A stretch of 64,000 nt of DNA from Acidobacteriaceae bacterium (lineage in GTDB: Bacteria > Acidobacteriota > Terriglobia > Terriglobales > Acidobacteriaceae). The stretch's first letter is position 1. Each line of letters opens with the position of its first letter. The DNA lies in NCBI GenBank assembly GCA_021323655.1, contig JAJPKO010000015.1, positions 62,001-126,000 of the forward strand, in the 5' to 3' direction. A program made the translations under genes and the position numbers. The notes beneath the pieces are model-generated. The model was not told the origin of the DNA and did no database searches. It saw nothing but the letters and a program-made list of their open reading frames with translations. Shown one piece after another: positions 1 to 64,000 of the stretch.

Positions 1-144
1 CCATGGCAACCCATCGATCTCGATCTGAGCATCGGGAATCGAGATCCACTTTAGCTTCGGCGAAGCCGAGTCCTGCCCCGATTGAGCGCGTGAGATTCCC
101 GTGAAGGCAAATAGCAGGGCGAACAAAGCAATAGTTCTTCTCAC
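1..144 (-). CDS. Exported protein of unknown function, N-terminal part (cut by window edge)
   Basis: A GTG at 144 opens a frame that runs to base 1 without a stop (48 codons). The product begins MRRTIALFALLFAFTGISRA, a basic n-region and a hydrophobic core ending at a likely signal peptidase I site (SRA-QS). The mature part starts SGQDSASPKLKWISIPDAQ and then IEIDGLPW. A purine-rich AAGAAGACGG stretch lies just upstream. The visible mature part is too short to assign a family. It resembles the start of secreted SGNH or glycan-active proteins of acidobacteria, but that is only an impression. The gene continues to the left of the window. Confidence 0.6.
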   Translation of the reverse strand, partial: MRRTIALFALLFAFTGISRAQSGQDSASPKLKWISIPDAQIEIDGLPW

Positions 145-786
145 GTTTGGCCGTCTTCTTTGGATTAGACCAAGATCGAGATCTTTGATCTGAAACTGAT
201 TCTTCTTGCGAGAAACACACATGTAAAGAATAAAAGCCTATCGCTAAAGACAAACTGTCCTATCTGTCGAACAGAACTAACTGTCAACCAGCGACTCACG
301 CCCGACTCAACAGATCCGAAGTCGGAACAATTAGGGTGAGATCGGCTGCAGCGCGCCACCAGCGGCATGGATGTTAGCTTTTGAACCCCCGACACAGGGT
401 CATGAATTCGAGGCGCCGTGGACGGCAACCTATCTCGCCGATAACGAATGAACCCACGGTAGCCGATACCGATCGGAAAAACGATTGAAGCCTTCCGGCA
501 GCGCTGTTCCTCAGCCCAAGACCGTGCGTCCCTGGGGCGAGCGCTCGCCGGAATTCTTCAGTGCAGTTGAAAATCAATGCGCCGCCCCATCCACTGAACA
601 TGGTCTGATACGCCATTTTGGCCTCGCGGCTAACAGCGCGAATGCGAGCAACGACGACCGCACACTTTTCCACCTCGAGCGGCAGTCGAGAAACGGCGGC
701 GCCTGCAGCCAGGCCCATGATCAGCGTTCGTCGGTCATATGCACATACTATGATCACATGTTGAAGGTCCATGAACCCTGCTGGCC
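145..786. other. 642-base gap with no convincing gene
   Basis: This stretch separates two minus-strand genes. A minus-strand open frame at 374-772 (132 codons) contains RRTLIMGLAAGAA, which resembles a Tat-type leader, followed by SRLPLEVEKCAVVVARIRAVSREAKMAYQTMF. It has no good ribosome binding site and a late part that does not look like a folded protein, so it may be a decayed exported protein. A plus-strand frame at 485-823 overlaps it and looks like its shadow. No repeats or terminators stand out. Confidence 0.4.
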
Positions 787-2739
787 TCAGTCTCTGCCGT
801 TTTCACCACGTGTCCGCGAATAACAATCAGCGGCATTGAAAGATCCGCCAATCAGAAGCTTGCGCTTGGCCCAGCAGAGTTGGGAAGGTATGTCGTTGAC
901 GTGCCCTGAATCATCGCCAAACGACGCCTGTCCGCCAAATACGTCAGGACCGATGGGCGGCCACGCCTCATCTTTGGGGAACCAGTCAGGCCGGTGCGAG
1001 TAGTAGAAGGAGCCGGGTAACGTATGGCGGTTTGGTACGGTCACATTCGACGGTATCTCCGACGCATTCCATTCGACATCCTTGTTGAAGTAATCATAAT
1101 TGCCCCAGCGAAGCAAGGTGCCCCCGACATTCGGATCAGGGTAGCTACTGACGCCGGGAGGATAGGAACCATCGTAGGGCGACAAGCTGCAATTTCCTAT
1201 ATTGGGATTTCCAATCTGATAAATGCTATAGAAACCAGGCGAGTCGCTATCGTAGAAATCTTGGCAGCCTTCGTACCCCAAAGGGGCGACAATGCTGTTT
1301 CCAAGCACGTTCCCAACAAAGCTGTAATCGTAGGCCCCACGGAGCAGTCGGATGGTGTCTCCAACATTGTTGCCGTAGTTTGGCGCCCCATTGCGGTTCA
1401 AGCCGAGAAAGAAATTGCGGAACGCCAGGCCGTATCCGGAACCGCCCCAGTACCCGTCCGCGCCGTACATCTCGCCGACATTGCCCTCATAGAGATTCAG
1501 TAAATTGGCGTCTCCATGATTGTCGTCAAACGTCCATGTCACGACATAGGAATCGGAGCCATTCGCATTCGTGAGTCCTGTCCCGGCAGAACCATAGGAG
1601 TAGTTGTATCCAACAACCCCTCCTGACGAGGAATTCTCGGCTTGTATACCGGGAAAGAGTTTCCACAAAATATTGTTTTCGACCTTCCAGTCGGAATTCA
1701 CGCCAAGATCCGTCGAAGTGTATAGCCTGAATCCGGGCGTCCCATAGATATCGATGCCGCCGTTATCGGAGCCACCGGTTTGGGACTCGTGGAAGTAGGA
1801 ATCCCGGATTTCGAAATTGACGGTGCCTATCGCCACGAGATGATAACCGTACGCATCGTAGGACTCGACGCCCTTCACCCAGCAGCTATCGCAAAACTGG
1901 ATTTGCGCACTGAAGTGGCCATACACGTCCAGAGGTTCCGAGTGGTCGAGTTTGAGGTCTTCAACCCCGGACCGGATAATCGGTGTCCTGAATGTGCCTT
2001 TGAGCTTGGGGTTCCCGGTGCTGAAGTCCCAGAGCAGAGGATTCCTCAAGCTCAGGGTATTGCCATTGATTGCTGTAATAACATCGTCCTGACGAATCAT
2101 TCGTGTGCCGCAGGCATAATAATCGGGACCAGGGCTGGTGGTAGTGCCACAGTCCGCGCCTCCGGGCTGAAAATACACCGGAATGCTCGTGTCGTTGTCG
2201 CGATCGATTTCAATCATGCTGCCAACCGATAGGCCTGCCGTGGTCGACACGGCGATGCTGAAAGAATCCTTTTTTGCACCGGCCGTAATCGGATACTGCA
2301 AGCTGGAGTCGAGGTTCGGCGGAAGGTACTTTCCGATGACGAAGCACTCGCCGCACCTTAGGATCGTCTTATCGGCGCCTGCGCCGCGCAGCGTCACGTG
2401 GCTATTCAGCATCAAGATTGGTGTATCTACCTTCTGCCCTTGGTTTACGGCCCAAAGGTCATAAGTGCCGGGGCCTAGCCATACCACGCCATGATTGCAG
2501 GATGCGATCGCACTATTGATGGCATCTGCCGTGCCCGTAACAGGGGTGAAGCTCGCGCAGATTTTGGTGCGATCCGGAATCCCGCCGGGCACGCCAGCGT
2601 ATTTCCAATTCGTAAGGCGTCCGGCCTTGCCGAGAGCCTTCACGACGCTGATTTCCTGAGCTCCCGCTTGGCTTTGTGGCAACGCGAGAGCAAACAGGAA
2701 CACTGGAATCAGTAAGGATAGAATCCGCCTCTTCTGCAT
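787..2739 (-). CDS. Secreted right-handed beta-helix protein (pectate-lyase-like)
   Basis: A 650-residue exported protein. Residues 1-28 form a Sec signal peptide (MQKRRILSLLIPVFLFALAL, cleavage near QAGA-QE). Around residues 70-130 it has the opening of a pectate-lyase superfamily beta-helix: AINSAIASCNHGVVWLGPGTYDL, then HVTLRGAGADKTIL. Asn/Gly-rich helix turns follow to about residue 560. This fold is used by polysaccharide lyases and GH28-type hydrolases acting on pectin-like glycans. I cannot place the catalytic residues, so substrate and reaction are open. The ATG at 2739 has an AAGGAGAAGG ribosome binding site. The gene stands alone, downstream of a decayed GH2 gene on the same strand, which suggests a former plant-polysaccharide cluster. 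Confidence 0.8.
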   Translation of the reverse strand: MQKRRILSLLIPVFLFALALPQSQAGAQEISVVKALGKAGRLTNWKYAGVPGGIPDRTKICASFTPVTGTADAINSAIASCNHGVVWLGPGTYDLWAVNQGQKVDTPILMLNSHVTLRGAGADKTILRCGECFVIGKYLPPNLDSSLQYPITAGAKKDSFSIAVSTTAGLSVGSMIEIDRDNDTSIPVYFQPGGADCGTTTSPGPDYYACGTRMIRQDDVITAINGNTLSLRNPLLWDFSTGNPKLKGTFRTPIIRSGVEDLKLDHSEPLDVYGHFSAQIQFCDSCWVKGVESYDAYGYHLVAIGTVNFEIRDSYFHESQTGGSDNGGIDIYGTPGFRLYTSTDLGVNSDWKVENNILWKLFPGIQAENSSSGGVVGYNYSYGSAGTGLTNANGSDSYVVTWTFDDNHGDANLLNLYEGNVGEMYGADGYWGGSGYGLAFRNFFLGLNRNGAPNYGNNVGDTIRLLRGAYDYSFVGNVLGNSIVAPLGYEGCQDFYDSDSPGFYSIYQIGNPNIGNCSLSPYDGSYPPGVSSYPDPNVGGTLLRWGNYDYFNKDVEWNASEIPSNVTVPNRHTLPGSFYYSHRPDWFPKDEAWPPIGPDVFGGQASFGDDSGHVNDIPSQLCWAKRKLLIGGSFNAADCYSRTRGENGRD

Positions 2740-2978
2740 GTACCTTCTCCTTTTTCCTTCTAACTAATCGCGTCTCGAAATAAGCGTGCTGTCGAGAACG
2801 GTTGGCCCCTTCGCGGGCCGAATGATCGTAGTTGTTCACCGCCGATTGGCGGCCCTCTGAAGGCACCCATTCTGGCCACTTTAAGTGTCCTTGTCAAGGT
2901 TATTATTTCTTATGGGCATAAATTGAGGATATATATCTCATATTTCTGTCATTATGTTTGGGTGAGAATTATCTAGGA

Positions 2979-3400
2979 CTAATTCGTCGGGATGGCTCTG
3001 TCTGAGGCACCGATCTGATAGCGACTGGGCCCCGTATTCGACGCCCACCACAGCCTTGGCCCGCTGCACCGGCACCTCAGTCGCTGCCTTTGTTTTGCCG
3101 TGCTTCGCTGTGACTTTCCGCAGCCCATCGTCGCGCCTTCAAAGTCTCTTCGGCTTCAGAGTCAATGCTACGGTCGCGTCACTGGAGATGAGTCACGTTC
3201 CTGAGCGTCACGGCAACATTGAGCGTCGTCTTGGCGTCGGTTCTGATCGATCGGGTCTCCACCTGCACTATTTCGATCGATATAGTGCTCTCGATACGTG
3301 GGTACACGGCTGCGCCAGATTCCCATGTTGAAAGTTGGATCGCCGTAACCGCCTTGCCAAAGGTCTATTGAGACTGCAGGGCCGCCAACTTATTGGCTCC
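2979..3400 (-). pseudogene. Decayed glycoside hydrolase family 2 gene (internal fragment)
   Basis: The minus strand carries pieces of a GH2 protein in all three frames. At 3312-3350 it reads GYGDPTFNMGIWR, the typical end of the GH2 sugar-binding domain. After a frame change, 3182-3310 reads into SIEIVQVETRSI and LNVAVTLRNVTHLQ, the start of the GH2 immunoglobulin-like domain, and stops at 3179-3181. A third frame continues SDATVALTLKPKRL (to 3139). Then 3045-3053 encodes the LWW of the family's PxLWWP motif, followed by a broken SD-rich strand up to a stop at 2979. At least three frameshifts and a stop next to 3400 show it is dead. The order of motifs supports beta-mannosidase or related GH2 ancestry. 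No catalytic barrel remains. Confidence 0.6.
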
Positions 3401-4033
3401 CGCATAATTAAGCTATAGTTGTCTCGTCAACTCTCGACGACTCCTTGTGTTTTTCGACTTCGACCTAGCGCGTTTAAGCGTATCGTCGACTTTGTTCGGT
3501 AACGTTTGCTGCCGGATAGCTGAGACTTCGCTCTTTGTTTTGAAGCCGTTCCTGAGTGTGTGTGTGACTTAACTAGTAGATGGTCGCGTCAACTGGCAAC
3601 TTCGAGATTTCTGGGTTTAGGGCATTAACTCCAGATAGAAGACATTTCTTGTTGAAGACTGCCTCTGCGGGTATGTTGACGCCACCAGTAGGCTCGGCAA
3701 TGGGAAGGAAGTCGATCTTGGTTTGCACCGAATAACTGGGCAGATAAAGTTGGAAAATATATGCGTTCGCGGGGACCCGAGGACGAAAGGATGACGGCCA
3801 AACCACCGATTATTTGATCTACCGTGTCAATCAAAGATGGGGGAGGACAAGCTGCGAAGTCAGCCGACGTTCGATCTCGAATCGGTGTCGATTTCTGCGT
3901 GTGGTACAACGACTACGACGACGCATTACCTGCATTGCCCTCGAACCGTACACGTGCCATTGATCGGCGCGATAAACTTCTGAGTTCGGCTTATCCGGTT
4001 GTGCGTCTGGCGAGCCAGCACAAACCGGGCTTA
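3401..4033. other. Gap between two gene remnants
   Basis: No intact gene is seen. A minus-strand frame at 3573-3806 reads naturally (for example YIFQLYLPSYSVQTKIDFLP then IAEPTGGVNIPAEAVFNKK). It begins without a ribosome binding site and is interrupted upstream, so it may be another decayed coding piece, of unknown family. The plus-strand frame at 3824-4189 is rich in Arg and Ser and looks like a shadow. The stretch sits between the GH2 remnant and the duplicated transporter tail. Confidence 0.35.
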
Positions 4034-4170
4034 GCCAAAGGCTTGTCGAGCTCCAGAGCTAAAACTGAGGAAAGCAAGAGACAGGACACCCCACGGCGAT
4101 CCCAGCAATTCCATAGCCGCCGTGATCCTCTCCTCTTGAAAAAGCACTCCCGCCGGCGCTACAAACAAAT
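4034..4170 (-). pseudogene. Degenerate copy of the 3' end of the EamA transporter gene
   Basis: Bases 4034-4170 align along their length with 5394-5528, the last ~37 codons of the intact EamA half gene plus about 20 bases beyond its stop. Shared blocks include CAAAGGCTTG, AGCTAAAACTGAG, GATCCTCTCCTC and CACTCCCGCCG, with scattered substitutions and small indels. Similarity ends abruptly near 4168. It is an old partial duplication about 1.36 kb from its source and cannot encode a protein. Confidence 0.75.
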
Positions 4171-4348
4171 AATGTGTCCTTGCGAGTAAAGTGAAGATGG
4201 AGTGGCCAACGGGCCTCTGAAAGGGCGAGGAACGATGTATCCTACCCGGTTCACCTTCCTAATCAAAACGCTAGCCGTGTTTCACGCGCGTTAACCGCGT
4301 CATTATGCGAGTATCGATCTTACCTGGATATAGCAGGATCGGGCTGCG

Positions 4349-5290
4349 TCATTCCCAGAGCTCAGTACTCAGATACTTCATTCCGGAATCGTTGATTGTG
4401 GTCACCACCGTGCGTCCCTCAAGAATCTGTTTCGCTGCGGCCACATTTGCGCCGGACGAGAAGCCGCCGAAAATCCCTTCTAGTTTCGCAAGAGAACGCG
4501 CTGCTTCCATGGCCTCTTCATCGGTTACACGCAGATATCCGTCGATGTGTTCAGTCTTGATCAGCGGGAGCGGCGCAATTGAATATCCGCCGCCCTGGAT
4601 CTTATGATTCGGGTGCGCAGCTTCGTTACCGGCAAGGACGGCGCATCCGGATGGTTCAACGACGAAACATTGAATTTGAGGATTGTGTTCTTTGAACGCC
4701 GCCGCGCATCCGGCAAACGTGCCTCCTGATCCAACGAAGTCACAGAAGGCATCGACCTTTCCGCCGGTTTGCTGCAGAATCTCCCGCGCCGTATGTAGGT
4801 AATGCGCTCTGAAGTTTCCCTGATGATGAAACTGATCGGCCCGGAATGCGCCCCTCTCCATCTGAATGCGTGCCGCTTCCTGGTTTACCAGTTCTAGATC
4901 GCCCCCGGACACCTGACCATGAGTGGAGTCGGGTAGTTGGTCTACGAGAACAACCTCAGCGCCAAGAGCCCGCATCATGCGAACCCGCTCGATTGAGTTT
5001 CCGCGCGACATCACTGCGATAAATGGATAACCTTTCACCGCACATACGATCGCGAGACCGGTCCCTGCGTTTCCGCTTGTCATTTCGACAACAGATTGGC
5101 CTGGCTTAAGACTGCCATCCGCTTCGGCATCCTCGATAACCTGGCGGGCCATACGATCTTTCTTCGAACCTCCGGGATTGAGATACTCGAGCTTGACGAA
5201 GAGGCGCCCACCGAGGCCCCGAGTAAACCGGCTGAGTTCAACAAGCGGCGTGGATCCAATTGCATCGAGAACAGAAGTGGAAGTATTCAT
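4349..5290 (-). CDS. Cysteine synthase / cystathionine beta-synthase family PLP enzyme
   Basis: A 313-residue fold-type II PLP enzyme. Residues 36-47 carry the cofactor lysine loop (LNPGGSKKDRMA, Lys44 aligned to the SVKDR lysine of CysK). TSGNAGTGLA near residue 80 is the substrate/carboxylate loop, GSGGTFAG near 186 binds the PLP phosphate, and FGGFSSGANVAAA lies near the C terminus. Family members make cysteine from O-acetylserine or carry out related beta-replacements; the exact substrates are not readable here. The start at 5290 is chosen for its AGAGGA ribosome binding site; an in-frame upstream start at 5449 would add residues that merely overlap the transporter gene. It follows the two EamA half genes on the same strand, so the product may be the exported metabolite or related to it. 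Confidence 0.85.
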   Translation of the reverse strand: MNTSTSVLDAIGSTPLVELSRFTRGLGGRLFVKLEYLNPGGSKKDRMARQVIEDAEADGSLKPGQSVVEMTSGNAGTGLAIVCAVKGYPFIAVMSRGNSIERVRMMRALGAEVVLVDQLPDSTHGQVSGGDLELVNQEAARIQMERGAFRADQFHHQGNFRAHYLHTAREILQQTGGKVDAFCDFVGSGGTFAGCAAAFKEHNPQIQCFVVEPSGCAVLAGNEAAHPNHKIQGGGYSIAPLPLIKTEHIDGYLRVTDEEAMEAARSLAKLEGIFGGFSSGANVAAAKQILEGRTVVTTINDSGMKYLSTELWE

Positions 5291-5414
5291 CAAGGGTCCT
5301 CTTGCCCTGCCGAAATGAGATGAGCCTGTAAAATGCTCAGGCCTTCTGGCCGGCTCAGGCACCTGGGTAGAAAAGGTAGAGTTTGGAGATTCTTTCAAAG
5401 GCTTGCCAAGTTCC

Positions 5415-5849
5415 TTAGCTAAAACTGAGTAAAACAAGAGAAAGGACACCCACCGCGATCCCCGCTATTCCATAACGCCCGATCCTCTCCTCATAAAGCA
5501 ACACTCCCGCCGCCGCTACAACAAAGAGATTTCCTCCCGTTGTGATCGGAAATACGATATACCCGGGCACTCCTCGTTCCAGCGCTAGTAGGCTAAACAA
5601 CTGTCCGCCAAAGCTTGCCACGCCTATGCCGAATGCAATCGCCACCTCCTGCGCAGCAAACCCGCTGCTCTTCGGTATGAATGTGGCGAGGCTCAGTATC
5701 CCTGATCCTACATACCACCACAGCAAGTATTGAAAATGGTATTGGTGCAGCAGACCCTTCTCGGCCATCACCTTCAGGCCAAAGGGTCCCAGTCCGTTCA
5801 TCACGCAAGAGATCATCATGAGCCGGATCCAGTACCCGGAACGGCTCAT
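5415..5849 (-). CDS. EamA/DMT-family transporter, C-terminal half protein
   Basis: A 144-residue membrane protein with about four to five hydrophobic segments, equal to the second EamA repeat of a drug/metabolite transporter: MISCVMNGLGPFGLKVMAEK, then YLLWWYVGSGILSLATFIP, FGGQLFSLLALERGVPGYIVFP, and a final helix with YEERIGRYGIAGIAVGVLS. Normal DMT proteins hold two such repeats in about 300 residues. The ATG at 5849 overlaps the stop of the preceding half gene (ATGA), a sign of translational coupling. The two products probably pair as a heterodimer. Its 3' end was the source of the degenerate copy at 4034-4170. Substrate unknown. Confidence 0.8.
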   Translation of the reverse strand: MSRSGYWIRLMMISCVMNGLGPFGLKVMAEKGLLHQYHFQYLLWWYVGSGILSLATFIPKSSGFAAQEVAIAFGIGVASFGGQLFSLLALERGVPGYIVFPITTGGNLFVVAAAGVLLYEERIGRYGIAGIAVGVLSLVLLSFS

Positions 5850-6316
5850 GCGGTCTCCTCTGACGCGCGCTCAGCGATCAAGTGCTGCTTTTCGTCATCC
5901 TGCTTGTCTTTCCACAGCAAAAGGACAGCAAGCGCAGCAAGGGAGAGGACCGTCAGCTTCTTCGCGTTCACCGGCTCGCGGTACAGCACTACCGATCCGA
6001 CAGCCGGAATCGCGGCCGAGAGATTAATAATCAGCCAACTGGTCGAGATCTTCCCGAATCGCACCCCGGCCATGAAGACAATGCCTCCGATTGCGTTCAT
6101 CACCCCGAACGGTAGGGCGATACCATACACAGCGGGCGGTACATGGAATGCCCCGCCGCGAAACGTGATGACAAACCCGATTGAAAACAGAGCGGCCCAC
6201 GCATAGGCTAGCGCATAGACGGCGCTCGGCCTGCACCTTCGCAGGTTCGCGAACTTCACCATGATCCCGATCGACCCGAAACAGGTAAGGGAAAGAATCA
6301 TATACAGAAATCCCAC
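5846..6316 (-). CDS. EamA/DMT-family transporter, N-terminal half protein
   Basis: A 156-residue inner-membrane protein with about five hydrophobic segments matching the first EamA repeat: MGFLYMILSLTCFGSIGIMV, YALAYAWAALFSIGFVITF, GVMNAIGGIVFMAGVRFGKI, and TSWLIINLSAAIPAVGSVVLY followed by REPVNAKKLTVLSLAALAVLLL. The REPVNAKK stretch is the usual loop before the last helix of a repeat. It starts at a GTG (6316) with an AGGAG about ten bases upstream. Its TGA overlaps the ATG of the C-terminal half gene, so the pair forms one translational unit. No sequencing-error frameshift is needed to explain the split, because the second half has its own start in a coupled arrangement. Confidence 0.78.
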   Translation of the reverse strand: MGFLYMILSLTCFGSIGIMVKFANLRRCRPSAVYALAYAWAALFSIGFVITFRGGAFHVPPAVYGIALPFGVMNAIGGIVFMAGVRFGKISTSWLIINLSAAIPAVGSVVLYREPVNAKKLTVLSLAALAVLLLWKDKQDDEKQHLIAERASEETA

Positions 6317-6570
6317 GTCGCATCTACTCCTGGCTCATGGGTTCTCGGCGTTCCTTCTCACCGATAGCGTGGAACGGGAATGCCGGAGGCTGAGCGGGCT
6401 CGGCTTTCACGAAGGTAGCACCGCCGACCCTCTTCATCCGTAGCCCTGGCTGAAGCATTGCCTCAAAGTGTCCGTCCCTCTGTACACTTCAAGCTTTTAC
6501 GCGGTCTTCCCTTCCTTTCATCAGCTTCGCGGGTTGAAACTAGCTTAGAGGGAGGAACAATCGCCCACAC
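6317..6570. promoter_or_regulatory. Divergent intergenic region between transporter and deacylase genes
   Basis: This 254-base region must hold promoters for both directions. A 6-base inverted repeat (AAGTGT at 6466-6471, ACACTT at 6484-6489, 12-base spacer) is the only symmetric site I see and may be chance. The plus-strand ribosome binding site GGGAGGAA lies at 6550-6557. Confidence 0.3.
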
Positions 6571-7644
6571 GTGCCGACAATCATCCACCATCCCAACCAG
6601 ATTGAATTCGACAAACCCGGCAAACATCATTACCAGCTCGCCTTTCATATCGACTCGGGCTGGGGCTATTCCCTTGTTCCTATCACCATCATCAATGGCT
6701 CCCGTCCGGCGGGCTCCGAAGCCAAACCGCCGGGACTGGTGGCATTTGGCGGCACCCACGGCAACGAATGGGAAGGACAGCTTGCCGTCAAGCAGCTCTG
6801 CCAGCAACTCGATCCAGATCAAATCAGTGGTTGCGTGATCCTGATGCCGCAACTAAGCCAGAGCGCCTGCGCGATCAATCAGCGGGTCTCGCCGTTCGAC
6901 CACGTCAATATGAACCGTGCTTTTCCCGGCAATCCCCGCGGCACGATTTCCTATCGCATCGCGCACTTCGTCAAATCGATGATATTTCCGCGGGTACGCG
7001 TGGTGGTGGACCTGCACGCTGGCGGACGTGAGGGAGGATTCGCCCTGTGCACTTCGTTCCACCCCATGCGCGATCCCGCGCAATGGGTTGAGATCAGCCG
7101 TGTGGCCGCCCTGTTTGACACACCATTCATGCTGATCTATTCCAGCGAGATGGCCTCCGGACTGCTCACCGATGAGGCCGAAGCCGAAGGCAAAATCGCC
7201 GTCGGAGGAGAATTCGGCTTCGGCGAGTCGGTCAATCGCCGCGGTGTTCTGCACGCAGTAGCTGGCATTCAAAACGTTCTTCGGTTTTACGGTATGCTCT
7301 CTGGCGACATCGTCCGAATTGATCCAGCCCGCAGGCAGGCACCCGTTCTGGTGGACGCGCGCAACCTCGAAGACTACACTCCCTGCCCGCAGGATGGGGT
7401 CTGGGAACCTCAAGTCGATCTTGGGGACGAGGTGCATGAAGGTGAGCTCATCGGACGCCTTCATTCCTTCTCGGATCACACGGTGCCACCCATGGAGCTC
7501 CGCGCCCACCGCGAAGGTATCCTGATCATGATGTGCGGAACGGCGCAATGCCGCCAGGGAACAACTCTGTTTGTGATCGCCCGTCGCGCTCCCCTCGAAT
7601 CGCCACCCATGAAGGGGGCCTTCGAAGATGCCCGCGAATCTTAG
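6571..7644 (+). CDS. AstE/AspA-family deacylase (M14-like zinc enzyme)
   Basis: A 357-residue cytoplasmic protein. FGGTHGNEWEGQLAV near residues 59-73 supplies the His and Glu zinc ligands of the succinylglutamate desuccinylase/aspartoacylase family, and VVVDLHAGGREGGF near residues 145-158 the third zinc ligand. NMNRAFPG near 112 is the substrate-Arg motif. The C-terminal third is a beta domain with a biotinyl-like turn (LGDEVHEGELIGRLHSFSDH). Family members cleave N-acyl groups from amino acids; DoeB, which deacetylates acetyl-diaminobutyrate, is a plausible relative. It starts at GTG 6571 with GGGAGGAA upstream. Divergence from the transporter and cysteine-synthase-like genes suggests a shared amino-acid-derivative function. 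Confidence 0.8.
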   Translation: MPTIIHHPNQIEFDKPGKHHYQLAFHIDSGWGYSLVPITIINGSRPAGSEAKPPGLVAFGGTHGNEWEGQLAVKQLCQQLDPDQISGCVILMPQLSQSACAINQRVSPFDHVNMNRAFPGNPRGTISYRIAHFVKSMIFPRVRVVVDLHAGGREGGFALCTSFHPMRDPAQWVEISRVAALFDTPFMLIYSSEMASGLLTDEAEAEGKIAVGGEFGFGESVNRRGVLHAVAGIQNVLRFYGMLSGDIVRIDPARRQAPVLVDARNLEDYTPCPQDGVWEPQVDLGDEVHEGELIGRLHSFSDHTVPPMELRAHREGILIMMCGTAQCRQGTTLFVIARRAPLESPPMKGAFEDARES

Positions 7645-8144
7645 CCTGATCCCAGGGATCACCATCGAGACCCTGCTTGAATCGGCGCCCATGCAACTCA
7701 ACATAAGGGCCGATTACAGATTAGAGTGCCGACCGTGAAGCGAGGACTCGCTCAGGCTCGGCGTGTGGGAGTCCAACATCGCACTTAGGAGTAACGGAGT
7801 CGGCAAGCTATTGGGCCGCACTGCGCGTCGATCGGCAAACCGATCCGCTCAAGCTGCGCACCCGCCTGCGGACAGATTCGTCAACTCGGTTACGTTATCA
7901 ACCACCAGGAGGAAGAAATCGGCCTGCCGTTGCATCGGCCGCGAGCGGAGATCGTTCGAGCAAAGGGTCTCGGCAGGCCAGGCATAGCTGGGTCCAAACT
8001 TCATTCAGCAGCGGGAGGATGTGCTGCAAAAGCAAAGGCAGCGGCCTCCGTTTGATGGACTCAGCTATGGATCCTGGAAAGTTGGCCTCGGACGCGTAGA
8101 GACGCGGTTGTTGAGATTTCTTGCCCTCCTCCTGACTTGAGTTT
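7645..8144. other. 500-base gap, nothing recognised
   Basis: A plus-strand frame at 7763-7987 (Arg/Ser-rich, no ribosome binding site) is the longest open stretch and does not look like a gene. Two short passages read protein-like in shifting frames, which may be decayed coding DNA, but no family could be recognised. No clear terminator follows the deacylase stop at 7642-7644. Confidence 0.35.
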
Positions 8145-9563
8145 TCATTTATGTGGCACTAGCTGCTCGGCCCAGTCGACCGGCTCCATCGCCCACGATT
8201 CAATGCCATATGGGCCGAGGTCGATCTCCAGAGGCTTGCCCGGCGTGAGCTCTATGTCCGGCAGTGGCCGAAGGCGCGAGTTTTCATCCTGCGATGCGGT
8301 CTCTGCGTCCAGCATTCTGCGGTGCGCAACCAGCGGCTCCGTTAATCCGCGCGGGTCTACTTTCAGTTTCACTGGTTGTGGCGAGAAGTTCCAGAAGATC
8401 AGGTTATCGGTCTTGTATTCGTCGTCATGCGCGAGGAACGCATGCACCGCGTCATCACTCGAATCAGCTCCTAGCCGCTCGCCCGTCACTCTCGCCAGCA
8501 GCTTGAAGGTGAAATAATCCGGCCGCATCACGTTCTGATAATCGAATAGGCCCGAATACTGCGGCATCCGGTTCCACCAGCTCGCCATGAACGATGCCCC
8601 GCCCGGAGAAAAGAATGGCGTAAACTGTGAGCGCTCCACGTGGTAGTCGCGAATGTGATAGAAACACGAGTACGTCAGTTTCGCTTCCTTCATTCTCCAT
8701 GCCGTCTCCGCCACGAAGGCCGGCTGAATGCGCGCGTCCTTTGGCGGTACCGTGAGCTCCATATTCCATTCATCCAGGATCGTCTCCGGATGCAGTGACG
8801 GGTGCCCGGCCAGTAGCGTCTTTACGCCATCGACAGTTGCTTCAACCGCCTTCGGATCACTGTCGTAAATGTGCCAGGACACGAAGTCCAGTCGCGCCTT
8901 CTCCTCGTCGGCATAGGCGATCAGAGCTGGCAAGATCGGCGACTTCCAATTCGCCACAGCCGGCCCACCCACATGCGCAGTGGGATCAGCGCGCAGCACC
9001 GCCTCGCTGGTGTGCCTGTAATACGTCGTGTAATTCTCTGGCGTAAACCGGTAAGGGCAGCCGCCTGATTCCCCGATATCGCCTTCGTTGCCCACTTCCC
9101 AGTAGAACCCTGTAAGCCCCTTCCGCTTGTAGTGGCCCACGATCGCCACAATGAGTTGCTCCCATTGGCCGTAGTTAGCCGGATCGATTACGTCCTGATC
9201 GACCCTGGGATACAAGACCTTCGGTTTGAAGGCAATCGTCATCAGCGGAATTGCGCCGGCCTGGACAATGTCGTCCACTGACTTGTCCAGCGTATCGAAA
9301 GCATAGTGTCCGCGTGCCGGCAGCAAATCGAAATACTCCTGCACAAAAAGCCGGATCAGGTGCGGGTGAACCGCGCGCACCTCGGCGATACGGTCATGCC
9401 ACATTGGTTCCGACGACAATCCTCCCTGGCCAAGAGAGATATGATCCATCTCCATCGGGCCGGCGTCCTTGGCAAAGTCCAGCGTCAGCGTAGCGCTGCG
9501 GGTTTGCGCGGTAGCGCTCATTCCTATCGTGAGACCAACTAACATCCATCCGACATATCTCAT
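8145..9563 (-). CDS. Exported clan-A glycoside hydrolase, GH39-like
   Basis: A 472-residue protein with a Sec signal (MRYVGWMLVGLTIGMSATAQ). The TIM barrel carries a strand-4 acid/base motif YWEVGNEGD near residues 173-181 and a strand-7 nucleophile motif ILDEWNM near 270, as in GH39 beta-xylosidases and related clan GH-A retaining enzymes. The N-terminal LGQGGLSSEPMW plus DHISLG also resembles GH39. A C-terminal beta-sandwich follows (about 370-472). The ATG at 9563 has AAAGGAG eight bases upstream; longer in-frame starts would bury the signal peptide. It ends the acid-sugar operon, so it likely releases the monosaccharide that the other enzymes oxidise, probably a pentose or deoxyhexose. 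Specificity is not readable. Confidence 0.75.
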   Translation of the reverse strand: MRYVGWMLVGLTIGMSATAQTRSATLTLDFAKDAGPMEMDHISLGQGGLSSEPMWHDRIAEVRAVHPHLIRLFVQEYFDLLPARGHYAFDTLDKSVDDIVQAGAIPLMTIAFKPKVLYPRVDQDVIDPANYGQWEQLIVAIVGHYKRKGLTGFYWEVGNEGDIGESGGCPYRFTPENYTTYYRHTSEAVLRADPTAHVGGPAVANWKSPILPALIAYADEEKARLDFVSWHIYDSDPKAVEATVDGVKTLLAGHPSLHPETILDEWNMELTVPPKDARIQPAFVAETAWRMKEAKLTYSCFYHIRDYHVERSQFTPFFSPGGASFMASWWNRMPQYSGLFDYQNVMRPDYFTFKLLARVTGERLGADSSDDAVHAFLAHDDEYKTDNLIFWNFSPQPVKLKVDPRGLTEPLVAHRRMLDAETASQDENSRLRPLPDIELTPGKPLEIDLGPYGIESWAMEPVDWAEQLVPHK

Positions 9564-9650
9564 CAGGCCACTCCTTTCGAAAAGGGCGCAGGCCGACGCC
9601 GCCATTCCTTCCCAAACCGCACATCGTTCCATTTCTCCGTCCATCGTGTT

Positions 9651-10421
9651 CTACGTCCACTTCCTCGCCGAGGTCGCCGTCCACCCGCCGTCGACGGGGA
9701 GTGTGGCTCCGGTTACATACGACGCTTCATCCGAGGCCAGAAACAACGCCGCACAGGCTACCTCTTCGGGATAACCCGCCCGCCCCAGGGCGGTCTGGTC
9801 GCATTGCCAGTGGTAATGCGATTCGTCCGACGCTTCGGCGATGCGCGTCCGGATCGGCCCAGGGCACAGCGAATTGATGCGAACGTTATTCGGCCCGTAG
9901 TCGTAACACACGCTCCTGGTGTAACCCAGCAGCGCCGCTTTGGTGGCCGTGTATGCGGCCGAAGTCATCATGCCCTCCATCGCTTGAATGGAGACCACAT
10001 TCACGATCGAACCAGCTTTCTGCGCGATCATGTATGGCAGCACCGCCTGGGTGAAGTAGTGGGTGCCCATTAGCGCCACGTCAATACACCTGCGCCACTC
10101 ATGCTCAGTCGAATCCAGCGCGCCATGGAAATCGGGCGCCAGGTAGGCGGCGTTGTTGCACAGGACATCAATGCGTCCTGTCTGGAAGGCGGCCATCTCG
10201 ACTGCGCGCCGCACATCATCGAGTTTTGAAACGTCGCCCGCCACAAACGCTGCTCGTCCACCAGAGGACTCGATATCTGAGACGACCTTGCCGCCCATGC
10301 CTCTTTCAATATCCACCGCGAGGACCCACGCACCTTCGCTCGCGAACCGCTCCGCGATGGCTCGCCCGATCCCGTTCGCCGCCCCCGTTACGACTGCCAC
10401 TTTGTTCTTCAGCCGCTCCAT
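9651..10421 (-). CDS. Short-chain dehydrogenase/reductase (sugar dehydrogenase-like)
   Basis: A 256-residue classical SDR. TGAANGIG at residues 12-19 is the nucleotide-binding loop, LCNNAAY near 85 the NNAG-type motif, and YTATKAAL near 154 the catalytic Tyr and Lys with an upstream Ser in VSIQAMEG. LCPGPIRTRI and the terminal VDGGWTA are typical. Asp after the second strand (LAVDIERG) predicts NAD rather than NADP. The start lies two bases after the stop of the dehydratase gene with AGGGTGG upstream. In this operon it could oxidise the free sugar to a lactone or oxidise a 2-keto-3-deoxy acid intermediate; both steps are done by SDRs in known oxidative pathways. Confidence 0.85.
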   Translation of the reverse strand: MERLKNKVAVVTGAANGIGRAIAERFASEGAWVLAVDIERGMGGKVVSDIESSGGRAAFVAGDVSKLDDVRRAVEMAAFQTGRIDVLCNNAAYLAPDFHGALDSTEHEWRRCIDVALMGTHYFTQAVLPYMIAQKAGSIVNVVSIQAMEGMMTSAAYTATKAALLGYTRSVCYDYGPNNVRINSLCPGPIRTRIAEASDESHYHWQCDQTALGRAGYPEEVACAALFLASDEASYVTGATLPVDGGWTATSARKWT

Positions 10422-10423
10422 AC

Positions 10424-11569
10424 CTATGCCACCCTATATTTCTCGATCGTCGCTTCGTTCACTTCCACACCCAATCCCGGCCCTTGAGGAATGCGCAACA
10501 TCCCGTCCTCAAGCTGCAAAGGGTTCACGCACAGATCGCGGCTCAGCGGCCCGCTGGTCACATTGAATTCCTGGAATACTGCTCGTCGCATGAACGCATT
10601 TAGGTGCAGCGAGGCCGCAGTCAGCAAGTCTGAAGTCCACGAATGGGGAATGCACAACCGGTTATGAAGTTCTGCCATGTGCACAATCTTGCGCCCGGCC
10701 GTGAATCCGCCGCACCGCGACAAATCGGGTTGAACCACGTCTATCTGCGCGCGTTCAATCAGCGTATTGAATCCCCACTCCGTAGCCTCCTGTTCGCCGC
10801 AAGCAATGAGTGTATCGACGGCTCCGGAAAGCTGCGCGTACCCTTCATAATCCTCTGGCGGTAATGGCTCCTCGATCAGGAACGGCCGGAACTGCTCCAG
10901 CCTCTTCACCATTTGGATCGCTTCCTTCGCGGTGCGGTGCACATACCATCCCGAATCGATCAGCAGCTCTGTACGATCCCCTAGTGCTTTCCGCGCCGCA
11001 AGCACCAGTTCCACATCGCGCTCCGGATCCTCGCCGAACACCCCCCATCCAAACTTCACCGCCTTGTATCCCTGTTCGAGATACCAGCGGCTGGCATCGG
11101 CCATCCCCTCCGGCGTCGAGCGGAACAACGTGCTCGCATATGCCATAACCTTGTCGCGATATCCACCTCCCAGCAACTTGAAAACCGGCTGTCGCACGGC
11201 TTTTCCCAGGATGTCCCAGAGAGCAATATCAATGCCCGAGATCACCTGCATCACAGCCCCGCGCCGCCCGTAATACACCGAGCCCATGTACATCTTGTGC
11301 CACAGGCGTTCCACTTCGAACGGGTCCTCTCCAAGCAGAATGGATCGCAGGCCGAAAAAGCCTGAGACCGATCCTTCAGAGGGAGCTTCGACGATCGCTT
11401 TGGCAACGTGCGGCTGGGTCTCCAGGTCCGCATACCCCGAAATGCCTGCGTCGGTTTGGACCTTTACTATGCCCAGATACTTGATTCCGCGCACTTCCTC
11501 GCCGCGGGTTGACGCGCCGTACGACTCCGGCGATTTCAAAACTATGACCTGCACATCTATGATCTTCAT
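10424..11569 (-). CDS. Enolase-superfamily acid-sugar dehydratase (MR/MLE family)
   Basis: A 381-residue protein with an N-terminal capping domain and a barrel domain. Metal ligands are visible as Asp in LLIDSGW, Glu in FLIEEPLPPEDYEGY and Glu in IACGEQE. The acid/base part includes AVKFGWG (the family's KxK position reads Lys-Phe-Gly) and the His of CIPHSW. This arrangement is shared with an uncharacterised branch of sugar-acid dehydratases that remove water from aldonates to give 2-keto-3-deoxy acids. Its ATG overlaps the TGA of the amidohydrolase gene (ATGA), and the SDR follows after two bases, so all are in one operon. Confidence 0.85.
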   Translation of the reverse strand: MKIIDVQVIVLKSPESYGASTRGEEVRGIKYLGIVKVQTDAGISGYADLETQPHVAKAIVEAPSEGSVSGFFGLRSILLGEDPFEVERLWHKMYMGSVYYGRRGAVMQVISGIDIALWDILGKAVRQPVFKLLGGGYRDKVMAYASTLFRSTPEGMADASRWYLEQGYKAVKFGWGVFGEDPERDVELVLAARKALGDRTELLIDSGWYVHRTAKEAIQMVKRLEQFRPFLIEEPLPPEDYEGYAQLSGAVDTLIACGEQEATEWGFNTLIERAQIDVVQPDLSRCGGFTAGRKIVHMAELHNRLCIPHSWTSDLLTAASLHLNAFMRRAVFQEFNVTSGPLSRDLCVNPLQLEDGMLRIPQGPGLGVEVNEATIEKYRVA

Positions 11570-12414
11570 GCAGAGTCCAATCCCAGGAACTGGAGCGTGG
11601 GGCAGTGGATGAGTTGCTCGATCTGATCCGGACTGAGCCGTGGGAGATTAGTCCCCTCAGCAAAATGATTGATTGTTCGTAGTCCCTCAATCTGCGCCTC
11701 AGGGGTAGTAAACGGATAATCGGAACCGAAGAGAATCTTATCCAACACCCCGTATTCCTTGGCCAGGATCAGTGAGGTGTAGAACTGCCACGGCCGGTAG
11801 TGGAGCGCCGAGATGTCAGAATACACATGCGGATGCTTGCGAATGAGCACCAGCGTCTCCGTTACCCACGGATGCCCGAGGTGCGCAATGATCAGCCGCA
11901 ACTCGGGAAAAGCAATCGCCACATCCTCGAGTTGGATCGGAAACGCGTACTTCAGCGGCCCTGTCCTTACAAACGTCGCTCCCTGGTGGATCATGATGGG
12001 CAGGCGATGCGTCTCGCAGAACGCGTACACGCGCATTAAGCTGGAGTTGGTCGGATGAATGTTCTGATAGATCGGCCCAAGCTTCACGCCCCTGAGCTTC
12101 AGGTTTAGGATCTCGTGGAGCGTTTCTTCGATGGGATCCGTGGCCGGATCAATTGCTCCAAAACCAATGATCTTGTCGGGATGCGCATTGGCATATTGAC
12201 TGATGTACTCGTTTGGCACCGCCAGACCCGAATGACGTGCACGCAAGCCGAACACGATCGCCTTGTCCACACCAGCCATGGCCCTAAAATGCTTCTCCGG
12301 TGGAATATGCAGATCCAGCTTGCTTCCGCGCGACCTCGCATTCGCCTCATTGACGAACTCATCCGAAAGATGCCCCGGGTAGGCCCATGCATGAGTGTGG
12401 CAATCAACGATCAT
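11566..12414 (-). CDS. Amidohydrolase_2-family metal-dependent hydrolase (possible sugar lactonase)
   Basis: A 282-residue TIM-barrel protein. CHTHAW at residues 5-10 gives the HxH metal motif, LPIMIHQGA near 142 and LIIAHLGHPW near 176 add metal-binding histidines, and KILFGSDYPF near 230 gives the conserved Asp. The family includes lactonases (L-fucono- and L-rhamnono-lactonases, 2-pyrone-4,6-dicarboxylate lactonase) and decarboxylases. Next to an acid-sugar dehydratase a lactonase role is most likely, which would make it a second lactonase beside the SMP-30 protein. It has GAGAGG upstream of the ATG at 12414 and overlaps the dehydratase gene by four bases. Confidence 0.8.
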   Translation of the reverse strand: MIVDCHTHAWAYPGHLSDEFVNEANARSRGSKLDLHIPPEKHFRAMAGVDKAIVFGLRARHSGLAVPNEYISQYANAHPDKIIGFGAIDPATDPIEETLHEILNLKLRGVKLGPIYQNIHPTNSSLMRVYAFCETHRLPIMIHQGATFVRTGPLKYAFPIQLEDVAIAFPELRLIIAHLGHPWVTETLVLIRKHPHVYSDISALHYRPWQFYTSLILAKEYGVLDKILFGSDYPFTTPEAQIEGLRTINHFAEGTNLPRLSPDQIEQLIHCPTLQFLGLDSA

Positions 12415-12445
12415 TCCTAGTTCCTCTCATCAATTCCGGGTCTCG

Positions 12446-13315
12446 CTACCCTGGAAATTCAATTCGTGAAAAGAACTCTGGCACCCCGGCGATCTCCGTT
12501 CGCACTCGAAACAACGCTCCCGCGGTCGCATCGCCTTCGGCGGGATTGTTGCCGCCAGCCGTGGTGATGTACATATCTTTCAAATCTTGACCGCCAAACG
12601 TGACGCTCGATACCTGTCCCGTAGGCAACGTGATCCTCTCCGCGATTGCCCCATCCTCCTGCAAGCGGACGACCGCAAACCCATTCCACAGCGCCGACCA
12701 GAGCCTTCCCTGCGAGTCCAGGGTTGCACCGTCGGGAAGCCCCGTCTCCTCGCCAAACCGCGCAAATACACGACGGTTGCTGATCGCGCCAGTCTCCACG
12801 TCATAATCGAAAACATAGATCTGGTTTGCCAGGGAATCCGTATAGAAGAAACGCTTCTGATCTGCGGTGAACGCCATTCCATTTGAGCACCCGATCTCCT
12901 CGAGTACCAGCGAGAGGGTGCGATCCGGATCCAGCCGATATAGTCCTCTCTTCGTTCCGTTGTCATCCACGATCCCACAAAAAACGCGCCCGCGCGGGTC
13001 GGCAATCACATCGTTGAAACGGAAGTCGCGCTCGGCCTCAATCTCCTCTATCACTATGGTCATCACGCCGTCGCGCCAGCGCACCACCGTGCCCCGGTCC
13101 ATGAATAACAGTAGCGAGCCATCCTCCTGGATCGTGAAGCCGCCCACCGGCCGTCCCCCGTAAAACTGCTCGTGAGTGTTGGTCGCAGGATCGTAACGGA
13201 ACATGCGCCCGGCCGGGATATCGGTCCAGTAAAGCCGATGCTCCATCGCGTGCCACAGCGGATTCTCGCCGGTCTCGCAATGATAATTCGCAATAAGTTC
13301 GGGTTGAGACGTCAT
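12446..13315 (-). CDS. SMP-30/gluconolactonase-family sugar lactonase
   Basis: A 289-residue six-bladed beta-propeller enzyme. The metal-site residues of the family are visible: Glu in TGENPLWH (residue 17), Asn in DFRFNDVIADPRG (near 102), Asn in IGCSNGMAF (near 146) and Asp in LPDGATLDSQG (near 195). No signal peptide is present, so it acts in the cytoplasm. The family hydrolyses aldonolactones to aldonates. It lies 31 bases upstream of the amidohydrolase and 13 bases downstream of the RraA-like gene, in a position fitting the step between sugar dehydrogenase and dehydratase. Confidence 0.87.
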   Translation of the reverse strand: MTSQPELIANYHCETGENPLWHAMEHRLYWTDIPAGRMFRYDPATNTHEQFYGGRPVGGFTIQEDGSLLLFMDRGTVVRWRDGVMTIVIEEIEAERDFRFNDVIADPRGRVFCGIVDDNGTKRGLYRLDPDRTLSLVLEEIGCSNGMAFTADQKRFFYTDSLANQIYVFDYDVETGAISNRRVFARFGEETGLPDGATLDSQGRLWSALWNGFAVVRLQEDGAIAERITLPTGQVSSVTFGGQDLKDMYITTAGGNNPAEGDATAGALFRVRTEIAGVPEFFSRIEFPG

Positions 13316-13328
13316 GGCCGCCAGTCCC

Positions 13329-14027
13329 CTACAGTACGCCGTACTTGTCGTACACGTCTCTTAAGTAGGCGCCGCCCATCAGTTCACTCCGGCTCCCGTT
13401 CTCTTTGTCTACCTTCTCGGTCGCCATCTGGATCACCTGCGGGAGAACTTCGGCAGGCACAATCACCACGCCGTCGAAATCGGCGAACACCAGGTCGCCG
13501 GGCTTCACGCTCACGCCTGCGCATACGATCGGCACGTTGTAATCGAGAATCACTCCGCGGCCCTTCGAGTCCACGGGTTTGATTCCTCGCGCAAACACCG
13601 GGAACTGCAGCGCCTGGATCTTTCTCACATCGCGGACCAAGCCGTCGATGACTGCACCTCTGGCTCCTCGCGCACGCGCCGCCGTCGACAGCAGCTCGCC
13701 CCATGGCGCATTCTGCAACGAATCCGCAGTACTCGCGACCACCACTTCACCGGGAAGCACCGAGTCCAGCGCCTCGATCTCCATCGCATAAGGGTCGCTA
13801 GATATGTAGTAGGTATCCACGCACGCCAACGTACGAGCCCAGCCGGCGAAGCAGTCATCCGGTGCAAGTGGCCGCATAAATTCCCTGAGTGCTTGGTTCC
13901 TATACCCCAGTTCATCCAGCGCATCCGATACAACTGCGGTATAGAGTTGAGTCTCAACGTGCCTGAACAACTCTAAATCCGCTCCGGTTGCGGGGTTCCT
14001 CAAGATTCGTTGCGAATAGCTCGTCAT
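13329..14027 (-). CDS. RraA-like / 4-hydroxy-4-methyl-2-oxoglutarate aldolase family protein
   Basis: A 232-residue protein. WGELLSTAARARGARG followed by AVIDGLVRDVRKI is the family signature, where Arg and Asp bind pyruvate and the metal in HMG/CHA aldolases. The N-terminal VSDALDELGY is also typical. True RraA RNase E inhibitors lack the aldolase role and are shorter (about 160 residues), so the aldolase group is the better match. As first gene of the acid-sugar operon it is a candidate aldolase splitting a 2-keto-3-deoxy acid to pyruvate and an aldehyde. The start is uncertain: ATG 14027 has GGGAG only two bases away, while a TTG at 14045 has a weak site; the upstream start would add six residues. 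Confidence 0.82.
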   Translation of the reverse strand: MTSYSQRILRNPATGADLELFRHVETQLYTAVVSDALDELGYRNQALREFMRPLAPDDCFAGWARTLACVDTYYISSDPYAMEIEALDSVLPGEVVVASTADSLQNAPWGELLSTAARARGARGAVIDGLVRDVRKIQALQFPVFARGIKPVDSKGRGVILDYNVPIVCAGVSVKPGDLVFADFDGVVIVPAEVLPQVIQMATEKVDKENGSRSELMGGAYLRDVYDKYGVL

Positions 14028-14900
14028 GGCTCCCAGATTAGCCAACTTCGAAGGCCTGCTGCGGTGAACAGAGTCTCTGAGGTCGATTTCTGTCCGATAC
14101 AGAGGACGAGTTATCTGGAGACAAATCCCTTCTCAAAGGCAGCGTTCATGCCCGCCTAAGAACAGGACGAGGGACATCCGGCTCGGGTGGAAGATGATCC
14201 ATGCCTGACAGTTCATCAGGTGTTTCTTCTTCCGGCATTCACCATGGCGATGTTTTCCTCGCTTCAACTCCGTGCCACCTGCGCAGCTTTGCCACCTGGT
14301 TGGAATGCAGCGAGTCCTGGCGTTCCGACTCGGCAACTGCTCCAGATCTGTTTCGGCTTGTTGCGCCCGGATCGGGTTCCACGACAAGGTGGCACAGCTG
14401 CCTTTCAGACCATCTGGTTGTCACTCTGTTCCGACGTCTTATCGCGAAGCAGCGCGGCGAATAACTCCAGGCTCGTTCCGTCCAGGGAAAACGCCTCTGC
14501 GCACAAACACCTCGATTCTCCGCCGGGAGACATCGAGCTTGCCAGACTGTTCTCAAGCCTATTCATGGCCTCCACTGACACAACACGCTCATCCTGTTCT
14601 CCGCTGGAGTAGACGCCAATGTTCCGCGTTCATTAAGCGACTTCCAGCATCGATATCACGATCACGTGAACAGACGGCATATCTATCTGGTTTATCTTTA
14701 TGTGGTCTCTACCAAGACTAATCGGTTTTCCCCGGGATGCAGCCTTGGCGGTGGTCATTCGAATAGATTCCGATCCCTCGGACTGAAATCCGCGTGGTCA
14801 AAGCGCCACGCTGACCTGCCGATTTATGCGAGCGCTGAAATGGACCCTATCAAATGGAAATCAAGAAAGTCGAATCTTCGCAACAGCGAAGCAAGAGCCG
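14028..14900. other. Gap of about 870 bases upstream of the acid-sugar operon
   Basis: This must contain the promoter of the minus-strand operon starting near 14027. Overlapping open frames at 14133-14387, 14187-14612 and 14272-14721 are Ser/Arg-rich, lack ribosome binding sites and give no recognisable motif. I see no repeats or hairpins of note. It may be decayed coding DNA of unknown origin. Confidence 0.35.
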
Positions 14901-15674
14901 TTATAGCGAGCCGATATAGCGTGAAAGGGAAGCGCCAATGTCCCTGACGATCGTCCCTGCGGCCGATAAATCTTCAATTTGAGCCTTTGTCCCGGATCCA
15001 CTGATCGCTGCCACAACTTGGGCCTTGCTGTTGCGCACTGGCGCCCCGACGCAGCGCGTATCGATCTCTTCTTCTTCATCATCCACGGAGTAACCCAAGA
15101 GCTTCACTTGCTCGCAGGCCATTTTCAGCTTTCGTACCGACGCGATCGTATTGTCGTTATGGCGAATTAGCCCTTGTTTGGTAATAAGGCTCTCGAATTC
15201 TGCGGGGGGCAAATGTGCAATCAGCGCTTTGCCAAGAGCGGTGCAGTGAAGAGGAAACTTCTTGCCAATCCACGTGTTGACTTTGGGCGCTCCGGGAGGC
15301 GAGATCTTTTCAATCAAAACGGCTTCGCCCTCCTCCAACACTGCCAGATGCACGGTAAGACCTGTCCTCTGCATCAATTGGTGAAGAAAAGGGGTGCAGT
15401 GCTCGCGGAGGCTGATTCCGCCTAATGCCATATTGGCAATCGAGCGCAGCCGGGGAGATAAGGTGTAGCGTCCGCTTTCCTTTTCCCGCAGAACGTAACC
15501 GCACCTCTGGTAGGTAACCAAGAGTGCATGTCCAGTGCTGCGCGGCATCTGGAGTTTGTGCGCCACCTGCGATAAAGTGACGCCCCGCCGCGACTGGGCA
15601 AGGTACTCCAGGATATGAAGTCCGCGTTCAAGTGCCGGCACGGATTGAGTCTTCAGCCCGATAGAAGAAGTCAC
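14901..15674 (-). CDS. IclR-family transcriptional regulator
   Basis: A 257-residue regulator. The N-terminal winged helix (LERGLHILEYLAQSRRGVTL then SQVAHKLQMPRSTGHALL) is followed by the IclR effector domain, including LHCTALGKALIAHLPP, YSVDDEEEEIDTRCVGAPV and VVAAISGSG. Such proteins bind aromatic or sugar-acid effectors. GTG 15674 is preferred because AGGAGACGAGG precedes it at correct spacing; another in-frame GTG at 15725 would add 17 basic residues with a poor site. It lies on the same strand upstream of the acid-sugar operon and is its most likely regulator. Confidence 0.87.
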   Translation of the reverse strand: MTSSIGLKTQSVPALERGLHILEYLAQSRRGVTLSQVAHKLQMPRSTGHALLVTYQRCGYVLREKESGRYTLSPRLRSIANMALGGISLREHCTPFLHQLMQRTGLTVHLAVLEEGEAVLIEKISPPGAPKVNTWIGKKFPLHCTALGKALIAHLPPAEFESLITKQGLIRHNDNTIASVRKLKMACEQVKLLGYSVDDEEEEIDTRCVGAPVRNSKAQVVAAISGSGTKAQIEDLSAAGTIVRDIGASLSRYIGSL

Positions 15675-15930
15675 AGTACCTCGTCTCCTAGCCCTGAATG
15701 TATTCGGCTTCAGATCGCCGATCACGATTCGTCAACTATTTTTCGTCCCTCAAGTGCGTAAATACGAGAGACCTGAATTGGAGCACCTGCCCAGTTTTGG
15801 ACTGAGTTAGTCTCGCGGCAAGTCTGAACAGGACTGCGACATGGTCCCGTCTGACAGGAAGACGAAGCTTGGATCATCGTGTTCACCTTGTCACGCTCTA
15901 TAGCCAAAAACCCGACAAAGCTGCTGCTGT

Positions 15931-17070
15931 TCAGAACTCCACCCAGCCTTCCTTGCGATTGCTCTCAATCACCCGTTCAATGAATCGCATGCCGCGAACG
16001 CCCGCTTCGATACCCGGCAGGTTGTCAGGGAGGGCTTTGCCCCGCTTCCAAGCGATGATTGCGTCTGCAAAATCGCAATACAGTATTGCAAAAGCTTCTA
16101 GATATCCTTCAGGATGCCCGGCAGGTATTCGCGAAGCTGCGCGTGCTTCGCCGGCGAGATACCCCGACGAGGCGTGGTAAATCTCTTCCGGCTTGTCGAG
16201 CATTTTCACGGTCAACCGGTTCGGATCCTGCTGTCTCCAATCCAGAGATCCCTTATCGCCCCAGATACGCACACGAATCTCGTTGAGTTCACCGGCTGCA
16301 ACTTGCGAACAGGCCAGCGTGCCCGCCGCACCGTTATCCATGCGCACAAACGCATTACAGTCATCATCTAGCTTGCGTCCTGCGACCACATTTCGTAGGG
16401 TGGCATTGATTGCCATGACGCGCAAACCGCTGATGTATTCCAGAAGATGAAAGATATGTGTTCCGATATCCCCGATCGCGCCACCTGCACCACTGCGTGC
16501 TGGATCTGTACGCCATTCCGCTTGCTTATTTCCCCTTGCTTCCAAAGGGTGGCTCAGCCAGCCCTGAAGGTATTCCACAGCAACCTTGCGTATGACCCCC
16601 AACTTCCCATCTGAGCACATGGCGCGCGCCTGCCGCACCATCTGATAACCAGCATAGGTATGCGTCAACCCGTATGGCAGTCCTGATTTTGTCACGGCCG
16701 CCTCGAGTTGCAAGGCCTCTTCGTAACTCGCCGTCGCCGGCTTGTCGCTCATCACGGGAATGCCTGCCTCAAGCGCCGCCAAGGCCATCGGCAGATGCAA
16801 ATGGTTGGGCGTAACTATCGCTACGAACTCGATACCATCGGCACGGCAGCGCTCAGCTTCAATCATCTGCCGGTAGTCGGCATATGTCCGAGTTGAATCG
16901 ATATGGTAGGCCACCCCGGCGGCACGCGAACGCTCCGACAGATGCGAAAATGCACCCGCAACCATCTCAATTCTTCCGTCTAGTTCCGCGGCTATACGAT
17001 GTACTGGCCCGATGAACGCACCCGGCCCTCCACCGATCATACCCATTCTCAATTTCGGTTCGTTCTCCAT
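15931..17070 (-). CDS. Gfo/Idh/MocA-family oxidoreductase, cytoplasmic
   Basis: A 379-residue NAD(P)-dependent protein. [15 protein letters not shown] at residues 10-24 is the Rossmann loop, [20 protein letters not shown] near 84 the second fold motif, and [10 protein letters not shown] near 107 the EKP-like motif with Lys, with Ser-Asp replacing the usual Cys-Glu. The C-terminal domain has the [16 protein letters not shown] motif with the catalytic-region Asp and His, and [12 protein letters not shown] before it. Homologues interconvert sugars, inositols or their 3-keto forms. GGAGAC lies eight bases before the ATG at 17070. It follows the Tat-exported isomerase-like gene on the same strand by 174 bases, a combination common in keto-sugar pathways. 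Confidence 0.87.
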
Positions 17071-17244
17071 CCCAAGTCTCCGCAGTCTTATTCGTCAGCT
17101 TTGTTTGAAGATTGAAATCGCGGCGCTGACCCAATTCGCCGGAATTCTCCAGGATCGAGCGATTCAGGTCCGATCGCTCTAGGGCAAGACCGCAGGTTGA
17201 AGGCCAAATCTGAACCAGCGCTCGATTTGAGCCTGGGTCGAAGG

Positions 17245-18273
17245 TCATACTCCTCGGGATTGTGTCGATACGGACCTCCTTTCGGAACTCGATGAGCGCT
17301 CGAAGGCGTCGTGCAAACAAGATTTTAGAAAGTGCAAGTTCGATTTGGCCGCCGCCAGCACCCGTGGCACAGCTTCACGCGATATTGCAATTCCCTGCCC
17401 GTCAGCCACGTTGGGAATCGCATAAGCTTGTGAGAAGCTGATCGGTCCTTGGAAGTTTGCCTTTGCAATCAAGGCCAGAAAGTCCTTCCATGGTGCCATT
17501 CCGTTTCCCATCGGACATGAGACTGGCTTCCATTTGCGGTCTCCGCCGCCTGTCCAGGTCATATCTTTTATCGCAAGCATCTTCAGCCTCGGCCTAATCA
17601 AGTTTGAGGCGATGCGCCAGTCGTCTTCACCCTCACTGACTGAAGCATGACCCAAGTCAAAATAGTACCCACACCACTGTGGATCGAGATGCTCAATCAC
17701 ATTTGCCACATCCCAGACTGATCCCCCTACACAACCGGGGTGATTGTGGTATCCGATCTGGACTCCATTTTCTTTTGCAAGTTCCACCAAAGTTCGAAGC
17801 TTGATACCAGCCTCTCGTAAATCGTCAAAGGGACGTGCTGACTGATAGAGGTAATAGCCAGGCTTGATGTAGCGGACTGAGAGCTTGCCCGCGATTTCCA
17901 AAATCGGACGCGCTCCTGGACTGGAGGCGTCCAGCAGTTCGGTGGTCAGCATGGGAACTTCTATGCCTTCGTTCCGAATTGCGGCAATCGCTTTGGGCAG
18001 ATCGGCCTTTGCCCGTTCAGGAAGGACATGTCCATCGCTGCGGACGGATAAATCAATTCCGTCGAATCCAGCTTCCTTAGCGGCTCTTGCGAGTTCCGAC
18101 CATCCCAGTTGCGGAGCCGCTTTCGAGAACAAACAAATCGGGCCCAGAAATTGGGTATGGGTGTCTCCATCTGCGCAACTTGCTGTTGGGGTACTGGGGA
18201 TAACGACGGCGCCAGCGATGGCAGCTGCGGTCGCTTTCTGCATGAAATCGCGTCGCGAAAGATGGTTCAACAT
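17245..18273 (-). CDS. Tat-exported sugar isomerase/epimerase-like TIM-barrel protein
   Basis: A 342-residue protein of the xylose-isomerase-like (AP endonuclease 2) fold. The N terminus LSRRDFMQKATAAAIAGAVV is a twin-arginine signal, so the protein is probably exported folded with its metal. Barrel motifs include GFDGIDLSVR near residue 70, QIGYHNHPGC near 180, CGYYFDLGHAS near 212 and MLAIKDMTW near 247, which carry the usual His, Asp, His and Lys metal or substrate ligands. Start 18273 is chosen for AAGGAG five bases upstream and because it places the Tat motif properly. It is divergent from an MFS transporter across two palindromes. Relatives act as epimerases, isomerases or 3-keto-glycoside lyases. 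Confidence 0.83.
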   Translation of the reverse strand: MLNHLSRRDFMQKATAAAIAGAVVIPSTPTASCADGDTHTQFLGPICLFSKAAPQLGWSELARAAKEAGFDGIDLSVRSDGHVLPERAKADLPKAIAAIRNEGIEVPMLTTELLDASSPGARPILEIAGKLSVRYIKPGYYLYQSARPFDDLREAGIKLRTLVELAKENGVQIGYHNHPGCVGGSVWDVANVIEHLDPQWCGYYFDLGHASVSEGEDDWRIASNLIRPRLKMLAIKDMTWTGGGDRKWKPVSCPMGNGMAPWKDFLALIAKANFQGPISFSQAYAIPNVADGQGIAISREAVPRVLAAAKSNLHFLKSCLHDAFERSSSSERRSVSTQSRGV

Positions 18274-18323
18274 AATCTCCTTGCCCGTTAGACAAGTGAC
18301 ATCCGTTAATTTTCTTACATGCA

Positions 18324-18341
18324 ATTTTTGCGTGCAAAAAT
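18324..18341. promoter_or_regulatory. Perfect palindrome, likely operator
   Basis: ATTTTTGC-GT-GCAAAAAT is a perfect inverted repeat with 8-base arms and a two-base centre, in the divergent region between the Tat isomerase-like gene and the MFS transporter gene. It lies two bases from a second palindrome. A dimeric repressor site is the natural reading; the cognate regulator is unknown. Confidence 0.55.
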
Positions 18342-18343
18342 AG

Positions 18344-18358
18344 TAGCATAGTATGCTA
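18344..18358. promoter_or_regulatory. Second perfect palindrome overlapping a likely -10 element
   Basis: TAGCATA-G-TATGCTA is a perfect inverted repeat with 7-base arms. Plus-strand TATGCT at 18352-18357 could serve as a -10 with TTGCGT at 18328-18333 as a weak -35 (18-base spacing), placing both palindromes across the MFS promoter. Confidence 0.55.
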
Positions 18359-18417
18359 TAAAATTTCTTCATGACTTATCTGCTTTTTGCGTCAGCCGAG
18401 GAGATGTGGAAGCTGAC

Positions 18418-19659
18418 ATGAAAGATGTAGCGGAATCGTTCCCAGAAGTCATTCCTCTGGAAACCAGCTCCCGACCCAACTCGCAGGGCATCCAGGTCGC
18501 GGTGACCGCTTTCATCGTGATGTTCTGTACAGTAGGCCTGACGCTATGGGGCTTGCCGTATTACTACGACTTCATGGTTCGGCAATTTGGGTGGACACGC
18601 TCCCAAGTCACCTCGGGAAACGCAGTCAGCAAGATCCTTTTTGGTCCTGCTTTTGGTTTTCTCGCCGGTTGGATGGTCGACCGTGTTGGTCCTCGGCGTG
18701 TGATGATGACGGGCATTGTCATCGCTTCAGTTGCGCTGATCGGGCTCGGAACGATTTCCAGCCTCAGGATGTTTTACTTCTTCTACGTCCTGAATGCGCT
18801 TGGATTTCTTTGCGGAGGCCCTCTACCGAATCAGGTCTTGTTGGCGGAACGTTTTGAGACCTCGCGTGGAAAGGCAATGGCGGTTGCGTACCTCGGGATT
18901 GGCGTCGGAGGGGTGAGCGTTCCATGGATTTCCAATTTTCTGGTTCAGAACTTTGGCTGGCAAGCCGCTTTGAGAAGTCTGGGCTTGATCATCTTAGTCC
19001 TCGCTTTCCCGGCAGCTTATTTCGTGAAGGATGCTACTGGGGATGCGAATCTTAGCAGACGAGCGTCGAAACGGCGAGTTCCGATCTCAATAGCCCTTCG
19101 AACTGCTCCCTTCTATTTACTGGTAGCCGGAAGCGTATTCTCAGTCGCGGCGATCAGTGGTGTGCAACAAAACCTCAAGTTGTTTCTGGTCCTCGACAAT
19201 CACTACACCCAGGTATTAGCCGCAAGATTTCTATCGCTGATTATGGCCTTTAGCATCGTCGGACGCCTTGCTATGGGCTGGCTCGCTGATCGCATCCATC
19301 CAAGAAATGTGATGATCTTAGTCTATTGTTTGATTGGAGCAGCAATCCCGATTATCGTGCTTCACCAGTCGCCGCTCTCGCTGTATATCTTCGCGGCCGT
19401 TTTTGGCATTGCCCTCGGGGGGGATTACCTGATCATCTCGCTGGTAACCGCAGAGATCTTCAGCATGGAATTACTGGGCAGATTGCTCAGCATCATTTTG
19501 GCTGCGCAAGGCCTCGCCGAATCTGGTGCGCCCTGGATCATCGGCTACATTCGTGATGCACGCGGCAGCTATCTGCCGGGATTTGTTGTTTTGGACATTC
19601 TGGCTTTCGCGGCCGTTTTAACGGGATTGCTGTTACCCAAACAGAAGAAGACGGCATGA
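18418..19659 (+). CDS. MFS transporter (oxalate/formate-antiporter or monocarboxylate-like)
   Basis: A 413-residue, 12-helix inner-membrane permease. The loop GWMVDRVGPRRVMM between helices 2 and 3 is the MFS motif A, and GWLADRIHPRNVMI near residue 285 is its second copy. The opening FIVMFCTVGLTLWGLPYYYD and VRQFGWTRSQVTSG are typical of the OFA/MCT branch that moves small carboxylates. The start is ambiguous: ATG 18418 has a GGA seven bases away, while GTG 18406 has GAGGAG only two bases away. It is divergent from the Tat isomerase-like gene and ends ten bases from the convergent ROK gene, so it probably imports an acidic sugar or the product of the adjacent enzymes. Confidence 0.85.
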   Translation: MKDVAESFPEVIPLETSSRPNSQGIQVAVTAFIVMFCTVGLTLWGLPYYYDFMVRQFGWTRSQVTSGNAVSKILFGPAFGFLAGWMVDRVGPRRVMMTGIVIASVALIGLGTISSLRMFYFFYVLNALGFLCGGPLPNQVLLAERFETSRGKAMAVAYLGIGVGGVSVPWISNFLVQNFGWQAALRSLGLIILVLAFPAAYFVKDATGDANLSRRASKRRVPISIALRTAPFYLLVAGSVFSVAAISGVQQNLKLFLVLDNHYTQVLAARFLSLIMAFSIVGRLAMGWLADRIHPRNVMILVYCLIGAAIPIIVLHQSPLSLYIFAAVFGIALGGDYLIISLVTAEIFSMELLGRLLSIILAAQGLAESGAPWIIGYIRDARGSYLPGFVVLDILAFAAVLTGLLLPKQKKTA

Positions 19660-19669
19660 GTGGCGACCG

Positions 19670-20851
19670 CTATTTGACGAATGTCGGAAGGAGCTTACTC
19701 GCAATCTGGACAGCCGCGCCGATTGCGCCTGCCTCTCCACCCAGTCTTGATATGGAAATTTTGAAATCCTGGACCGATCGATGGAAAGCACGTGCGCGGA
19801 AGGAGTGGAGGAGAGGGCGCAACAGATAATTCTTTGCGGCCCGCGGGACTTCGCCGCCAAGAACGATAGTTTCCGGATTCAGAAGATTCACAATGGACGC
19901 AATCCCTGTTCCCAGATGCAGCCCTGCTTCCCAGAGCACCGTTCGGGCAAACTGATCGCCCGTCCGCGCGGCTTGGACAATCGCTTCTATCGATACCCTG
20001 TTGTTTACCTCCCCTGGGTTCGCTGGAGCCAGACTCGAGTGAACGCCATGTTGCAGTCCATCATTCACAGCTTTGAGAATGGCAGAGCCGGAGGCATAAA
20101 CTTCAAGGCAGCCTCGATTTCCACACGAACAGAGTTCGCCATGTTGATCGATTGTGGTGTGGCCGAACTCCCCGGCTAAGTCCTTAGCACCTAGATACAA
20201 CCGATTATCGATGAAAATGGCTGCGCCGATTCCCATCGACACGACGATGTATACGAAATCCTTGCGACCGTTTCCGCCTCCGAACTTTGCCTCGGCAAGC
20301 GCCATGGTGCGGACGCTGTCCTCGAGGACCACTGGAAGCTTATGTTTTGCCTCAATCATTTTTCTGAGAGGAATATCGTTCCAGCCAGCGACCTTGGGCC
20401 AAAAGAGCACCGTTCCCGAATTGTGGTCGATGACTCCGGACATCGCGATCCCGATTCCTTTCACAACGCCGTCATTTTCGATTGCAGCGCTGATTTCGCG
20501 GTCAATCAAATCGAGTACATGCCTCTCGCCGCGCGAAGTTTCTGTCTCAACCCTCTTGACGCTCAATGTCCTTCCGAGGAAGTCGGTCACGACGATTCTC
20601 GTATTGGCCCGGCCAATTCGGATTCCTACAAAGTGACCGAGGTCGGGCGTGATATGTAGTAAAACCCTGCGCCTCCCCGCTCGTGATGGGGAACGATCAC
20701 CCTCTTCAACCAAACCTCGGCGCCGCAGTTCACTAACGAGGGCGCTGACGTAGCTAGGCGCAAACTTGGTCTGTTCCGCCAATTCGGTTCTTGAGGCCTC
20801 GCTTTGATCGAAAATCCTCTCCAGAATCAATAGGAGGTCGTCTCTTCTCAC
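19670..20851 (-). CDS. ROK-family transcriptional repressor (NagC/XylR type)
   Basis: A 393-residue protein. An N-terminal winged helix (SRTELAEQTKFAPSYVSALV, residues 21-40, then SELRRRGLVEEG) is followed by a sugar-kinase-like ROK domain. GELCSCGNRGCLEVYASG near 245 is the ROK zinc motif CxCGxxGCxE, and LAGEFGHTTID just before it carries the conserved Glu and His. VVSMGIGAAIF is the phosphate loop. The HTH shows it is a regulator, not a kinase. GTG 20851 is preferred since GAGGG lies eight bases upstream. It is divergent from the APC permease-GH3-GH105 series and convergent with the MFS gene, so it probably controls one of these units through the palindrome at 20910. Confidence 0.88.
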   Translation of the reverse strand: MRRDDLLLILERIFDQSEASRTELAEQTKFAPSYVSALVSELRRRGLVEEGDRSPSRAGRRRVLLHITPDLGHFVGIRIGRANTRIVVTDFLGRTLSVKRVETETSRGERHVLDLIDREISAAIENDGVVKGIGIAMSGVIDHNSGTVLFWPKVAGWNDIPLRKMIEAKHKLPVVLEDSVRTMALAEAKFGGGNGRKDFVYIVVSMGIGAAIFIDNRLYLGAKDLAGEFGHTTIDQHGELCSCGNRGCLEVYASGSAILKAVNDGLQHGVHSSLAPANPGEVNNRVSIEAIVQAARTGDQFARTVLWEAGLHLGTGIASIVNLLNPETIVLGGEVPRAAKNYLLRPLLHSFRARAFHRSVQDFKISISRLGGEAGAIGAAVQIASKLLPTFVK

Positions 20852-21239
20852 GTGCAAATCCCTCGGTAATCAAAATTGTGTTCGTTCTGCGGGACTAATG
20901 TTCTTTCACATGTATAAGATACATTCTTTCATAGACGAGACACATTGACCAGAGTTTTCTGAGTGCTGATGCCTTTGAACTTTTCTTGAGAAAAAACGCG
21001 TGAGCATAGAAACTGACCCGCCCCTGTTAGCGTGTTGCGCTCCTGCGCCGGGTCATTGATCGCTGTAAGCTCTAGGCCGATTCGATCCGTGCTATAAATA
21101 TGAAATACAACCGCAAATGGTCAAGTTTGAAGCCATTAAATTCAGGTAGGAAATATTGACCTTGCGACCGGTGCGTCAGCTGCAGAATGTTTCATTACCA
21201 CTACAGACTGCCACATTGAAGATCTGGAGGAGCGTTGAA
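20852..21239. promoter_or_regulatory. Divergent control region with a palindrome and direct repeats
   Basis: This region separates the ROK gene from the permease operon. ATGTAT-AAG-ATACAT at 20910-20924 is a perfect 6-base inverted repeat. It is bracketed by direct repeats TTCTTTCA at 20901-20908 and 20924-20931. These are good candidates for ROK binding. The permease ribosome binding site GGAGGAG is at 21226-21232. No other gene is seen. Confidence 0.5.
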
Positions 21240-22607
21240 TTGGCTGCTGATCGCACTGCCGGAAACACTGTGGAACCTCGACTGCGTCGGGTCCTTACCT
21301 TATGGGACCTGATCTTCTATGGGATAGTGCTGATCATGCCGATCGCACCTGTGCCCATGTTCGGAGTCGCTCAGCAACTCTCTCATGGACATTTCGCCAC
21401 CTCAATAATGATCGCGATGGTTGCAATGATGCTTACCGCCGTCAGCTACGGTCGCATGGCGACACTGTATCCTGCGGCCGGTTCGGCATACACCTACGTG
21501 GGGCGTGGATTGAATCCACATCTGGGGTTTCTTGCAGGTTGGTCCATGTTTCTTGATTACATGATTCAGCCGCTAATCAATGGCGTATACGGCGCCTTGA
21601 CAATCCAGCGTTTTCTCCCCCACGTCCCCTACCCTGTTTTAGCCGCGTCCTTCGTTGGAGCCATGACCTTGTTGAACCTGCGTGGTGTTCGCAGTACCGC
21701 TCGCACAAATGTTGTTCTACTCGCGGTCATGTGCATTGTCATTGGCGTTTTCGTGATCTTGGCCGTTCGTTACCTCTACCGTTTCTCAGGCTGGCCAGGG
21801 ATCTTTTCCACTCAACCGTTCTATGATCCGCAAACATTTAGTATTCGTGTGATCTGGACATCAACCTCGTTCGCTGCTCTGACCTACATAGGATTCGACG
21901 GCGTGACAACTTTGGCTGAAGAAGTGAGGAACCCCAAACGGAATGTCATGCTGGCCACGGTTCTAGTCTGTCTCTTCACCGGAATTGTGGGCGGAGCTGA
22001 AGTTTACCTCGGAGCACGAGTCTGGCCTAATTTTGCTTCTTTCAGAAGTCCGGAAACGGCGTTTATGGACATCGCTTCGCGCGTGGGCGGCCCACTACTG
22101 TTTCAGGCGTTGGGTTTGGTGCTGCTCGTAGCATCGCTCGGAGCAGGACTTGCAGGGCAGGCGGCGGCCGCGCGACTGCTGTTCTGCATGGGTCGAGATG
22201 ATGTGCTCCCCCGTAGGCTATTCGGGTACTTGGACCCCGAGCGAAACACCCCGACTCGCAATGTCTGGCTAATCGCCATCGTTGCCTACATTGGGACTTT
22301 GTGTATCTCCTACGAACAGGCGGGAGAGCTTCTCAACTTCGGCGCATTTCTCGCCTTCATGGGTGTGAATATAGCCGCATTTTTCGAGTTCGGGGTCCGG
22401 AGCCGATCCGATCACCGGCGCCGCTGGTTCGTTGATCGGCTGTTGCCTCTTGTCGGATTTGGATTCTGCTTGTGGATATGGCTCGGTCTTAAATTGCCGG
22501 CAAAGATTGTGGGGGGGATCTGGCTGTTCGCTGGTTTGATCTACTGCGCAATTAAGACTCGCGGATTTCGTGAGCGGCCGATCGCAATCGACTTCACCGA
22601 GGCGTAA
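21240..22607 (+). CDS. APC-superfamily permease
   Basis: A 455-residue, 12-helix transporter of the amino acid-polyamine-organocation superfamily. The first helix LTLWDLIFYGIVLIMPIAPV holds the unwound substrate region, AAGSAYTYVGRGLNP near residue 82 is the conserved loop of helix 3, and IGFDGVTTLAEEVRNPKRNV near 235 is the hallmark helix 6-7 loop. The TTG at 21240 is chosen because GGAGGAG lies seven bases upstream; an in-frame TTG at 21156 would add 28 residues that are not membrane-like. The family usually carries amino acids or amines, so its place ahead of GH3 and GH105 hydrolases is unexpected. GH3 begins 58 bases downstream. Confidence 0.83.
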   Translation: MAADRTAGNTVEPRLRRVLTLWDLIFYGIVLIMPIAPVPMFGVAQQLSHGHFATSIMIAMVAMMLTAVSYGRMATLYPAAGSAYTYVGRGLNPHLGFLAGWSMFLDYMIQPLINGVYGALTIQRFLPHVPYPVLAASFVGAMTLLNLRGVRSTARTNVVLLAVMCIVIGVFVILAVRYLYRFSGWPGIFSTQPFYDPQTFSIRVIWTSTSFAALTYIGFDGVTTLAEEVRNPKRNVMLATVLVCLFTGIVGGAEVYLGARVWPNFASFRSPETAFMDIASRVGGPLLFQALGLVLLVASLGAGLAGQAAAARLLFCMGRDDVLPRRLFGYLDPERNTPTRNVWLIAIVAYIGTLCISYEQAGELLNFGAFLAFMGVNIAAFFEFGVRSRSDHRRRWFVDRLLPLVGFGFCLWIWLGLKLPAKIVGGIWLFAGLIYCAIKTRGFRERPIAIDFTEA

Positions 22608-22665
22608 CCGTGGTAGCCGACCGAGGTCACCGACACAACGTCTGAGAGGGAAAGTGGAGAGGAAA

Positions 22666-25086
22666 ATGAAGATTGGAGTTTATCAATTCGGCGCGATGAA
22701 TCTATTCGCGACCATGGTACTGATTGCCAATTGCGCTTTAGCGCAGAATGGAACCTCTTCCACGCCTCTATATCTCGATGCTACCCGACCGATCCAGGTC
22801 CGCGTGGACGATCTGATGCGAGGGATGACTCTTGAAGAAAAGATAGGGCAGCTCAATCTTCCCTGCGCATACATCGATCAATTGGGGAAGACGGTACCGG
22901 AAAAAATTGACTCCACAAGGAAATTCGCGGCGGGCACTTTGAATCCTCACATCGGGCCCGGAAGCGGTTTCTTTACGCTTTTAGACAATCTCAAGGAGAC
23001 TGACATCGAGCGTCAGGTCAATTTACTGAATGAACTGCAGAAGATCGCCCTGTCTGAAACGCGATTGAAGATCCCGCTCATCGAGGACGAAGAAGGTACT
23101 CATGGTGCGATGTTTCCTGGTGCGACTGTATTTCCCGAAGGTTTGTCGATCGGCAGCACATTCGACGTGAATCTCGTGAATCAGATCTACGCCGCTGAAG
23201 CCGCGGAAGCTCGATCCATGGGCATCCATGTTCTTTCCACTCTCGTGATGGAATTGAACCGCGACCCACGGATGGGACGGAACATGGAAGCATATACGGA
23301 AGACCCCTATTTGTATGCGCAGATCGCAAAGAACATCGTGAGGGGAGCACAAGGCGAAAATATCGATGCTCCTGATAAGGTGGTTGCGCTCGTCACCGAT
23401 TTTCCCACGCAGAGTCAGCCAACGAGCGGGTTAGAACGAGGGGCAATCGAACTTTCCGAACGCACTCTTAGAGAGAGTTTTCTAGTTCCATGGGTCTCGG
23501 CCTTCAAGGCAGGTGCGCTTGGAGTCATGGCAGGATACCCCGAGATCGATGATATTCCGGAACACGCTTCCGAGAAGTGGAATACGGAGATTCTCCGGGG
23601 GGAACTCGGCTTTCATGGAGTCGTCGTAAGTGAAGGCGGTGGATTCGAATCGATCATTTACGAGAACGTTGCTCCGACGCAAAAAGTAGCTGGTTCGATG
23701 GCTCTTCGCTCCGGTGTCGACGTGGGCATTACATACGAATCTGCTTATCTGGAGCCACTGGTTGAAAGCGTGCGAGAAGGCCAGTTGTCCGAGGCGCTGA
23801 TCGACAGGGCCGTGCGCCGCGTTCTGGAACTAAAGTTCCGATTAGGCCTGTTTGAACATCCCTACGCGGATCCGGTACGAGCCAAAGAAGTCGTCCACTC
23901 CCCAGCTAACCAGGCGCTGGCATTACAAGCGGCACGCGAGAGCGTTGTCTTGCTGAAAAACGAGGGAAGTTTGTTGCCCTTGAAAAAGGACTTAAAGTCT
24001 ATCGCAGTGATTGGGCCTAATGCAGATAACGGCTGGAGCCAGTTGGGGGACTATTCACCACAAGTTGTGCCGCACAAGATTAGCTCGATTCTAGAGGGAA
24101 TTCGAAAAAAACTTCCGCTTGACGCAAAAGTCTCTTATGCGAAAGGGTGTGATGTGATCGGCGGCGAGAAAAATTTTGGAGCGGCGATTGAGGCGGCCCG
24201 AAAGGCTGAGGTGGCCGTGGTGGTGGTGGGGGAACGACCTGATAATTCGGGTAAGGGCGATAAATTGCCAACCGATGGAGAGGGATACGACGTGGCAAGT
24301 CTGGATTTGACCGGTTTTCAAGGAGACCTGATCAAGGCAGTGCAAGCAACGGGTACACCAGTGGTGTTGGTGCTGATCAACGGACGCCCGCTATCCATCA
24401 ACTGGGAATCCGCGAATCTCCCAGCTATCCTCGAAGCTTGGGAACCCGGTGAGCGTGGTGGTGAGGCTGTCGCTGACATTCTATTCGGAGACTATAACCC
24501 CAGTGGTCGACTTGCCATTACCGTTCCTCGGAGTTCAGGCCAGCTACCCATTTATTACGATCACAAGCCCTCCAAGGAATATTGGATTAAACAAGGATCA
24601 GCGCATGGATATGTGGACATGCCCGCGACGCCCCTCTATCCGTTTGGTTATGGCCTGAGTTACACCGAGTACGAGTACAGCAACCTCCGCATCAGTTCTG
24701 AGCAGATTAACGATGCCGGAGCGAACGATATTTCCGTCGATATCACCAACACTGGAAAACGTGAAGGCACCGACACGGTTCAACTGTATATTCACCAGCG
24801 GTACGCGCCGGTGTCTCTTCCCGTGAAACAGCTGCGAGGATTCGAGCGGGTGCATCTCCTTCCGGGAGAGACCAAAACCGTCACCTTAAGGATCAGACCT
24901 GAAGATCTCATGCTGCTTGATCAAAATATGCGTTGGCGCGTCACCCCTGGTGTAGTAGATGTGATGATCGGAACTTCTGCAGCGGACATAGTTCTCAAAG
25001 GCTCATTCGATGTGAAGTCCTCAGATCAGATTGCTGATCCTTCCGCTGGCCAAGGCACCCGCGAACAGCCGGATCTGGCGCGATAA
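22666..25086 (+). CDS. Exported GH3 glycoside hydrolase (beta-glucosidase-like)
   Basis: An 806-residue protein with a Sec signal (about residues 1-25, ending CALA-QN). The GH3 N-terminal barrel starts VDDLMRGMTLEEKIGQL, the second alpha/beta sandwich begins ESVVLLKNEGSLLPLKK near 425, and a fibronectin III-like C-terminal domain has LRGFERVHLLPGETKTVTL near 726. At the expected nucleophile position the sequence is GVVVSEGGGF, so residue 323 is Glu where most GH3 proteins have Asp (SDW/SDY). A branch of GH3 with this SEGGG motif may use it normally. ATG 22666 has GAGAGG upstream. It is in series with the APC permease and GH105. Substrate is probably a beta-glucoside or xyloside. Confidence 0.85.
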   Translation: MKIGVYQFGAMNLFATMVLIANCALAQNGTSSTPLYLDATRPIQVRVDDLMRGMTLEEKIGQLNLPCAYIDQLGKTVPEKIDSTRKFAAGTLNPHIGPGSGFFTLLDNLKETDIERQVNLLNELQKIALSETRLKIPLIEDEEGTHGAMFPGATVFPEGLSIGSTFDVNLVNQIYAAEAAEARSMGIHVLSTLVMELNRDPRMGRNMEAYTEDPYLYAQIAKNIVRGAQGENIDAPDKVVALVTDFPTQSQPTSGLERGAIELSERTLRESFLVPWVSAFKAGALGVMAGYPEIDDIPEHASEKWNTEILRGELGFHGVVVSEGGGFESIIYENVAPTQKVAGSMALRSGVDVGITYESAYLEPLVESVREGQLSEALIDRAVRRVLELKFRLGLFEHPYADPVRAKEVVHSPANQALALQAARESVVLLKNEGSLLPLKKDLKSIAVIGPNADNGWSQLGDYSPQVVPHKISSILEGIRKKLPLDAKVSYAKGCDVIGGEKNFGAAIEAARKAEVAVVVVGERPDNSGKGDKLPTDGEGYDVASLDLTGFQGDLIKAVQATGTPVVLVLINGRPLSINWESANLPAILEAWEPGERGGEAVADILFGDYNPSGRLAITVPRSSGQLPIYYDHKPSKEYWIKQGSAHGYVDMPATPLYPFGYGLSYTEYEYSNLRISSEQINDAGANDISVDITNTGKREGTDTVQLYIHQRYAPVSLPVKQLRGFERVHLLPGETKTVTLRIRPEDLMLLDQNMRWRVTPGVVDVMIGTSAADIVLKGSFDVKSSDQIADPSAGQGTREQPDLAR

Positions 25087-25274
25087 CAGACCGGATTGGC
25101 ACGTGGAGTTCCGGCGTTCGTAATCACATTGAAGGCTGCGACCAAACCAAAGAACCCCATGGAGTGCCGATCGACTCTGACAGGAGCCCGGCGACGCGAG
25201 TCCCAGTGGGATCAGAAGATCTTAATCTGATAGGTTCGCGAACCTATTCAATCACCAAGCGGCGGGAGACCTCG

Positions 25275-26465
25275 ATGAGCAACACTAATCGTTCTTCTCA
25301 GTTTGTCAAGGCGATCTTGACCATGGTCATATCCTTGGTGAATTTCGGATCCCCTCCTTGCATGTCCCAAGGACTGCTCCTGAACGAGCCGAAACCGCCC
25401 GTGGGCGACCAACCCGAAAACCCAGGCAAGATTGCGGGGGATCTTTCACCTGAGTTGCGGCCCGGTGCGGTTCGCGCCGTTATGCGGCGCGTTGCAGATT
25501 GGCAGCTCAAGCGATTGCAGGCGCAGCCGGCAGGCCGCTCATGGGAATTCGGCACACTGGACATAGGGTTTATGGCGGCGTCTCGCACACTTGGCGATCC
25601 CCGCTATAGCCAGTATGTTGCCTCGGTTGGAGAGCGGTATGGATGGCAACTGGAAAACACCCCGAATGCTGCAAATGATTTCGCCGTGGCCCAGGCCTTT
25701 CTCGAGCTTTACGCTGAGAAGCATGACCCCCAGATGATTGCGCCGCTCCGGGATCGCGTAGATGCCGAACTGCCAATGACCGATGACTACACGCGCTTCC
25801 CCTGGTATTGGTCCGATGCGCTGTTTATGGAACCTCCCATCGAGGCGAATCTCGCTCGCATCACGGGCGACCCAAAATATATCGAGTTTCTCGACCATGA
25901 GTGGCTGGTTTCGCAGACTCTCTTCTACGATCGCGAACGGCATCTGTTTTCGGAAACCATCACGTTTCTGGACAAATACCGGGAGCATGGGGAAAAAATC
26001 TTCTGGTCACGGGGCAACGGATGGGTAATGAGCGGGATCGTACGCGTTCTCGATGCTTTGCCAGAGAACAGTCCGTCGCGTCATCGCTACGAGCAACTCC
26101 TACGCGAGATGGCGGCGAAGATCGCATCTATTCAGGGCAACGATGGGCTTTGGCGTTCGGACCTGTTGAATCCGAATCAATATCCTTATCCTGAGATCTC
26201 GGGCTCAGCTTTCTTTGTCTATGCGATGGCCTGGGGCATCAATCATCACGTGCTCGATGCCAAGGTATACCGGCCAGTGGTAGAGAAAGCGTGGGGCGGC
26301 ATGTTGACCCATATCTACGAGGATGGACGCCTGGGTGGAATTCAGCATGTGGGCTATTCACCGGAAGCCTATAAGCCCGGTGCGAGCTACGTGTATGGAG
26401 TCGGTGCTTTCCTGCTCGCATGCTCCGAGTTGGACAGGACGTCTCAGCAGATTGAAAGTAAGTGA
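25275..26465 (+). CDS. Exported GH105/GH88-family unsaturated glycuronyl hydrolase
   Basis: A 396-residue (alpha/alpha)6-barrel enzyme with a signal peptide of about 35 residues. YWSDALFMEPP near 183 carries the catalytic Asp of YteR/RhiN-type enzymes, FWSRGNGWVMSGIVRVLDAL near 246 and SAFFVYAMAWGIN near 311 are the other signatures. The family removes the 4,5-unsaturated uronic acid left at the non-reducing end after a polysaccharide lyase has acted, mostly on rhamnogalacturonan. Start 25275 has GGGAG six bases upstream. It follows GH3 by 188 bases on the same strand. It suggests pectin-type side-chain use in this module, together with the beta-helix protein at 787. Confidence 0.85.
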   Translation: MSNTNRSSQFVKAILTMVISLVNFGSPPCMSQGLLLNEPKPPVGDQPENPGKIAGDLSPELRPGAVRAVMRRVADWQLKRLQAQPAGRSWEFGTLDIGFMAASRTLGDPRYSQYVASVGERYGWQLENTPNAANDFAVAQAFLELYAEKHDPQMIAPLRDRVDAELPMTDDYTRFPWYWSDALFMEPPIEANLARITGDPKYIEFLDHEWLVSQTLFYDRERHLFSETITFLDKYREHGEKIFWSRGNGWVMSGIVRVLDALPENSPSRHRYEQLLREMAAKIASIQGNDGLWRSDLLNPNQYPYPEISGSAFFVYAMAWGINHHVLDAKVYRPVVEKAWGGMLTHIYEDGRLGGIQHVGYSPEAYKPGASYVYGVGAFLLACSELDRTSQQIESK

Positions 26466-26647
26466 AAATGGCCGAGCGATGGGACTCAATGATTGAGCGG
26501 GTCTACGCTAAAGATGCTTGGTTGCCCCCGAAACTATTTGGCGGTCCGAGCTGTTAGCAACATGAACGTCTGGATCGTTCATCTCAGCGGTGATCGTCGA
26601 GATTGCTACTACCCTCGAGCCGTTCATACCTGCAAACCTAAAAGCAA

Positions 26648-27664
26648 TTATGGCCGCAGCCAAGCATCACGGTATTCCGAAATGAAACGGTCGTCTTCAG
26701 TGCAGAGATCGGGATAACTGTGGCAGACCCGATCAATCTCCTCGCTTTGACCTGGAGAAAGAGAGCTCTGCAGATTGAGCGACCAGATGCCCTCTAACAA
26801 TCCTTGTCGACGCAGAACTTCATGAATGCCAGGGATGCACCCATGAAAATCATGTGCCGGATCGAAAATTGAGGCGTTCATGTCCGTGATCTGCTGGGCC
26901 AGCGTTAGCTCGTTTTTAGAAATCGGTCCCTCATGAGCCTTAACTTTGGCCAGAAGCGCCACAGCGCTCTTGGTCCAGACCGCCCAATGGCCAAGAAGAC
27001 CTCCCGCAAAATGAGTGCGATTGCCCTCGAATTCAAATTCAGTGAGCAGATCGACCAGAATGTTGTCATCGTTGCCGGTATAAAGAGAGATTTCCTGGCA
27101 TCTCCCGCTTTCCACGACGGCACGTACGACATCCAAAGTCTGATAGCGATTAAATGGAGCGATTTTTATGGCAACAACATTATCGATTTCAGCAAAGTGG
27201 CGCCAGAACGCATAGGGAACGATGATTCCGCCAGCAGCCGGCTGGAGATAAAACCCAACTACAGGAACAATTGATGCTATCGCGCGCGCGTGGTCCAATA
27301 TATCGGATACGGTTTCCCCTTTGAGCGCATTCATATTGAGAAGCACCGCGTCGTATCCGATCGACTTTGCGAGTTCGGCTTCGGCAACCGCTTGGTGCAA
27401 CCTTCCGCACACGCCGGCAATCTTGACTACCTCGTGAGTTCGCGCTTCCTCCGCAGCCAGTTCTAAGACAGGTTTGAGGAGACCACAGTCGCGGATTTCG
27501 AACTCAGTGGTGTGGACTCCCACAGCAATTCCGCCCACTCCGGCGGCAAGATAGTAGCGAGTCAGAGCCCGCTGCCGACGTTCGTCCAGTTTTCGAGCTT
27601 CATTCAAAGCAAGCGGATGTGCAGGGATGACGTGACCCTGACGCAACATTTGTCGGACATTCAT
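26648..27664 (-). CDS. DapA/NAL-family aldolase or lyase
   Basis: A 338-residue TIM-barrel protein of the dihydrodipicolinate synthase/N-acetylneuraminate lyase family. VVAIKIAPF carries the Schiff-base lysine and VVGFYLQPA the catalytic tyrosine. The usual GTTGE loop before them is replaced by GVGGIAVGVHTTEFEI. It is somewhat longer than classical DapA (about 290 residues), mostly at the C terminus. Its ATG overlaps the TGA of the epimerase gene by one base (TGATG), so the two are translationally coupled and likely act in sequence. The family splits or forms 2-keto acids; substrates here are unknown. Confidence 0.83.
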   Translation of the reverse strand: MNVRQMLRQGHVIPAHPLALNEARKLDERRQRALTRYYLAAGVGGIAVGVHTTEFEIRDCGLLKPVLELAAEEARTHEVVKIAGVCGRLHQAVAEAELAKSIGYDAVLLNMNALKGETVSDILDHARAIASIVPVVGFYLQPAAGGIIVPYAFWRHFAEIDNVVAIKIAPFNRYQTLDVVRAVVESGRCQEISLYTGNDDNILVDLLTEFEFEGNRTHFAGGLLGHWAVWTKSAVALLAKVKAHEGPISKNELTLAQQITDMNASIFDPAHDFHGCIPGIHEVLRRQGLLEGIWSLNLQSSLSPGQSEEIDRVCHSYPDLCTEDDRFISEYRDAWLRP

Positions 27665-28701
27665 CAGAAGCTTCCGTTCTGTACATCAAAGTGTGTGGGT
27701 TTGTTCAGCAATTCGCCTCCATTGGAGATCCACCACGCTACCCAATCCATCAATTCCTGCGGTGTTACGGTTGGATATCCGAAGAGCCTGTGAGCCTTGG
27801 TGCTGTTACATATCAATGCGAAGGAAGTCTCCTCCGAACTGAAAATGGGCTCGGCTCCCAAGCGCTGGCCGAATTGATGCGCGATGTAACGTACCGAGAG
27901 CGTCTCTGGACCGCTGATGTTCAATTCCAGCGGTGGCGCCTGACAATGCGCGAAGCAGCGGAGACAAACTGAATTTGCATCTCGCTGCCAAATGAAGTTC
28001 ATGACCCCATTGCGAAGATCAATGGGCTGTTTCCGATACACCGCCAGGGCTATATCGACTAAGACCCCATAACGAAGTTCGACAGCATAGTAGAGCCGTA
28101 AGAGAGTGGAAGGAGTGCCCCATTGGCTGGCGGCATATTGAAACATCCGCTCACGACCAAGGGCTGATTGCCCATACTCGCCATCGGGCCCGATAGACGC
28201 ATCTTCGTCGCATCCACCGCGGGTGATGTTCCGTAGCTTATAAACGTTGCCAGTTGAAAACGCAACAATCTTCGAATCCCGGAAGCGCTCCGCCACGAGG
28301 CCAGGTAGGTGGGCATTCATAGCCCATGTAAGATGTTCCGCCCCATCGGTCCCGAATTTGCGCCCCGCCATGAACACAACGTTAGCCGCATCGGGGAGTT
28401 CCTGTAATGCGCCCGGATGTAGAAGGTCAGACTGAATGGTCTCTATCCCATCTTTTCGCAACTGCGACTGCAGCTCTCGGTCGGAGAATCGGGCGACCGC
28501 GATCACTCGCTTCTCAATACCCGCCATGTTTGCAGCCCGACGTGCCAGTCTGGCCAGACTCGGACCCATCTTCCCGCCCGCCCCCAAGATCAGCAGATCG
28601 CCTTTGAGGTTGGCCATGGCTTGTGCGTCGTTCTCAGTTGGTTGAGAGAGCCGATCCTCTAGTTCTGGGATGGTCCGGATCAGATGATTTTCCACGGTCA
28701 T
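27664..28701 (-). CDS. NAD-dependent epimerase/dehydratase family protein
   Basis: A 345-residue extended-SDR protein. LLILGAGGKMGPSLARLARRA near residue 38 is the nucleotide-binding loop (GxGGxxG), VVFMAGRKFG near 108 the second fold motif, and VAFSTGNVYKL near 145 the Ser/Thr catalytic strand. The catalytic Tyr sits in GEYGQSALGRERMF, where the expected YxxxK reads YGQSALGRE, so the lysine is not in its normal place. ATG 28701 has AAGGCGG upstream; a longer reading from 28782 has no such site. It is translationally coupled to the DapA-family gene and follows the ceramidase-like gene on the same strand by 119 bases. Confidence 0.78.
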   Translation of the reverse strand: MTVENHLIRTIPELEDRLSQPTENDAQAMANLKGDLLILGAGGKMGPSLARLARRAANMAGIEKRVIAVARFSDRELQSQLRKDGIETIQSDLLHPGALQELPDAANVVFMAGRKFGTDGAEHLTWAMNAHLPGLVAERFRDSKIVAFSTGNVYKLRNITRGGCDEDASIGPDGEYGQSALGRERMFQYAASQWGTPSTLLRLYYAVELRYGVLVDIALAVYRKQPIDLRNGVMNFIWQRDANSVCLRCFAHCQAPPLELNISGPETLSVRYIAHQFGQRLGAEPIFSSEETSFALICNSTKAHRLFGYPTVTPQELMDWVAWWISNGGELLNKPTHFDVQNGSF

Positions 28702-28820
28702 GTTTCCGCCTTGTGATGATTCATTTTCAAAGAGAATCGGAGGAGCGAAGTCATGTCGCTCGCGAGTGGAAGGTTCAGTCAAAGAACTTCGGTCATGAGC
28801 AAATTCACATTGCGTGTTGG

Positions 28821-30200
28821 TTATGGCAGACTATGCCAGTTGGCGTTGGGCACATTTTCTAATCTACCGAGCATTTTGTAGACTTCAATGACGGCATGAT
28901 TCACCATCTGCTCTCCGGCGCCCAGTTCCACCCAAGTAGACGTACTCGAGGCTCCGTAACCGCCCGCAACTCCAGCCTCGATCGACGGAAAGTAGCCGGC
29001 ATACCCGTTTGTGTACCCCATGAAGAAACAGTCATGTACAGGGCAACGTTCCCGCCAGTTCACCTGGAATTCGACGAAGGGCTCTCCAGGCATCGTCATA
29101 AACGCAATCTTGCGGTTGATCAGCAGTGTGTTCACTGGAAGTTGGATTTCTTTCTCAATTGGGGGTGCAAAGAGCTGGAACGCTTCCGTTCCCATCTCAC
29201 GAATTGTTTGAAGTCGGAACTTCTCGGGATCCCACCGCAAACTGAAGGGCAGCTGTTCTTCGTCAAAGTCGATGCGCTGATCAGGCTCCGACAGCGTATC
29301 GATTTTTCTGGTTATATCAACCACGGCCTTGCCAAGCTTCTCTCCCGCCCAATCTCGCCTGCCAACTGCATCTTGACTGACAGGCGTGCCCGCATCGTAG
29401 ACATTGATGTCTCCAGCGGCGCCCTGCATGAAGAACGCCAGCGGGTGACTGCTATAGCTCTGCTCGACAAACTTGCACATGACGCCCGGGAAGTCGGCCG
29501 AAAACATCAACATGCCAGAATCGAAGGTCACTGGATGAGCTGCATAATTGACCAGGATGGCCAAGGGCTGCCCGTCCTCCCGATCGATGCGAAGAATCGC
29601 GATCGTAGGATCGACCGGCCACGTTGGAGCACGAGAGGCATTTCCCCAGATCATCGTGACTTGTCCGTTAGAAGAATCGACGCGCACACGGTTATATCCG
29701 ATGTATGACTCTCCGTAGCCGACTCCCATGCGCACAGTAACAACATGCTCGCGAGCCTGCTGTATGCCTTGCCCGATTTTTACAAGCGCAGCAGTTTCCC
29801 AGGGTGGCGTTCCGGAAGCATACGCATCCTTGATGACCGGGCCGGCATGAGTGTGCGTTGCCTGAACGATCAGATCGTCCACTCCAATTTTCTTGGCATC
29901 GCGGCGCAGAAGTTCGAGCGAAGCGGGTCCAAACGTCCTCCCCAAATCGAGGTCGATGTAGGCGAGCCGCCGAACTCCATCATCGAGAACCAAGACACGG
30001 GCGTAAAGAGGGTCCAGGACACCCTCGGCGCCTTTCAAGCGATCGAAGTACCCCCACATGTGAGTGCCGAGTGGAGGTGTGATATCGACTAACGCAACTC
30101 CAGCCTTCATCTCTGCCCCGTTTGCCCGAAAACCGGCTGCGAGAAAGAAGCCGATGATTACGGTCAATAGAACTCGATCTGCCTTCGAAGGTTGCGTCAT
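28821..30200 (-). CDS. Exported neutral/alkaline ceramidase-family protein
   Basis: A 459-residue protein with an N-terminal signal (about residues 1-29). AGVALVDITPPLGTHMWGY opens the neutral ceramidase N-terminal domain; VQATHTHAGP near 113 holds zinc-ligand histidines, NYAAHPVTF near 219 another, and FMQGAAGDINVYD near 259 a conserved loop. Full neutral ceramidases have about 650-750 residues with a C-terminal domain missing here. The shorter group is widespread in acidobacteria and planctomycetes and is not proven to hydrolyse ceramide. Its neighbours are sugar enzymes, so a carbohydrate-ester or amide substrate is as likely as a lipid. Confidence 0.82.
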   Translation of the reverse strand: MTQPSKADRVLLTVIIGFFLAAGFRANGAEMKAGVALVDITPPLGTHMWGYFDRLKGAEGVLDPLYARVLVLDDGVRRLAYIDLDLGRTFGPASLELLRRDAKKIGVDDLIVQATHTHAGPVIKDAYASGTPPWETAALVKIGQGIQQAREHVVTVRMGVGYGESYIGYNRVRVDSSNGQVTMIWGNASRAPTWPVDPTIAILRIDREDGQPLAILVNYAAHPVTFDSGMLMFSADFPGVMCKFVEQSYSSHPLAFFMQGAAGDINVYDAGTPVSQDAVGRRDWAGEKLGKAVVDITRKIDTLSEPDQRIDFDEEQLPFSLRWDPEKFRLQTIREMGTEAFQLFAPPIEKEIQLPVNTLLINRKIAFMTMPGEPFVEFQVNWRERCPVHDCFFMGYTNGYAGYFPSIEAGVAGGYGASSTSTWVELGAGEQMVNHAVIEVYKMLGRLENVPNANWHSLP

Positions 30201-30381
30201 GGTTCCAAGGTCCTTTCCAATCCTGATTCTTCACGCGGCCCGCTCACGAAACGGCTATGCAACACCACGGCCTTCTGTCCAGGCAAGCAACTCATCGTGC
30301 AAGCATTCCCAGGTCGCATCACAATTCGGATGAGTTCCGTGGCGAACAATGCTTCCATCTCCGATTCCAATTGGAAACATA

Positions 30382-30951
30382 TCAGCCCGCAACGTTGGTT
30401 TCTCCTCCGTGTGCAGTCTGCGAGAGGCACCGTTGCTTTCTCCACTCGCAGAGCAAAGAATCTAGACCTGCAATGCGGCCCGTCTTGAAAGACGACAGCA
30501 AAAGAACTGCTGCGAACTCAATGAGATTTTTGTCCACAATTAAGTAATTGCCTTCCTGGCCTAAGCGGTGAACGCCGTCCAGCGGCAACATTGTCAGATA
30601 GAAGACGGCAAGCAGCGCGAGTGCTGCACCGCATCCCAGCTGGGTAAAGGCACCAAGAATTAGGGAGAGGCCAATGGCCAGAAGCGCAGCAATTACGACG
30701 AGGTCAATCCAGTGTCCCCAACCTTCCGCGTACAGTCTATGCAAAAAATGCCCCACTGAGCCGGTGCTGGCCGCCAAATATCCCTCCGAGCTCCATTTGC
30801 CCAGACGAGTCCCGTCCGGCGCCCAAGCGGGCACGATGAATTTGAAGTACCCCTCATAGAGGAAATGCCAGCCTATCAAGGAGCGAAGTGTGACCAATGC
30901 AAACTGCTGGAAACTGGAGAGCGATGCCGAAGCTGGTTTATCTATTTCCAA
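30382..30951 (-). CDS. DoxX-family membrane protein
   Basis: A 189-residue inner-membrane protein with four hydrophobic segments. ALVTLRSLIGWHFLYEGYFK is the first helix of the family, VVIAALLAIGLSLILGAFTQ the second, GAALALLAVFYLTMLPL the third, and LIEFAAVLLLSS the fourth. A long loop after helix 1 (about 40 residues, FIVPAWAPDGTRLGKWSSEGY) is typical of the group related to DoxD, the quinone-reducing subunit of thiosulfate:quinone oxidoreductase. It starts 14 bases inside the ApbE gene, so the two are coupled. It may link a periplasmic oxidation to the quinone pool. Confidence 0.83.
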   Translation of the reverse strand: MEIDKPASASLSSFQQFALVTLRSLIGWHFLYEGYFKFIVPAWAPDGTRLGKWSSEGYLAASTGSVGHFLHRLYAEGWGHWIDLVVIAALLAIGLSLILGAFTQLGCGAALALLAVFYLTMLPLDGVHRLGQEGNYLIVDKNLIEFAAVLLLSSFKTGRIAGLDSLLCEWRKQRCLSQTAHGGETNVAG

Positions 30952-31993
30952 AGTTCACCTCCACCTGATCGCTCGATCCAATTATGGTCGGGCGCGACAA
31001 ATCACTTTCAAGAAGCATGATTGCAACAATGCCGGGATGCGCAGAGCAATAGCGTTCTGCGAGCTCTTTCCCGCCCACGAAAAACGCGGTTGCGAGGGCG
31101 TCAGCTTCAGTAGCGGAATGAGCTAATACTGTCACGCTGACGACACTTCTCACCGGCCATCCCGAACGCGGGTCAAGAATATGCCCGTAGCGCAGTCCTT
31201 CGATTTCGATCGACTGTTCTTCCTGACCACTGGTACCTAGAGCGTAGGAATGCAACCGCACCGTACCTATCCGTTGGTTTTTGAAGATCGGATGCCGAAG
31301 ACCGACATTCCAGCCGTGCCCGTCCGGTCCGTCCCCTAAGGCCAACATGCTGCTGTTACCAGCGCTGAGCAAAGCGGTCACGATTCCGCGCGCACGAATC
31401 CTCGCTGCTCCTTGATCTAGCGCAAAACCTTTTCCGATGCCTCCGAAGTTGATGCGCAGCCCTGTTGCAAGGAATGAAACAACGCCTTGTCGGTTGAACG
31501 AGATGCGATGGAACCCAGAAGAATTTCGCGCGACCGCCAGTGCTTCGAGCGACGGAATTGACGGTCTGCGAGCCTCAAAACCCCAGCACTTGCTGAGCGC
31601 CCCCGAAGTCACATCGAAGGCTCCGCCCGTTTCGCGATGCAATAGCTCGCAAAGTTCGAGAAGGGCCAGGAGTTCTGGTCCGACATAGACGGCACGCTCA
31701 GCCGCCAAACAATTAAGGACGCTCACCTCACTATCTGGCCGGAAGATCGACAGAATTGATTCCAGACGATCGACTACACGGAAATATTCCTCTGAGACAC
31801 TGACTGCGATCTCACATTCAGGAGCAAAAATAGCTTCGAATTGGCAAGCCATAGCAGAACGCGAAACCCGAGTCCATTCGCTTGAGCGAGGCATGGGTTG
31901 GCTACGCCACCGCGCAAGGAGCTCTCGGCGGGTTGGCTCCCAATTCTGCACGATGCTTTTGCTCTTAACTTTATGCATGGACAAACCGACCAC
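30938..31993 (-). CDS. ApbE-family FAD:protein FMN transferase
   Basis: A 351-residue protein. LESILSIFRPDSEVSVLN near 77 is the opening signature, GAFDVTSGALSKCWGF near 124 and INFGGIGKGFALDQGAARI near 178 the FAD-binding parts, and HSATEADALATAFFVGG near 302 the Mg-binding Asp region. ApbE enzymes move FMN from FAD onto a Thr or Ser of a target protein, normally in the periplasm. This one shows no lipoprotein or Sec signal, and no neighbouring gene has an obvious FMN-acceptor motif. GTG 31993 has GGGAAG seven bases upstream; ATG 31978 is an alternative. The Gfo/Idh gene ends 35 bases upstream. Confidence 0.85.
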   Translation of the reverse strand: MVGLSMHKVKSKSIVQNWEPTRRELLARWRSQPMPRSSEWTRVSRSAMACQFEAIFAPECEIAVSVSEEYFRVVDRLESILSIFRPDSEVSVLNCLAAERAVYVGPELLALLELCELLHRETGGAFDVTSGALSKCWGFEARRPSIPSLEALAVARNSSGFHRISFNRQGVVSFLATGLRINFGGIGKGFALDQGAARIRARGIVTALLSAGNSSMLALGDGPDGHGWNVGLRHPIFKNQRIGTVRLHSYALGTSGQEEQSIEIEGLRYGHILDPRSGWPVRSVVSVTVLAHSATEADALATAFFVGGKELAERYCSAHPGIVAIMLLESDLSRPTIIGSSDQVEVNFGNR

Positions 31994-32028
31994 TTGGCTG
32001 CTTCCCGATCAACAAGGTAGTTGAAAAC

Positions 32029-33339
32029 CTACGCAAACTCTTGAGGCCTGACTCTCTCCTGCGATTTGAGTGCTTTGTTGATCGCCAGGCAAGTAAGTAC
32101 GACGTTGCGAGCGTCCGAAAGCGAACAGCGGAGCGGAGCGCCAGTTCGAATCGCCCCGCAAAATGCGGCGATCTCATTCTGGAAGGCTTCCCTGACGCCG
32201 CCTGTTGCGGCTGCGCCTTGCGCCAATGCGGAATGATCAGCCCCTTCTGCGCGCCGCGTAGCCGAGGCATCTAGCACCGGTTGGGAGCCGCTCACGGCCG
32301 CGGTCGAAACGCTCGTAACCCCATTTCGTTCTTCCATAAAGAGTAGTGACTCGCCATTTCCCAGGATGAGAGTTCCTTTTGTTCCCAGGATTTGTATGTA
32401 ACTACCTTCGAATCCATTCGACTGGATTACAGAAAGCATCGCAGTTCTTGCATTGGGATAATCGAGAGTCGCATAAACATGGTCGTCGACGTCTCTGCCA
32501 TCCTTATAGGAGTAAATTCCGCCCATTGCCTGCACTGACGTAGGAACCGCATCGAGGAACCAGTTAATGGTTGAGACAATGCTCCCGCCCTCGTCGCCCA
32601 TTGGTCCGCTTGAATACTGTTGATAGAGGCGCCAGTTCAGCAGGTGCTCCAGTGATGAATAGCCCCACGGCCGGGGGTCGAACTTGGCGTCACTTGAGGG
32701 GCTTTCTAGGCGCGCCGAGCTGTTGGTATGGTGGGTGGCCTCCACGGTGTACACGTCCCCCAACAGGCCTTGCTTCATAATGTTGCGATATGCAGCCCAA
32801 TTGGACGGATCGTACTGTTGCTGATATCCGATGTGGAGAATGCGCTGGTTTTTCTGGGCAACTGAGATCATTTCCTCGCAAGCTCGAGCGTCTGTGGCCA
32901 TCGGAGGCTCACATAAGACGTGCTTGCCGGCCGCGAGGCTACCGATGGCGATCTCTCCATGTAGCCACGGCGGAGTCGCAATCATCACAGCCTCGATCGA
33001 TTGGTCGTGCAGTAGACGGCGCCAATCCTCAAACCAACTGACCCCCGATCGCTGGTCTGCATTTGATTTCGTCGAAGGTCTTATATCGCATATGGCTACG
33101 AGTCTTGCGAGATTTGGGTCGATACAGTTCCGCAGGACATCGGCTTGCACTCCATCACCGATCAATGCGAGCCGCACAGCTTCTCGCCGCCGCGGACCCT
33201 TGAAGGCCACGGTGGTGCCGAATGCAGCCAAAACAGAAGCTCCACTCGCAGCCTTGAGAAAATTCCGGCGCCCAATCCTACGCATCTCAGGCGACGACGA
33301 GAGCGCTCTTCTCCGCCTCACCGATGATTCAATCGACAC
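32029..33339 (-). CDS. Tat-exported Gfo/Idh/MocA-family oxidoreductase
   Basis: A 436-residue protein with a twin-arginine signal: RRIGRRNFLKAASGASVLAAF. The Rossmann part (VRLALIGDGVQADVLRNC, VAICDIRPS, AVMIATPPWLHGEIAI, HVLCEPPMATD) is followed by the substrate domain with FDPRPWGYSSLEHLLNWRLY, GGSIVSTINWFLDAVP and GGIYSYKDGRDVDDH. The EKP-type motif reads CEPP, so the usual Lys is replaced. Exported members such as glucose-fructose oxidoreductase keep their cofactor bound. Start is uncertain: GTG 33339 has GGAGG nine bases upstream; ATG 33285 would begin exactly at the Tat motif. It heads the series with ApbE and DoxX and is a paralogue of the 56702-57922 gene. Confidence 0.82.
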   Translation of the reverse strand: MSIESSVRRRRALSSSPEMRRIGRRNFLKAASGASVLAAFGTTVAFKGPRRREAVRLALIGDGVQADVLRNCIDPNLARLVAICDIRPSTKSNADQRSGVSWFEDWRRLLHDQSIEAVMIATPPWLHGEIAIGSLAAGKHVLCEPPMATDARACEEMISVAQKNQRILHIGYQQQYDPSNWAAYRNIMKQGLLGDVYTVEATHHTNSSARLESPSSDAKFDPRPWGYSSLEHLLNWRLYQQYSSGPMGDEGGSIVSTINWFLDAVPTSVQAMGGIYSYKDGRDVDDHVYATLDYPNARTAMLSVIQSNGFEGSYIQILGTKGTLILGNGESLLFMEERNGVTSVSTAAVSGSQPVLDASATRRAEGADHSALAQGAAATGGVREAFQNEIAAFCGAIRTGAPLRCSLSDARNVVLTCLAINKALKSQERVRPQEFA

Positions 33340-33677
33340 GAGCAGCACCCTCCATGGCGACCTCCGTCACTTCCGCGGCAAGAAATGCTTTGAATTCTAT
33401 GATCTGCCTTCGCCGCAAAAGCGAGGCTAAATTTCCGAACACTAACAATTGACGGTGGTTTTCAGTATACTCGACTTTTATTACTGCTATCAAGAAACAA
33501 TGTCTTGACAGATCCCTCTCCAGGGACTAACTTTCTTCCATCCAGAAATGGAATGCTGGCCAGTGGGTGCTCAGACACAGGCGATGCTGACGACGGGCAA
33601 AATCGCTACCGTCGCACTCCTCCTGTTTGAGCAAACTTGAGATGCCTTTGACTTTGGCGGGAGCATGGGAGGCTCTG
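33340..33677. promoter_or_regulatory. Divergent region with a candidate promoter for the TonB receptor
   Basis: On the plus strand TTGACA at 33505-33510 followed after 17 bases by TAACTT at 33528-33533 is a reasonable sigma-70-like promoter for the receptor gene. The ribosome binding site GGGAGG is at 33667-33672. AT-rich sequence at 33460-33500 probably serves the minus-strand Gfo/Idh series. No gene is seen in this stretch. Confidence 0.4.
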
Positions 33678-36600
33678 ATGAACGGGAAATCGATTATGAG
33701 ACGACGTTTGCAGATTTGGTTGTTGATGAGTTGTTTAGCCGCACTCTGGCCGTTGGCTACCAGAGCAGAGGTGACCGGGACGCTCCTTGGAACTGTCAAG
33801 GATTCTTCCGGTGCACTCATTGCAGGAGTTCCAGTGATCGCGACCAACGCTAATACCGGTCTGGTGAAATCCTCTACGACGAACGAACGCGGTGAATATC
33901 GAATCCAGGCACTTCCGATCGGATCCTATTCGATTCAGGTGACTCGCACCGGCTTCAAGAATTACCTTGCACGGGGCATCGTGCTCACCGTCAATGAGAC
34001 ACACGAAATCGACATCACCTTAGAGGTGGGAAGCACGGAGGAGCAGGTTTTCGTCTCCGCCGATAGGGCTCAGGTAGAGACCACGGATACCCAGTTGGGC
34101 CAGGTGGTTGACGAAAAGCAACTTGAGGAAATGCCCCTTAACGGCAGAAGCTTTCTCGATTTGCTAACTCTGCAGCCTGGAGTGAATGCGATGTCTAGCC
34201 CTGGAAACCCCAGCAATGACGGGGCCGGAACTGTTTCCGTGAACGGCCAGCGAGAGCAAGGTAACGGGTTCCTGATCAATGGCGGCGACGTCTCGGGTGG
34301 AGCAAATTTCCAGGCAGCAGTACAGCCCAATCTGGATTCGATTGCAGAGTTCAAATTGATCACCAATAGTTTTGACGCCGAATATGGGCGCTTCAGTGGC
34401 TCAATTATGAACACCGTTACCAAAAGCGGCACGAATAGCATCCACGGCACTCTGTTTGAATTCCTGCGCAACGACGCTCTCGACTCGTACGGATATTTCG
34501 ACAATAAGAAGGCGCCAAAAGGCGCACTGAAAAAGAACCAGTTCGGGTACGCCGTGGGCGGCCCGGCGATAAAGAACAAGTTGTTCTGGTTCACCGATTA
34601 TCAAGGCGACCGGCAGGTGAACGGCGGGACAGCTAATACTGCGTTGATCCCAACGATGGACCAACGCCAGGGCAACGTAGGAGTTGCGAACCTGACCGGA
34701 AGTGTGAGCGGTCCCTATTGGGCCCAGGTGCTATCGCAGCGTCTTGGAACCACCGTGACAGATGGTGAGCCCTATTCCAGCGTTTTTCCTAACGGAGTCA
34801 TCCCGACAAGCGCTTTTTCGCCGGCGGCGGTTGGGACATTAGGCTTCATTCCGGAACCGAACGTTACCGGAAACGCCGGCTATAATTATGCCTCCCTCGT
34901 GTCTATTGACACGAACGAATACAAGCTGGGCCAAAAAGTAGATTTTCAAACTAAAAGGACAGGAAACTGGTCAGCCTACTACAACATAGATGATACCTAC
35001 TCTTACAATCCTTATGGCGGCGGCGCAAACAGCTTCATAACAGGTTTCGGGTCTGCCGAAAGGAATCGCAGTCAGTTTGCCGTGCTTAGCAACACCTATA
35101 CCGTTGGTGCCAACGCGGTCAACATCGCCCGACTGAGTTACACGCGGCCAGTCGCGCGAGTAAGTCCGGTTGGAAAAACTGCTCCGAGCCTTGGTTCGAT
35201 GGGTTTTGTCACTAACGGTCTCGGCATCATTCCTGCTCTGCCGGGCTATGTGGCTGTTCCCAATATCAGCACGAACAACTTTGGTTTCGGCGATCCGGGC
35301 ACGAGCAATGAGATTCAGAACACCTATGCCGGTGGGGATAGTTTTTCCTTAATTCATGGAGCCCATACACTCAAATTCGGGGCAGATTATCGCTACTACC
35401 AATTGAATAATCGCAACGGGGGCGGCTTCGTCGGGTCGTTCAATTTCACCGGCGGCGAGACTGGGCTGGACATCGCGGATTACCTCTTGGGAGCGCCCAC
35501 AACCTTCGTTCAGAGTAGTCCCGCACAACTGGATGGCCGAAGCAAATACGCCTCAGCTTTCGCTCAGGATTCCATCAAGGTTAGACCGAACGTAACCATG
35601 AACGCAGGACTCCGCTGGGAGTATATGACTCCGTGGTACGACACGCAAAACAAGATCGAGACGTTGAATCCGGGCCAGCAATCGGTGGAATACCCGGGCG
35701 CTCCGATTGGAAACGTGTACCCCGGCGACCCGGGAGTTTCTCCGACGCTCGGTCCCTCCCAATCTCACCTCTTTGCCCCGCGTTTCGGACTCGCATATTC
35801 TCCGGGCTTCTCAGACGGAGCTCTGGGAAAGCTTCTTGGTGGACCAGGAAAAACGAGCTTACGAATAGGTTCGGGCATTTTCTATAACGCCGTTCAGGAC
35901 CAAACGCTGTACTGGATCATTGGGGAACTGCCTTTTTCCGAATACTGGGGATCCTCCGCGCCGCCTCTTTTCGAAGAGCCTTATCGCTCCCGGGCGACCG
36001 GTGCGTCCCAGGGACAGAAGTTTCCTTTTGTGCCTCCGGTGCCCGGAAGCGCCGCAGCCAAGAATTTCAACTTCCAGCCGTATCTGCCGATCAGCTACCA
36101 GATAGGGTATGACATCCACAACAAGCAGCCTTATTCGATCGATTACAACTTCACCATCCAACGCGAACTGACCGGCTCTACGATAGTGACTTTGGGGTAT
36201 GTCGGTGTCCTGTCACGCCACATGATCTCTCTGGTAGAAGCGAATCCTGGGGACCCGAACCTTTGCATGAGTCTGACGGGATCAGGGGTAATGGCAGGAA
36301 CGTTGCAATGCGGACTTTACAAAGAAGACTCAACTTTTACCAAGCCTGACGGCACGCTGGTGTATGGCACCCGGGGTCCTCTCAGTACCCCGAACGCCGC
36401 TAATAACGCTGCCTGCAACTGCGATACCTTCGGGACGACCTTCTTAGAGAGAAATGCTTCCACCGGGAGCTACAACGCTCTGGAAGTCAGCCTGGAAAAG
36501 CGGTCCGGCCATTACCTGACCTTCGACTTGAGCTACACATGGTCGAAAGCGCTTGATGATGCCTCGTTCTTCAACCAAAGAATCAACTATGCGAACCCCA

Positions 36601-37169
36601 AGCTTAGCATGGGGCTTTCGAACAATGACGTCGCCCAGAAGTTCACCATAAGTCCCATCTTCGTGCTTCCCTTCGATAAGCTGACGTCGCGGGCTCCTTG
36701 GCTTGTGAAAGGCTGGGCAATCACTGACATCACGTTCATTGACTCGGGATTCCCAGTTAGCACGAATGGGCTATACGATCAATCCCTGCGCGGTACGAGC
36801 GGCCTCGATAACGTGGACTTCAGTGGCTCCATAAAGTTTAACAATCCGCGCAATGTCGACAGCCTCGGCCGTCACCTCTGGATGAGTACGCAGGGTTTCA
36901 GCGTGCCGGCGCTGGGAAGCTTCGGCAACAGACCGCCACGCTTCTTCCATGGACCTGGCTACAACACGTCGAACATGGCGCTCCACAAAGACACCCAGAT
37001 AACAGAAAGAGTTAAGGTACAATTCCGTGCTGAGTTCTTCAACGTCTTCAATCATGCGCAGTTCGCCCTTCCGAATGGGTATTTGTCGGGCGGATCATTC
37101 GGCGTAATCAAGTCCGTACTGCCGAACAGCCAGAGAATAGGCCAGCTCGGTCTGAAGCTCGCTTTCTGA
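33678..37169 (+). CDS. Oar-type TonB-dependent outer-membrane receptor
   Basis: A 1163-residue outer-membrane protein. A signal peptide (MRRRLQIWLLMSCLAALWPL) is followed by a carboxypeptidase-regulatory-like beta-sandwich (about 35-115: GTVKDSSGALIAGVPVIATN, ERGEYRIQALPIGSYSIQV), a plug domain (about 130-260: EEMPLNGRSFLDLLTLQPGV, FDAEYGRFSGSIMNTVTKSG) and a long barrel ending at RIGQLGLKLAF. This architecture is characteristic of acidobacteria, which use it for large-substrate or glycan uptake without SusD. ATG 33678 is chosen for GGGAGG five bases upstream. It lies between the ApbE/DoxX series and the amino-sugar locus and may import the oligosaccharides processed there. Confidence 0.92.
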   Translation: MNGKSIMRRRLQIWLLMSCLAALWPLATRAEVTGTLLGTVKDSSGALIAGVPVIATNANTGLVKSSTTNERGEYRIQALPIGSYSIQVTRTGFKNYLARGIVLTVNETHEIDITLEVGSTEEQVFVSADRAQVETTDTQLGQVVDEKQLEEMPLNGRSFLDLLTLQPGVNAMSSPGNPSNDGAGTVSVNGQREQGNGFLINGGDVSGGANFQAAVQPNLDSIAEFKLITNSFDAEYGRFSGSIMNTVTKSGTNSIHGTLFEFLRNDALDSYGYFDNKKAPKGALKKNQFGYAVGGPAIKNKLFWFTDYQGDRQVNGGTANTALIPTMDQRQGNVGVANLTGSVSGPYWAQVLSQRLGTTVTDGEPYSSVFPNGVIPTSAFSPAAVGTLGFIPEPNVTGNAGYNYASLVSIDTNEYKLGQKVDFQTKRTGNWSAYYNIDDTYSYNPYGGGANSFITGFGSAERNRSQFAVLSNTYTVGANAVNIARLSYTRPVARVSPVGKTAPSLGSMGFVTNGLGIIPALPGYVAVPNISTNNFGFGDPGTSNEIQNTYAGGDSFSLIHGAHTLKFGADYRYYQLNNRNGGGFVGSFNFTGGETGLDIADYLLGAPTTFVQSSPAQLDGRSKYASAFAQDSIKVRPNVTMNAGLRWEYMTPWYDTQNKIETLNPGQQSVEYPGAPIGNVYPGDPGVSPTLGPSQSHLFAPRFGLAYSPGFSDGALGKLLGGPGKTSLRIGSGIFYNAVQDQTLYWIIGELPFSEYWGSSAPPLFEEPYRSRATGASQGQKFPFVPPVPGSAAAKNFNFQPYLPISYQIGYDIHNKQPYSIDYNFTIQRELTGSTIVTLGYVGVLSRHMISLVEANPGDPNLCMSLTGSGVMAGTLQCGLYKEDSTFTKPDGTLVYGTRGPLSTPNAANNAACNCDTFGTTFLERNASTGSYNALEVSLEKRSGHYLTFDLSYTWSKALDDASFFNQRINYANPKLSMGLSNNDVAQKFTISPIFVLPFDKLTSRAPWLVKGWAITDITFIDSGFPVSTNGLYDQSLRGTSGLDNVDFSGSIKFNNPRNVDSLGRHLWMSTQGFSVPALGSFGNRPPRFFHGPGYNTSNMALHKDTQITERVKVQFRAEFFNVFNHAQFALPNGYLSGGSFGVIKSVLPNSQRIGQLGLKLAF

Positions 37170-37238
37170 GCAGCGATAGAACAACGATCATCCCGCAGCG
37201 AGAAGATCCGCGCAGATGCAACTCCAGGAAATCATGTC

Positions 37239-37277
37239 GGCCGCGAAGGCCAGGATAATACCTGGTTCTTCGCGGCC
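37239..37277 (+). terminator. Long nested perfect hairpin after the TonB receptor gene
   Basis: GGCCGCGAAG at 37239-37248 pairs perfectly with CTTCGCGGCC at 37268-37277. Inside it CCAGG at 37250-37254 pairs with CCTGG at 37261-37265 around an ATAATA loop. It lies 69 bases after the receptor stop. There is no clear U-tract, only AAATTGCTTT, so it may be a terminator or an RNA-stabilising stem. Confidence 0.55.
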
Positions 37278-37471
37278 AAATTGCTTTCGTTGATGCAAAG
37301 AGGTGCGAGAACTTCGTGGGACAATGCAAACCCTTCGGTCGCTGCGGCGCGAAACGGGACCATTACGATGGTGGCTTCGCAGAACAAAGCGGTTTCGAGA
37401 ACTCAAACCACCTCAGTTGATTTGAAGAGGCAAAGCGCTCGCAGAAGTAATCTGCCGGCGCTGGAGGATGC

Positions 37472-38881
37472 ATGAACAAGATAGGTTGGGATGCGAAGGC
37501 TCTGGTTTTGACAGCCCTAATCTTGATGACCGCTTGCCATAACTCCGACCAGGTGAGAGAAGCTCGTTCGACTGCATCTCCTGTGGCTCATTCGAGCCTA
37601 GCCAGCGAGGAACGCTCGCTCGTAGCGCACACCTACAACTCAGGCTTTGCGCTGGCCCATGACAGTTATAACGGGATCAGTTCAGCGAGTGATGGGAACA
37701 TTTACTACATTCTCTCCTCCGAAGACATCAACACTGGGGCACAGATGTACTCCTACGATCCGGCGGGCAAGATCACGCACCTGGGCGACTTGACCGAGAT
37801 TTCAGGGGAAAAAGGCCTCAAAGCCATACCGCAAGGAAAGTCCCACGTAGCCTTCTCGGAGTATGGGAATAAGCTCTACTTCGCTACACATATCGGCTAC
37901 TACACCAAACGAAACGGGATGGAACTATACCCCGTACCTCCGCAGGGATATGAGCCCTATCCGGGCGGCCACTTTCTATCCTATGATTTGAAGACCGGCC
38001 AATTTGAGAACTACGTCACGGCGCCGCATGCGGAAGGCATCATTGCCATGGCCGCAGATGGCCCTCGTGGACGGCTCTACGGCCTGACTTGGCCGACCGG
38101 CTATTTCATCTACTACGACTTGAAAACGAAGAAATTGAAGGACCTGGGTCGCACATCAGCTTTAGGCGAGAGCGTAAGGGGCGCGGAGTATCGAACCCTC
38201 TGCCGATCGCTGGCGCTAGATCCGTCTGATGGCTCTGTGTATTTCACTACATCGGAAGGAAATATCTATCGCTATCGTTACGATATCGACGGAATCGAGA
38301 AAGTCCTAGGTGACAACATGAGAAGGGACTATTTCGGCGTTTACGATCCGACCTCCATGGGGACTATGGGATATAACTGGCGTCAAACCGTGTGGTATGC
38401 GCCCGAGAAAATGGTTTATGGAGTGCACGGCAATTCCGGCTATTTGTTTCGCTTTGATCCGAGCAAGCAACGACTGGAAACCCTGGACAGAATCACGTCA
38501 CTCCCCTCTCAACGGAGCGGAATGAACGACGAGTTCAGTTACGGGTACCTTGGTTTCAAACTGGGCCCGGACGGTCGCACTTTGCATTATCTGACCGGCG
38601 GACCTGTTTACTTGAACGGCAAGCGCGTTGCTGGAACGAAAAGCGCAGCCACGGGAGGCGCGAAGGGAGTCGAGGACCTGCATCTGGTTACTTACGATAT
38701 CCCGAGCCTGAGATATGTTGATCACGGCGCTATCTTTTTTGAGAACGGCCAGCGTCCTTCCTATGTTAATTCCATCGCGATAGGTACGGATGGATCAGTC
38801 TATTTCCTGTCGCGAATCACAGAGGGTGGTAAGACGCGAACCGATCTTTGCAGCATCAAAGGTCCCTTTTCGACTCAATAG
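37472..38881 (+). CDS. Propeller-like lipoprotein of unknown function
   Basis: A 469-residue protein beginning with a lipoprotein signal: ALVLTALILMTACHNSD, with Cys at residue 22 as the acylation site (MTA-C box). The mature part has repeated strands such as GNIYYILSSE, GNKLYFATHIGY, GRLYGLTWPTGYFIYYDLKT, GSVYFTTSEGNIYRYRYD, MVYGVHGNSGYLFRFDPS and GSVYFLSRI, a pattern of a six- to eight-bladed beta-propeller. I cannot assign a family. ATG 37472 has GGAGG four bases upstream. It lies between the TonB receptor and the PIG-L gene, so it may bind glycan at the cell surface. Confidence 0.72.
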   Translation: MNKIGWDAKALVLTALILMTACHNSDQVREARSTASPVAHSSLASEERSLVAHTYNSGFALAHDSYNGISSASDGNIYYILSSEDINTGAQMYSYDPAGKITHLGDLTEISGEKGLKAIPQGKSHVAFSEYGNKLYFATHIGYYTKRNGMELYPVPPQGYEPYPGGHFLSYDLKTGQFENYVTAPHAEGIIAMAADGPRGRLYGLTWPTGYFIYYDLKTKKLKDLGRTSALGESVRGAEYRTLCRSLALDPSDGSVYFTTSEGNIYRYRYDIDGIEKVLGDNMRRDYFGVYDPTSMGTMGYNWRQTVWYAPEKMVYGVHGNSGYLFRFDPSKQRLETLDRITSLPSQRSGMNDEFSYGYLGFKLGPDGRTLHYLTGGPVYLNGKRVAGTKSAATGGAKGVEDLHLVTYDIPSLRYVDHGAIFFENGQRPSYVNSIAIGTDGSVYFLSRITEGGKTRTDLCSIKGPFSTQ

Positions 38882-38982
38882 TTCGGCGCAACGGCGGTCT
38901 CCACACGGCACGGGCTCGCTGTAAGACGGACACAGCACTGAAAGACGACACTCGATTATCGATCTCGACTTCGGAGGGCAGA

Positions 38983-39783
38983 ATGGAAAAGCTTAGCCGC
39001 CGGTCAATACTGCAATCCTCAGCATTGGCAGGCATAGCCACATGCGTATCCGGGGCTGCATTGAGCGCGCAAGAAGTGCGCCGCGAACCTGACCGCAAAT
39101 TCAATGTGCTGGCCGTTGGCGGTCACTACGACGACCCTCAAACCTGCGCCGGTGGAACCTTGAGCCTCCTTGCAGATCGTGGGCACAACGTGGTGGGGCT
39201 CTCTCTGACTGGCGGTCCACCACCCAGTCCGAGTGCTGATCCTAACGATCATTGGGTAAAAAACTATATGAATGCGATGCGGATGGCAGAGATTCTGAAG
39301 ATCCGCCTGGACTGTTTGGATTACGACGGCTCAGATAGCGGACAGTCATCTCCCGTCGTCTATCGGAACGGCTCGGAAATCTCCGGGCAGCGATACAAGG
39401 AATTCACGGAACTATTACTCGATAAGTACAAACCCGATCTTGTCATCACCCATTGGCCGATCGACTTCAACATGGACCATCGTGCGGCCTCGCTGCTCAC
39501 CTATGAGGCATGGCTCCGCGGCGGCAAAAAGTTTGCGCTCTATTACATGGAAGCTGAACTAGGATCTCAAACGCAGAATTTCTTTCCGACTCACTATGTC
39601 GACATATCCTCTGTCGAGGAGCGAACGCACCAATCTTGGTTGGCCGACACCTTCTGGTACGAGAAAATCTGGCCGCTGCATGATTCAATGCGACGGATAC
39701 GCGGCGCCGAACACGGCTGCAAAGTGGCGGAAGCTTTTAATCACCACCCTCAAAGTCCATCCATGCCGGCGCTGCCGGCTTGA
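38983..39783 (+). CDS. Tat-exported PIG-L-family deacetylase
   Basis: A 266-residue protein with a Tat-type signal (KLSRRSILQSSALAGIATCV). The PIG-L/LmbE fold begins VLAVGGHYDDPQTCAGGTLSL: the family AHPDD motif reads GHYDD, keeping the metal His and Asp but with Tyr for Pro. VITHWPIDFNMDHRAAS near 165 supplies the remaining His ligand. The family removes acetyl groups from N-acetylglucosaminides, as in GlcNAc-PI or GlcNAc-inositol. ATG 38983 has GGAGGG upstream. Its place beside NagA, GH20 and NagB supports action on an amino-sugar glycoside outside the cytoplasm. Confidence 0.85.
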   Translation: MEKLSRRSILQSSALAGIATCVSGAALSAQEVRREPDRKFNVLAVGGHYDDPQTCAGGTLSLLADRGHNVVGLSLTGGPPPSPSADPNDHWVKNYMNAMRMAEILKIRLDCLDYDGSDSGQSSPVVYRNGSEISGQRYKEFTELLLDKYKPDLVITHWPIDFNMDHRAASLLTYEAWLRGGKKFALYYMEAELGSQTQNFFPTHYVDISSVEERTHQSWLADTFWYEKIWPLHDSMRRIRGAEHGCKVAEAFNHHPQSPSMPALPA

Positions 39784-39811
39784 GGACACTTGCGTCTTCT
39801 TTCAGACCTCG

Positions 39812-40951
39812 TCATATGGCCTCGCCACAGACAAGGGTTTGAATGATTTCAATCTCGCCGGAATTCTCATTCCAGCGGAATTGAACGAGATCGGCCTCTG
39901 CTCCGACTCGCAAGACTCCGCGTCCGCCAATTAGGCAGCCCGGATTCTCCGTGACCATTCGCACTGCATCTCCCAGAGAAAACCCCGGCAGCCGTGAAAC
40001 GTTGGCGATGCCGGATTTGAGAGGCAGCGCCGCGCCCGCCAGTATTTGCGTGCCTAGGATTGCAATTCTTCCGTCGGCGGTCAACTCCACGGTTCCGCCA
40101 ATGGGCGTCTTGTAGGTTCCTGGCGGCATCTCTCCCAACGAGGTGACGTCCGATACGAGGATGCTGCGCCCGACACCCTTCGCGCACAACATCGCCTTGA
40201 GAGTGTCCGCTGGGAGGTGCTGACCATCCGCGATGAACGATGCCATCAGTCGGTCGTCGGCGAGCTGTGCCCAGAGGAGGTTGGGATGGCGAGGCAAGTC
40301 ACGGGACACACCGTTTCCGAGGTGAGTAGAAATCCGGGCTCCTGCGGCGGCCGCTTCATGAATGCAACCCGGATCGGCGTTCGTGTGGCCGATTGCAACG
40401 TAGCAGCCGCGGCTTGCCAGACGCTCAATGTAGGGCAGAGCTGAGCCCCAGTGCGGCGAGAGCGTAACCATGCCCACTAAGCCGTTGCTCTCAGTTTGCC
40501 ACCGCTCGAATTCCAAAATATCAGGGGGCCTGACAAAGCCGCGCGGATGCGCGCCGTGCGCGTCATCGATCGCGGATATGTGCGGCCCTTCCAGATGGAC
40601 GAACGGGATCACATGCTGGGTGAGCGGCGATTGTTTGCGCGCTTCGCGAATCGCCATCAGGGCGGCGATGATGCGATCTTCGGACGCGGTGATGATCGTG
40701 GGGACGAATGTGGTAACGCCCAATGAAAGCAACCGGCGAGCTAAAGCATGCACGAGATCGGGTTCGATCGACTCAGCATTCAGATCGAAGCCGGCATAGC
40801 CGTTGACCTGCAGGTCGATCCACCCGGGAGACAGCCAGAGATCATCTCTGGAGGCTTTGGATCTGACCGAGGAGATGATCCCATTTTGGATACGAACTTC
40901 AATGAATTTTCCAGTGAGCGGATTGCGGCCGTGAATTGAGTGACTGCTCAT
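39812..40951 (-). CDS. nagA: N-acetylglucosamine-6-phosphate deacetylase
   Basis: A 379-residue amidohydrolase. SPGWIDLQVNGYAGFDLN near residue 40 is the family start motif, VHLEGPHISAIDDAHGAHP near 117 carries the metal-binding Glu, VAIGHTNADPG near 185 and ISTHLGNGVSRDL near 207 the metal His residues, and ILVSDVTSLGEMPPGTY near 266 the catalytic Asp. It has no signal peptide, so it acts in the cytoplasm on GlcNAc-6-phosphate, giving glucosamine-6-phosphate for NagB. HLGNGVS replaces the usual HLFNAM, a variation seen in other NagA-like proteins. It is convergent with the PIG-L gene and divergent from GH20. Confidence 0.85.
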   Translation of the reverse strand: MSSHSIHGRNPLTGKFIEVRIQNGIISSVRSKASRDDLWLSPGWIDLQVNGYAGFDLNAESIEPDLVHALARRLLSLGVTTFVPTIITASEDRIIAALMAIREARKQSPLTQHVIPFVHLEGPHISAIDDAHGAHPRGFVRPPDILEFERWQTESNGLVGMVTLSPHWGSALPYIERLASRGCYVAIGHTNADPGCIHEAAAAGARISTHLGNGVSRDLPRHPNLLWAQLADDRLMASFIADGQHLPADTLKAMLCAKGVGRSILVSDVTSLGEMPPGTYKTPIGGTVELTADGRIAILGTQILAGAALPLKSGIANVSRLPGFSLGDAVRMVTENPGCLIGGRGVLRVGAEADLVQFRWNENSGEIEIIQTLVCGEAI

Positions 40952-41108
40952 TTCTTCATACCAAAATAATCATACCGACTAAACATCTATTTTACGAATC
41001 GTTTTATCCGCACAGGTATAATACTGCAAACAGAGCCGCACCAGTTTGAAGGTGGCCAGGACGTTCAGAACGGGCGTAGTTTGGGCCCACAGTCAGGATC
41101 CACTAACG
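40952..41108. promoter_or_regulatory. Divergent promoter region nagA / GH20
   Basis: AT-rich region between the two start codons. A perfect TATAAT stands at 41017-41022 on the plus strand; the best upstream match TTACGA is 19 bases away, so the -35 is poor. It is the strongest -10 box noticed in the window and probably drives the GH20-mutarotase-symporter-NagB series. Confidence 0.45.
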
Positions 41109-42842
41109 ATGCTCAATCCGACTCAGCCTAGCCGAAGAGAGTTTCTGCGCGGAGCAGGCATGACGGTGGCCGGCGCAGCCATTCAGGCGACAGGAACGTC
41201 GTTAGCGCCGTCGCCGTCGACCCCAACCGAAGTTGCGCAAATGCGAAAAATACGCGGTCTGATGGTTGACGCAGCGCGCGTGCCTGAGAGGCTCGACTAC
41301 TATCGCCGCGTCATTGATTTTTGTGCCAGGTGGCGATTGAACACGCTCCAGTTTCGACTCGCCGATGACCAAGGAAGCGCGCTTCGCTTTGCTTCTGTTC
41401 CGGGCCTGATCACCCACAAAAACGCGTTTACGCCGGAGCAATTGAGAGACTTGGCGGAGTACGGCCAGCGCCAGGACGTCGATCTGATTCCCGAGATTGA
41501 GTCGTTCGGGCACACCGGGTATATCACGCGCGCGCCCACATTTTCTCATTTGCTGGATCGCGATCCGAAAGGCTCTTCAACGTTTTCCGGCGTCAGTCCT
41601 TTGGAGCCTGCGGTCCTCGATTTGATGAAAAGACTGTACGAGGAAGTCGCCTCGATCTTTCCTTCAAAGTATCTGCATGCAGGCTGTGACGAGGTGAACT
41701 GGGGAGGGTCTGAGCATTCCCGCCAAGTGCTGCAGCGCCGCAGCCGCGCTGAGATCTGGGCCGACTACTTGAACGCGCTCAACGGCATAACCGTGGATCT
41801 CGGCACGGAACTGATCGTCTGGGGTGACTTTGTTGCACACAAGGAGCCGCAGATTCTTGGCTTGCTGGACAAGCGCATCATCATCATGGACTGGGATTAC
41901 GACGGAACCGCCGGAGCGCCGCTCAAAGACACGTTGTCGAAAGTGGCCGCGCATGGGGCTCGTGCAATTGGAGCGCCTGCGCTGTCATGTTATCGGTGGG
42001 GGCCGCGCATTGGAACGGAGCAACTCAGGAACGTAGATGCAGTTGCCGACGCGTATCTGGCGCGGGCGGAGACGGCGTCACTTGGCGTGGTTGTAACCAA
42101 CTGGGTTCCCAGCCGCTATATTCAGAATTCCATTTGGGATTGCCTGGCCTATGCTTCCGTTGCGCTAAACGAGGGAACCGCAGCTGCGCGGAGATTGGGC
42201 CTCCAGCGTTTTGTCGAGAAGCACTATCAGGCGCCGTGGAGCGAGGAATGGAAAGAGGTATTTGATGGCCTATATTGCGCCGCCCCATACCGGGATGAAG
42301 AAGACAAGGGGCATGGACTGAAGCTGCTGGTTCCATGGGCCAGCGACGCGCAACTGGCGCAAGTGATTCTGACTGGGACTCCTGCGACGAACCCGTTTAA
42401 CGGGATTCTGCGCCTGCTGATTTTGCTGGAGCCTAAGGTGCGGGCGAATCTCGCTGACTATCACGCGTTCGTGCTTTGCATTCAGTATTTGGAGAAATTG
42501 TTCTGGCGCGATCGCACTGTGGCTAAATTAGCAAGACAGCGACCACTAGATGATTCAAAGGCTAGGTCCCTGATTCAGGCAATTGCGGCACGCGATAAGG
42601 CGCTTGCGGACGCACTATTAGGCGACTGGGAGATGGGGCGGTTTGCGGACTCTGAAGCCGCGTCGCGGCCTGTGTTCGACCTGCAAGCCAGCGATCAGTT
42701 GTTTTTCGGGTGGAAACAAGCATCAAAGTACTCCGCCTTCCTAGCGAAGAATCCAGATCGTTTTTGCGCGTTACTGAAGGGGGCAAACCCGCCACGCTTG
42801 ATTCCTGGATCGGTGCCAAGTGTCGAAAAAATGTCCATTTGA
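41109..42842 (+). CDS. Tat-exported GH20-type beta-N-acetylhexosaminidase-like protein
   Basis: A 577-residue protein with a twin-arginine signal (SRREFLRGAGMTVAGAAI). The barrel starts soon after: IRGLMVDAARVPERLDYYRR, LNTLQFRLADDQGSALRF, DLIPEIESFGHTGYITRAP. YLHAGCDEVNWGG near 196 supplies the Asp-Glu pair of GH20 enzymes, where Glu is the acid and Asp holds the substrate N-acetyl group. The usual N-terminal GH20b domain is missing, and a C-terminal region of about 240 residues (from about 335) is mostly helical and unassigned. ATG 41109 has an AGGA ten bases upstream. Context with mutarotase, symporter, NagA and NagB supports release of GlcNAc. Confidence 0.8.
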   Translation: MLNPTQPSRREFLRGAGMTVAGAAIQATGTSLAPSPSTPTEVAQMRKIRGLMVDAARVPERLDYYRRVIDFCARWRLNTLQFRLADDQGSALRFASVPGLITHKNAFTPEQLRDLAEYGQRQDVDLIPEIESFGHTGYITRAPTFSHLLDRDPKGSSTFSGVSPLEPAVLDLMKRLYEEVASIFPSKYLHAGCDEVNWGGSEHSRQVLQRRSRAEIWADYLNALNGITVDLGTELIVWGDFVAHKEPQILGLLDKRIIIMDWDYDGTAGAPLKDTLSKVAAHGARAIGAPALSCYRWGPRIGTEQLRNVDAVADAYLARAETASLGVVVTNWVPSRYIQNSIWDCLAYASVALNEGTAAARRLGLQRFVEKHYQAPWSEEWKEVFDGLYCAAPYRDEEDKGHGLKLLVPWASDAQLAQVILTGTPATNPFNGILRLLILLEPKVRANLADYHAFVLCIQYLEKLFWRDRTVAKLARQRPLDDSKARSLIQAIAARDKALADALLGDWEMGRFADSEAASRPVFDLQASDQLFFGWKQASKYSAFLAKNPDRFCALLKGANPPRLIPGSVPSVEKMSI

Positions 42843-43121
42843 TTTTCACTAACGCGACCATTGGGGCGTGCCAACAGATTGCGTTTCGATCCGATATTGC
42901 GTTTCTATCCGATTAGCTGGATAACACTTCCTGGCGATTATTCAAAATCATCCGCCATTGGGAAAAAATAAGATCACACCGTGATTTGACTCGAGTCTTG
43001 CGAATCGATTTTCGACGTCTTGCCTGAAATCGGCCGCAAGATTGTTGAGATCCGAAGTACGTGTTTCCAACGGGAAGAAAGAAACCGAAAGGCGGACGGA
43101 AGGCGCATCGGTCAGAGAGCG

Positions 43122-44027
43122 ATGATAGCAGAGACACTAAATGCGGCGTTTGGCATTCCTGGAGCTTTCACGCTGAAGGAGGCGGCTCATCACTATGTGC
43201 GGGCAAATATCTCGACAACCAGGGCTGAGGCCGCGATGTATTTGCAAGGTGCGCACCTGGCGCAGTGGCAACCGGCGGGAGAGTCCCCGGTGTTGTTTCT
43301 CGGCACGCGAAGTGCCTTTTCACCGGGAGAGGCGATACGCGGAGGAATCCCGGTGGTCTTTCCCTGGTTTGGAGCAAGAGGCTGCGGTTTGCACGGCTTT
43401 GCGCGAACCTCGCTCTGGGATCTTCAATCGGTCAACCTGAAGGATGACAATCTCGAGATGAAGCTCTCATTGTCTCCGGATACGCGGGCGCGTGCGCTGG
43501 GTTTCGACGGATTCCGGCTCGAATATGCGGTGCGCATAGGACAAAGCCTGGAGCTGGAACTGGTGACGTACAACCAGAGTACGCAGACCATGCACTTCGA
43601 AGAGGCACTGCACACCTATATCGCAGTCGGAGAGATCAGGAGAACTTCGTTGGGCGGTCTGGCCGGGGCGTTGTATCTGGATGCCGCAGATCAATTTGCG
43701 GAAAAGCGGCAGGCAGAAGCGGAACTGCGTTTCTCCGGGCACACAAACTCGCTCTATCCGGATACGGCGGCAACCTGCGTACTTCACGACGAGGTCAATC
43801 GGCGCCTGATCTCAATCGAGAAATCGGGCTCGCGAACTACGGTGGTGTGGAATCCAGGCGAGGAAACCATCGGCAAGTTTCCCGACCTTGGTGCAGACGA
43901 TTGGCACAGATTCGTCTGCGTTGAAACCGCCAATGCGCGCGGTGATGCCATTGCGCTGGCGCCTGGTGCAACGCACAGGATGGCTGCCCGCATTACGGTA
44001 GAACCGGAATACGGTGGCTCACGCTGA
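43122..44027 (+). CDS. Aldose-1-epimerase / hexose-6-phosphate mutarotase family protein
   Basis: A 301-residue beta-sandwich protein of the galactose mutarotase superfamily, closest to the YeaD branch. GGIPVVFPWFGARGCGLHGF near 76 is the branch signature with its His, HFEEALHTYIAVGEI near 167 carries the second His, and TTVVWNPGEETIGKFPDLG near 242 and FVCVETAN near 267 the Glu base. YeaD-type enzymes equilibrate alpha and beta anomers of hexose-6-phosphates. ATG 43122 is chosen as the first ATG in front of the conserved part; a longer reading from 43020 lacks a ribosome binding site. It is the second gene of the GH20 series. Confidence 0.83.
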   Translation: MIAETLNAAFGIPGAFTLKEAAHHYVRANISTTRAEAAMYLQGAHLAQWQPAGESPVLFLGTRSAFSPGEAIRGGIPVVFPWFGARGCGLHGFARTSLWDLQSVNLKDDNLEMKLSLSPDTRARALGFDGFRLEYAVRIGQSLELELVTYNQSTQTMHFEEALHTYIAVGEIRRTSLGGLAGALYLDAADQFAEKRQAEAELRFSGHTNSLYPDTAATCVLHDEVNRRLISIEKSGSRTTVVWNPGEETIGKFPDLGADDWHRFVCVETANARGDAIALAPGATHRMAARITVEPEYGGSR

Positions 44028-44118
44028 TGCGGAGACGAAGGCAGATCAGGCGAAACATTCCACCCGGCGGTCAACAGCCGTTTCTGCCAGCGCCGCCTGT
44101 GAAGAAGGGGTTCGCACG

Positions 44119-45702
44119 ATGGCGACCATGACCTCAGGGATGAGCAATCTTGACTGGGCTGTGCTCTGCGCCTTCTTCATTCTCATGCTTGGGTTAGGTT
44201 TGTGGGCGCGCACCAGGATCAGGAGCGCCAGCGATTACTTCTCCGCTGGCGGGGAGATGCCATGGTGGCTCTCGGGCATTTCACATCACATGTCGGGCTA
44301 TAGTTCTGCGGCGTTCGTCGGCTATGCCGCCATCGCTTACTCGACCGGCTTCACCATCTACGTGTGGTGGGCATCCACCATCACGCTCGCGATGTTGATC
44401 GGCTATTCCATCTTTCCGCCTCGTTGGGCCAAGCTTCGACAAGTGACGGGCATGATATCGCCGCTCGAATATCTTGTGATTCGCTATAACCTGTCTACGC
44501 AGCAAGCTCTAGCCTGGAGCGGCTCGCTGCTTAAGGTTTTCGACGTCGGCGCCAAATGGACGGCAACAGCTATTCTGCTCCATGTATTCGCAGGCGTGCC
44601 GCCGGTTTCCGGCGTGCTGCTCACGGGAGGAGTTACCCTGGCTTACGCGGTCGCAGGTGGTTTGTGGGCGAACGCTATCACTGATTTCAGCCAGTTCTGC
44701 ATTCAACTTGTCGCGGGAAGCTTGCTTCTGGCCGCGGTCCTGAGCCGCCTAGGCGGCATTGCAGCTCTCTGGACCATATGGGATCACTTGCCGCCATCGC
44801 ATGCACATGCCTTCGTCGCACCATACACGCCGCTGTTCGCCGTCTCATTCTTGGTGATTAATACGCTTTCCTATAACGGTGGCACCTGGAATTTGGCGCA
44901 ACGCTTTATCGCGGCGCCCACCGGCAACCAGGCAAAGAAGGCGGCGCTCTTGTCGGCGGGGCTATACCTTATTTGGCCCTTGGTGCTGTTCTTCCCGATG
45001 TGGGCTGGGCCATTACTGACTCCTGTGGATACCAATCCCTCGGATTCCTATGCACTTCTCGTCCTCATGCTGCTACCACACGGGTTGATCGGGCTGGTCT
45101 TGGCCGGCTTGTTTGCGCAGACAATGGCAATGACTTCTTCTGACGCCAACGCCATTTCTGCTGTTGTGGTCCGTGATATTCTGCCCGCTCTGCGCCGCGA
45201 TCGCATCAAACTCAACGATGCATCGCAACTGCTCGCCGGTCGTATCTGCACTTTCGCTTTTCTGGCAGTGAGCATGATCATAGCCATCTTTGCTGACCGC
45301 TTCGGCGGCGTCCTGGGCCTCGTTATTCTCTGGTTCGCCGCGCTCCTAGGTCCGATTGCGGTTCCGATGCTGTTCGGTATGTTGCTTCCATTCCGCCGCT
45401 GTGGTTCCGGAGCAGCACTTGCCGCCTGGTTAGGCGGCATAGTCAGCTTTGCGCTGATCCGATTCGCTTTTCTCGCGCGGATCACTTCTCTTGCGGGCGA
45501 TATGACCACGGCGATCAACGTAGGTGGACCCGTGGTCGTTGCCATGGCGCTCTACGTTCTGCTTGGTGCATTCACTTCCAGTTCAAAGCCTGCGGCAGAT
45601 GCGCTACTCGACAGTATCAATCGGGATTTGATCGCAGACCAGCACCCAAAAGAAACTCAGTTGACCGACGCCGGAAAGAATTCTACGGAGGGATGCGCAT
45701 GA
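44119..45702 (+). CDS. Sodium:solute symporter (SSS family), probable amino-sugar importer
   Basis: A 527-residue permease with about 13 hydrophobic segments. LDWAVLCAFFILMLGLGLWA is the first helix, SASDYFSAGGEMPWW near 35 the typical SSS loop, GISHHMSGYSSAAFVGYAA the helix holding the sodium site, and YAVAGGLWANAITDFSQF near 170 the SSS signature region with Asp. ATG 44119 has AAGGGG nine bases upstream. Its stop overlaps the NagB start. SSS members next to GH20, NagA and NagB genes are known to carry GlcNAc or related sugars, so that is the inferred role. Confidence 0.85.
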   Translation: MATMTSGMSNLDWAVLCAFFILMLGLGLWARTRIRSASDYFSAGGEMPWWLSGISHHMSGYSSAAFVGYAAIAYSTGFTIYVWWASTITLAMLIGYSIFPPRWAKLRQVTGMISPLEYLVIRYNLSTQQALAWSGSLLKVFDVGAKWTATAILLHVFAGVPPVSGVLLTGGVTLAYAVAGGLWANAITDFSQFCIQLVAGSLLLAAVLSRLGGIAALWTIWDHLPPSHAHAFVAPYTPLFAVSFLVINTLSYNGGTWNLAQRFIAAPTGNQAKKAALLSAGLYLIWPLVLFFPMWAGPLLTPVDTNPSDSYALLVLMLLPHGLIGLVLAGLFAQTMAMTSSDANAISAVVVRDILPALRRDRIKLNDASQLLAGRICTFAFLAVSMIIAIFADRFGGVLGLVILWFAALLGPIAVPMLFGMLLPFRRCGSGAALAAWLGGIVSFALIRFAFLARITSLAGDMTTAINVGGPVVVAMALYVLLGAFTSSSKPAADALLDSINRDLIADQHPKETQLTDAGKNSTEGCA

Positions 45703-46478
45703 CAACTTTTGAGAGAGGCATGGCCACTTTCGATATCGCTGAATCCCGCTTTGCAATGGGGCAGCGTGCAGCGGCAGATATTGCACGCGAGATCCGAGTT
45801 TGTCTGGAAAAGCAGGCCGATGTGCGGATTGTTTTTGCAGCTGCGCCGAGCCAAAGCGAAATGTTGGCGGCGCTACTCCGCGAAGAGCGCGTTGATTGGT
45901 CGCGCGTAACGGCGTTCCATATGGATGAATACATTGGATTGCCGGCCGGGGCTCGACAGCGCTTTGGCTTGTGGCTCCGTCGCGCCATCTTCGACCATCT
46001 TCCGTTCAGCGCCGCACACCTGATTGAGCCGGGAGAGAATCCGGAGAGAGCCGCGGAGGACTACTCGGAGAAGCTAAATGCCGCTCCGATCGACATCGTT
46101 TGCTGCGGCATAGGCTGCAACGGGCACTTGGCTTTTAACGACCCTCCCGCGAACTTTGCGGATCCGCTAACGGTTAAGATCGTTGAACTCGATCCGACGT
46201 GCCGTCAGCAGCAAGTGGACGATAAGTGTTTTGCGTCCCTCAAAGACGTGCCGACGCACGCTCTCACCGTGACTATACCGCGGCTTGTTGCTGCAAACGC
46301 GATCTTCTGCTGTGTACCCGGCGCTCTCAAACGTGAGGCTGTTCGCCGCGTCCTATCGGAGCCGGTTAATCCAATGTGCCCTGCGACTGTACTGCGTACG
46401 CATCCGCGGTGCGTCATTTATCTTGATCCCGACTCCGCCGCAGAGACCGCTGAAGTCAAAGCCTTGCAAAAGGCCTGA
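45699..46478 (+). CDS. nagB: Glucosamine-6-phosphate deaminase
   Basis: A 259-residue protein of the NagB/6-phosphogluconolactonase fold. FAAAPSQSEMLAALL near 47 is the phosphate-binding loop, VTAFHMDEYIGLP near 69 carries the catalytic Asp pair, and VCCGIGCNGHLAFNDPPAN near 131 the His-containing signature. Later, KDVPTHALTVTIPRL near 182 is the conserved C-terminal part. It turns glucosamine-6-phosphate into fructose-6-phosphate and ammonia. ATG 45699 overlaps the symporter TGA (ATGA) and has GGAGGG six bases upstream; a second ATG at 45693 lies too close to that site. It completes the cytoplasmic GlcNAc route with NagA. Confidence 0.88.
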   Translation: MTTFERGMATFDIAESRFAMGQRAAADIAREIRVCLEKQADVRIVFAAAPSQSEMLAALLREERVDWSRVTAFHMDEYIGLPAGARQRFGLWLRRAIFDHLPFSAAHLIEPGENPERAAEDYSEKLNAAPIDIVCCGIGCNGHLAFNDPPANFADPLTVKIVELDPTCRQQQVDDKCFASLKDVPTHALTVTIPRLVAANAIFCCVPGALKREAVRRVLSEPVNPMCPATVLRTHPRCVIYLDPDSAAETAEVKALQKA

Positions 46479-46937
46479 TATAGCGTGTGGATATGTACGC
46501 CTCCCCAACAACTTTCCGGCCGACGGCTGGCGACGGGTATTGTTCGATGGATAGGACGCTTTCTCTCTTATGGCGGCCTCTATTGACGATAACTGTATGC
46601 TTCTCAACTAGAATCAGCTCTAAGAATTGGGATTCAACTGACGGTCCGCTTGCAAGAGGCCAAATACGAACAATGCTACGTTCATTGCTCGCCGCTTCGC
46701 TGCGAAACTCCTCTGAATTGCGGTACATCCCGGACCGTCACCCCCATCGCTTTGTCTGGCTGGAATCAAGGCCGCCCTTACTAAGTCGCGCATTGCCGTC
46801 GCGGCATGATAGATCGGTTGCGCCAGGAACAAAGCGTAAAGGACATTGGCAACAAAGCTTTCTGAACTTCCCTTTGTCAGAGTTCGGATATCGCGTATTC
46901 GGCACCGCGGAAGGTGCGCAAATCAGGAGTCAACGGA
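46479..46937. other. 459-base gap before the heparinase-like gene
   Basis: Two antisense-overlapping open frames (46456-46728 minus, 46487-46969 plus) lack ribosome binding sites and recognisable motifs. The heparinase-like gene's ribosome binding site CAGGAG is at 46925-46930. No clear terminator or promoter was identified. Confidence 0.35.
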
Positions 46938-49900
46938 ATGGGAAAGAGGCTCGGCAGTTCTCTAATTAGTATCGTTCTGGTTCTATGCTCCGAGATATAT
47001 GGGAAGGCCGGTCCGCTGCTCGCGACCGCGGGCGATCCGCAGTCTGGCTCGACCCTCACTCACTGGACCTTCAAGGAAGACTTCAACCACGGTATTCCAG
47101 GATGGGTCAGCTATCCGCTGTTTCAGGACGTGGGTTACGATCCCACAATTTATACGAAAGAAGTAAGGGGATCAGCCGTCCTCGTCCGAGATATGGTTTC
47201 AAACGGCGAACGCCTACAGCGGGTGGGGATGATCCGCTCGCTGAAATTTCATATGGGACAGTCAGCTTCATTTCGAATTATCTATGAACTGGAAACCTGC
47301 GGGCAATTGCAGGACCTGCGACTGGTTTTGGGGGACACCAAGAGGCGACGGAATAGCTACGTGCTGCCTTTCGAACCAGGAGCGCACGATGTACGCATCG
47401 ATGGCCGACAACTGGGACTTCCGTCTAATGGCGTCGATGTGGAAACGATCGTTTTAGAAGCAGAAGTTGCGTTGCCTCCTCGAGGGTGCCATAGTCAGTT
47501 AACCCTTCGCGCTCTGCAGATCGATGCGGAGCGCGAAGGGACGCTTTCGCTTCGTGCACCCTCCTTGGATTGGTCGTCGGTTCAGAATATCGCGGTATCG
47601 AAAGAAATTGTAACGCCGGTGCATCCCCTCAACTTAGACCTAGGGCCAGGCGGTACCGCGCGTATCGATATCTATGACGAAGAGGGAATGCACACTCTGA
47701 CCCAGAGCATTCCGGCAGGGGAAGTCAGAGAGATTCAGGTTGCTGCGCCCGGCAAGCCGGGCCTCTATCGAGCTGAGATCAGGAGCGGCCGGGTCAGAAC
47801 AGATTTCAGGTTTCTGGCACTGGCTAGAATACCCGACCATCCTCGAGTGCTACTTCAAGCTTCGCGGCTTGAGCAACTGCGGTCGCAACCAAACTCGAAT
47901 CAACTTCTGACGATTGTTCATCAACGTGCAAGCGACTTGCGCCATCGTCTTACCTACAATACAGATGCTGGAGCGAATATCGAACTCCTCCCAGCCGACA
48001 ACGCCATTCCCGGCCTTGACGAGTTCTACGATTACATCTACAGCTACAGCGACTCCATCGCATTCAACGCCCTCGATTTTCGTCTGAACGGTGATCGACA
48101 GGCGCTGGAGGCAGCACGGCGTGGGCTTGCGACCGTTTCCGCATGGACCACCTGGACACCTCCCTGGTTTGTAGCAAACGGACTCGATACCCACTTCGGA
48201 ATCGGGATCTTCACCGAGGAACTCGCGTTCGGCTATGATCTGGTTGCATCAGAGCTTTCGCAGGAAGAGAAATCAAAGATCGCTGACGCCCTCTGGAAAA
48301 AATCGGTCCTTCCTTCCGTAAACGCATACTTTTTGTACGATCACGTGCCGATCAATGCGACAAACCACCTGGCACACTCCGTCGGTGGAGCTATTGAGGC
48401 CTGCGTCGCGCTTTATGGCGATGACCCAGAGTGGACGGCCAGGTTCGGACCGGCTTTGGCGGAACTGCTGGTGGCGTATGAGCACGTACTCGACGGCCTC
48501 ATTCTCGATGACGGCAGTGAGGACGAACCGGCACGCTATCAGGAATTCGGCATGGAAGGGATGTCTTGGGGCTTGGCGCCGCTCGATGCGCTGGGCATCC
48601 GTCCACGTGGGTTTGCGAAGATGATGCAGAGCTTCTGGTGGCTTCGCTATGCCCAGGTCCGTCCGGGTCTGGTGCTGGATACAGGGGACACCGGGTGGAA
48701 AGTGGCAGAACGTTCAGGATTCGCGTGGGGAGCGGAATTCACTAATGATCCGGCACTCAGGAGTTTTTACGAATCCGCCACAAACTTAAGCCTGAAAAGC
48801 GGGTCCATATTGAGTGGTAAGGGTCCAGGCGGAGTGGGATTGCCCGGGCTTCTTGACCTGCTGTGCTGTACGCGAGACGCCGAGCCCCTTCCATCGCCAC
48901 CGCCTTCGCGCATCTTTGCCGAGCGAGGCAGCGCCATCCTGCGGAGCGGCTGGGGGCCTCAGGACACCGTGATCTCCCTTCGCGTGGGGCCGTGGTTCAA
49001 TCACGAGCACCACGATCAGGGAAGTTTTCTGGTGGCTGCTCACGGTGAAGAATTGGTTTCCGAGGCCGGTTACGCACACTACGACAATGAGACGGATTTG
49101 CATTTTCACGACTTCTTCACTCAGGCGCCTGCCCATAACACAATCATCCTTGACAACGACCCTTTCAGCCAGGAAGACTACGACGGCCGCTATTGGCCGC
49201 CGTTCCAGGATTTCCCTAAGTTTCAGCGCTACGTTCTCTCGCCAGGTATCGACTACCTTTCTGCAAACCTTGCACCGGCGTACCGAGACGGCGATCCGGT
49301 CACGAGATTGACGCGTGATTATCTTTTCCTGAAACCGGACATCTTAGTCGTGCACGACCAGATGGAGGCGCCCGCGCCCCACGAGTACGCATGGCTTCTG
49401 CACATTCCACCGGGAGCACAGACGAGTATGCAGGGTAATCAGGCGTTGATACACGGCAAAGCGGCTTTTGCGGTCATAACCAACGGAGGGGAGAACAGGC
49501 CCTGGAGCCTGGAGCGGCAGCCGATACCGGCCTACGGCACCTATAGCGACTTTGACGGAAAGCCAGTCGAGCCGCGGGAAACTTTTCGACTGGATTCAGC
49601 GCGAGAGAAGGCTGGGCATTTTCTGGTTGGCATGCACTTCCAGGCTGCCGGGGAGGAGTCCACGCCCCTTCAAGTATTTCAAACCACGTCAGGTGAAGGC
49701 TTCCGGTCGCCTGACGGGTCTGCACAGGTGCTTTTCCGCCGCCAAGCCGGAGAGTTGAACTTAGGGGATCTGACGGCTGAAAGCGACGTCCTGGCCATCA
49801 GGAACTCGAATGGCGAGGAAGAGGTCTTCGGTGGGAATCTGAAGGACTTGAGGCGTGGTAAGGACGTGCTCCTTTCCGCTAATCCCGCAACCGATGTCAC

Positions 49901-50093
49901 CATAAGTCAGCCCAGTGCTCCGGTTGAAATCCACGTCTTTTGCTCAGCGAAAACAGACCTGATCGTAAATACAGGAAAAACACCCCGTGAGGTAAGCCTG
50001 GATCGCACGCTGGTAAAGGCTCCGCGAGTCGCGGACTCACTAACTTTCGGTCAATTGGCTAAGGGAGAGCATATCATCAGCATCCGCTACTGA
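46938..50093 (+). CDS. Exported heparinase II/III-family protein, large
   Basis: A 1051-residue protein with a Sec signal (about 1-22, SEIYG-KAG). Residues about 25-200 form an added beta-rich domain (WTFKEDFNHGIPGWVSYPLF), followed by an alpha/alpha toroid (about 300-620: YIYSYSDSIAFNALDFRL, PINATNHLAHSVGGAIEACV) and the heparinase II/III C-terminal beta-sandwich (RVGPWFNHEHHDQGSFLVAA, then GEELVSEAGYAHYDNE). The toroid motif NATNHLAHSV and the HEHHDQG His are typical of lyases acting on uronic-acid polysaccharides (heparin, alginate). Common members have about 600-770 residues, so the N-terminal domain is extra. ATG 46938 has CAGGAG upstream. With GH20, PIG-L and Nag genes nearby a glycosaminoglycan-like substrate is possible. 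Confidence 0.82.
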   Translation: MGKRLGSSLISIVLVLCSEIYGKAGPLLATAGDPQSGSTLTHWTFKEDFNHGIPGWVSYPLFQDVGYDPTIYTKEVRGSAVLVRDMVSNGERLQRVGMIRSLKFHMGQSASFRIIYELETCGQLQDLRLVLGDTKRRRNSYVLPFEPGAHDVRIDGRQLGLPSNGVDVETIVLEAEVALPPRGCHSQLTLRALQIDAEREGTLSLRAPSLDWSSVQNIAVSKEIVTPVHPLNLDLGPGGTARIDIYDEEGMHTLTQSIPAGEVREIQVAAPGKPGLYRAEIRSGRVRTDFRFLALARIPDHPRVLLQASRLEQLRSQPNSNQLLTIVHQRASDLRHRLTYNTDAGANIELLPADNAIPGLDEFYDYIYSYSDSIAFNALDFRLNGDRQALEAARRGLATVSAWTTWTPPWFVANGLDTHFGIGIFTEELAFGYDLVASELSQEEKSKIADALWKKSVLPSVNAYFLYDHVPINATNHLAHSVGGAIEACVALYGDDPEWTARFGPALAELLVAYEHVLDGLILDDGSEDEPARYQEFGMEGMSWGLAPLDALGIRPRGFAKMMQSFWWLRYAQVRPGLVLDTGDTGWKVAERSGFAWGAEFTNDPALRSFYESATNLSLKSGSILSGKGPGGVGLPGLLDLLCCTRDAEPLPSPPPSRIFAERGSAILRSGWGPQDTVISLRVGPWFNHEHHDQGSFLVAAHGEELVSEAGYAHYDNETDLHFHDFFTQAPAHNTIILDNDPFSQEDYDGRYWPPFQDFPKFQRYVLSPGIDYLSANLAPAYRDGDPVTRLTRDYLFLKPDILVVHDQMEAPAPHEYAWLLHIPPGAQTSMQGNQALIHGKAAFAVITNGGENRPWSLERQPIPAYGTYSDFDGKPVEPRETFRLDSAREKAGHFLVGMHFQAAGEESTPLQVFQTTSGEGFRSPDGSAQVLFRRQAGELNLGDLTAESDVLAIRNSNGEEEVFGGNLKDLRRGKDVLLSANPATDVTISQPSAPVEIHVFCSAKTDLIVNTGKTPREVSLDRTLVKAPRVADSLTFGQLAKGEHIISIRY

Positions 50094-50313
50094 ACCAAAA
50101 CGCTCACCACTTTGCCATTCATTGAGAGTATTCCAGTACCAGGGCGATATGGACGACGGAACAAGCCTTGATTTTTGTCTACTCATGGAGTGCGCTCGAT
50201 GAGTCTTTTTCCAATCAGAGTCGCCGCGAGTTTCGGAATCGTGAGATGTCTCGGGTTCAACCTCGGAGATCACTGCTCGAATTCAGATTATCCCGCTTAT
50301 TCGACTTCACTAA
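50094..50313. other. Short gap after the heparinase-like gene
   Basis: No gene, hairpin or repeat is evident in this 220-base stretch. It precedes a start-less coding remnant. Confidence 0.3.
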
Positions 50314-50550
50314 AGAGAATCGCTTAAAGGTCTGCGGCTAGTCCACTACTCGAACGGTGACTACAGAAAGCTCTGGATCTGCGCAAGGCCGTATCCAATT
50401 CACCGCGTCAAGCCAAGAATTGACGATAGCGAATCTAGAGAGCAAGAGAGCATCGCGCAGGATAAAGTGATACGTCTCAAGCTCGACAACGATCGCGCAT
50501 GGATTTCAACCCGCTACATCGCCCCCATCTGGATCACGGCTGCGCCGTAA
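50314..50550 (+). pseudogene. Start-less 3' coding remnant of unknown family
   Basis: A frame of 78 codons begins right after a stop (50311-50313), has no start codon or ribosome binding site, and ends at TAA 50548-50550. Its translation looks like folded protein: LRLVHYSNGDYRKLWICARP, then YPIHRVKPRIDDSESREQES and VIRLKLDNDRAWISTRYIAP. I do not recognise the family. It is best read as the tail of a gene whose front part has been lost. Confidence 0.4.
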
Positions 50551-50768
50551 TCAGCTACTCCACTCGGGGACAGTTCGCAGACCGCGTGCTCATCCACCTG
50601 ATACGGAATTAGGTGAAAAGCACTTGCTCAACGACCGCATGGCCACGTGTCAGTCTCGCGCAGGGCTCAGGATGCTCAAATTCTTACCAATCACCGAGAA
50701 AAGCTCCCACAAGCCATCAAGAAAAGGCTTATCCGACGAGATGTAGCCTAAGCCGTGCGCAGGACGCG
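50551..50768. other. Gap between the remnant and the aminotransferase gene
   Basis: No gene is supported. A plus-strand frame of about 75 codons (50613-50840) runs into the aminotransferase gene antisense and looks like a shadow. Confidence 0.3.
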
Positions 50769-52106
50769 CTATCGAGCGATAAGCGACTGATGAACTTTTT
50801 TCAATGCGCGAATAATATCACCTTCGTCGTGTTCAGTTAGAGACGACGGAATTGCAAGCAGAATGCTCCTCTCAAACAGACTGTCTGCTACCGGACATGT
50901 TCCCTTCGCGTATTCCGCGCGGAGCCCAGCGTTCTCAATAAGATTCCATGGAAATCCAGCCTGATCGACACTCGTCCTCTGAACCAGGCTGACGATGTTG
51001 TAGTAAAGGTGGAAACCCCATTCGGTCATCAGAATATTCGTGATGCCCTGCGGATACGTTACAATGCCCTCGGCCCGAAGGGCTCTATTCACTTTTTGTG
51101 CTGTCTCTGAATCTCTATAGGTCGTGATCAGGAATGGCGATGTGTCTCCAGCCTCGTCAACCACCCTGCGCAAACCGATACCCCGAAGCGATTTAATTGC
51201 CTCCCGGATGCGATATTTGCTGCGATGCATGCTCCCGACGATTTGAGGAAGCTTGGCTAATTGCACACGCAGCACGGATGCGCGGATTTCGTCGAGCCTA
51301 CATCCTTGACCCCACAGGCACAGCTCCGGATCATTCATGATGAGGCGGCCTGCATCATTGCGTGCGTAGCCAAGATCATGACACGCAAAGGCGCGATCGT
51401 AGAGACGCCGGTTATTAGTCACGACGGCACCTCCTTCGCCAGCAGTCATGTTTTTGTTCATCTGGAAGCTGAAGACTCCCATGTCGCCAAAGCTACCAAC
51501 TCGCCTCCCATTGACGGTGCCACCAATGCACTGCGCGCAGTCTTCGAGAAGAAATAGTTTTCGGCGATCAGCGACGGCGCGAATGGCTTCAATGTCGGCC
51601 GCAGCGCCACTCATGTGCACGACGATTATGCCGGTGGTTTTGCTGCTGATCCTCTCCTCCAACGACCTTGGATCGATGCCGAAGGTGTCGTCAATGTCCG
51701 CCAGCACGGGAATGGCTCCGCGGTTGATGACTGCTGCGGCCACTGAGACCCACATGTACGCTGGAACGATCACTTCCTGCCCCGGACCAACACCGAGCGC
51801 TCCTAGGGCGACGTTCAGAGCCGCGGTGCCGCTACTCACCGCTACTACATGCTGTACGCCGAGAAAATGCGCGAACTCCGACTCGAAGGCCTCAACCTCT
51901 CGTTGCAGGGCCACTCCGTAATATCGAAACATCGATCTGCTGCCCACTACGCGGGTTGCGGCTTCAACCTCCTCTACTCCCATGTGGTGCACACCAGGAA
52001 ACTCCAGAGGTAACGCCTCTGTTCTCACCGGCGTTCCGCCGTCGATTGCCAATTTGCTGGCTACTTCGTCACATTCTTCGATTGTGGTCTTTACTTTCTT
52101 TTGCAT
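50769..52106 (-). CDS. DegT/DnrJ/EryC1/StrS-family PLP aminotransferase
   Basis: A 445-residue fold-type I PLP enzyme. VVAVSSGTAALNVALGALGV near 90 is the phosphate-binding region, LLEDCAQCIGGTVNGRRVG near 190 has the cofactor Asp, and FSFQMNKNMTAGEGGAVVTN near 218 the Schiff-base Lys. The family aminates keto-sugars on nucleotides or, in a subgroup, inosose (StsC-like) and AHBA precursors. No nucleotide-sugar genes are near, so a free keto-sugar or keto-cyclitol from the Gfo/Idh enzymes is a possible substrate. ATG 52106 has GAGAG six bases upstream. A promoter at 52213-52240 precedes it. Confidence 0.85.
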   Translation of the reverse strand: MQKKVKTTIEECDEVASKLAIDGGTPVRTEALPLEFPGVHHMGVEEVEAATRVVGSRSMFRYYGVALQREVEAFESEFAHFLGVQHVVAVSSGTAALNVALGALGVGPGQEVIVPAYMWVSVAAAVINRGAIPVLADIDDTFGIDPRSLEERISSKTTGIIVVHMSGAAADIEAIRAVADRRKLFLLEDCAQCIGGTVNGRRVGSFGDMGVFSFQMNKNMTAGEGGAVVTNNRRLYDRAFACHDLGYARNDAGRLIMNDPELCLWGQGCRLDEIRASVLRVQLAKLPQIVGSMHRSKYRIREAIKSLRGIGLRRVVDEAGDTSPFLITTYRDSETAQKVNRALRAEGIVTYPQGITNILMTEWGFHLYYNIVSLVQRTSVDQAGFPWNLIENAGLRAEYAKGTCPVADSLFERSILLAIPSSLTEHDEGDIIRALKKVHQSLIAR

Positions 52107-52212
52107 GGACAACTCTCTTTGGGCTTGCGCAGTAAAGTCGATGCCACCTTGCGATTAAGATCTTTGGAAATTGGCGTCAGAATTCTGCGGCTCAATTCAT
52201 TCCAGTACGCAA

Positions 52213-52240
52213 TATATATGGTATATAATCGAGTCGTCAA
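52213..52240 (-). promoter_or_regulatory. Sigma-70-like promoter for the aminotransferase gene
   Basis: On the minus strand TTGACG (52240-52235) and TATATA (52218-52213) are separated by 16 bases, inside an unusually AT-rich stretch about 110 bases upstream of the ATG at 52106. Confidence 0.45.
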
Positions 52241-52498
52241 TCGGAATATAGTGCTTACCTGAATTATTGGAGATCTGCTCGGGCTACCATGACGATTGCG
52301 AGCTGCGGCGGTCGCCGGGAACTCCCTGCGATTGTCTGTCTGAGGAGTCGATCGGTTTACCTTCCCCAAGCGGTGATGAACTGGAAAGGCTCTCCACTTG
52401 ATCCAGATACCACGCAGAATCGCCACCCGGCTGCAGAGGTTATGCGCACCCCAGGAATCTAGGCAGTTGTGTGAAGACTTGTCGAAACGGCCTGTCCT
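52241..52498. other. Gap between aminotransferase promoter and esterase stop
   Basis: No gene is supported here. With the promoter region it makes a 392-base intergenic space (52107-52498). No strong hairpin was noticed after the esterase stop. Confidence 0.3.
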
Positions 52499-54583
52499 TC
52501 ACTTAAGAAACTGGCTTATGAAAGCGTCATCCTGGCGGTCCTCTTCGTCGGTGACATCGCCGACAACGTAGCGATAGGAGAACTGCGGTCCCGCCGCGAT
52601 AACGTGTTGAGTCCAGTTGGTTGGATCGGTCCAGAGCACCCGTCGCGGTTCAATGGCCTTCACCAAGTTCTGTAAATCCCAGCGAAGGACGAAGCCTGGA
52701 ACAACTGCATCAGCTAAGTCGATCGTTACGGAGTTGTCCAGCGCTGATCGAAGGCTCTGGGGAGTTCCGTCAAGCCAGACCGTCGTCAGGCGTGAATCAG
52801 CGGCCGCCGCGAAAAGCAGCCAAATGCCGGCGACGCCGCGGGCTACGGCACGGATCGATCTTGAATCGACATCCGGGCGAACACTCAGCAGATCAACACC
52901 GCGAAGGATATCGTGCGCCCTCATGGCTGGCAGATTTCGGCCGATCAGGTCGGCGTGAAGGTCATCGTACCAATCGCCCGTTGCGGTTGGCTGGGTGTTT
53001 TTCCAATGTGACCGGCGGGGCTCGAGTAAGAGTACGATCTGATTAAGAGCAGCCATCTTTTCGGCCAATTTTGTCGCTGGCGTCCTGCCAAATCTTTCGC
53101 CATCGCTCACCACCACCACAGCGGACTTGCGACCGGAAGAACTCGGCAGGTAGAGGGCAGCATCGAGCCAGATTCCCGGCTCGCTCTCAATCTCGAGTTG
53201 ATCGAGCGAACCGGATTCGAATTTGCTTGTGCTCAGTACCTTAAGGCTCGGCGCGGAAGTGTCCCCTGGAATCTGCAGTTTCTTCAGTTCTACGGCAAGC
53301 TCGTCAATCGAACCGTGGTCTTCTCGCTCTTGCAGATCTTGGCGCAAGACCTCGTGAAGTTTGCGGCTGCCGGCGAGGTCATCCACATGGCCGGTCGGAG
53401 TCACACATAATTCGAAGTTGGAAAACATCTTCACTGGCTGTTCGTGGAAGTCTCCATCGCCCTTCTTCAACCAGCGAATCATCCAGCGATACAGAGCCTC
53501 GCGACTTTCCAACGGCATTCCGTGTGGACCGGGTGCAACCATGAAGCCAACGCGGTCCCGCGATTCGGAAAGATCGTACCAATGCTGCGCCTCACGATAT
53601 ACATGTTCGACCCCCTCGTGACTGTACCCGTATTGATCGGCTTCGCTTGACTGAAGCAGCCACGGGGTGGGAGCGGAAAGTTCCACGAAATCGGCGGTGT
53701 CGAGGCCATCTGCTAGAAAGTGAGGAAAGGTCATCTCCCCGTGGGGGCCCTTTCCTGAAAACATGGTCTGGTACGAACTGGGGAAGCAGGCTGAAACAAC
53801 AGCCTTGATGCGTGCATCGAGTGCGCCAATGAACGTTGTTAGAGCGCCACCGCCGGAGCATCCTGCAGCTCCGATTCGCGAGGCGTCGACCTCGGGCCTG
53901 CTCGCTAGGTAGTCCAGCGACCGCATTGCGTCCCAAATGAAGTAACGCGCCAAGCCTTCGCCGATCAGACGGGACTGAGCGTCAAGTTCAATATGCTCGG
54001 GGACGGACCATCCTGCTAGTGCCTCACCGAATTGTCGGCTATATGTCTGTTCGCGCTCACCCTGACTGATGGGGTCGAAACTGAGCACAACGAAACCCTT
54101 TAAGGCAAGGTTGGCCGCGATGCGTTGATTCTCGAGTTTTCCTTCCTGGGTGTGGCCAGCCTGCAAAAGCACTGCGGGATAACGACCGGGGCGATTCGGA
54201 CGGTAGAGATTTGCTGTGACATAAAAGCCCGGTAGAGATTCGTAGACCGTTTTCTCAATCGTGTAGAAATCGGTGTGCAGCTCACCAGTGATTTTTGCGT
54301 TAAGGGGACCGTGATAATTGGGTAGTCCTCCAATTTCGTGCAGCAGTTGATCACGCACAAAGAGTTTGCGCTGTTCAGCCCCGACACTCGTTCGGATGGC
54401 ACGAATCGTCTCTGCGCGTGCGCGCAAATTGCGTTGCGCGATGGAGTTCATCCAGTTGAGAAATGTATCCTCGGGTTTCGATTGGCCCAAAGCAGATGAA
54501 ATTGCGGCCAAACAAAGCAGAACCCCAGCGACAAAGGACCACTCCCTCGAAAGGCGAACTGAACGAAAGACTAGCGGTAGCAA
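52499..54583 (-). CDS. Exported two-domain alpha/beta-hydrolase (acetyl xylan esterase-like)
   Basis: A 694-residue protein with a signal peptide (about 1-33, ending SSALG-QS). The first alpha/beta-hydrolase domain (about 95-370) has YPAVLLQAGHTQEGKLENQR, VLSFDPISQGERE and the nucleophile elbow IGAAGCSGGGALTTF with Ser near residue 246; the acid/His part is near VAPGPHGMP. A second hydrolase-like domain (about 450-694) has VVVVSDGERFG and RSIRAVARGVAGIWL, where the elbow has Arg instead of Ser, so it looks inactive. Family relatives deacetylate hemicellulose. TTG 54583 is the likely start, with GAGG seven bases upstream; no better start keeps the signal peptide intact. It follows the GH20b-like gene by 85 bases. 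Confidence 0.78.
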   Translation of the reverse strand: MLPLVFRSVRLSREWSFVAGVLLCLAAISSALGQSKPEDTFLNWMNSIAQRNLRARAETIRAIRTSVGAEQRKLFVRDQLLHEIGGLPNYHGPLNAKITGELHTDFYTIEKTVYESLPGFYVTANLYRPNRPGRYPAVLLQAGHTQEGKLENQRIAANLALKGFVVLSFDPISQGEREQTYSRQFGEALAGWSVPEHIELDAQSRLIGEGLARYFIWDAMRSLDYLASRPEVDASRIGAAGCSGGGALTTFIGALDARIKAVVSACFPSSYQTMFSGKGPHGEMTFPHFLADGLDTADFVELSAPTPWLLQSSEADQYGYSHEGVEHVYREAQHWYDLSESRDRVGFMVAPGPHGMPLESREALYRWMIRWLKKGDGDFHEQPVKMFSNFELCVTPTGHVDDLAGSRKLHEVLRQDLQEREDHGSIDELAVELKKLQIPGDTSAPSLKVLSTSKFESGSLDQLEIESEPGIWLDAALYLPSSSGRKSAVVVVSDGERFGRTPATKLAEKMAALNQIVLLLEPRRSHWKNTQPTATGDWYDDLHADLIGRNLPAMRAHDILRGVDLLSVRPDVDSRSIRAVARGVAGIWLLFAAAADSRLTTVWLDGTPQSLRSALDNSVTIDLADAVVPGFVLRWDLQNLVKAIEPRRVLWTDPTNWTQHVIAAGPQFSYRYVVGDVTDEEDRQDDAFISQFLK

Positions 54584-54668
54584 AATTGAACCTCAAGTAG
54601 AATTCGCCGCCAAGAAGGAACGCGTATTCACAAGGTTGATCCCAGCCAGCAAAGTTCACATCTTATTG

Positions 54669-56618
54669 CTAAGTATTGCTCGGCGGGTGATTCATTGCTG
54701 CAAATTGTCGTCTTATTAGCTCCACCAGATCGGAGTGATCAGGAATCTGATCGAGTAGTTGTGCAAGGGTCGCTTTGGCTTTGGCAGCTAGCGCTCGATC
54801 TTCTTCCGCGGTTGGGTCCTGATAGTAGGTGCCGTTGTCTCCTTCCCGCCCTGACACCATTTCCAGATATCCAGGAAACTTCAACCAAGACTCGTACAGC
54901 TTTGCCAATTGAGGATCCCTGCGCCTGTAGACCTTCTGGATATAGAGCTCAGCGTACTCCTCAATCGTCAGGCGCGGATTCCAACCAAATTCTTCAAAAG
55001 CCTGAACCGCATTGTCCCAACTCTTATAAGCGACGACCCTGATCTCCATTCCTTCTTGTCCTCGTTCATTCAGGATCGAAGCTCCATATTTGTAAGCAAA
55101 GTCAGGGAAGCGCGAAGCCTCGCGGTGGAATAGATACCATTTGCTGCGGGGAAGATACTCCCGCCGGGACAGACCAGCCATCAACCCTGACCAATCGATA
55201 TCTATGAAATTGGGGTAGCGATCCTGATGTTCGACGATGTCACGTGTGCCCCAAGAATCGTATACCCAGCATGCGATTTTGGGATTATGCCGACGCGCCA
55301 CTTCGACCATGACTGAGAAGTATTTCTCGAAGATGGCAAAGTGGTGCCCGCGGCAGCGGTCGCAATTACAGACAATGTAGTCATCCTCGGCGAACTGACC
55401 TCCGATTCCGTCCAGTTTGGGATAATGTTCAAACAAATCCTCGAGGTAGCTCCGCCAGAAGTGCATTGTTTTCGGTTCTGAGGCACATACCCAACTGCAT
55501 TTGGTCTCTAGATTTATCAACTCTCTGGTGTCAGCTTCGTCGAGAACGCCTTGTCCTAGCCTCAGATACTCCTCCCATTTTTGCCCGTCGGGGATATCTT
55601 TCAGGTTGACGTTCTTGCCCGCCAGTTCCGGATAGCGTTTGATGACCGGAGTGAAGCCGTCGGGGAAATTGATCATCGTAAAGACACGAATCCCACGGCT
55701 GTGGGCATAATCGATCAACTCGGTCATGAATTCATGCTTGACGTTAGGGTGGTAACGGTTGACGAGTTCTGGAAAGCGCTTCGAATCGTACGCAATGCCA
55801 AACGGCAAGCCGAAGATCCAGACATTAAGATTGTTGATTTTGTGTGACGCCATCCAGTCGACAAAGCCACGCCAATCGTAACCCGAGCCGTCCGGCTTCG
55901 CCCATTCCTTCTCCCACTGGCCTCCGGCATACCACTCCGGGCCCCCGAAATTGGTGGCTATACTCCGGCACCGAAACGCCGGAAGATTCAGTATGGGCGT
56001 CACCATGGAGTTCAAAGGGCCAGCCACCAAAGCGTCATCTTCCAGGTACAGGCGGTCTGACAACGTCTCTACGGCATACAGAACGCCAAGAGGCGTGTAT
56101 GCCGTGACCGCGAGCGCTGGCGCGGCTTGGTAGTCACCGGCATACAAAACAAAGCCCTGCTCCCCCAGGTGTTCCGGAAGCATGGTTCTCTTAGAGAGCT
56201 GCTTGTCACGATCCTCGGGGAAGACAACCAACTGTTTTTCCCGCAACAATTGCGCCGCCACACGATTTTCGGCGAATGTGCCAACCAGAATCCTGCCTTG
56301 ACTGGCCGACGATCGATTCTCCGGAACAATCGCCACTTTCACTCCGGAAATCTCGGCGATCACTGACTGAAGCCGAGAAGCGGCATGTCGGGTCATCTCG
56401 GATGCCCCGGAGGGAAGCACAATCTCACAGGCTGGTTTCCTTGCGCTGGCCATTAGAAAAGTGACTGGTTCTGTGCGTCCAGCAGGTGCGCCTTCGACTA
56501 AATGAAAGTCTTCAGCCTCAACGGCTCCTGCCTTCGCGGCGGTCAGCGTAGCAGTTATGCCACCCAGTGCGGCACTGCATGATGCTTTCACGAACAATCG
56601 GCGATCCAGTCGCTTCAT
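54669..56618 (-). CDS. Exported GH20b/GH67N-like TIM-barrel protein with a Cys cluster
   Basis: A 649-residue protein with a Tat-like signal (RLDRRLFVKASCSAALGGIT). Residues about 60-200 resemble the alpha/beta domain in front of GH20 and GH67 barrels: MTRHAASRLQSVIAEISGVK, GRILVGTFAENRVA and YTPLGVLYAVETLSDRLY. A barrel follows (about 210-560), with FRCRSIATNFGGPEWY, WMASHKINNLNVWIFGLP, YAHSRGIRVFTMINFPDG and IGGQFAEDDYIVCNCDRCRG. The CNCDRC cluster next to Glu-Asp-Asp is like that seen in DUF4838-type presumed hydrolases. I cannot assign a characterised family; a hydrolase acting on a uronic or amino-sugar glycan is likely. ATG 56618; the esterase follows on the same strand. Confidence 0.7.
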   Translation of the reverse strand: MKRLDRRLFVKASCSAALGGITATLTAAKAGAVEAEDFHLVEGAPAGRTEPVTFLMASARKPACEIVLPSGASEMTRHAASRLQSVIAEISGVKVAIVPENRSSASQGRILVGTFAENRVAAQLLREKQLVVFPEDRDKQLSKRTMLPEHLGEQGFVLYAGDYQAAPALAVTAYTPLGVLYAVETLSDRLYLEDDALVAGPLNSMVTPILNLPAFRCRSIATNFGGPEWYAGGQWEKEWAKPDGSGYDWRGFVDWMASHKINNLNVWIFGLPFGIAYDSKRFPELVNRYHPNVKHEFMTELIDYAHSRGIRVFTMINFPDGFTPVIKRYPELAGKNVNLKDIPDGQKWEEYLRLGQGVLDEADTRELINLETKCSWVCASEPKTMHFWRSYLEDLFEHYPKLDGIGGQFAEDDYIVCNCDRCRGHHFAIFEKYFSVMVEVARRHNPKIACWVYDSWGTRDIVEHQDRYPNFIDIDWSGLMAGLSRREYLPRSKWYLFHREASRFPDFAYKYGASILNERGQEGMEIRVVAYKSWDNAVQAFEEFGWNPRLTIEEYAELYIQKVYRRRDPQLAKLYESWLKFPGYLEMVSGREGDNGTYYQDPTAEEDRALAAKAKATLAQLLDQIPDHSDLVELIRRQFAAMNHPPSNT

Positions 56619-56701
56619 CGGATCTGTTGCTCCTTTCCTTCCCTCACGTTTAGGTGCAGTAGGAGAGGCTGAGAGTATGCTCTCTCCTAGTCAGGCACTT
56701 G

Positions 56702-57922
56702 TCACAACGTCTCAATGGCAACACGTGATCTTGTTCTGGCAGCCTTAATTCCAGCCAAACAACCGATGACGGTTGAGAGACCCCGGGCGGCACCGCAATT
56801 CAGAGGATTTCCGTGACGAACGGCCGAGCAGAAATTCCAGATCTCAGTTCGGAAGGCGATCTCGAAATTGTTCCAGGGATCGAGATTTAAATCCTTGTAC
56901 TTATCGCCCTCCCGGGACGCGCAACTTTCGTTAGGGAAGTACATCAGTCCGCTGGTGTCGTTGAATATTACAGTGCCTTCGGATCCAATGAACTCCTCAA
57001 AGTTCCCATAAAAGTTATTGGTGAGAATCAACGAGAGCTCGACCTTGCAGCCTCCAGGATGGTCATACGTGATGAACAAATGATCGTCGACTTCTCTGCC
57101 GTCTTTATAGTGATAGATTCCGCCCGAGCCATAGACCGAAATGGGGGTCGATCCCAGAAACCAATCAGTGAACGAGGTAATATGACTTCCCCACTCAGCC
57201 GTCAAACCTCGCGAATAGATGTCGTACATGCGCCAGTTCATCAGGTGTTCCCAATCGGGATAGCCCCAGGGCTTGGGGTCGAAACCTGGGAAGGGCGGTT
57301 GTTCATGTTTGCGCCAAGATTCATTGTTGTGGCTAAATAGGCGCACAAAATGTATGTCGCCCAACAGCTTGGGGAGGATGATGCTCTTATACATCGCCGT
57401 GTGGAGTACATCGTAGAAACGCGGATAGCCAATCTCGAGGTGACGATGATGCTTCTCTGCAGCGGCAATCATCTGACGGCAGCCCTCTTCGTCGTGGGCC
57501 ATCATCTTTTCGCAGAAGACATGGATTCCAGCCTCCAGGAAACCTACCGCAATCTCGGCGTGAGTCCAGAGCGGCGTCGCAATGATCACCATCTCGAGCT
57601 TTTCCTTCTCCTTCATCTCCCGCCATTCGGTGTACTCCCTAGGTTGTCTCCATCCGCCTTTTGCTAGACCTTGACACGCCTTGGCCCGGTGAGCCGGATT
57701 GATATCGCAGATGGCAACGACGTCAATGAATTCCGGGAGGCAATAACTCAGCAAAGCAGCCCCTTGACTACCTACACCGACAATCCCTGCTCTCACCGCG
57801 CCACCTGAGAACTGCCGCGGAACGCAAGTTTCCAATTTCATGCGCTCGGGGTTAAGCTCAGGGCCTACAGTTCTCCAGAAGTTCTGCTGCCCAATGCGCT
57901 GCTGCTCCAGAGTCAGGTACAT
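56702..57922 (-). CDS. Gfo/Idh/MocA-family oxidoreductase (paralogue of the Tat-exported one)
   Basis: A 406-residue protein. The Rossmann motif is VRAGIVGVGSQGAALLSYCL near 43, VAICDINPAHRAKA near 69 the second strand, MVIIATPLWTHAEIAVGFLE near 110 and HVFCEKMMAHDEEG near 133 with the catalytic Lys of the EKP-like motif. The substrate domain shares long blocks with the 32029-33339 protein: FDPKPWGYPDWEHLMNWRMY, DWFLGSTPISVYGSGGIYHY and KDGREVDDH. It lacks a signal peptide and starts with an odd leader, MYLTLEQQRIGQQNFWRTVG, found in other acidobacterial members as far as I recall. It follows the esterase/GH20b-like genes on the same strand by 83 bases upstream, so these may be one unit. Confidence 0.83.
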   Translation of the reverse strand: MYLTLEQQRIGQQNFWRTVGPELNPERMKLETCVPRQFSGGAVRAGIVGVGSQGAALLSYCLPEFIDVVAICDINPAHRAKACQGLAKGGWRQPREYTEWREMKEKEKLEMVIIATPLWTHAEIAVGFLEAGIHVFCEKMMAHDEEGCRQMIAAAEKHHRHLEIGYPRFYDVLHTAMYKSIILPKLLGDIHFVRLFSHNNESWRKHEQPPFPGFDPKPWGYPDWEHLMNWRMYDIYSRGLTAEWGSHITSFTDWFLGSTPISVYGSGGIYHYKDGREVDDHLFITYDHPGGCKVELSLILTNNFYGNFEEFIGSEGTVIFNDTSGLMYFPNESCASREGDKYKDLNLDPWNNFEIAFRTEIWNFCSAVRHGNPLNCGAARGLSTVIGCLAGIKAARTRSRVAIETL

Positions 57923-58290
57923 ATTATGTTCGCTTCCAATCTCACTTCGAGGGAGTGTCAGCGGCGCGGGACTTCTTTTTCATCGAGCGGCCTGCACGAG
58001 CTCCCATCTCCATTGCCATTCGTAAGAATCTCGCCAGTCGATCTAGATGCCGCGTAACTTGGCGAACTTTCTGAACTCTAGGGATTGACTGTGAGCTGGA
58101 GTATACCTGACGATAATTACTGCGTGCAAGAATAAACGCTCCCGCAAAGTGCGGTTTTATGCTTGCATTGTTGCGAGTTGAGTGAGGTTGTTGATTCGCC
58201 TTACTATCACTTTGTCAAGACACGGGCTCTTCCGACGTAAAACCTTTGTAGCCGGTACATGTGTACCGATTCGATTTGTTGGAGATTGCG
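57923..58290. promoter_or_regulatory. Divergent intergenic region, 368 bases
   Basis: This holds the promoters of the minus-strand Gfo/Idh gene and the plus-strand sialate esterase gene. I could not pick a convincing -35/-10 pair or long palindrome. The esterase ribosome binding site GGAG is at 58280-58283. Confidence 0.3.
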
Positions 58291-59790
58291 ATGAAACTGC
58301 GCTTTTGGTCGTCTCTTGCCTTTGGATTAAGTACGGCACTTTCTGCTCAGGTTAGCCTGCCGAGAATCCTTTCCAGCCACATGGTTGTACAGCGCGATCT
58401 GCCAGTTCATGTGTGGGGGAAGGCGGCGCCGGGAGAGTCTGTGTCCGTGCGTTTTCGCGGCGAATCCCGCAAAACGAACGCCGGGCCATTAGGACGCTGG
58501 AGTCTTTACCTTGCGCCGGGTGCCGCAGGTGGCCCATTCGAGATGACAGTCGAGAGTAAACATCCCGGCAATGCAGTGGCCCAGACCATCACGCTCGATG
58601 ATGTCTTGGTGGGCGATGTTTGGGTCGCCTCGGGCCAATCGAACATGGAATTTCCGATGAGCGATGCGGCCACAGCAAGCCAAGACATTCCTAAGGCTTT
58701 CATTCCGAATCTGCGCCTGTTTGTGGTGCAGCGGCAGGCCGTCGATTACCCGCAAGACGACGTGGAGAGCGACGGCTGGAACGCATCGACGCCGAATTCA
58801 GTCGGTAACTTTTCCGCTGTGGCCTGGTATTTCGCGCGCGAGATCGGGGCGCGCGAGCACGTCCCGGTGGGAATCATTAACTCGAGCTGGGGCGGCACGC
58901 CCGCCGAGGCTTGGACGCGCATGGGCGCTCTGGCAGCAGACGCCGCCTTGATGCCGGTCTTTGCCTCGTGGGACAAGTGGGCTGCGCGCGAGAGCGACAG
59001 CGTTTTTCTTCGCAAGGAAAAACCGCACCTGATCGCGGAGGCCAAGGCTCAAGGCAGGCCGGCGCCGGAATTCCCCTGGCTACCGCAGCTCGAGAGCCAA
59101 AGCCCGGCATTGCTCTACAACGGCATGATTGCACCCCTGACGCCGTTTCCCATTCGCGGCGTAATCTGGTATCAGGGAGAAGGCAACACCGACTCCGACC
59201 GCGCTCCGCTATACGGACGTCTCTTTCGCGCCATGATCGAGGACTGGCGCAGGCAGTGGGGCATCGGCGATTTCCCCTTCCTGTTTGTGCAGATCGCGAA
59301 TTACAAGGCAGGCTCCATCGAGGACTGGCCGACCTTGCGCCAGCAACAATTCGAGTCTCTGGAACTCCGCAACACGGGAATGGCAGTAACTGTCGATATT
59401 GGAGATCCTGAAAACATACATCCCACTGACAAGCTTGACGTGGGCCTGCGGCTGTCGTACTGGGCGCGAGCAATAAGCTACGGAGAGAATGTTGAGGTTT
59501 CCGGGCCGCTCTTTCGCCAGGCGGTGCCCGAAGGTAGCTCGATTCGCGTCTGGTTCGATCATTCGGGAAAGCTTGTCATAAAGAATGGCGACCTGGTGAG
59601 CTTTGAAGTTGCCGGAATTGATGGCAAGTTTGTTCCCGCGACTGCTGCCATCGAGAACAACACCGTGGTCGTCTCGAGCCCCTCGGTCACCGAGCCCGTG
59701 TATGTGCGCTACGGCTGGAGCGACAATCCTCAATGCAATCTCTTTAATGGCGCGGGCTTGCCGGCCTCGCCGTTCACTTCGGCGCGATAG
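58291..59790 (+). CDS. Exported sialate O-acetylesterase-family SGNH esterase
   Basis: A 499-residue protein with a Sec signal (MKLRFWSSLAFGLSTALSAQ). WVASGQSNMEFPMSDA near 114 carries the Ser nucleophile (GQSNM) and IRGVIWYQGEGNTDS near 287 the block with the oxyanion residues. DIGDPENIHPTDKLDVG near 370 supplies the Asp-x-x-His pair. An N-terminal jelly-roll (ILSSHMVVQRDLPVHVWG) and a C-terminal beta part are typical of the bacterial family. Besides 9-O-acetyl sialic acid, many members remove acetyl groups from plant or other glycans; here no sialic acid genes accompany it. ATG 58291 has GGAG seven bases upstream. Confidence 0.88.
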   Translation: MKLRFWSSLAFGLSTALSAQVSLPRILSSHMVVQRDLPVHVWGKAAPGESVSVRFRGESRKTNAGPLGRWSLYLAPGAAGGPFEMTVESKHPGNAVAQTITLDDVLVGDVWVASGQSNMEFPMSDAATASQDIPKAFIPNLRLFVVQRQAVDYPQDDVESDGWNASTPNSVGNFSAVAWYFAREIGAREHVPVGIINSSWGGTPAEAWTRMGALAADAALMPVFASWDKWAARESDSVFLRKEKPHLIAEAKAQGRPAPEFPWLPQLESQSPALLYNGMIAPLTPFPIRGVIWYQGEGNTDSDRAPLYGRLFRAMIEDWRRQWGIGDFPFLFVQIANYKAGSIEDWPTLRQQQFESLELRNTGMAVTVDIGDPENIHPTDKLDVGLRLSYWARAISYGENVEVSGPLFRQAVPEGSSIRVWFDHSGKLVIKNGDLVSFEVAGIDGKFVPATAAIENNTVVVSSPSVTEPVYVRYGWSDNPQCNLFNGAGLPASPFTSAR

Positions 59791-60082
59791 CAGGCTCGTT
59801 TCTAAATCGTAATCGTTTCTGCTTATTGATCACGCACGAGTCGTTCGCCCACCTGGAGGATGCGGTTCCAGGCTTTTCGGTCCAAGTGTTAGTCGCAGAC
59901 AAAACACTACGCTACTGCGTAGTACAGCGAGAGCGAATATAGGATGGGAAGAATATCGAAGCATTCCGACAAGGGGCCGTGCCAACGAGTATGCCGGCGT
60001 TCATTGAACGGCCATCATGCATCGGACTCGCGTCCCTCAAAAGAGCGGTAACACAAGCGAGCACATCGCGATGGCCGGTTCT
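59791..60082. other. Convergent gap with a short perfect hairpin
   Basis: Between the esterase and HAD genes, ACTACGC (59906-59912) and GCGTAGT (59917-59923) form a perfect 7-base stem with a TACT loop. No U-tract follows. It may end transcription from one or both sides. Otherwise nothing is seen. Confidence 0.4.
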
Positions 60083-60697
60083 TCAAAACTTTTGGGCCAA
60101 CGCCAATCGCACAGTCTTTGACAATTCACTCGGCCTGTCTACTTTGACGGCTCTGAACCCTGCCGCTCTCGCGCTTTCCAAGCCGGGTTGCGAATCTTCA
60201 AATGCAATTCCAGCTTTTACGCCGAGTCGTTCGGCAATAAGAAAATAAGGGGTTGGTGATGGCTTCGGCGATGAGGCCTCACCTCCAAAAACCATCCCGT
60301 CGAATATGCCCTGAATCTGCGCCGCACGCAAAATCGGTTCCACATCAGCCCGCTCGGAGCTTGTCACGAGTCCCAGCAGATAACCATCCAGCGACCTCAT
60401 GAACTGGGCAGTTTCCGCAGCAATCGGGCATTCCTGTAAGGACCTTTCCACCACCATACGTTTGCGCTCGCGATTTTTAAGAACAAACCTGTTTAGATCC
60501 GGGTTAGGGATGCGCGCACGAAAATATTCGAAGATCTCCATATCGCTCACGCCTTGCCCTATACGGCAGTACTCATCCCACCCAAGCTCAATTCCGTAGC
60601 TCGAAAGCAGAACTGCCCAGGACTCCCAGTGGAGCGGCTCCGTATCGGCAATTACGCCATCAAAGTCAAAGACGAGCGCTTCGCATTGATCGACCAT
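60083..60697 (-). CDS. HAD-superfamily hydrolase, beta-phosphoglucomutase/phosphatase-like
   Basis: A 204-residue protein. VFDFDGVIADTEPLHWESW at residues 9-27 is HAD motif I with the two Asp residues (nucleophile and acid), followed by the helical cap typical of subfamily I. LVTSSERAD near 109 is motif II (Thr/Ser), SPKPSPTPYFLIAERLGV near 142 motif III (Lys), and IAFEDSQPGLESARAAG near 163 motif IV. Members dephosphorylate sugar phosphates or interconvert beta-glucose phosphates. No other sugar-phosphate genes lie next to it. AGGAT lies about ten bases before the ATG. Confidence 0.87.
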   Translation of the reverse strand: MVDQCEALVFDFDGVIADTEPLHWESWAVLLSSYGIELGWDEYCRIGQGVSDMEIFEYFRARIPNPDLNRFVLKNRERKRMVVERSLQECPIAAETAQFMRSLDGYLLGLVTSSERADVEPILRAAQIQGIFDGMVFGGEASSPKPSPTPYFLIAERLGVKAGIAFEDSQPGLESARAAGFRAVKVDRPSELSKTVRLALAQKF

Positions 60698-60787
60698 GGA
60701 GTTTCATCCTGCGCAAACAATTCTGCGATTGGCAATTTTCTTCCATTTTAAGCGTCAAAATAATCGCACAAGCCGTTCACGGACGCG

Positions 60788-60994
60788 TTATCGAACGATT
60801 GGCTCCCTTAGGAGCTCGATTGTAGTGTTGTCTTGCCCAAAGTCCACAACGAGGCAAGCGTAGTCAATATCTGCGACCGCTCGACCCGCGTGCGGTTCGC
60901 CAGGAAATTCATCCCAGATCGACAAATCCACATCCGAATCCAGTTGGTTGACGCGATTTCCTGGACAAAACTCGATGATTCCTGCCGCTAACGT
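60788..60994 (-). pseudogene. Start-less 3' coding remnant of unknown family
   Basis: On the minus strand a frame of 68 codons plus stop opens right after a TGA (60995-60997) with no usable start codon and ends at TAA 60788-60790. It reads like a protein tail: AAGIIEFCPGNRVNQLDSDV, then DLSIWDEFPGEPHAGRAVAD and YACLVVDFGQDNTTIELLRE. The family is not recognised. The front part has been lost or scrambled. Confidence 0.42.
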
Positions 60995-61577
60995 TCAAGC
61001 AGTGCGAGGAGATGCGGATGTCGGCCGCTTCATCAGGAGCTTCGAAGTCGCGACGCTGAACTGCAACTGCTTGCAGTGAAGAGCATACATAGCGAACGTC
61101 ACGCGCTGAAGATCGATGGCGCCTCGGCGCGGAGTGTTTGACAACGACCAGCTTCGGGCGGCATCAATGTTGCACAGTTGAAGATTTCGGGCATTGGAGG
61201 TCTATATCCTGGGCAGCTTAAAGGAAGAAGTCGATTATTAACGTTGGGCAAATATCGATGTCCCTCTAGCTGATTACGCGCTGCTGAAGCCCCGCCGGCC
61301 AGTACAACCATCGATCGCCTCGACGACGCATTGGCCAGTCAGATGTGGGAGTCGCGCAGGTACCGCACCAATTTGCATTGAGTACATCGCGACAGATCAA
61401 TATCCTGTGACGGTGCGTTTAGCCTGGTCATTTATTGAGGAGGAAAAAAGTGCCATATCAACGAGTCCGTTGTAGATCTCAATGGCTTTGCCGTGGACCA
61501 GCGCGGACCTCGACCAAACCGTATCGGTTTGATTACGGCTGAATCTCCTCAAGAGCAGATACGCATTGTCCCGTGCT
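60995..61577. other. Gap with a short frame behind a strong ribosome binding site
   Basis: Most of this stretch gives broken, protein-like passages in several frames (for example CIEYIATDQYPVTVRLAWSF on the plus strand near 61376-61435), which suggests decayed coding DNA. One 30-codon frame at 61450-61542 (+) starts with GTG six bases after GAGGAGG (61437-61443). Its product is basic (RVRCRSQWLCRGPARTSTKP) and unlike known families; it may be chance. Confidence 0.3.
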
Positions 61578-62951
61578 CTATCTTGCCTGTAGCTTCTTTG
61601 CTTCGGCTTCGATACGCACGAAGATCGCCCGTGCTTCCTTGTATCTCTTCTGTGCAGCTGCGCGATTATCGCCTAGATAGCTCGCCCATGGTCCTCCTGG
61701 CGATGTGTTTGTAATCAGACTGTCAATCCATCGCACAAAGAACTCCGCGTCTCGAGCACTGGCGCGCACTGGCTCCTCGTTTACTATTGCAAACACGGCC
61801 CCGGTGTGACTTTGATGCCCGGCCTGCCAGTCCATACGCCGCGCCGCCAGCCAGCCGCTATGCCGAAATGCTGCCGTGCATTCGAGAACAGCTGGCTTCC
61901 CCGGAGTCGCCGAAGCTGTTCGCGACGCGATGACTGTTCCGTTTTGAACAAGCTCAATCGTACCCAGGTCATCGACCATCGATGACCACTCGATCTTCAC
62001 ATGGACCTTTCCGGCTCGTTTTATGTGCACTTCGTCCCCGGGCTGCGCGCTTGAATTAACGGTCATGTTCAGGAATTCACGGTGGGCATTACGGGAGATA
62101 ACGGTACGCCCATGCGCAATGCCATCGATCCATTTCCTGTAGGTGAGTCTGCCGTCTGGGATTCGAACATAGGTGAGCAGGGTGCCCAAGGGTGCACTGT
62201 CGTTACATGAATAATCGGTGCTGGCAACGATTCCCGGACGGAACCCTGTGTTCAGAAGACGATAGTAAGCCTGGATTGCCGAGTCGCCACCACGCACGTC
62301 TTCCGACACAAAAGCTGAGGTACCCAGAGCCGTTTCAATTGGGTACTCGAGGGGGGTGCAGCAGGTGAGTGATTGAGGGATTCCATCAGGCGGAGGATAA
62401 AAACCGTATGGGAGGTACTGCATGTGTGCGAACCCGCCAATTGCGCCCTGCTCCTTTGCCCACGAGAGAATTGGATAGGAATACTCGGCCCAAGGCTGGC
62501 CGCCATGGCTCAGACCCAAAAGCACCAGATGGCCGCCGATTTCCTTGCGCTCGAAAGAGACACCGAGTGGATCATAGTGCCATTCCGCGTCCCAATGAAT
62601 GATGCGACCGCTGGTCGATGTCGGATTGTCCTCGCCGGTGATCTCTTGCAAGTCCTGAGCGGCTTCCCTGATCTCACCGTTTCCGGCGTCCGCCAGAACA
62701 GAGATTACGCTAAGGTCGTTGAACTTCATCATCTCAAGCAGTTGCTGAGACGTGAGCATCTCCTTCGCGTTAGCTCGATCGCAACCGATCCCACGATGGA
62801 CGTGTGCGTCGCCCGCGAACCAGTCAGAGGGTTCGGGACGCCCTGTTTGTGCCTGCGGCAAACAGCAAACGGACAGGCAAACAACTGACACAATAAGCCT
62901 GAAGCAGGAAGAACGACCGAATGACTTTGCTTTGCCTGCACTCATGGTCAT
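61578..62951 (-). CDS. Exported CehA/McbA-family metallohydrolase (PHP-like)
   Basis: A 457-residue protein with a signal peptide (hydrophobic core near residues 17-30, ending LPQAQT). WFAGDAHVHRGIGCDR near 46 is the PHP-type HxH metal motif, GFAHMQYLPYGFYPPPDG near 178 and RPGIVASTDYSCND near 240 supply further ligands, and the C-terminal beta domain begins near AHREFLNMTVNSSA (about 293). The family includes carbaryl hydrolase CehA but most members, common in acidobacteria, have unknown ester, amide or phosphodiester substrates. Two in-frame ATGs (62951, 62945) share GGAG at three or nine bases; either is possible. Confidence 0.8.
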   Translation of the reverse strand: MTMSAGKAKSFGRSSCFRLIVSVVCLSVCCLPQAQTGRPEPSDWFAGDAHVHRGIGCDRANAKEMLTSQQLLEMMKFNDLSVISVLADAGNGEIREAAQDLQEITGEDNPTSTSGRIIHWDAEWHYDPLGVSFERKEIGGHLVLLGLSHGGQPWAEYSYPILSWAKEQGAIGGFAHMQYLPYGFYPPPDGIPQSLTCCTPLEYPIETALGTSAFVSEDVRGGDSAIQAYYRLLNTGFRPGIVASTDYSCNDSAPLGTLLTYVRIPDGRLTYRKWIDGIAHGRTVISRNAHREFLNMTVNSSAQPGDEVHIKRAGKVHVKIEWSSMVDDLGTIELVQNGTVIASRTASATPGKPAVLECTAAFRHSGWLAARRMDWQAGHQSHTGAVFAIVNEEPVRASARDAEFFVRWIDSLITNTSPGGPWASYLGDNRAAAQKRYKEARAIFVRIEAEAKKLQAR

Positions 62952-63236
62952 GCACTCCGATCGGGGCGACTGGTAAATCGCGTGTTCACGGCTACTGAGC
63001 ATGTTGGATTTCTCGGACCTTCAATATTCGGCAACCGTTCACCGTCCTTTTCCTATTTTATTCTAACTAGGTAGTAATATGCGCATTGATGCAATATACT
63101 TTGGCAATATTTTTCTATAAAGAAATAACTTGCTTGACAAAGAGTGACTGACAACCATAACGTTGCAAGTGCACACCGGTCGAATTGATTACCTCGAGGC
63201 TTGGCTCGAGATGATCCGGGAATGGAGGCTGACATA
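62952..63236. promoter_or_regulatory. AT-rich divergent region
   Basis: This 285-base stretch between the CehA-like gene and an exported-protein remnant is much richer in A and T than its surroundings at 63050-63140. TTGACA at 63134-63139 on the plus strand could be a -35 for the remnant; the matching -10 is poor. No repeats were noted. Confidence 0.35.
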
Positions 63237-63613
63237 ATGCTGTCGGACCCTTCGAGTTGCCCGAAGGCAGGCGTCAGCCGTAAGGAGTTCATCACCGGTG
63301 CTGCTGCCTGTTCGCCTATTGGGCTGGGCGGGATCGAAGTCGCGCCCACGCTAAGGCTGATAGCTCATCTGAGTGACCGCGCGTCAATGCCCGGAGACCA
63401 CACAACGTCCGCGTCTATCCGATGCCTCCAGGCGAGCCGCTGTCACATGACTTCACGGTTTCGGCAGGGAATAAATCCGTTCCGGTGTATGTCGCACGGG
63501 TTTGTTCCCCCGCAAGCGCAGAACGGGAAGTTCTCGGCGATTCTTCTCCATGGAATGATCCGGACTGGGGCACCGCATGTGAGCTGCTCCCTTCAGTTAG
63601 TCCGCGTAAGTGA
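63237..63613 (+). pseudogene. Frameshifted remnant of an exported protein
   Basis: ATG 63237 has GGAGG eight bases upstream and opens a Tat-like leader (GVSRKEFITGAAACSPIGLG). The frame stays protein-like to about residue 58 (near 63405). There the sense continues in another frame as NVRVYPMPPGEPLSHDFTVS, then AGNKSVPVYVARV, ending at TGA 63611-63613. Joining the two requires one frameshift near 63405. The second part resembles the N-terminal beta-domain seen in some exported acidobacterial glycan proteins. The gene is both shifted and cut short, so it is dead. Confidence 0.55.
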
Positions 63614-63674
63614 GAGCACTCGGGTTTGTGACCCGCCCCGGACAACTCTGCCGCAGGAGGTTGGAGATTTCGGG

Positions 63675-63704
63675 TTTTGGGTCATTTTGGGTCATTTGGG
63701 TCAG
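63675..63704. repeat. Short tandem repeat of TTTTGGGTCA units
   Basis: The unit TTTTGGGTCA occurs twice in a row and then as TTTGGGTCA, directly between the exported-protein remnant and the transposase-like tail. It may mark an illegitimate junction. Confidence 0.6.
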
Positions 63705-63722
63705 GTGGCAACGAGCAGCAAT

Positions 63723-63800
63723 GTGACTGATGAGGTATGGAAGCGACATATCGAGGAGCAGAAACCTCCGGCGCCAGACGATGACTTCAACATGGTGTAA
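63723..63800 (+). pseudogene. Transposase-like C-terminal tail (IS200/IS605-type resemblance)
   Basis: The last 25 codons of an open frame read VTDEVWKRHIEEQ followed by KPPAPDDDFNMV and TAA. This kind of acidic end after an IEEQ/IENQ helix is what I associate with TnpA proteins of some IS200/IS605-type elements. The rest of the transposase is absent. The identification rests on this short tail only. Confidence 0.35.
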
Positions 63801-63899
63801 TCGGCCACCAGGCCGATCGATCTGGCTACCTGTCCTGCCTGGCCAACTTATTGCGGTCTGGTAAGTGAAACAACAGACAGCCAACACGAGGGATTTTAG
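63801..63899. promoter_or_regulatory. Leader of the last gene
   Basis: GAGGG at 63888-63892 lies seven bases before the ATG at 63900 and is a good ribosome binding site. No promoter boxes are clear. Confidence 0.35.
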
Positions 63900-64000
63900 A
63901 TGCGCGCGTTCTTTTATGCACTGATGGTGCTATCCGCGACCGAGGTTATGGCTTACTCGCCTCCGGTCGAAACTGTCGGCCCACTTACGGTACGCATTGA
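63900..64000 (+). CDS. Exported protein, N-terminal part (cut by window edge)
   Basis: ATG 63900 opens a frame to the window end (33 codons plus two bases): MRAFFYALMVLSATEVMA, a short Sec signal, then YSPPVETVGPLTVRI. GAGGG seven bases upstream supports the start. The mature part is too short to assign; the opening is like that of exported glycan-active or sugar-binding proteins of acidobacteria, an impression only. Confidence 0.6.
   Translation, partial: MRAFFYALMVLSATEVMAYSPPVETVGPLTVRI

Follow-up and report, generated by a model that had tools for sequence, protein, structure and literature searches.

A recurring Gfo/Idh–ApbE–DoxX gene cluster that may encode a flavin-wired, periplasm-facing dehydrogenase

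The window (the whole 64,000-nucleotide stretch of DNA analysed) encodes, in series, a Gfo/Idh/MocA-family protein with a Tat-type N-terminus, an ApbE-family flavin transferase and a DoxX-family membrane protein, and clusters of this kind were found in several phyla. The sequence evidence tilts us towards reading this trio as a flavin-wired dehydrogenase facing the periplasm, in which a Tat-exported Gfo/Idh protein flavinylated by ApbE would pass electrons to DoxX and from there to quinone, the work being split here between a flavin-bearing and a catalytic protein. The features concerned are as follows.

32029..33348, minus strand: Gfo/Idh/MocA protein Gfo1, ORF from a GTG start, PF01408
32029-33285, minus strand: Gfo1 from the likelier ATG start, MRRIGRRNFLKA
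32257..32271, minus strand: candidate flavinylation site D-A-S-A-T in Gfo1, predicted from the sequence
30938..31993, minus strand: ApbE (FAD:protein FMN transferase family), PF02424
30382..30951, minus strand: DoxX-family membrane protein, TTG start, GWHxLYEGxxK ... E
28821..30200, minus strand: ceramidase-like (PF04734) hydrolase downstream of the trio, with a counterpart in the duplicate cluster
27664..28782, minus strand: NAD-dependent epimerase-like protein, with a counterpart in the duplicate cluster
26648..27664, minus strand: DHDPS/N-acetylneuraminate-lyase-like aldolase, with a counterpart in the duplicate cluster
56702..57922, minus strand: Gfo/Idh paralogue Gfo2, 23 kb from the trio and outside the segment covered by the first-pass annotation

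The trio recurs across genomes and phyla

All three ORFs that the first-pass annotation had placed in series were recovered at their positions on the minus strand, including the 14-base overlap of ApbE and DoxX, provided both starts are right. With a Gfo–ApbE gap of 35 bp (to GTG), this spacing would be compatible with a single transcription unit. The trio is present twice in the source genome. Its paralogous copy (L001) has an identical ApbE/DoxX overlap, and the Gfo paralogue in L036 has a start like the ATG form of Gfo1. Genes were called by codon usage because longest-ORF calling was poor in GC-rich loci; this caller missed ApbE in L233 and L235.

The same annotation had proposed a survey for co-occurrence of the three families, and ApbE–DoxX–Gfo clusters do recur in the window's phylum (probably Acidobacteriota) and in Planctomycetota, as do DoxX–Gfo pairs in Bacteroidota. 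When 297 genomes from the phylum to which the window belongs were searched for DoxX, every one of the top 14 matches (at least 214 bits) sat in such a trio, which is therefore not a chance arrangement. In a separate count over 14 loci, DoxX and Gfo lie beside ApbE in 12, the exceptions being L008, in whose genome a DoxX–Gfo pair (L178) lies 12 kb off, and L018; the nearest named trio Gfo (L054) is from an Acidobacteria MAG. In the second tier of DoxX loci (24 of 27 looked at, 7 of them fused), all 17 unfused genes adjoin a Gfo. In Planctomycetota (15 genomes retrieved out of 20, 2 of them too short), ApbE adjoins DoxX in 12/13 loci and no Gfo was found beside ApbE–DoxX in 5/13, and in Bacteroidota DoxX directly precedes a long Gfo in 8/8 DoxX loci. 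ApbE was present in 29/31 genomes with this DoxX versus 157/266 without it (Fisher test). The association of an exported Gfo/Idh with ApbE and DoxX was thus borne out by conserved clusters in several phyla.

The window DoxX scored 15.8 bits against PF07681, below the Pfam cut-off of 23.6; L178 and L259 also fell short of this cut-off, while other homologues exceeded it (L044, 24.5; L206, 31.4; L176, 32.6; L234, 24.0); L234 scored 21.0 bits against DoxD (cut-off 22.7). Window-type DoxX proteins, marked by GWHxLYEG, form a subfamily of their own that is linked to Gfo and ApbE. The top result of a fold search was NACHO/TMEM35A at E 0.39, so that nothing reached E 0.001, a structural match to vitamin K carboxylase was not significant, and the sequence search for relatives of solved structure found none. 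DoxX-type subunits of TQO have quinone-linked activity. To our knowledge, DoxX proteins are common and mostly have no assigned partner.

A candidate flavinylation site in Gfo1

Gfo1 matches PF01408 (E 9.9e-22), and its Pfam domains, predicted model and fold search all place it in the Gfo/Idh/MocA fold. Its N-terminus, GRRNFLKAASGASVLAAFG, was recognised as a Tat-type signal by eye, with TIGR01409 at 15.3 bits against a cut-off of 16.7; the Gfo of L037 likewise scored 20.0 bits against PF10518 (cut-off 22.7). The Thr proposed as acceptor (residue 343 when counted from the ATG start; codon 32257-32259) falls in the sole long low-confidence stretch of the Gfo1 model, residues 323-363, which is predicted to be disordered. 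We consider that the Gfo/Idh protein is probably the flavin acceptor, through a Ser/Thr near its C-terminus.

The published flavinylation motif is DxxSGAT, or D-x-x-[ST]-G-A-[ST]. The trio-type site has Ser in place of Gly and often Glu in place of Ala; of the two Gfo clades that bear the candidate site, one DoxX-linked clade reads DxxTSAT and the trio clade xSAT/xSES. A scan for a canonical target inside the cluster (D..[ST][GA]A[TS], run over the proteins called in the first 19 neighbourhoods) gave one unrelated match; that pattern does not allow Ser at the Gly position and so hid the site at first. In 177 Gfos (29 ORFs shorter than 330 aa, 38 cut off by a sequence end, 26 duplicates and 2 containing N having been removed; neighbours taken from ORFs of at least 100 aa), D..[ST][GAST][AP][ST] occurred near the C-terminus in 12/41 DoxX-adjacent proteins, 3/20 near ApbE only and 0/116 near neither, most of these 116 being distant relatives. 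With the trio pattern added, the counts for either pattern rose to 26/41, 6/20 and 2/116; both patterns were written post hoc from sequences already seen, and kinship among the sequences inflates the p-values. A coarser count with slightly different patterns left the direction unchanged. A control set of 30 BT_2158-type loci, examined only after the patterns were fixed, gave 0/34 for the near-canonical and 2/34 for the trio pattern.

In the Gfo alignment, 25/30 proteins have Ser/Thr in the relevant loop column (T 14, S 11), which ranks third among the Ser/Thr columns; other columns, with 24/30, sit in the core. The trio pattern is not rare, occurring in the corresponding C-terminal region of 20/392 called proteins, a figure that includes linked Gfos. 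The site is missing from one subclade of DoxX-linked Gfos (L180, L181, L246, L251, L155), although L180 and L252 still have an ApbE close by; the unlinked relatives L056, L063 and L069 retain Ser/Thr in the loop, and in G194 a DTVTSAT Gfo was present and ApbE was not found. Three DoxX–TIM fusions bear an exact TGAT, two of them adjoining ApbE; motifs in DoxX–TIM fusions read HAITGAT, HAVTGAT or DTVSAAT, lie at another place and have ApbE adjoining in L176 and L177.

The trio ApbE might instead flavinylate some other, unlinked protein, Gfo and DoxX being just parts of a sugar-catabolic locus. The exact motif D..[ST][GA]A[ST] was found in 0/177 Gfos, and the source genome does encode a canonical FMN_bind protein with NISGAT, albeit adjoining an ApbE of its own. 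However, the trio is kept across phyla, and in family searches run genome-wide in 14 genomes (FMN_bind, DUF2271, NqrB), three known target families (FMN_bind, DUF2271, NQR2/RnfD) were missing from six trio genomes (G009, G125, G188, G050, G024, G266). In G024 the trio ApbE is the only ApbE at the search threshold. Together with the enrichment of the site in DoxX-linked Gfos and the TGAT of the DoxX–TIM fusions, this makes an unlinked target unlikely.

ApbE is probably a cytoplasmic flavin-attaching enzyme

The window ApbE matches PF02424 (E 3.2e-65) and retains the Ser/His/Asp transferase triad named in PMC12052999; in the relative L045, Glu replaces the triad Asp. Near its N-terminus it has TRRELL and no hydrophobic signal region. 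Such a region occurs in 4/33 DoxX/Gfo-linked ApbEs versus 11/13 unlinked ones, while in L176 and L177, both of them TIM-fusion loci, ApbE resembles an exported lipoprotein. Because the signal region is mostly missing, the linked ApbE is probably a cytoplasmic modifier that attaches flavin, not an electron carrier, and the idea of ApbE as a periplasmic flavoprotein link finds no backing here.

A linked ApbE that binds or hydrolyses FAD, and so supplies or carries non-covalent flavin for the Gfo–DoxX pair, strikes us as rather improbable. Some ApbE homologues do act as FAD pyrophosphatases (PMC4767422), and the trio-type site deviates from the published motif, but the conserved transferase triad and the DxxTSAT-type site in the sister clade of DoxX-linked Gfos count against this reading.

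Gfo1 lacks catalytic residues that Gfo2 retains

Gfo1 has CEPPMA where CEKxMA is expected and DEGGSI where ELGSHQ is expected, and the final Gly of the GxGxxG loop is missing. The Lys (EKP) and His positions, which we take to be catalytic, are intact in most relatives and gone from both Gfo1 copies of the genome. The first-pass annotation suggested that the window Gfo could oxidise a sugar with a tightly bound cofactor and pass the electrons through a flavinylated, ApbE-dependent periplasmic carrier to DoxX. Co-occurrence of the trio, the exported Gfo and the relatives with intact Lys and His favour such a chain, but sugar oxidation by this Gfo is unsupported because Lys, His and the third glycine are absent, and the hydrophobic signal region is missing in 29/33 linked ApbEs; we give the scheme in that form little credence. 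Least credible is the view that the trio is decaying in this genome and its dehydrogenase is dead: residues were lost from both Gfo1 copies, yet these differ by dN 0.27 and dS 1.61 (the latter near saturation), which fits purifying selection, the ApbE and DoxX pairs give similar values, and both trio copies retain signal, site, ApbE triad and overlap.

Gfo2 retains the catalytic Lys (CEKMMA), the His (EWGSH) and the last Gly of GxGxxG; its twin-Arg is replaced by QQ, and the h-region and site loop are gone. It is 67% identical to the Gfo2 adjoining the second trio. In the source organism, Gfo1 would thus contribute the export signal and flavin site, and Gfo2 the catalytic residues.

Proposed mechanism

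In the flavin-wired dehydrogenase that we favour, the signal-less ApbE would act in the cytoplasm, using FAD to place FMN on the Ser/Thr in the Gfo/Idh precursor's flexible loop near the C-terminus. The Tat system, as the Tat motif suggests, would then export the folded, cofactor-loaded protein, which would be membrane-anchored or docked. Electrons from a sugar or glycoside would pass to bound NAD(P), to the covalent FMN, to DoxX and finally to the quinone pool. More tentatively, the trio may represent a new class of respiratory dehydrogenase, with FMN tethered by ApbE to a Tat-exported, NAD-type Gfo/Idh and DoxX as a further membrane partner leading to quinone; the form seen here would have two subunits, a signal-less catalytic Gfo2 hitchhiking out with Gfo1 as a dedicated flavin-bearing subunit.

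We know of no answer to how an exported Gfo/Idh disposes of electrons without a second sugar. If correct, the proposal would answer this question and that of the DoxX partner together, and would add to ApbE flavinylation a target fold and a membrane partner that are both new. It may also account for part of the genomes with 'orphan' apbE left by PMC8238504.

Comparison with known systems

DoxX/DoxD subunits of thiosulfate:quinone oxidoreductase belong to the same Pfam family and are likewise small helical membrane proteins; unlike with them, no thiosulfate partner was seen with the trio. Glucose-fructose oxidoreductase, aldose-aldose oxidoreductase, DgpA and glucuronide 3-dehydrogenase (PDB 1h6d, 5a02, 7xr9, 8tdi) share the Gfo/Idh fold with Gfo1 (Z 35.5 to 36.3), but the window copy differs in lacking the catalytic residues. 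Some of these enzymes are exported with bound cofactor, and they re-oxidise it with a second sugar; we know of no ApbE or DoxX partner for any of the four. For DgpA, the published abstract also points to re-oxidation by a second sugar. For L206, a DoxX-linked Gfo of Bacteroidota, the highest-scoring NCBIfam model was the BT_2158 glycoside 3-dehydrogenase (NF058561; 136 bits, cut-off 750), a family against which the window Gfo scored 58.8 bits, also below the cut-off. Around the 30 top-ranked BT_2158-type loci (viewed as short stretches; 15 exceed the cut-off), neither an adjoining DoxX/ApbE nor a near-canonical site was found.

The first-pass annotation knew of no described system with this make-up, and our literature search agrees: among the papers searched, none paired ApbE with DoxX or flavinylation with Gfo. 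Neither PMC8238504 nor PMC11334425 uses the words 'DoxX' or 'Gfo' in its main text, and among the matches listed for DoxX with quinone, none concerned this arrangement by title and abstract. The ApbE–DoxX–Gfo unit therefore seems to be undescribed before.

Its closest parallels are the extracytosolic ApbE systems (PMC8238504, PMC11334425), in which ApbE likewise has as neighbours a membrane electron-transfer partner and a redox protein whose Ser/Thr motif resembles a flavinylation site. Their targets include FMN_bind, NqrB/RnfD, DUF2271, DUF3570, Flavodoxin_4 and FMN_red, and Flavodoxin_4 targets with an acquired inserted loop bearing the motif are described (PMC8238504, PMC11334425). The count in PMC8238504 took ApbEs with a signal peptide, whereas most linked ApbEs here have none. 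Known membrane partners comprise NapH-, MsrQ-, PepSY-, DsbD- and NQR/RNF-like proteins, besides the characterised NQR, RNF, Nos, Pce and EET systems (PMC8238504, PMC11334425); the membrane gene of our cluster is DoxX, and the downstream genes scanned fall outside the NapH-, MsrQ-, PepSY-, DsbD- and NQR/RNF-like classes. Unlike the systems of PMC8238504 and PMC11334425, the cluster thus has DoxX as partner and, as its candidate target, a Gfo/Idh protein.

The ApbE-DoxX-Gfo cluster and its genomic setting

The Gfo/Idh, ApbE and DoxX genes lay where the first-pass annotation had placed them, in that order on the minus strand, and the 14-base overlap it had described between ApbE and DoxX was also seen in the window; the gap between Gfo and ApbE was 35 bp.

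30382..30951, minus strand, DoxX
30938..31993, minus strand, ApbE
32029..33348, minus strand, Gfo/Idh with a Tat-type N-terminus (Gfo1)
56702..57922, minus strand, Gfo/Idh paralogue (Gfo2)
Downstream of the trio, same strand, ceramidase-like hydrolase
Downstream of the trio, same strand, epimerase-like protein
Downstream of the trio, same strand, DHDPS/NanA-like aldolase

Gfo/Idh (E = 9.9e-22) and ApbE (E = 3.2e-65) were confirmed by Pfam; DoxX scored 15.8 bits, below the cut-off of 23.6, which several of its clear homologues exceeded. The GH88, GH3, GH20-like and esterase neighbours suggest a glycan substrate. Window Gfo2 adjoins GH20-like, AXE1-like and DegT-type genes, and a further sugar-related set (GH39, an enolase-superfamily protein, another Gfo/Idh and a xylose-isomerase-like TIM barrel) occupies 8145-18372 on the minus strand.

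A second trio, 62-66% identical and with unchanged gene order and 14-base overlap, was found on contig C49 of the window's own genome (G000, 65 contigs). This locus (L036, C49 25000-44000) duplicates the greater part of the window's cluster: Gfo1, ApbE and DoxX are followed by Gfo2, a ceramidase-like gene, a 475-aa gene (DegT-like by eye), an epimerase and a DHDPS-like aldolase, and GH3 is also present. Between the two trios, dN/dS was ~0.13-0.17 for all three genes, which fits purifying selection; dS was near saturation. The third ApbE of this genome (contig C61) was of the ordinary kind and adjoined an FMN_bind protein with NISGAT.

Conservation of the trio within and beyond the phylum

Using the window ApbE as query, matches were obtained in 186 of 297 genomes of the same phylum, and both DoxX and Gfo lay beside ApbE at 12 of the 14 close loci outside the own genome (L005-L018). 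This phylum is probably Acidobacteriota, judging by L054, the closest named relative of the trio Gfo. The DoxX profile (A2) matched in 33/297 genomes. All 14 matches of at least 214 bits (12 genomes plus both own copies; next score 191) were in ApbE-DoxX-Gfo clusters. The check proposed by the first-pass annotation, a survey for conserved co-occurrence of the three families, came out in its favour. Second-tier DoxX matches scored 139-191 bits (n = 27, 24 inspected; two further matches, below 31 bits, were excluded). Seven of those inspected were fused to a C-terminal domain and 17 were separate genes; Gfo adjoined all 17, and ApbE stood beside 11 of them, one divergently.

DoxX of the trio type also occurred in 20/294 Planctomycetota genomes, 18 of the 20 matching only in part because of a long insert, coiled-coil-like by eye. 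At the 13 loci considered (15 of the 20 were fetched, two being too short), ApbE was adjacent in 12 and Gfo in 8. The insert spans ~200-300 residues in these loci (L233-L245), five of which had no detectable Gfo. Trio-type DoxX was found in 7/296 Bacteroidota genomes and, including G303, lay directly 5' of a long Gfo in 8/8 loci; ApbE was not found in the fetched stretches of these eight. Scanning genome contigs with the trio Gfo, we kept 80 loci among the matches listed, at least 8 with ApbE or DoxX in their flanks; among the same matches, Gfo with ApbE and no adjacent DoxX occurred in Armatimonadota and Bacteroidota.

By genome, ApbE accompanied DoxX (≥138 bits) in 29/31 cases versus 157/266 of the others (p = 6e-5), a count biased toward the linked kind by its query, the window's own ApbE. 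It was present in 25 of 27 further genomes with a trio-type DoxX or trio-Gfo relative, and in 7/14 control genomes. Genome G143 (98% complete), with no detected ApbE and a DoxX-linked Gfo lacking the candidate flavin-accepting site described below, fits a model in which ApbE would act on that site. G194 (92% complete, 290 contigs) has a Gfo with DTVTSAT yet no detected ApbE, and would not fit unless ApbE is missing from the assembly; in its genus-mate G154, ApbE adjoins DoxX.

A candidate flavinylation site in Gfo

Alignment of 30 ApbE- or DoxX-linked Gfos (A5; rows L060 and L061 fit after a one-residue shift) revealed, within an otherwise variable C-terminal loop (DASAT in the window), a column with Thr in 14 rows, Ser in 11 and other residues in 5. 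It ranked third among Ser/Thr columns, the higher ones and some just below lying in the conserved core. In the window Gfo model (mean pLDDT 83), residues 323-363, which hold the candidate Thr, fell below 50, as did only one other stretch (19-27).

The available text of PMC12052999 gives the flavinylation motif as D-x-x-[S/T]-G-A-[S/T]. The long-Gfo clade carried D-x-x-[ST]-[ST]-[AP]-[ST] in 15/17 rows, mostly DAVTSAT, DAVTTAT, DTVTSAT or DGISSAT (deviants: L204 DAVASAT, L231 EAITSAT), and trio-clade versions were DASAT, DTSAT, QASES, EASET, QASDS and DAYET. Among 177 non-redundant full-length Gfos (41 DoxX-adjacent, 20 near ApbE only, 116 neither), the strict motif occurred in none, the near-canonical pattern in 12/41, 3/20 and 0/116, and the trio pattern in 14/41, 3/20 and 2/116, respectively; both patterns were defined post hoc from the sequences and most of the 116 are distant. 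Either pattern was found in 26/41, 6/20 and 2/116 (p = 5.5e-17, inflated by relatedness). A later control on the 30 best BT_2158-type loci gave 0/34 Gfos for the near-canonical and 2/34 for the trio pattern.

A quickly built tree of 125 Gfos placed the long proteins of the DxxTSAT type together in a supported group, separate from the one that holds the trio Gfos; the candidate site is thus present in two clades, and may have had a single origin with later losses. In one DoxX-linked subclade (L180, L181, L246, L251, L155), a conserved DVRESV[SA]P replaces the Ser/Thr site; the genome of L246 had no detected ApbE. In two genomes of the window's family (L052, L053), a Tat-type Gfo whose loop contains TGAS occurs alongside an ApbE that has a hydrophobic signal region and a gene resembling a flavin reductase by eye; DoxX is absent.

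DoxX fusions and the proposed electron route

The strongest single argument for a flavin adjoining DoxX comes from nine different DoxX fusions (L176, L177, L179, L184, L185, L201, L232, L258, L259), since here the same DoxX subfamily is joined to a seemingly unrelated enzyme that carries a motif of the flavinylation type in another position. DoxX is followed by a Tat-like anchor, a linker motif (8/9) and a C-terminal domain, which had no Pfam name in the two scanned and reads as a TIM barrel. The motifs were HAITGAT (two), HAVTGAT, DTVSAAT, DGLSSAT, DAMTSAS, DAVTSPT and TFVASPT; L258 had no TGAT-type site. ApbE lay directly downstream in L176 and L177, unflagged in the motif counts, where adjacency was limited to 900 bases from the DoxX domain. 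The architecture suggests a flavinylated enzyme, linked to quinone, in a single chain.

The DoxX family has a role in thiosulfate:quinone oxidoreductase, from which the DoxX-to-quinone step of our preferred model (ApbE-flavinylated exported dehydrogenase, DoxX, quinone) is carried over by analogy, with the direction of electron flow assumed. A fold search with DoxX gave no significant match.

Probable location of ApbE and divergence of the Gfo paralogues

Because Tat substrates fold in the cytoplasm, a cytoplasmic ApbE could flavinylate the Tat-type Gfo before export. A hydrophobic signal region was present in 4/33 linked versus 11/13 unlinked ApbEs (Fisher p = 6e-6; 46 non-redundant rows from 125 matches, threshold set by us); L176/L026 ApbE was marginally below threshold and also lipoprotein-like. 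Cytoplasmic ApbEs modifying cytoplasmic targets are known, and the Ser/His/Asp triad described for ApbE (both in the available text of PMC12052999) was kept in Gfo/DoxX-linked ApbEs, with Glu for Asp in L045. Many linked ApbEs of the window's phylum and Planctomycetota, including the window's (30938-31993), have an N-terminal RRx[FLV] (RRx[FL][LF]) with no hydrophobic stretch after it.

Both trio Gfo1s of the own genome lack the Lys of CEKxMA (CEPPMA, CETGIA) and the His of ELGSHQ (DEGGSI, EWGGRV), which we take to be the Gfo/Idh catalytic residues, and GxGxxG has become GDGVQA in window Gfo1. Both Gfo2s (C49 and window 56702-57922) keep CEKMMA and the His but no longer have the twin arginines, a hydrophobic stretch or the site loop. 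Window Gfo2 is 67% identical to C49 Gfo2 and 36% to Gfo1. Given these complementary losses, and as both pairs cluster with trio Gfos in the 125-Gfo tree, one ancestral enzyme seems to have given rise to two proteins, one exported and carrying the site, the other catalytic. A bold reading is that Gfo1 and Gfo2 could form a heteromer exported by the signal of Gfo1.

Comparison with known flavinylation systems

Across 14 genomes (13 relatives and the own), FMN_bind was found in 5, DUF2271 in 1 and NQR2/RnfD above cut-off in 4; all three were absent from G009, G125, G188, G050, G024 and G266 (72% complete). In G024, the trio ApbE was the sole ApbE at the search threshold used. The first-pass annotation knew of no described system of this make-up, and our literature search, confined to openly accessible journal articles without their supplements, likewise returned no pairing of ApbE with DoxX or of flavinylation with Gfo. 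The words DoxX and Gfo are absent from the main text of two flavinylation surveys (PMC8238504, PMC11334425). The membrane partners and targets named in the available text of these surveys are others, whereas here they would be DoxX and Gfo.
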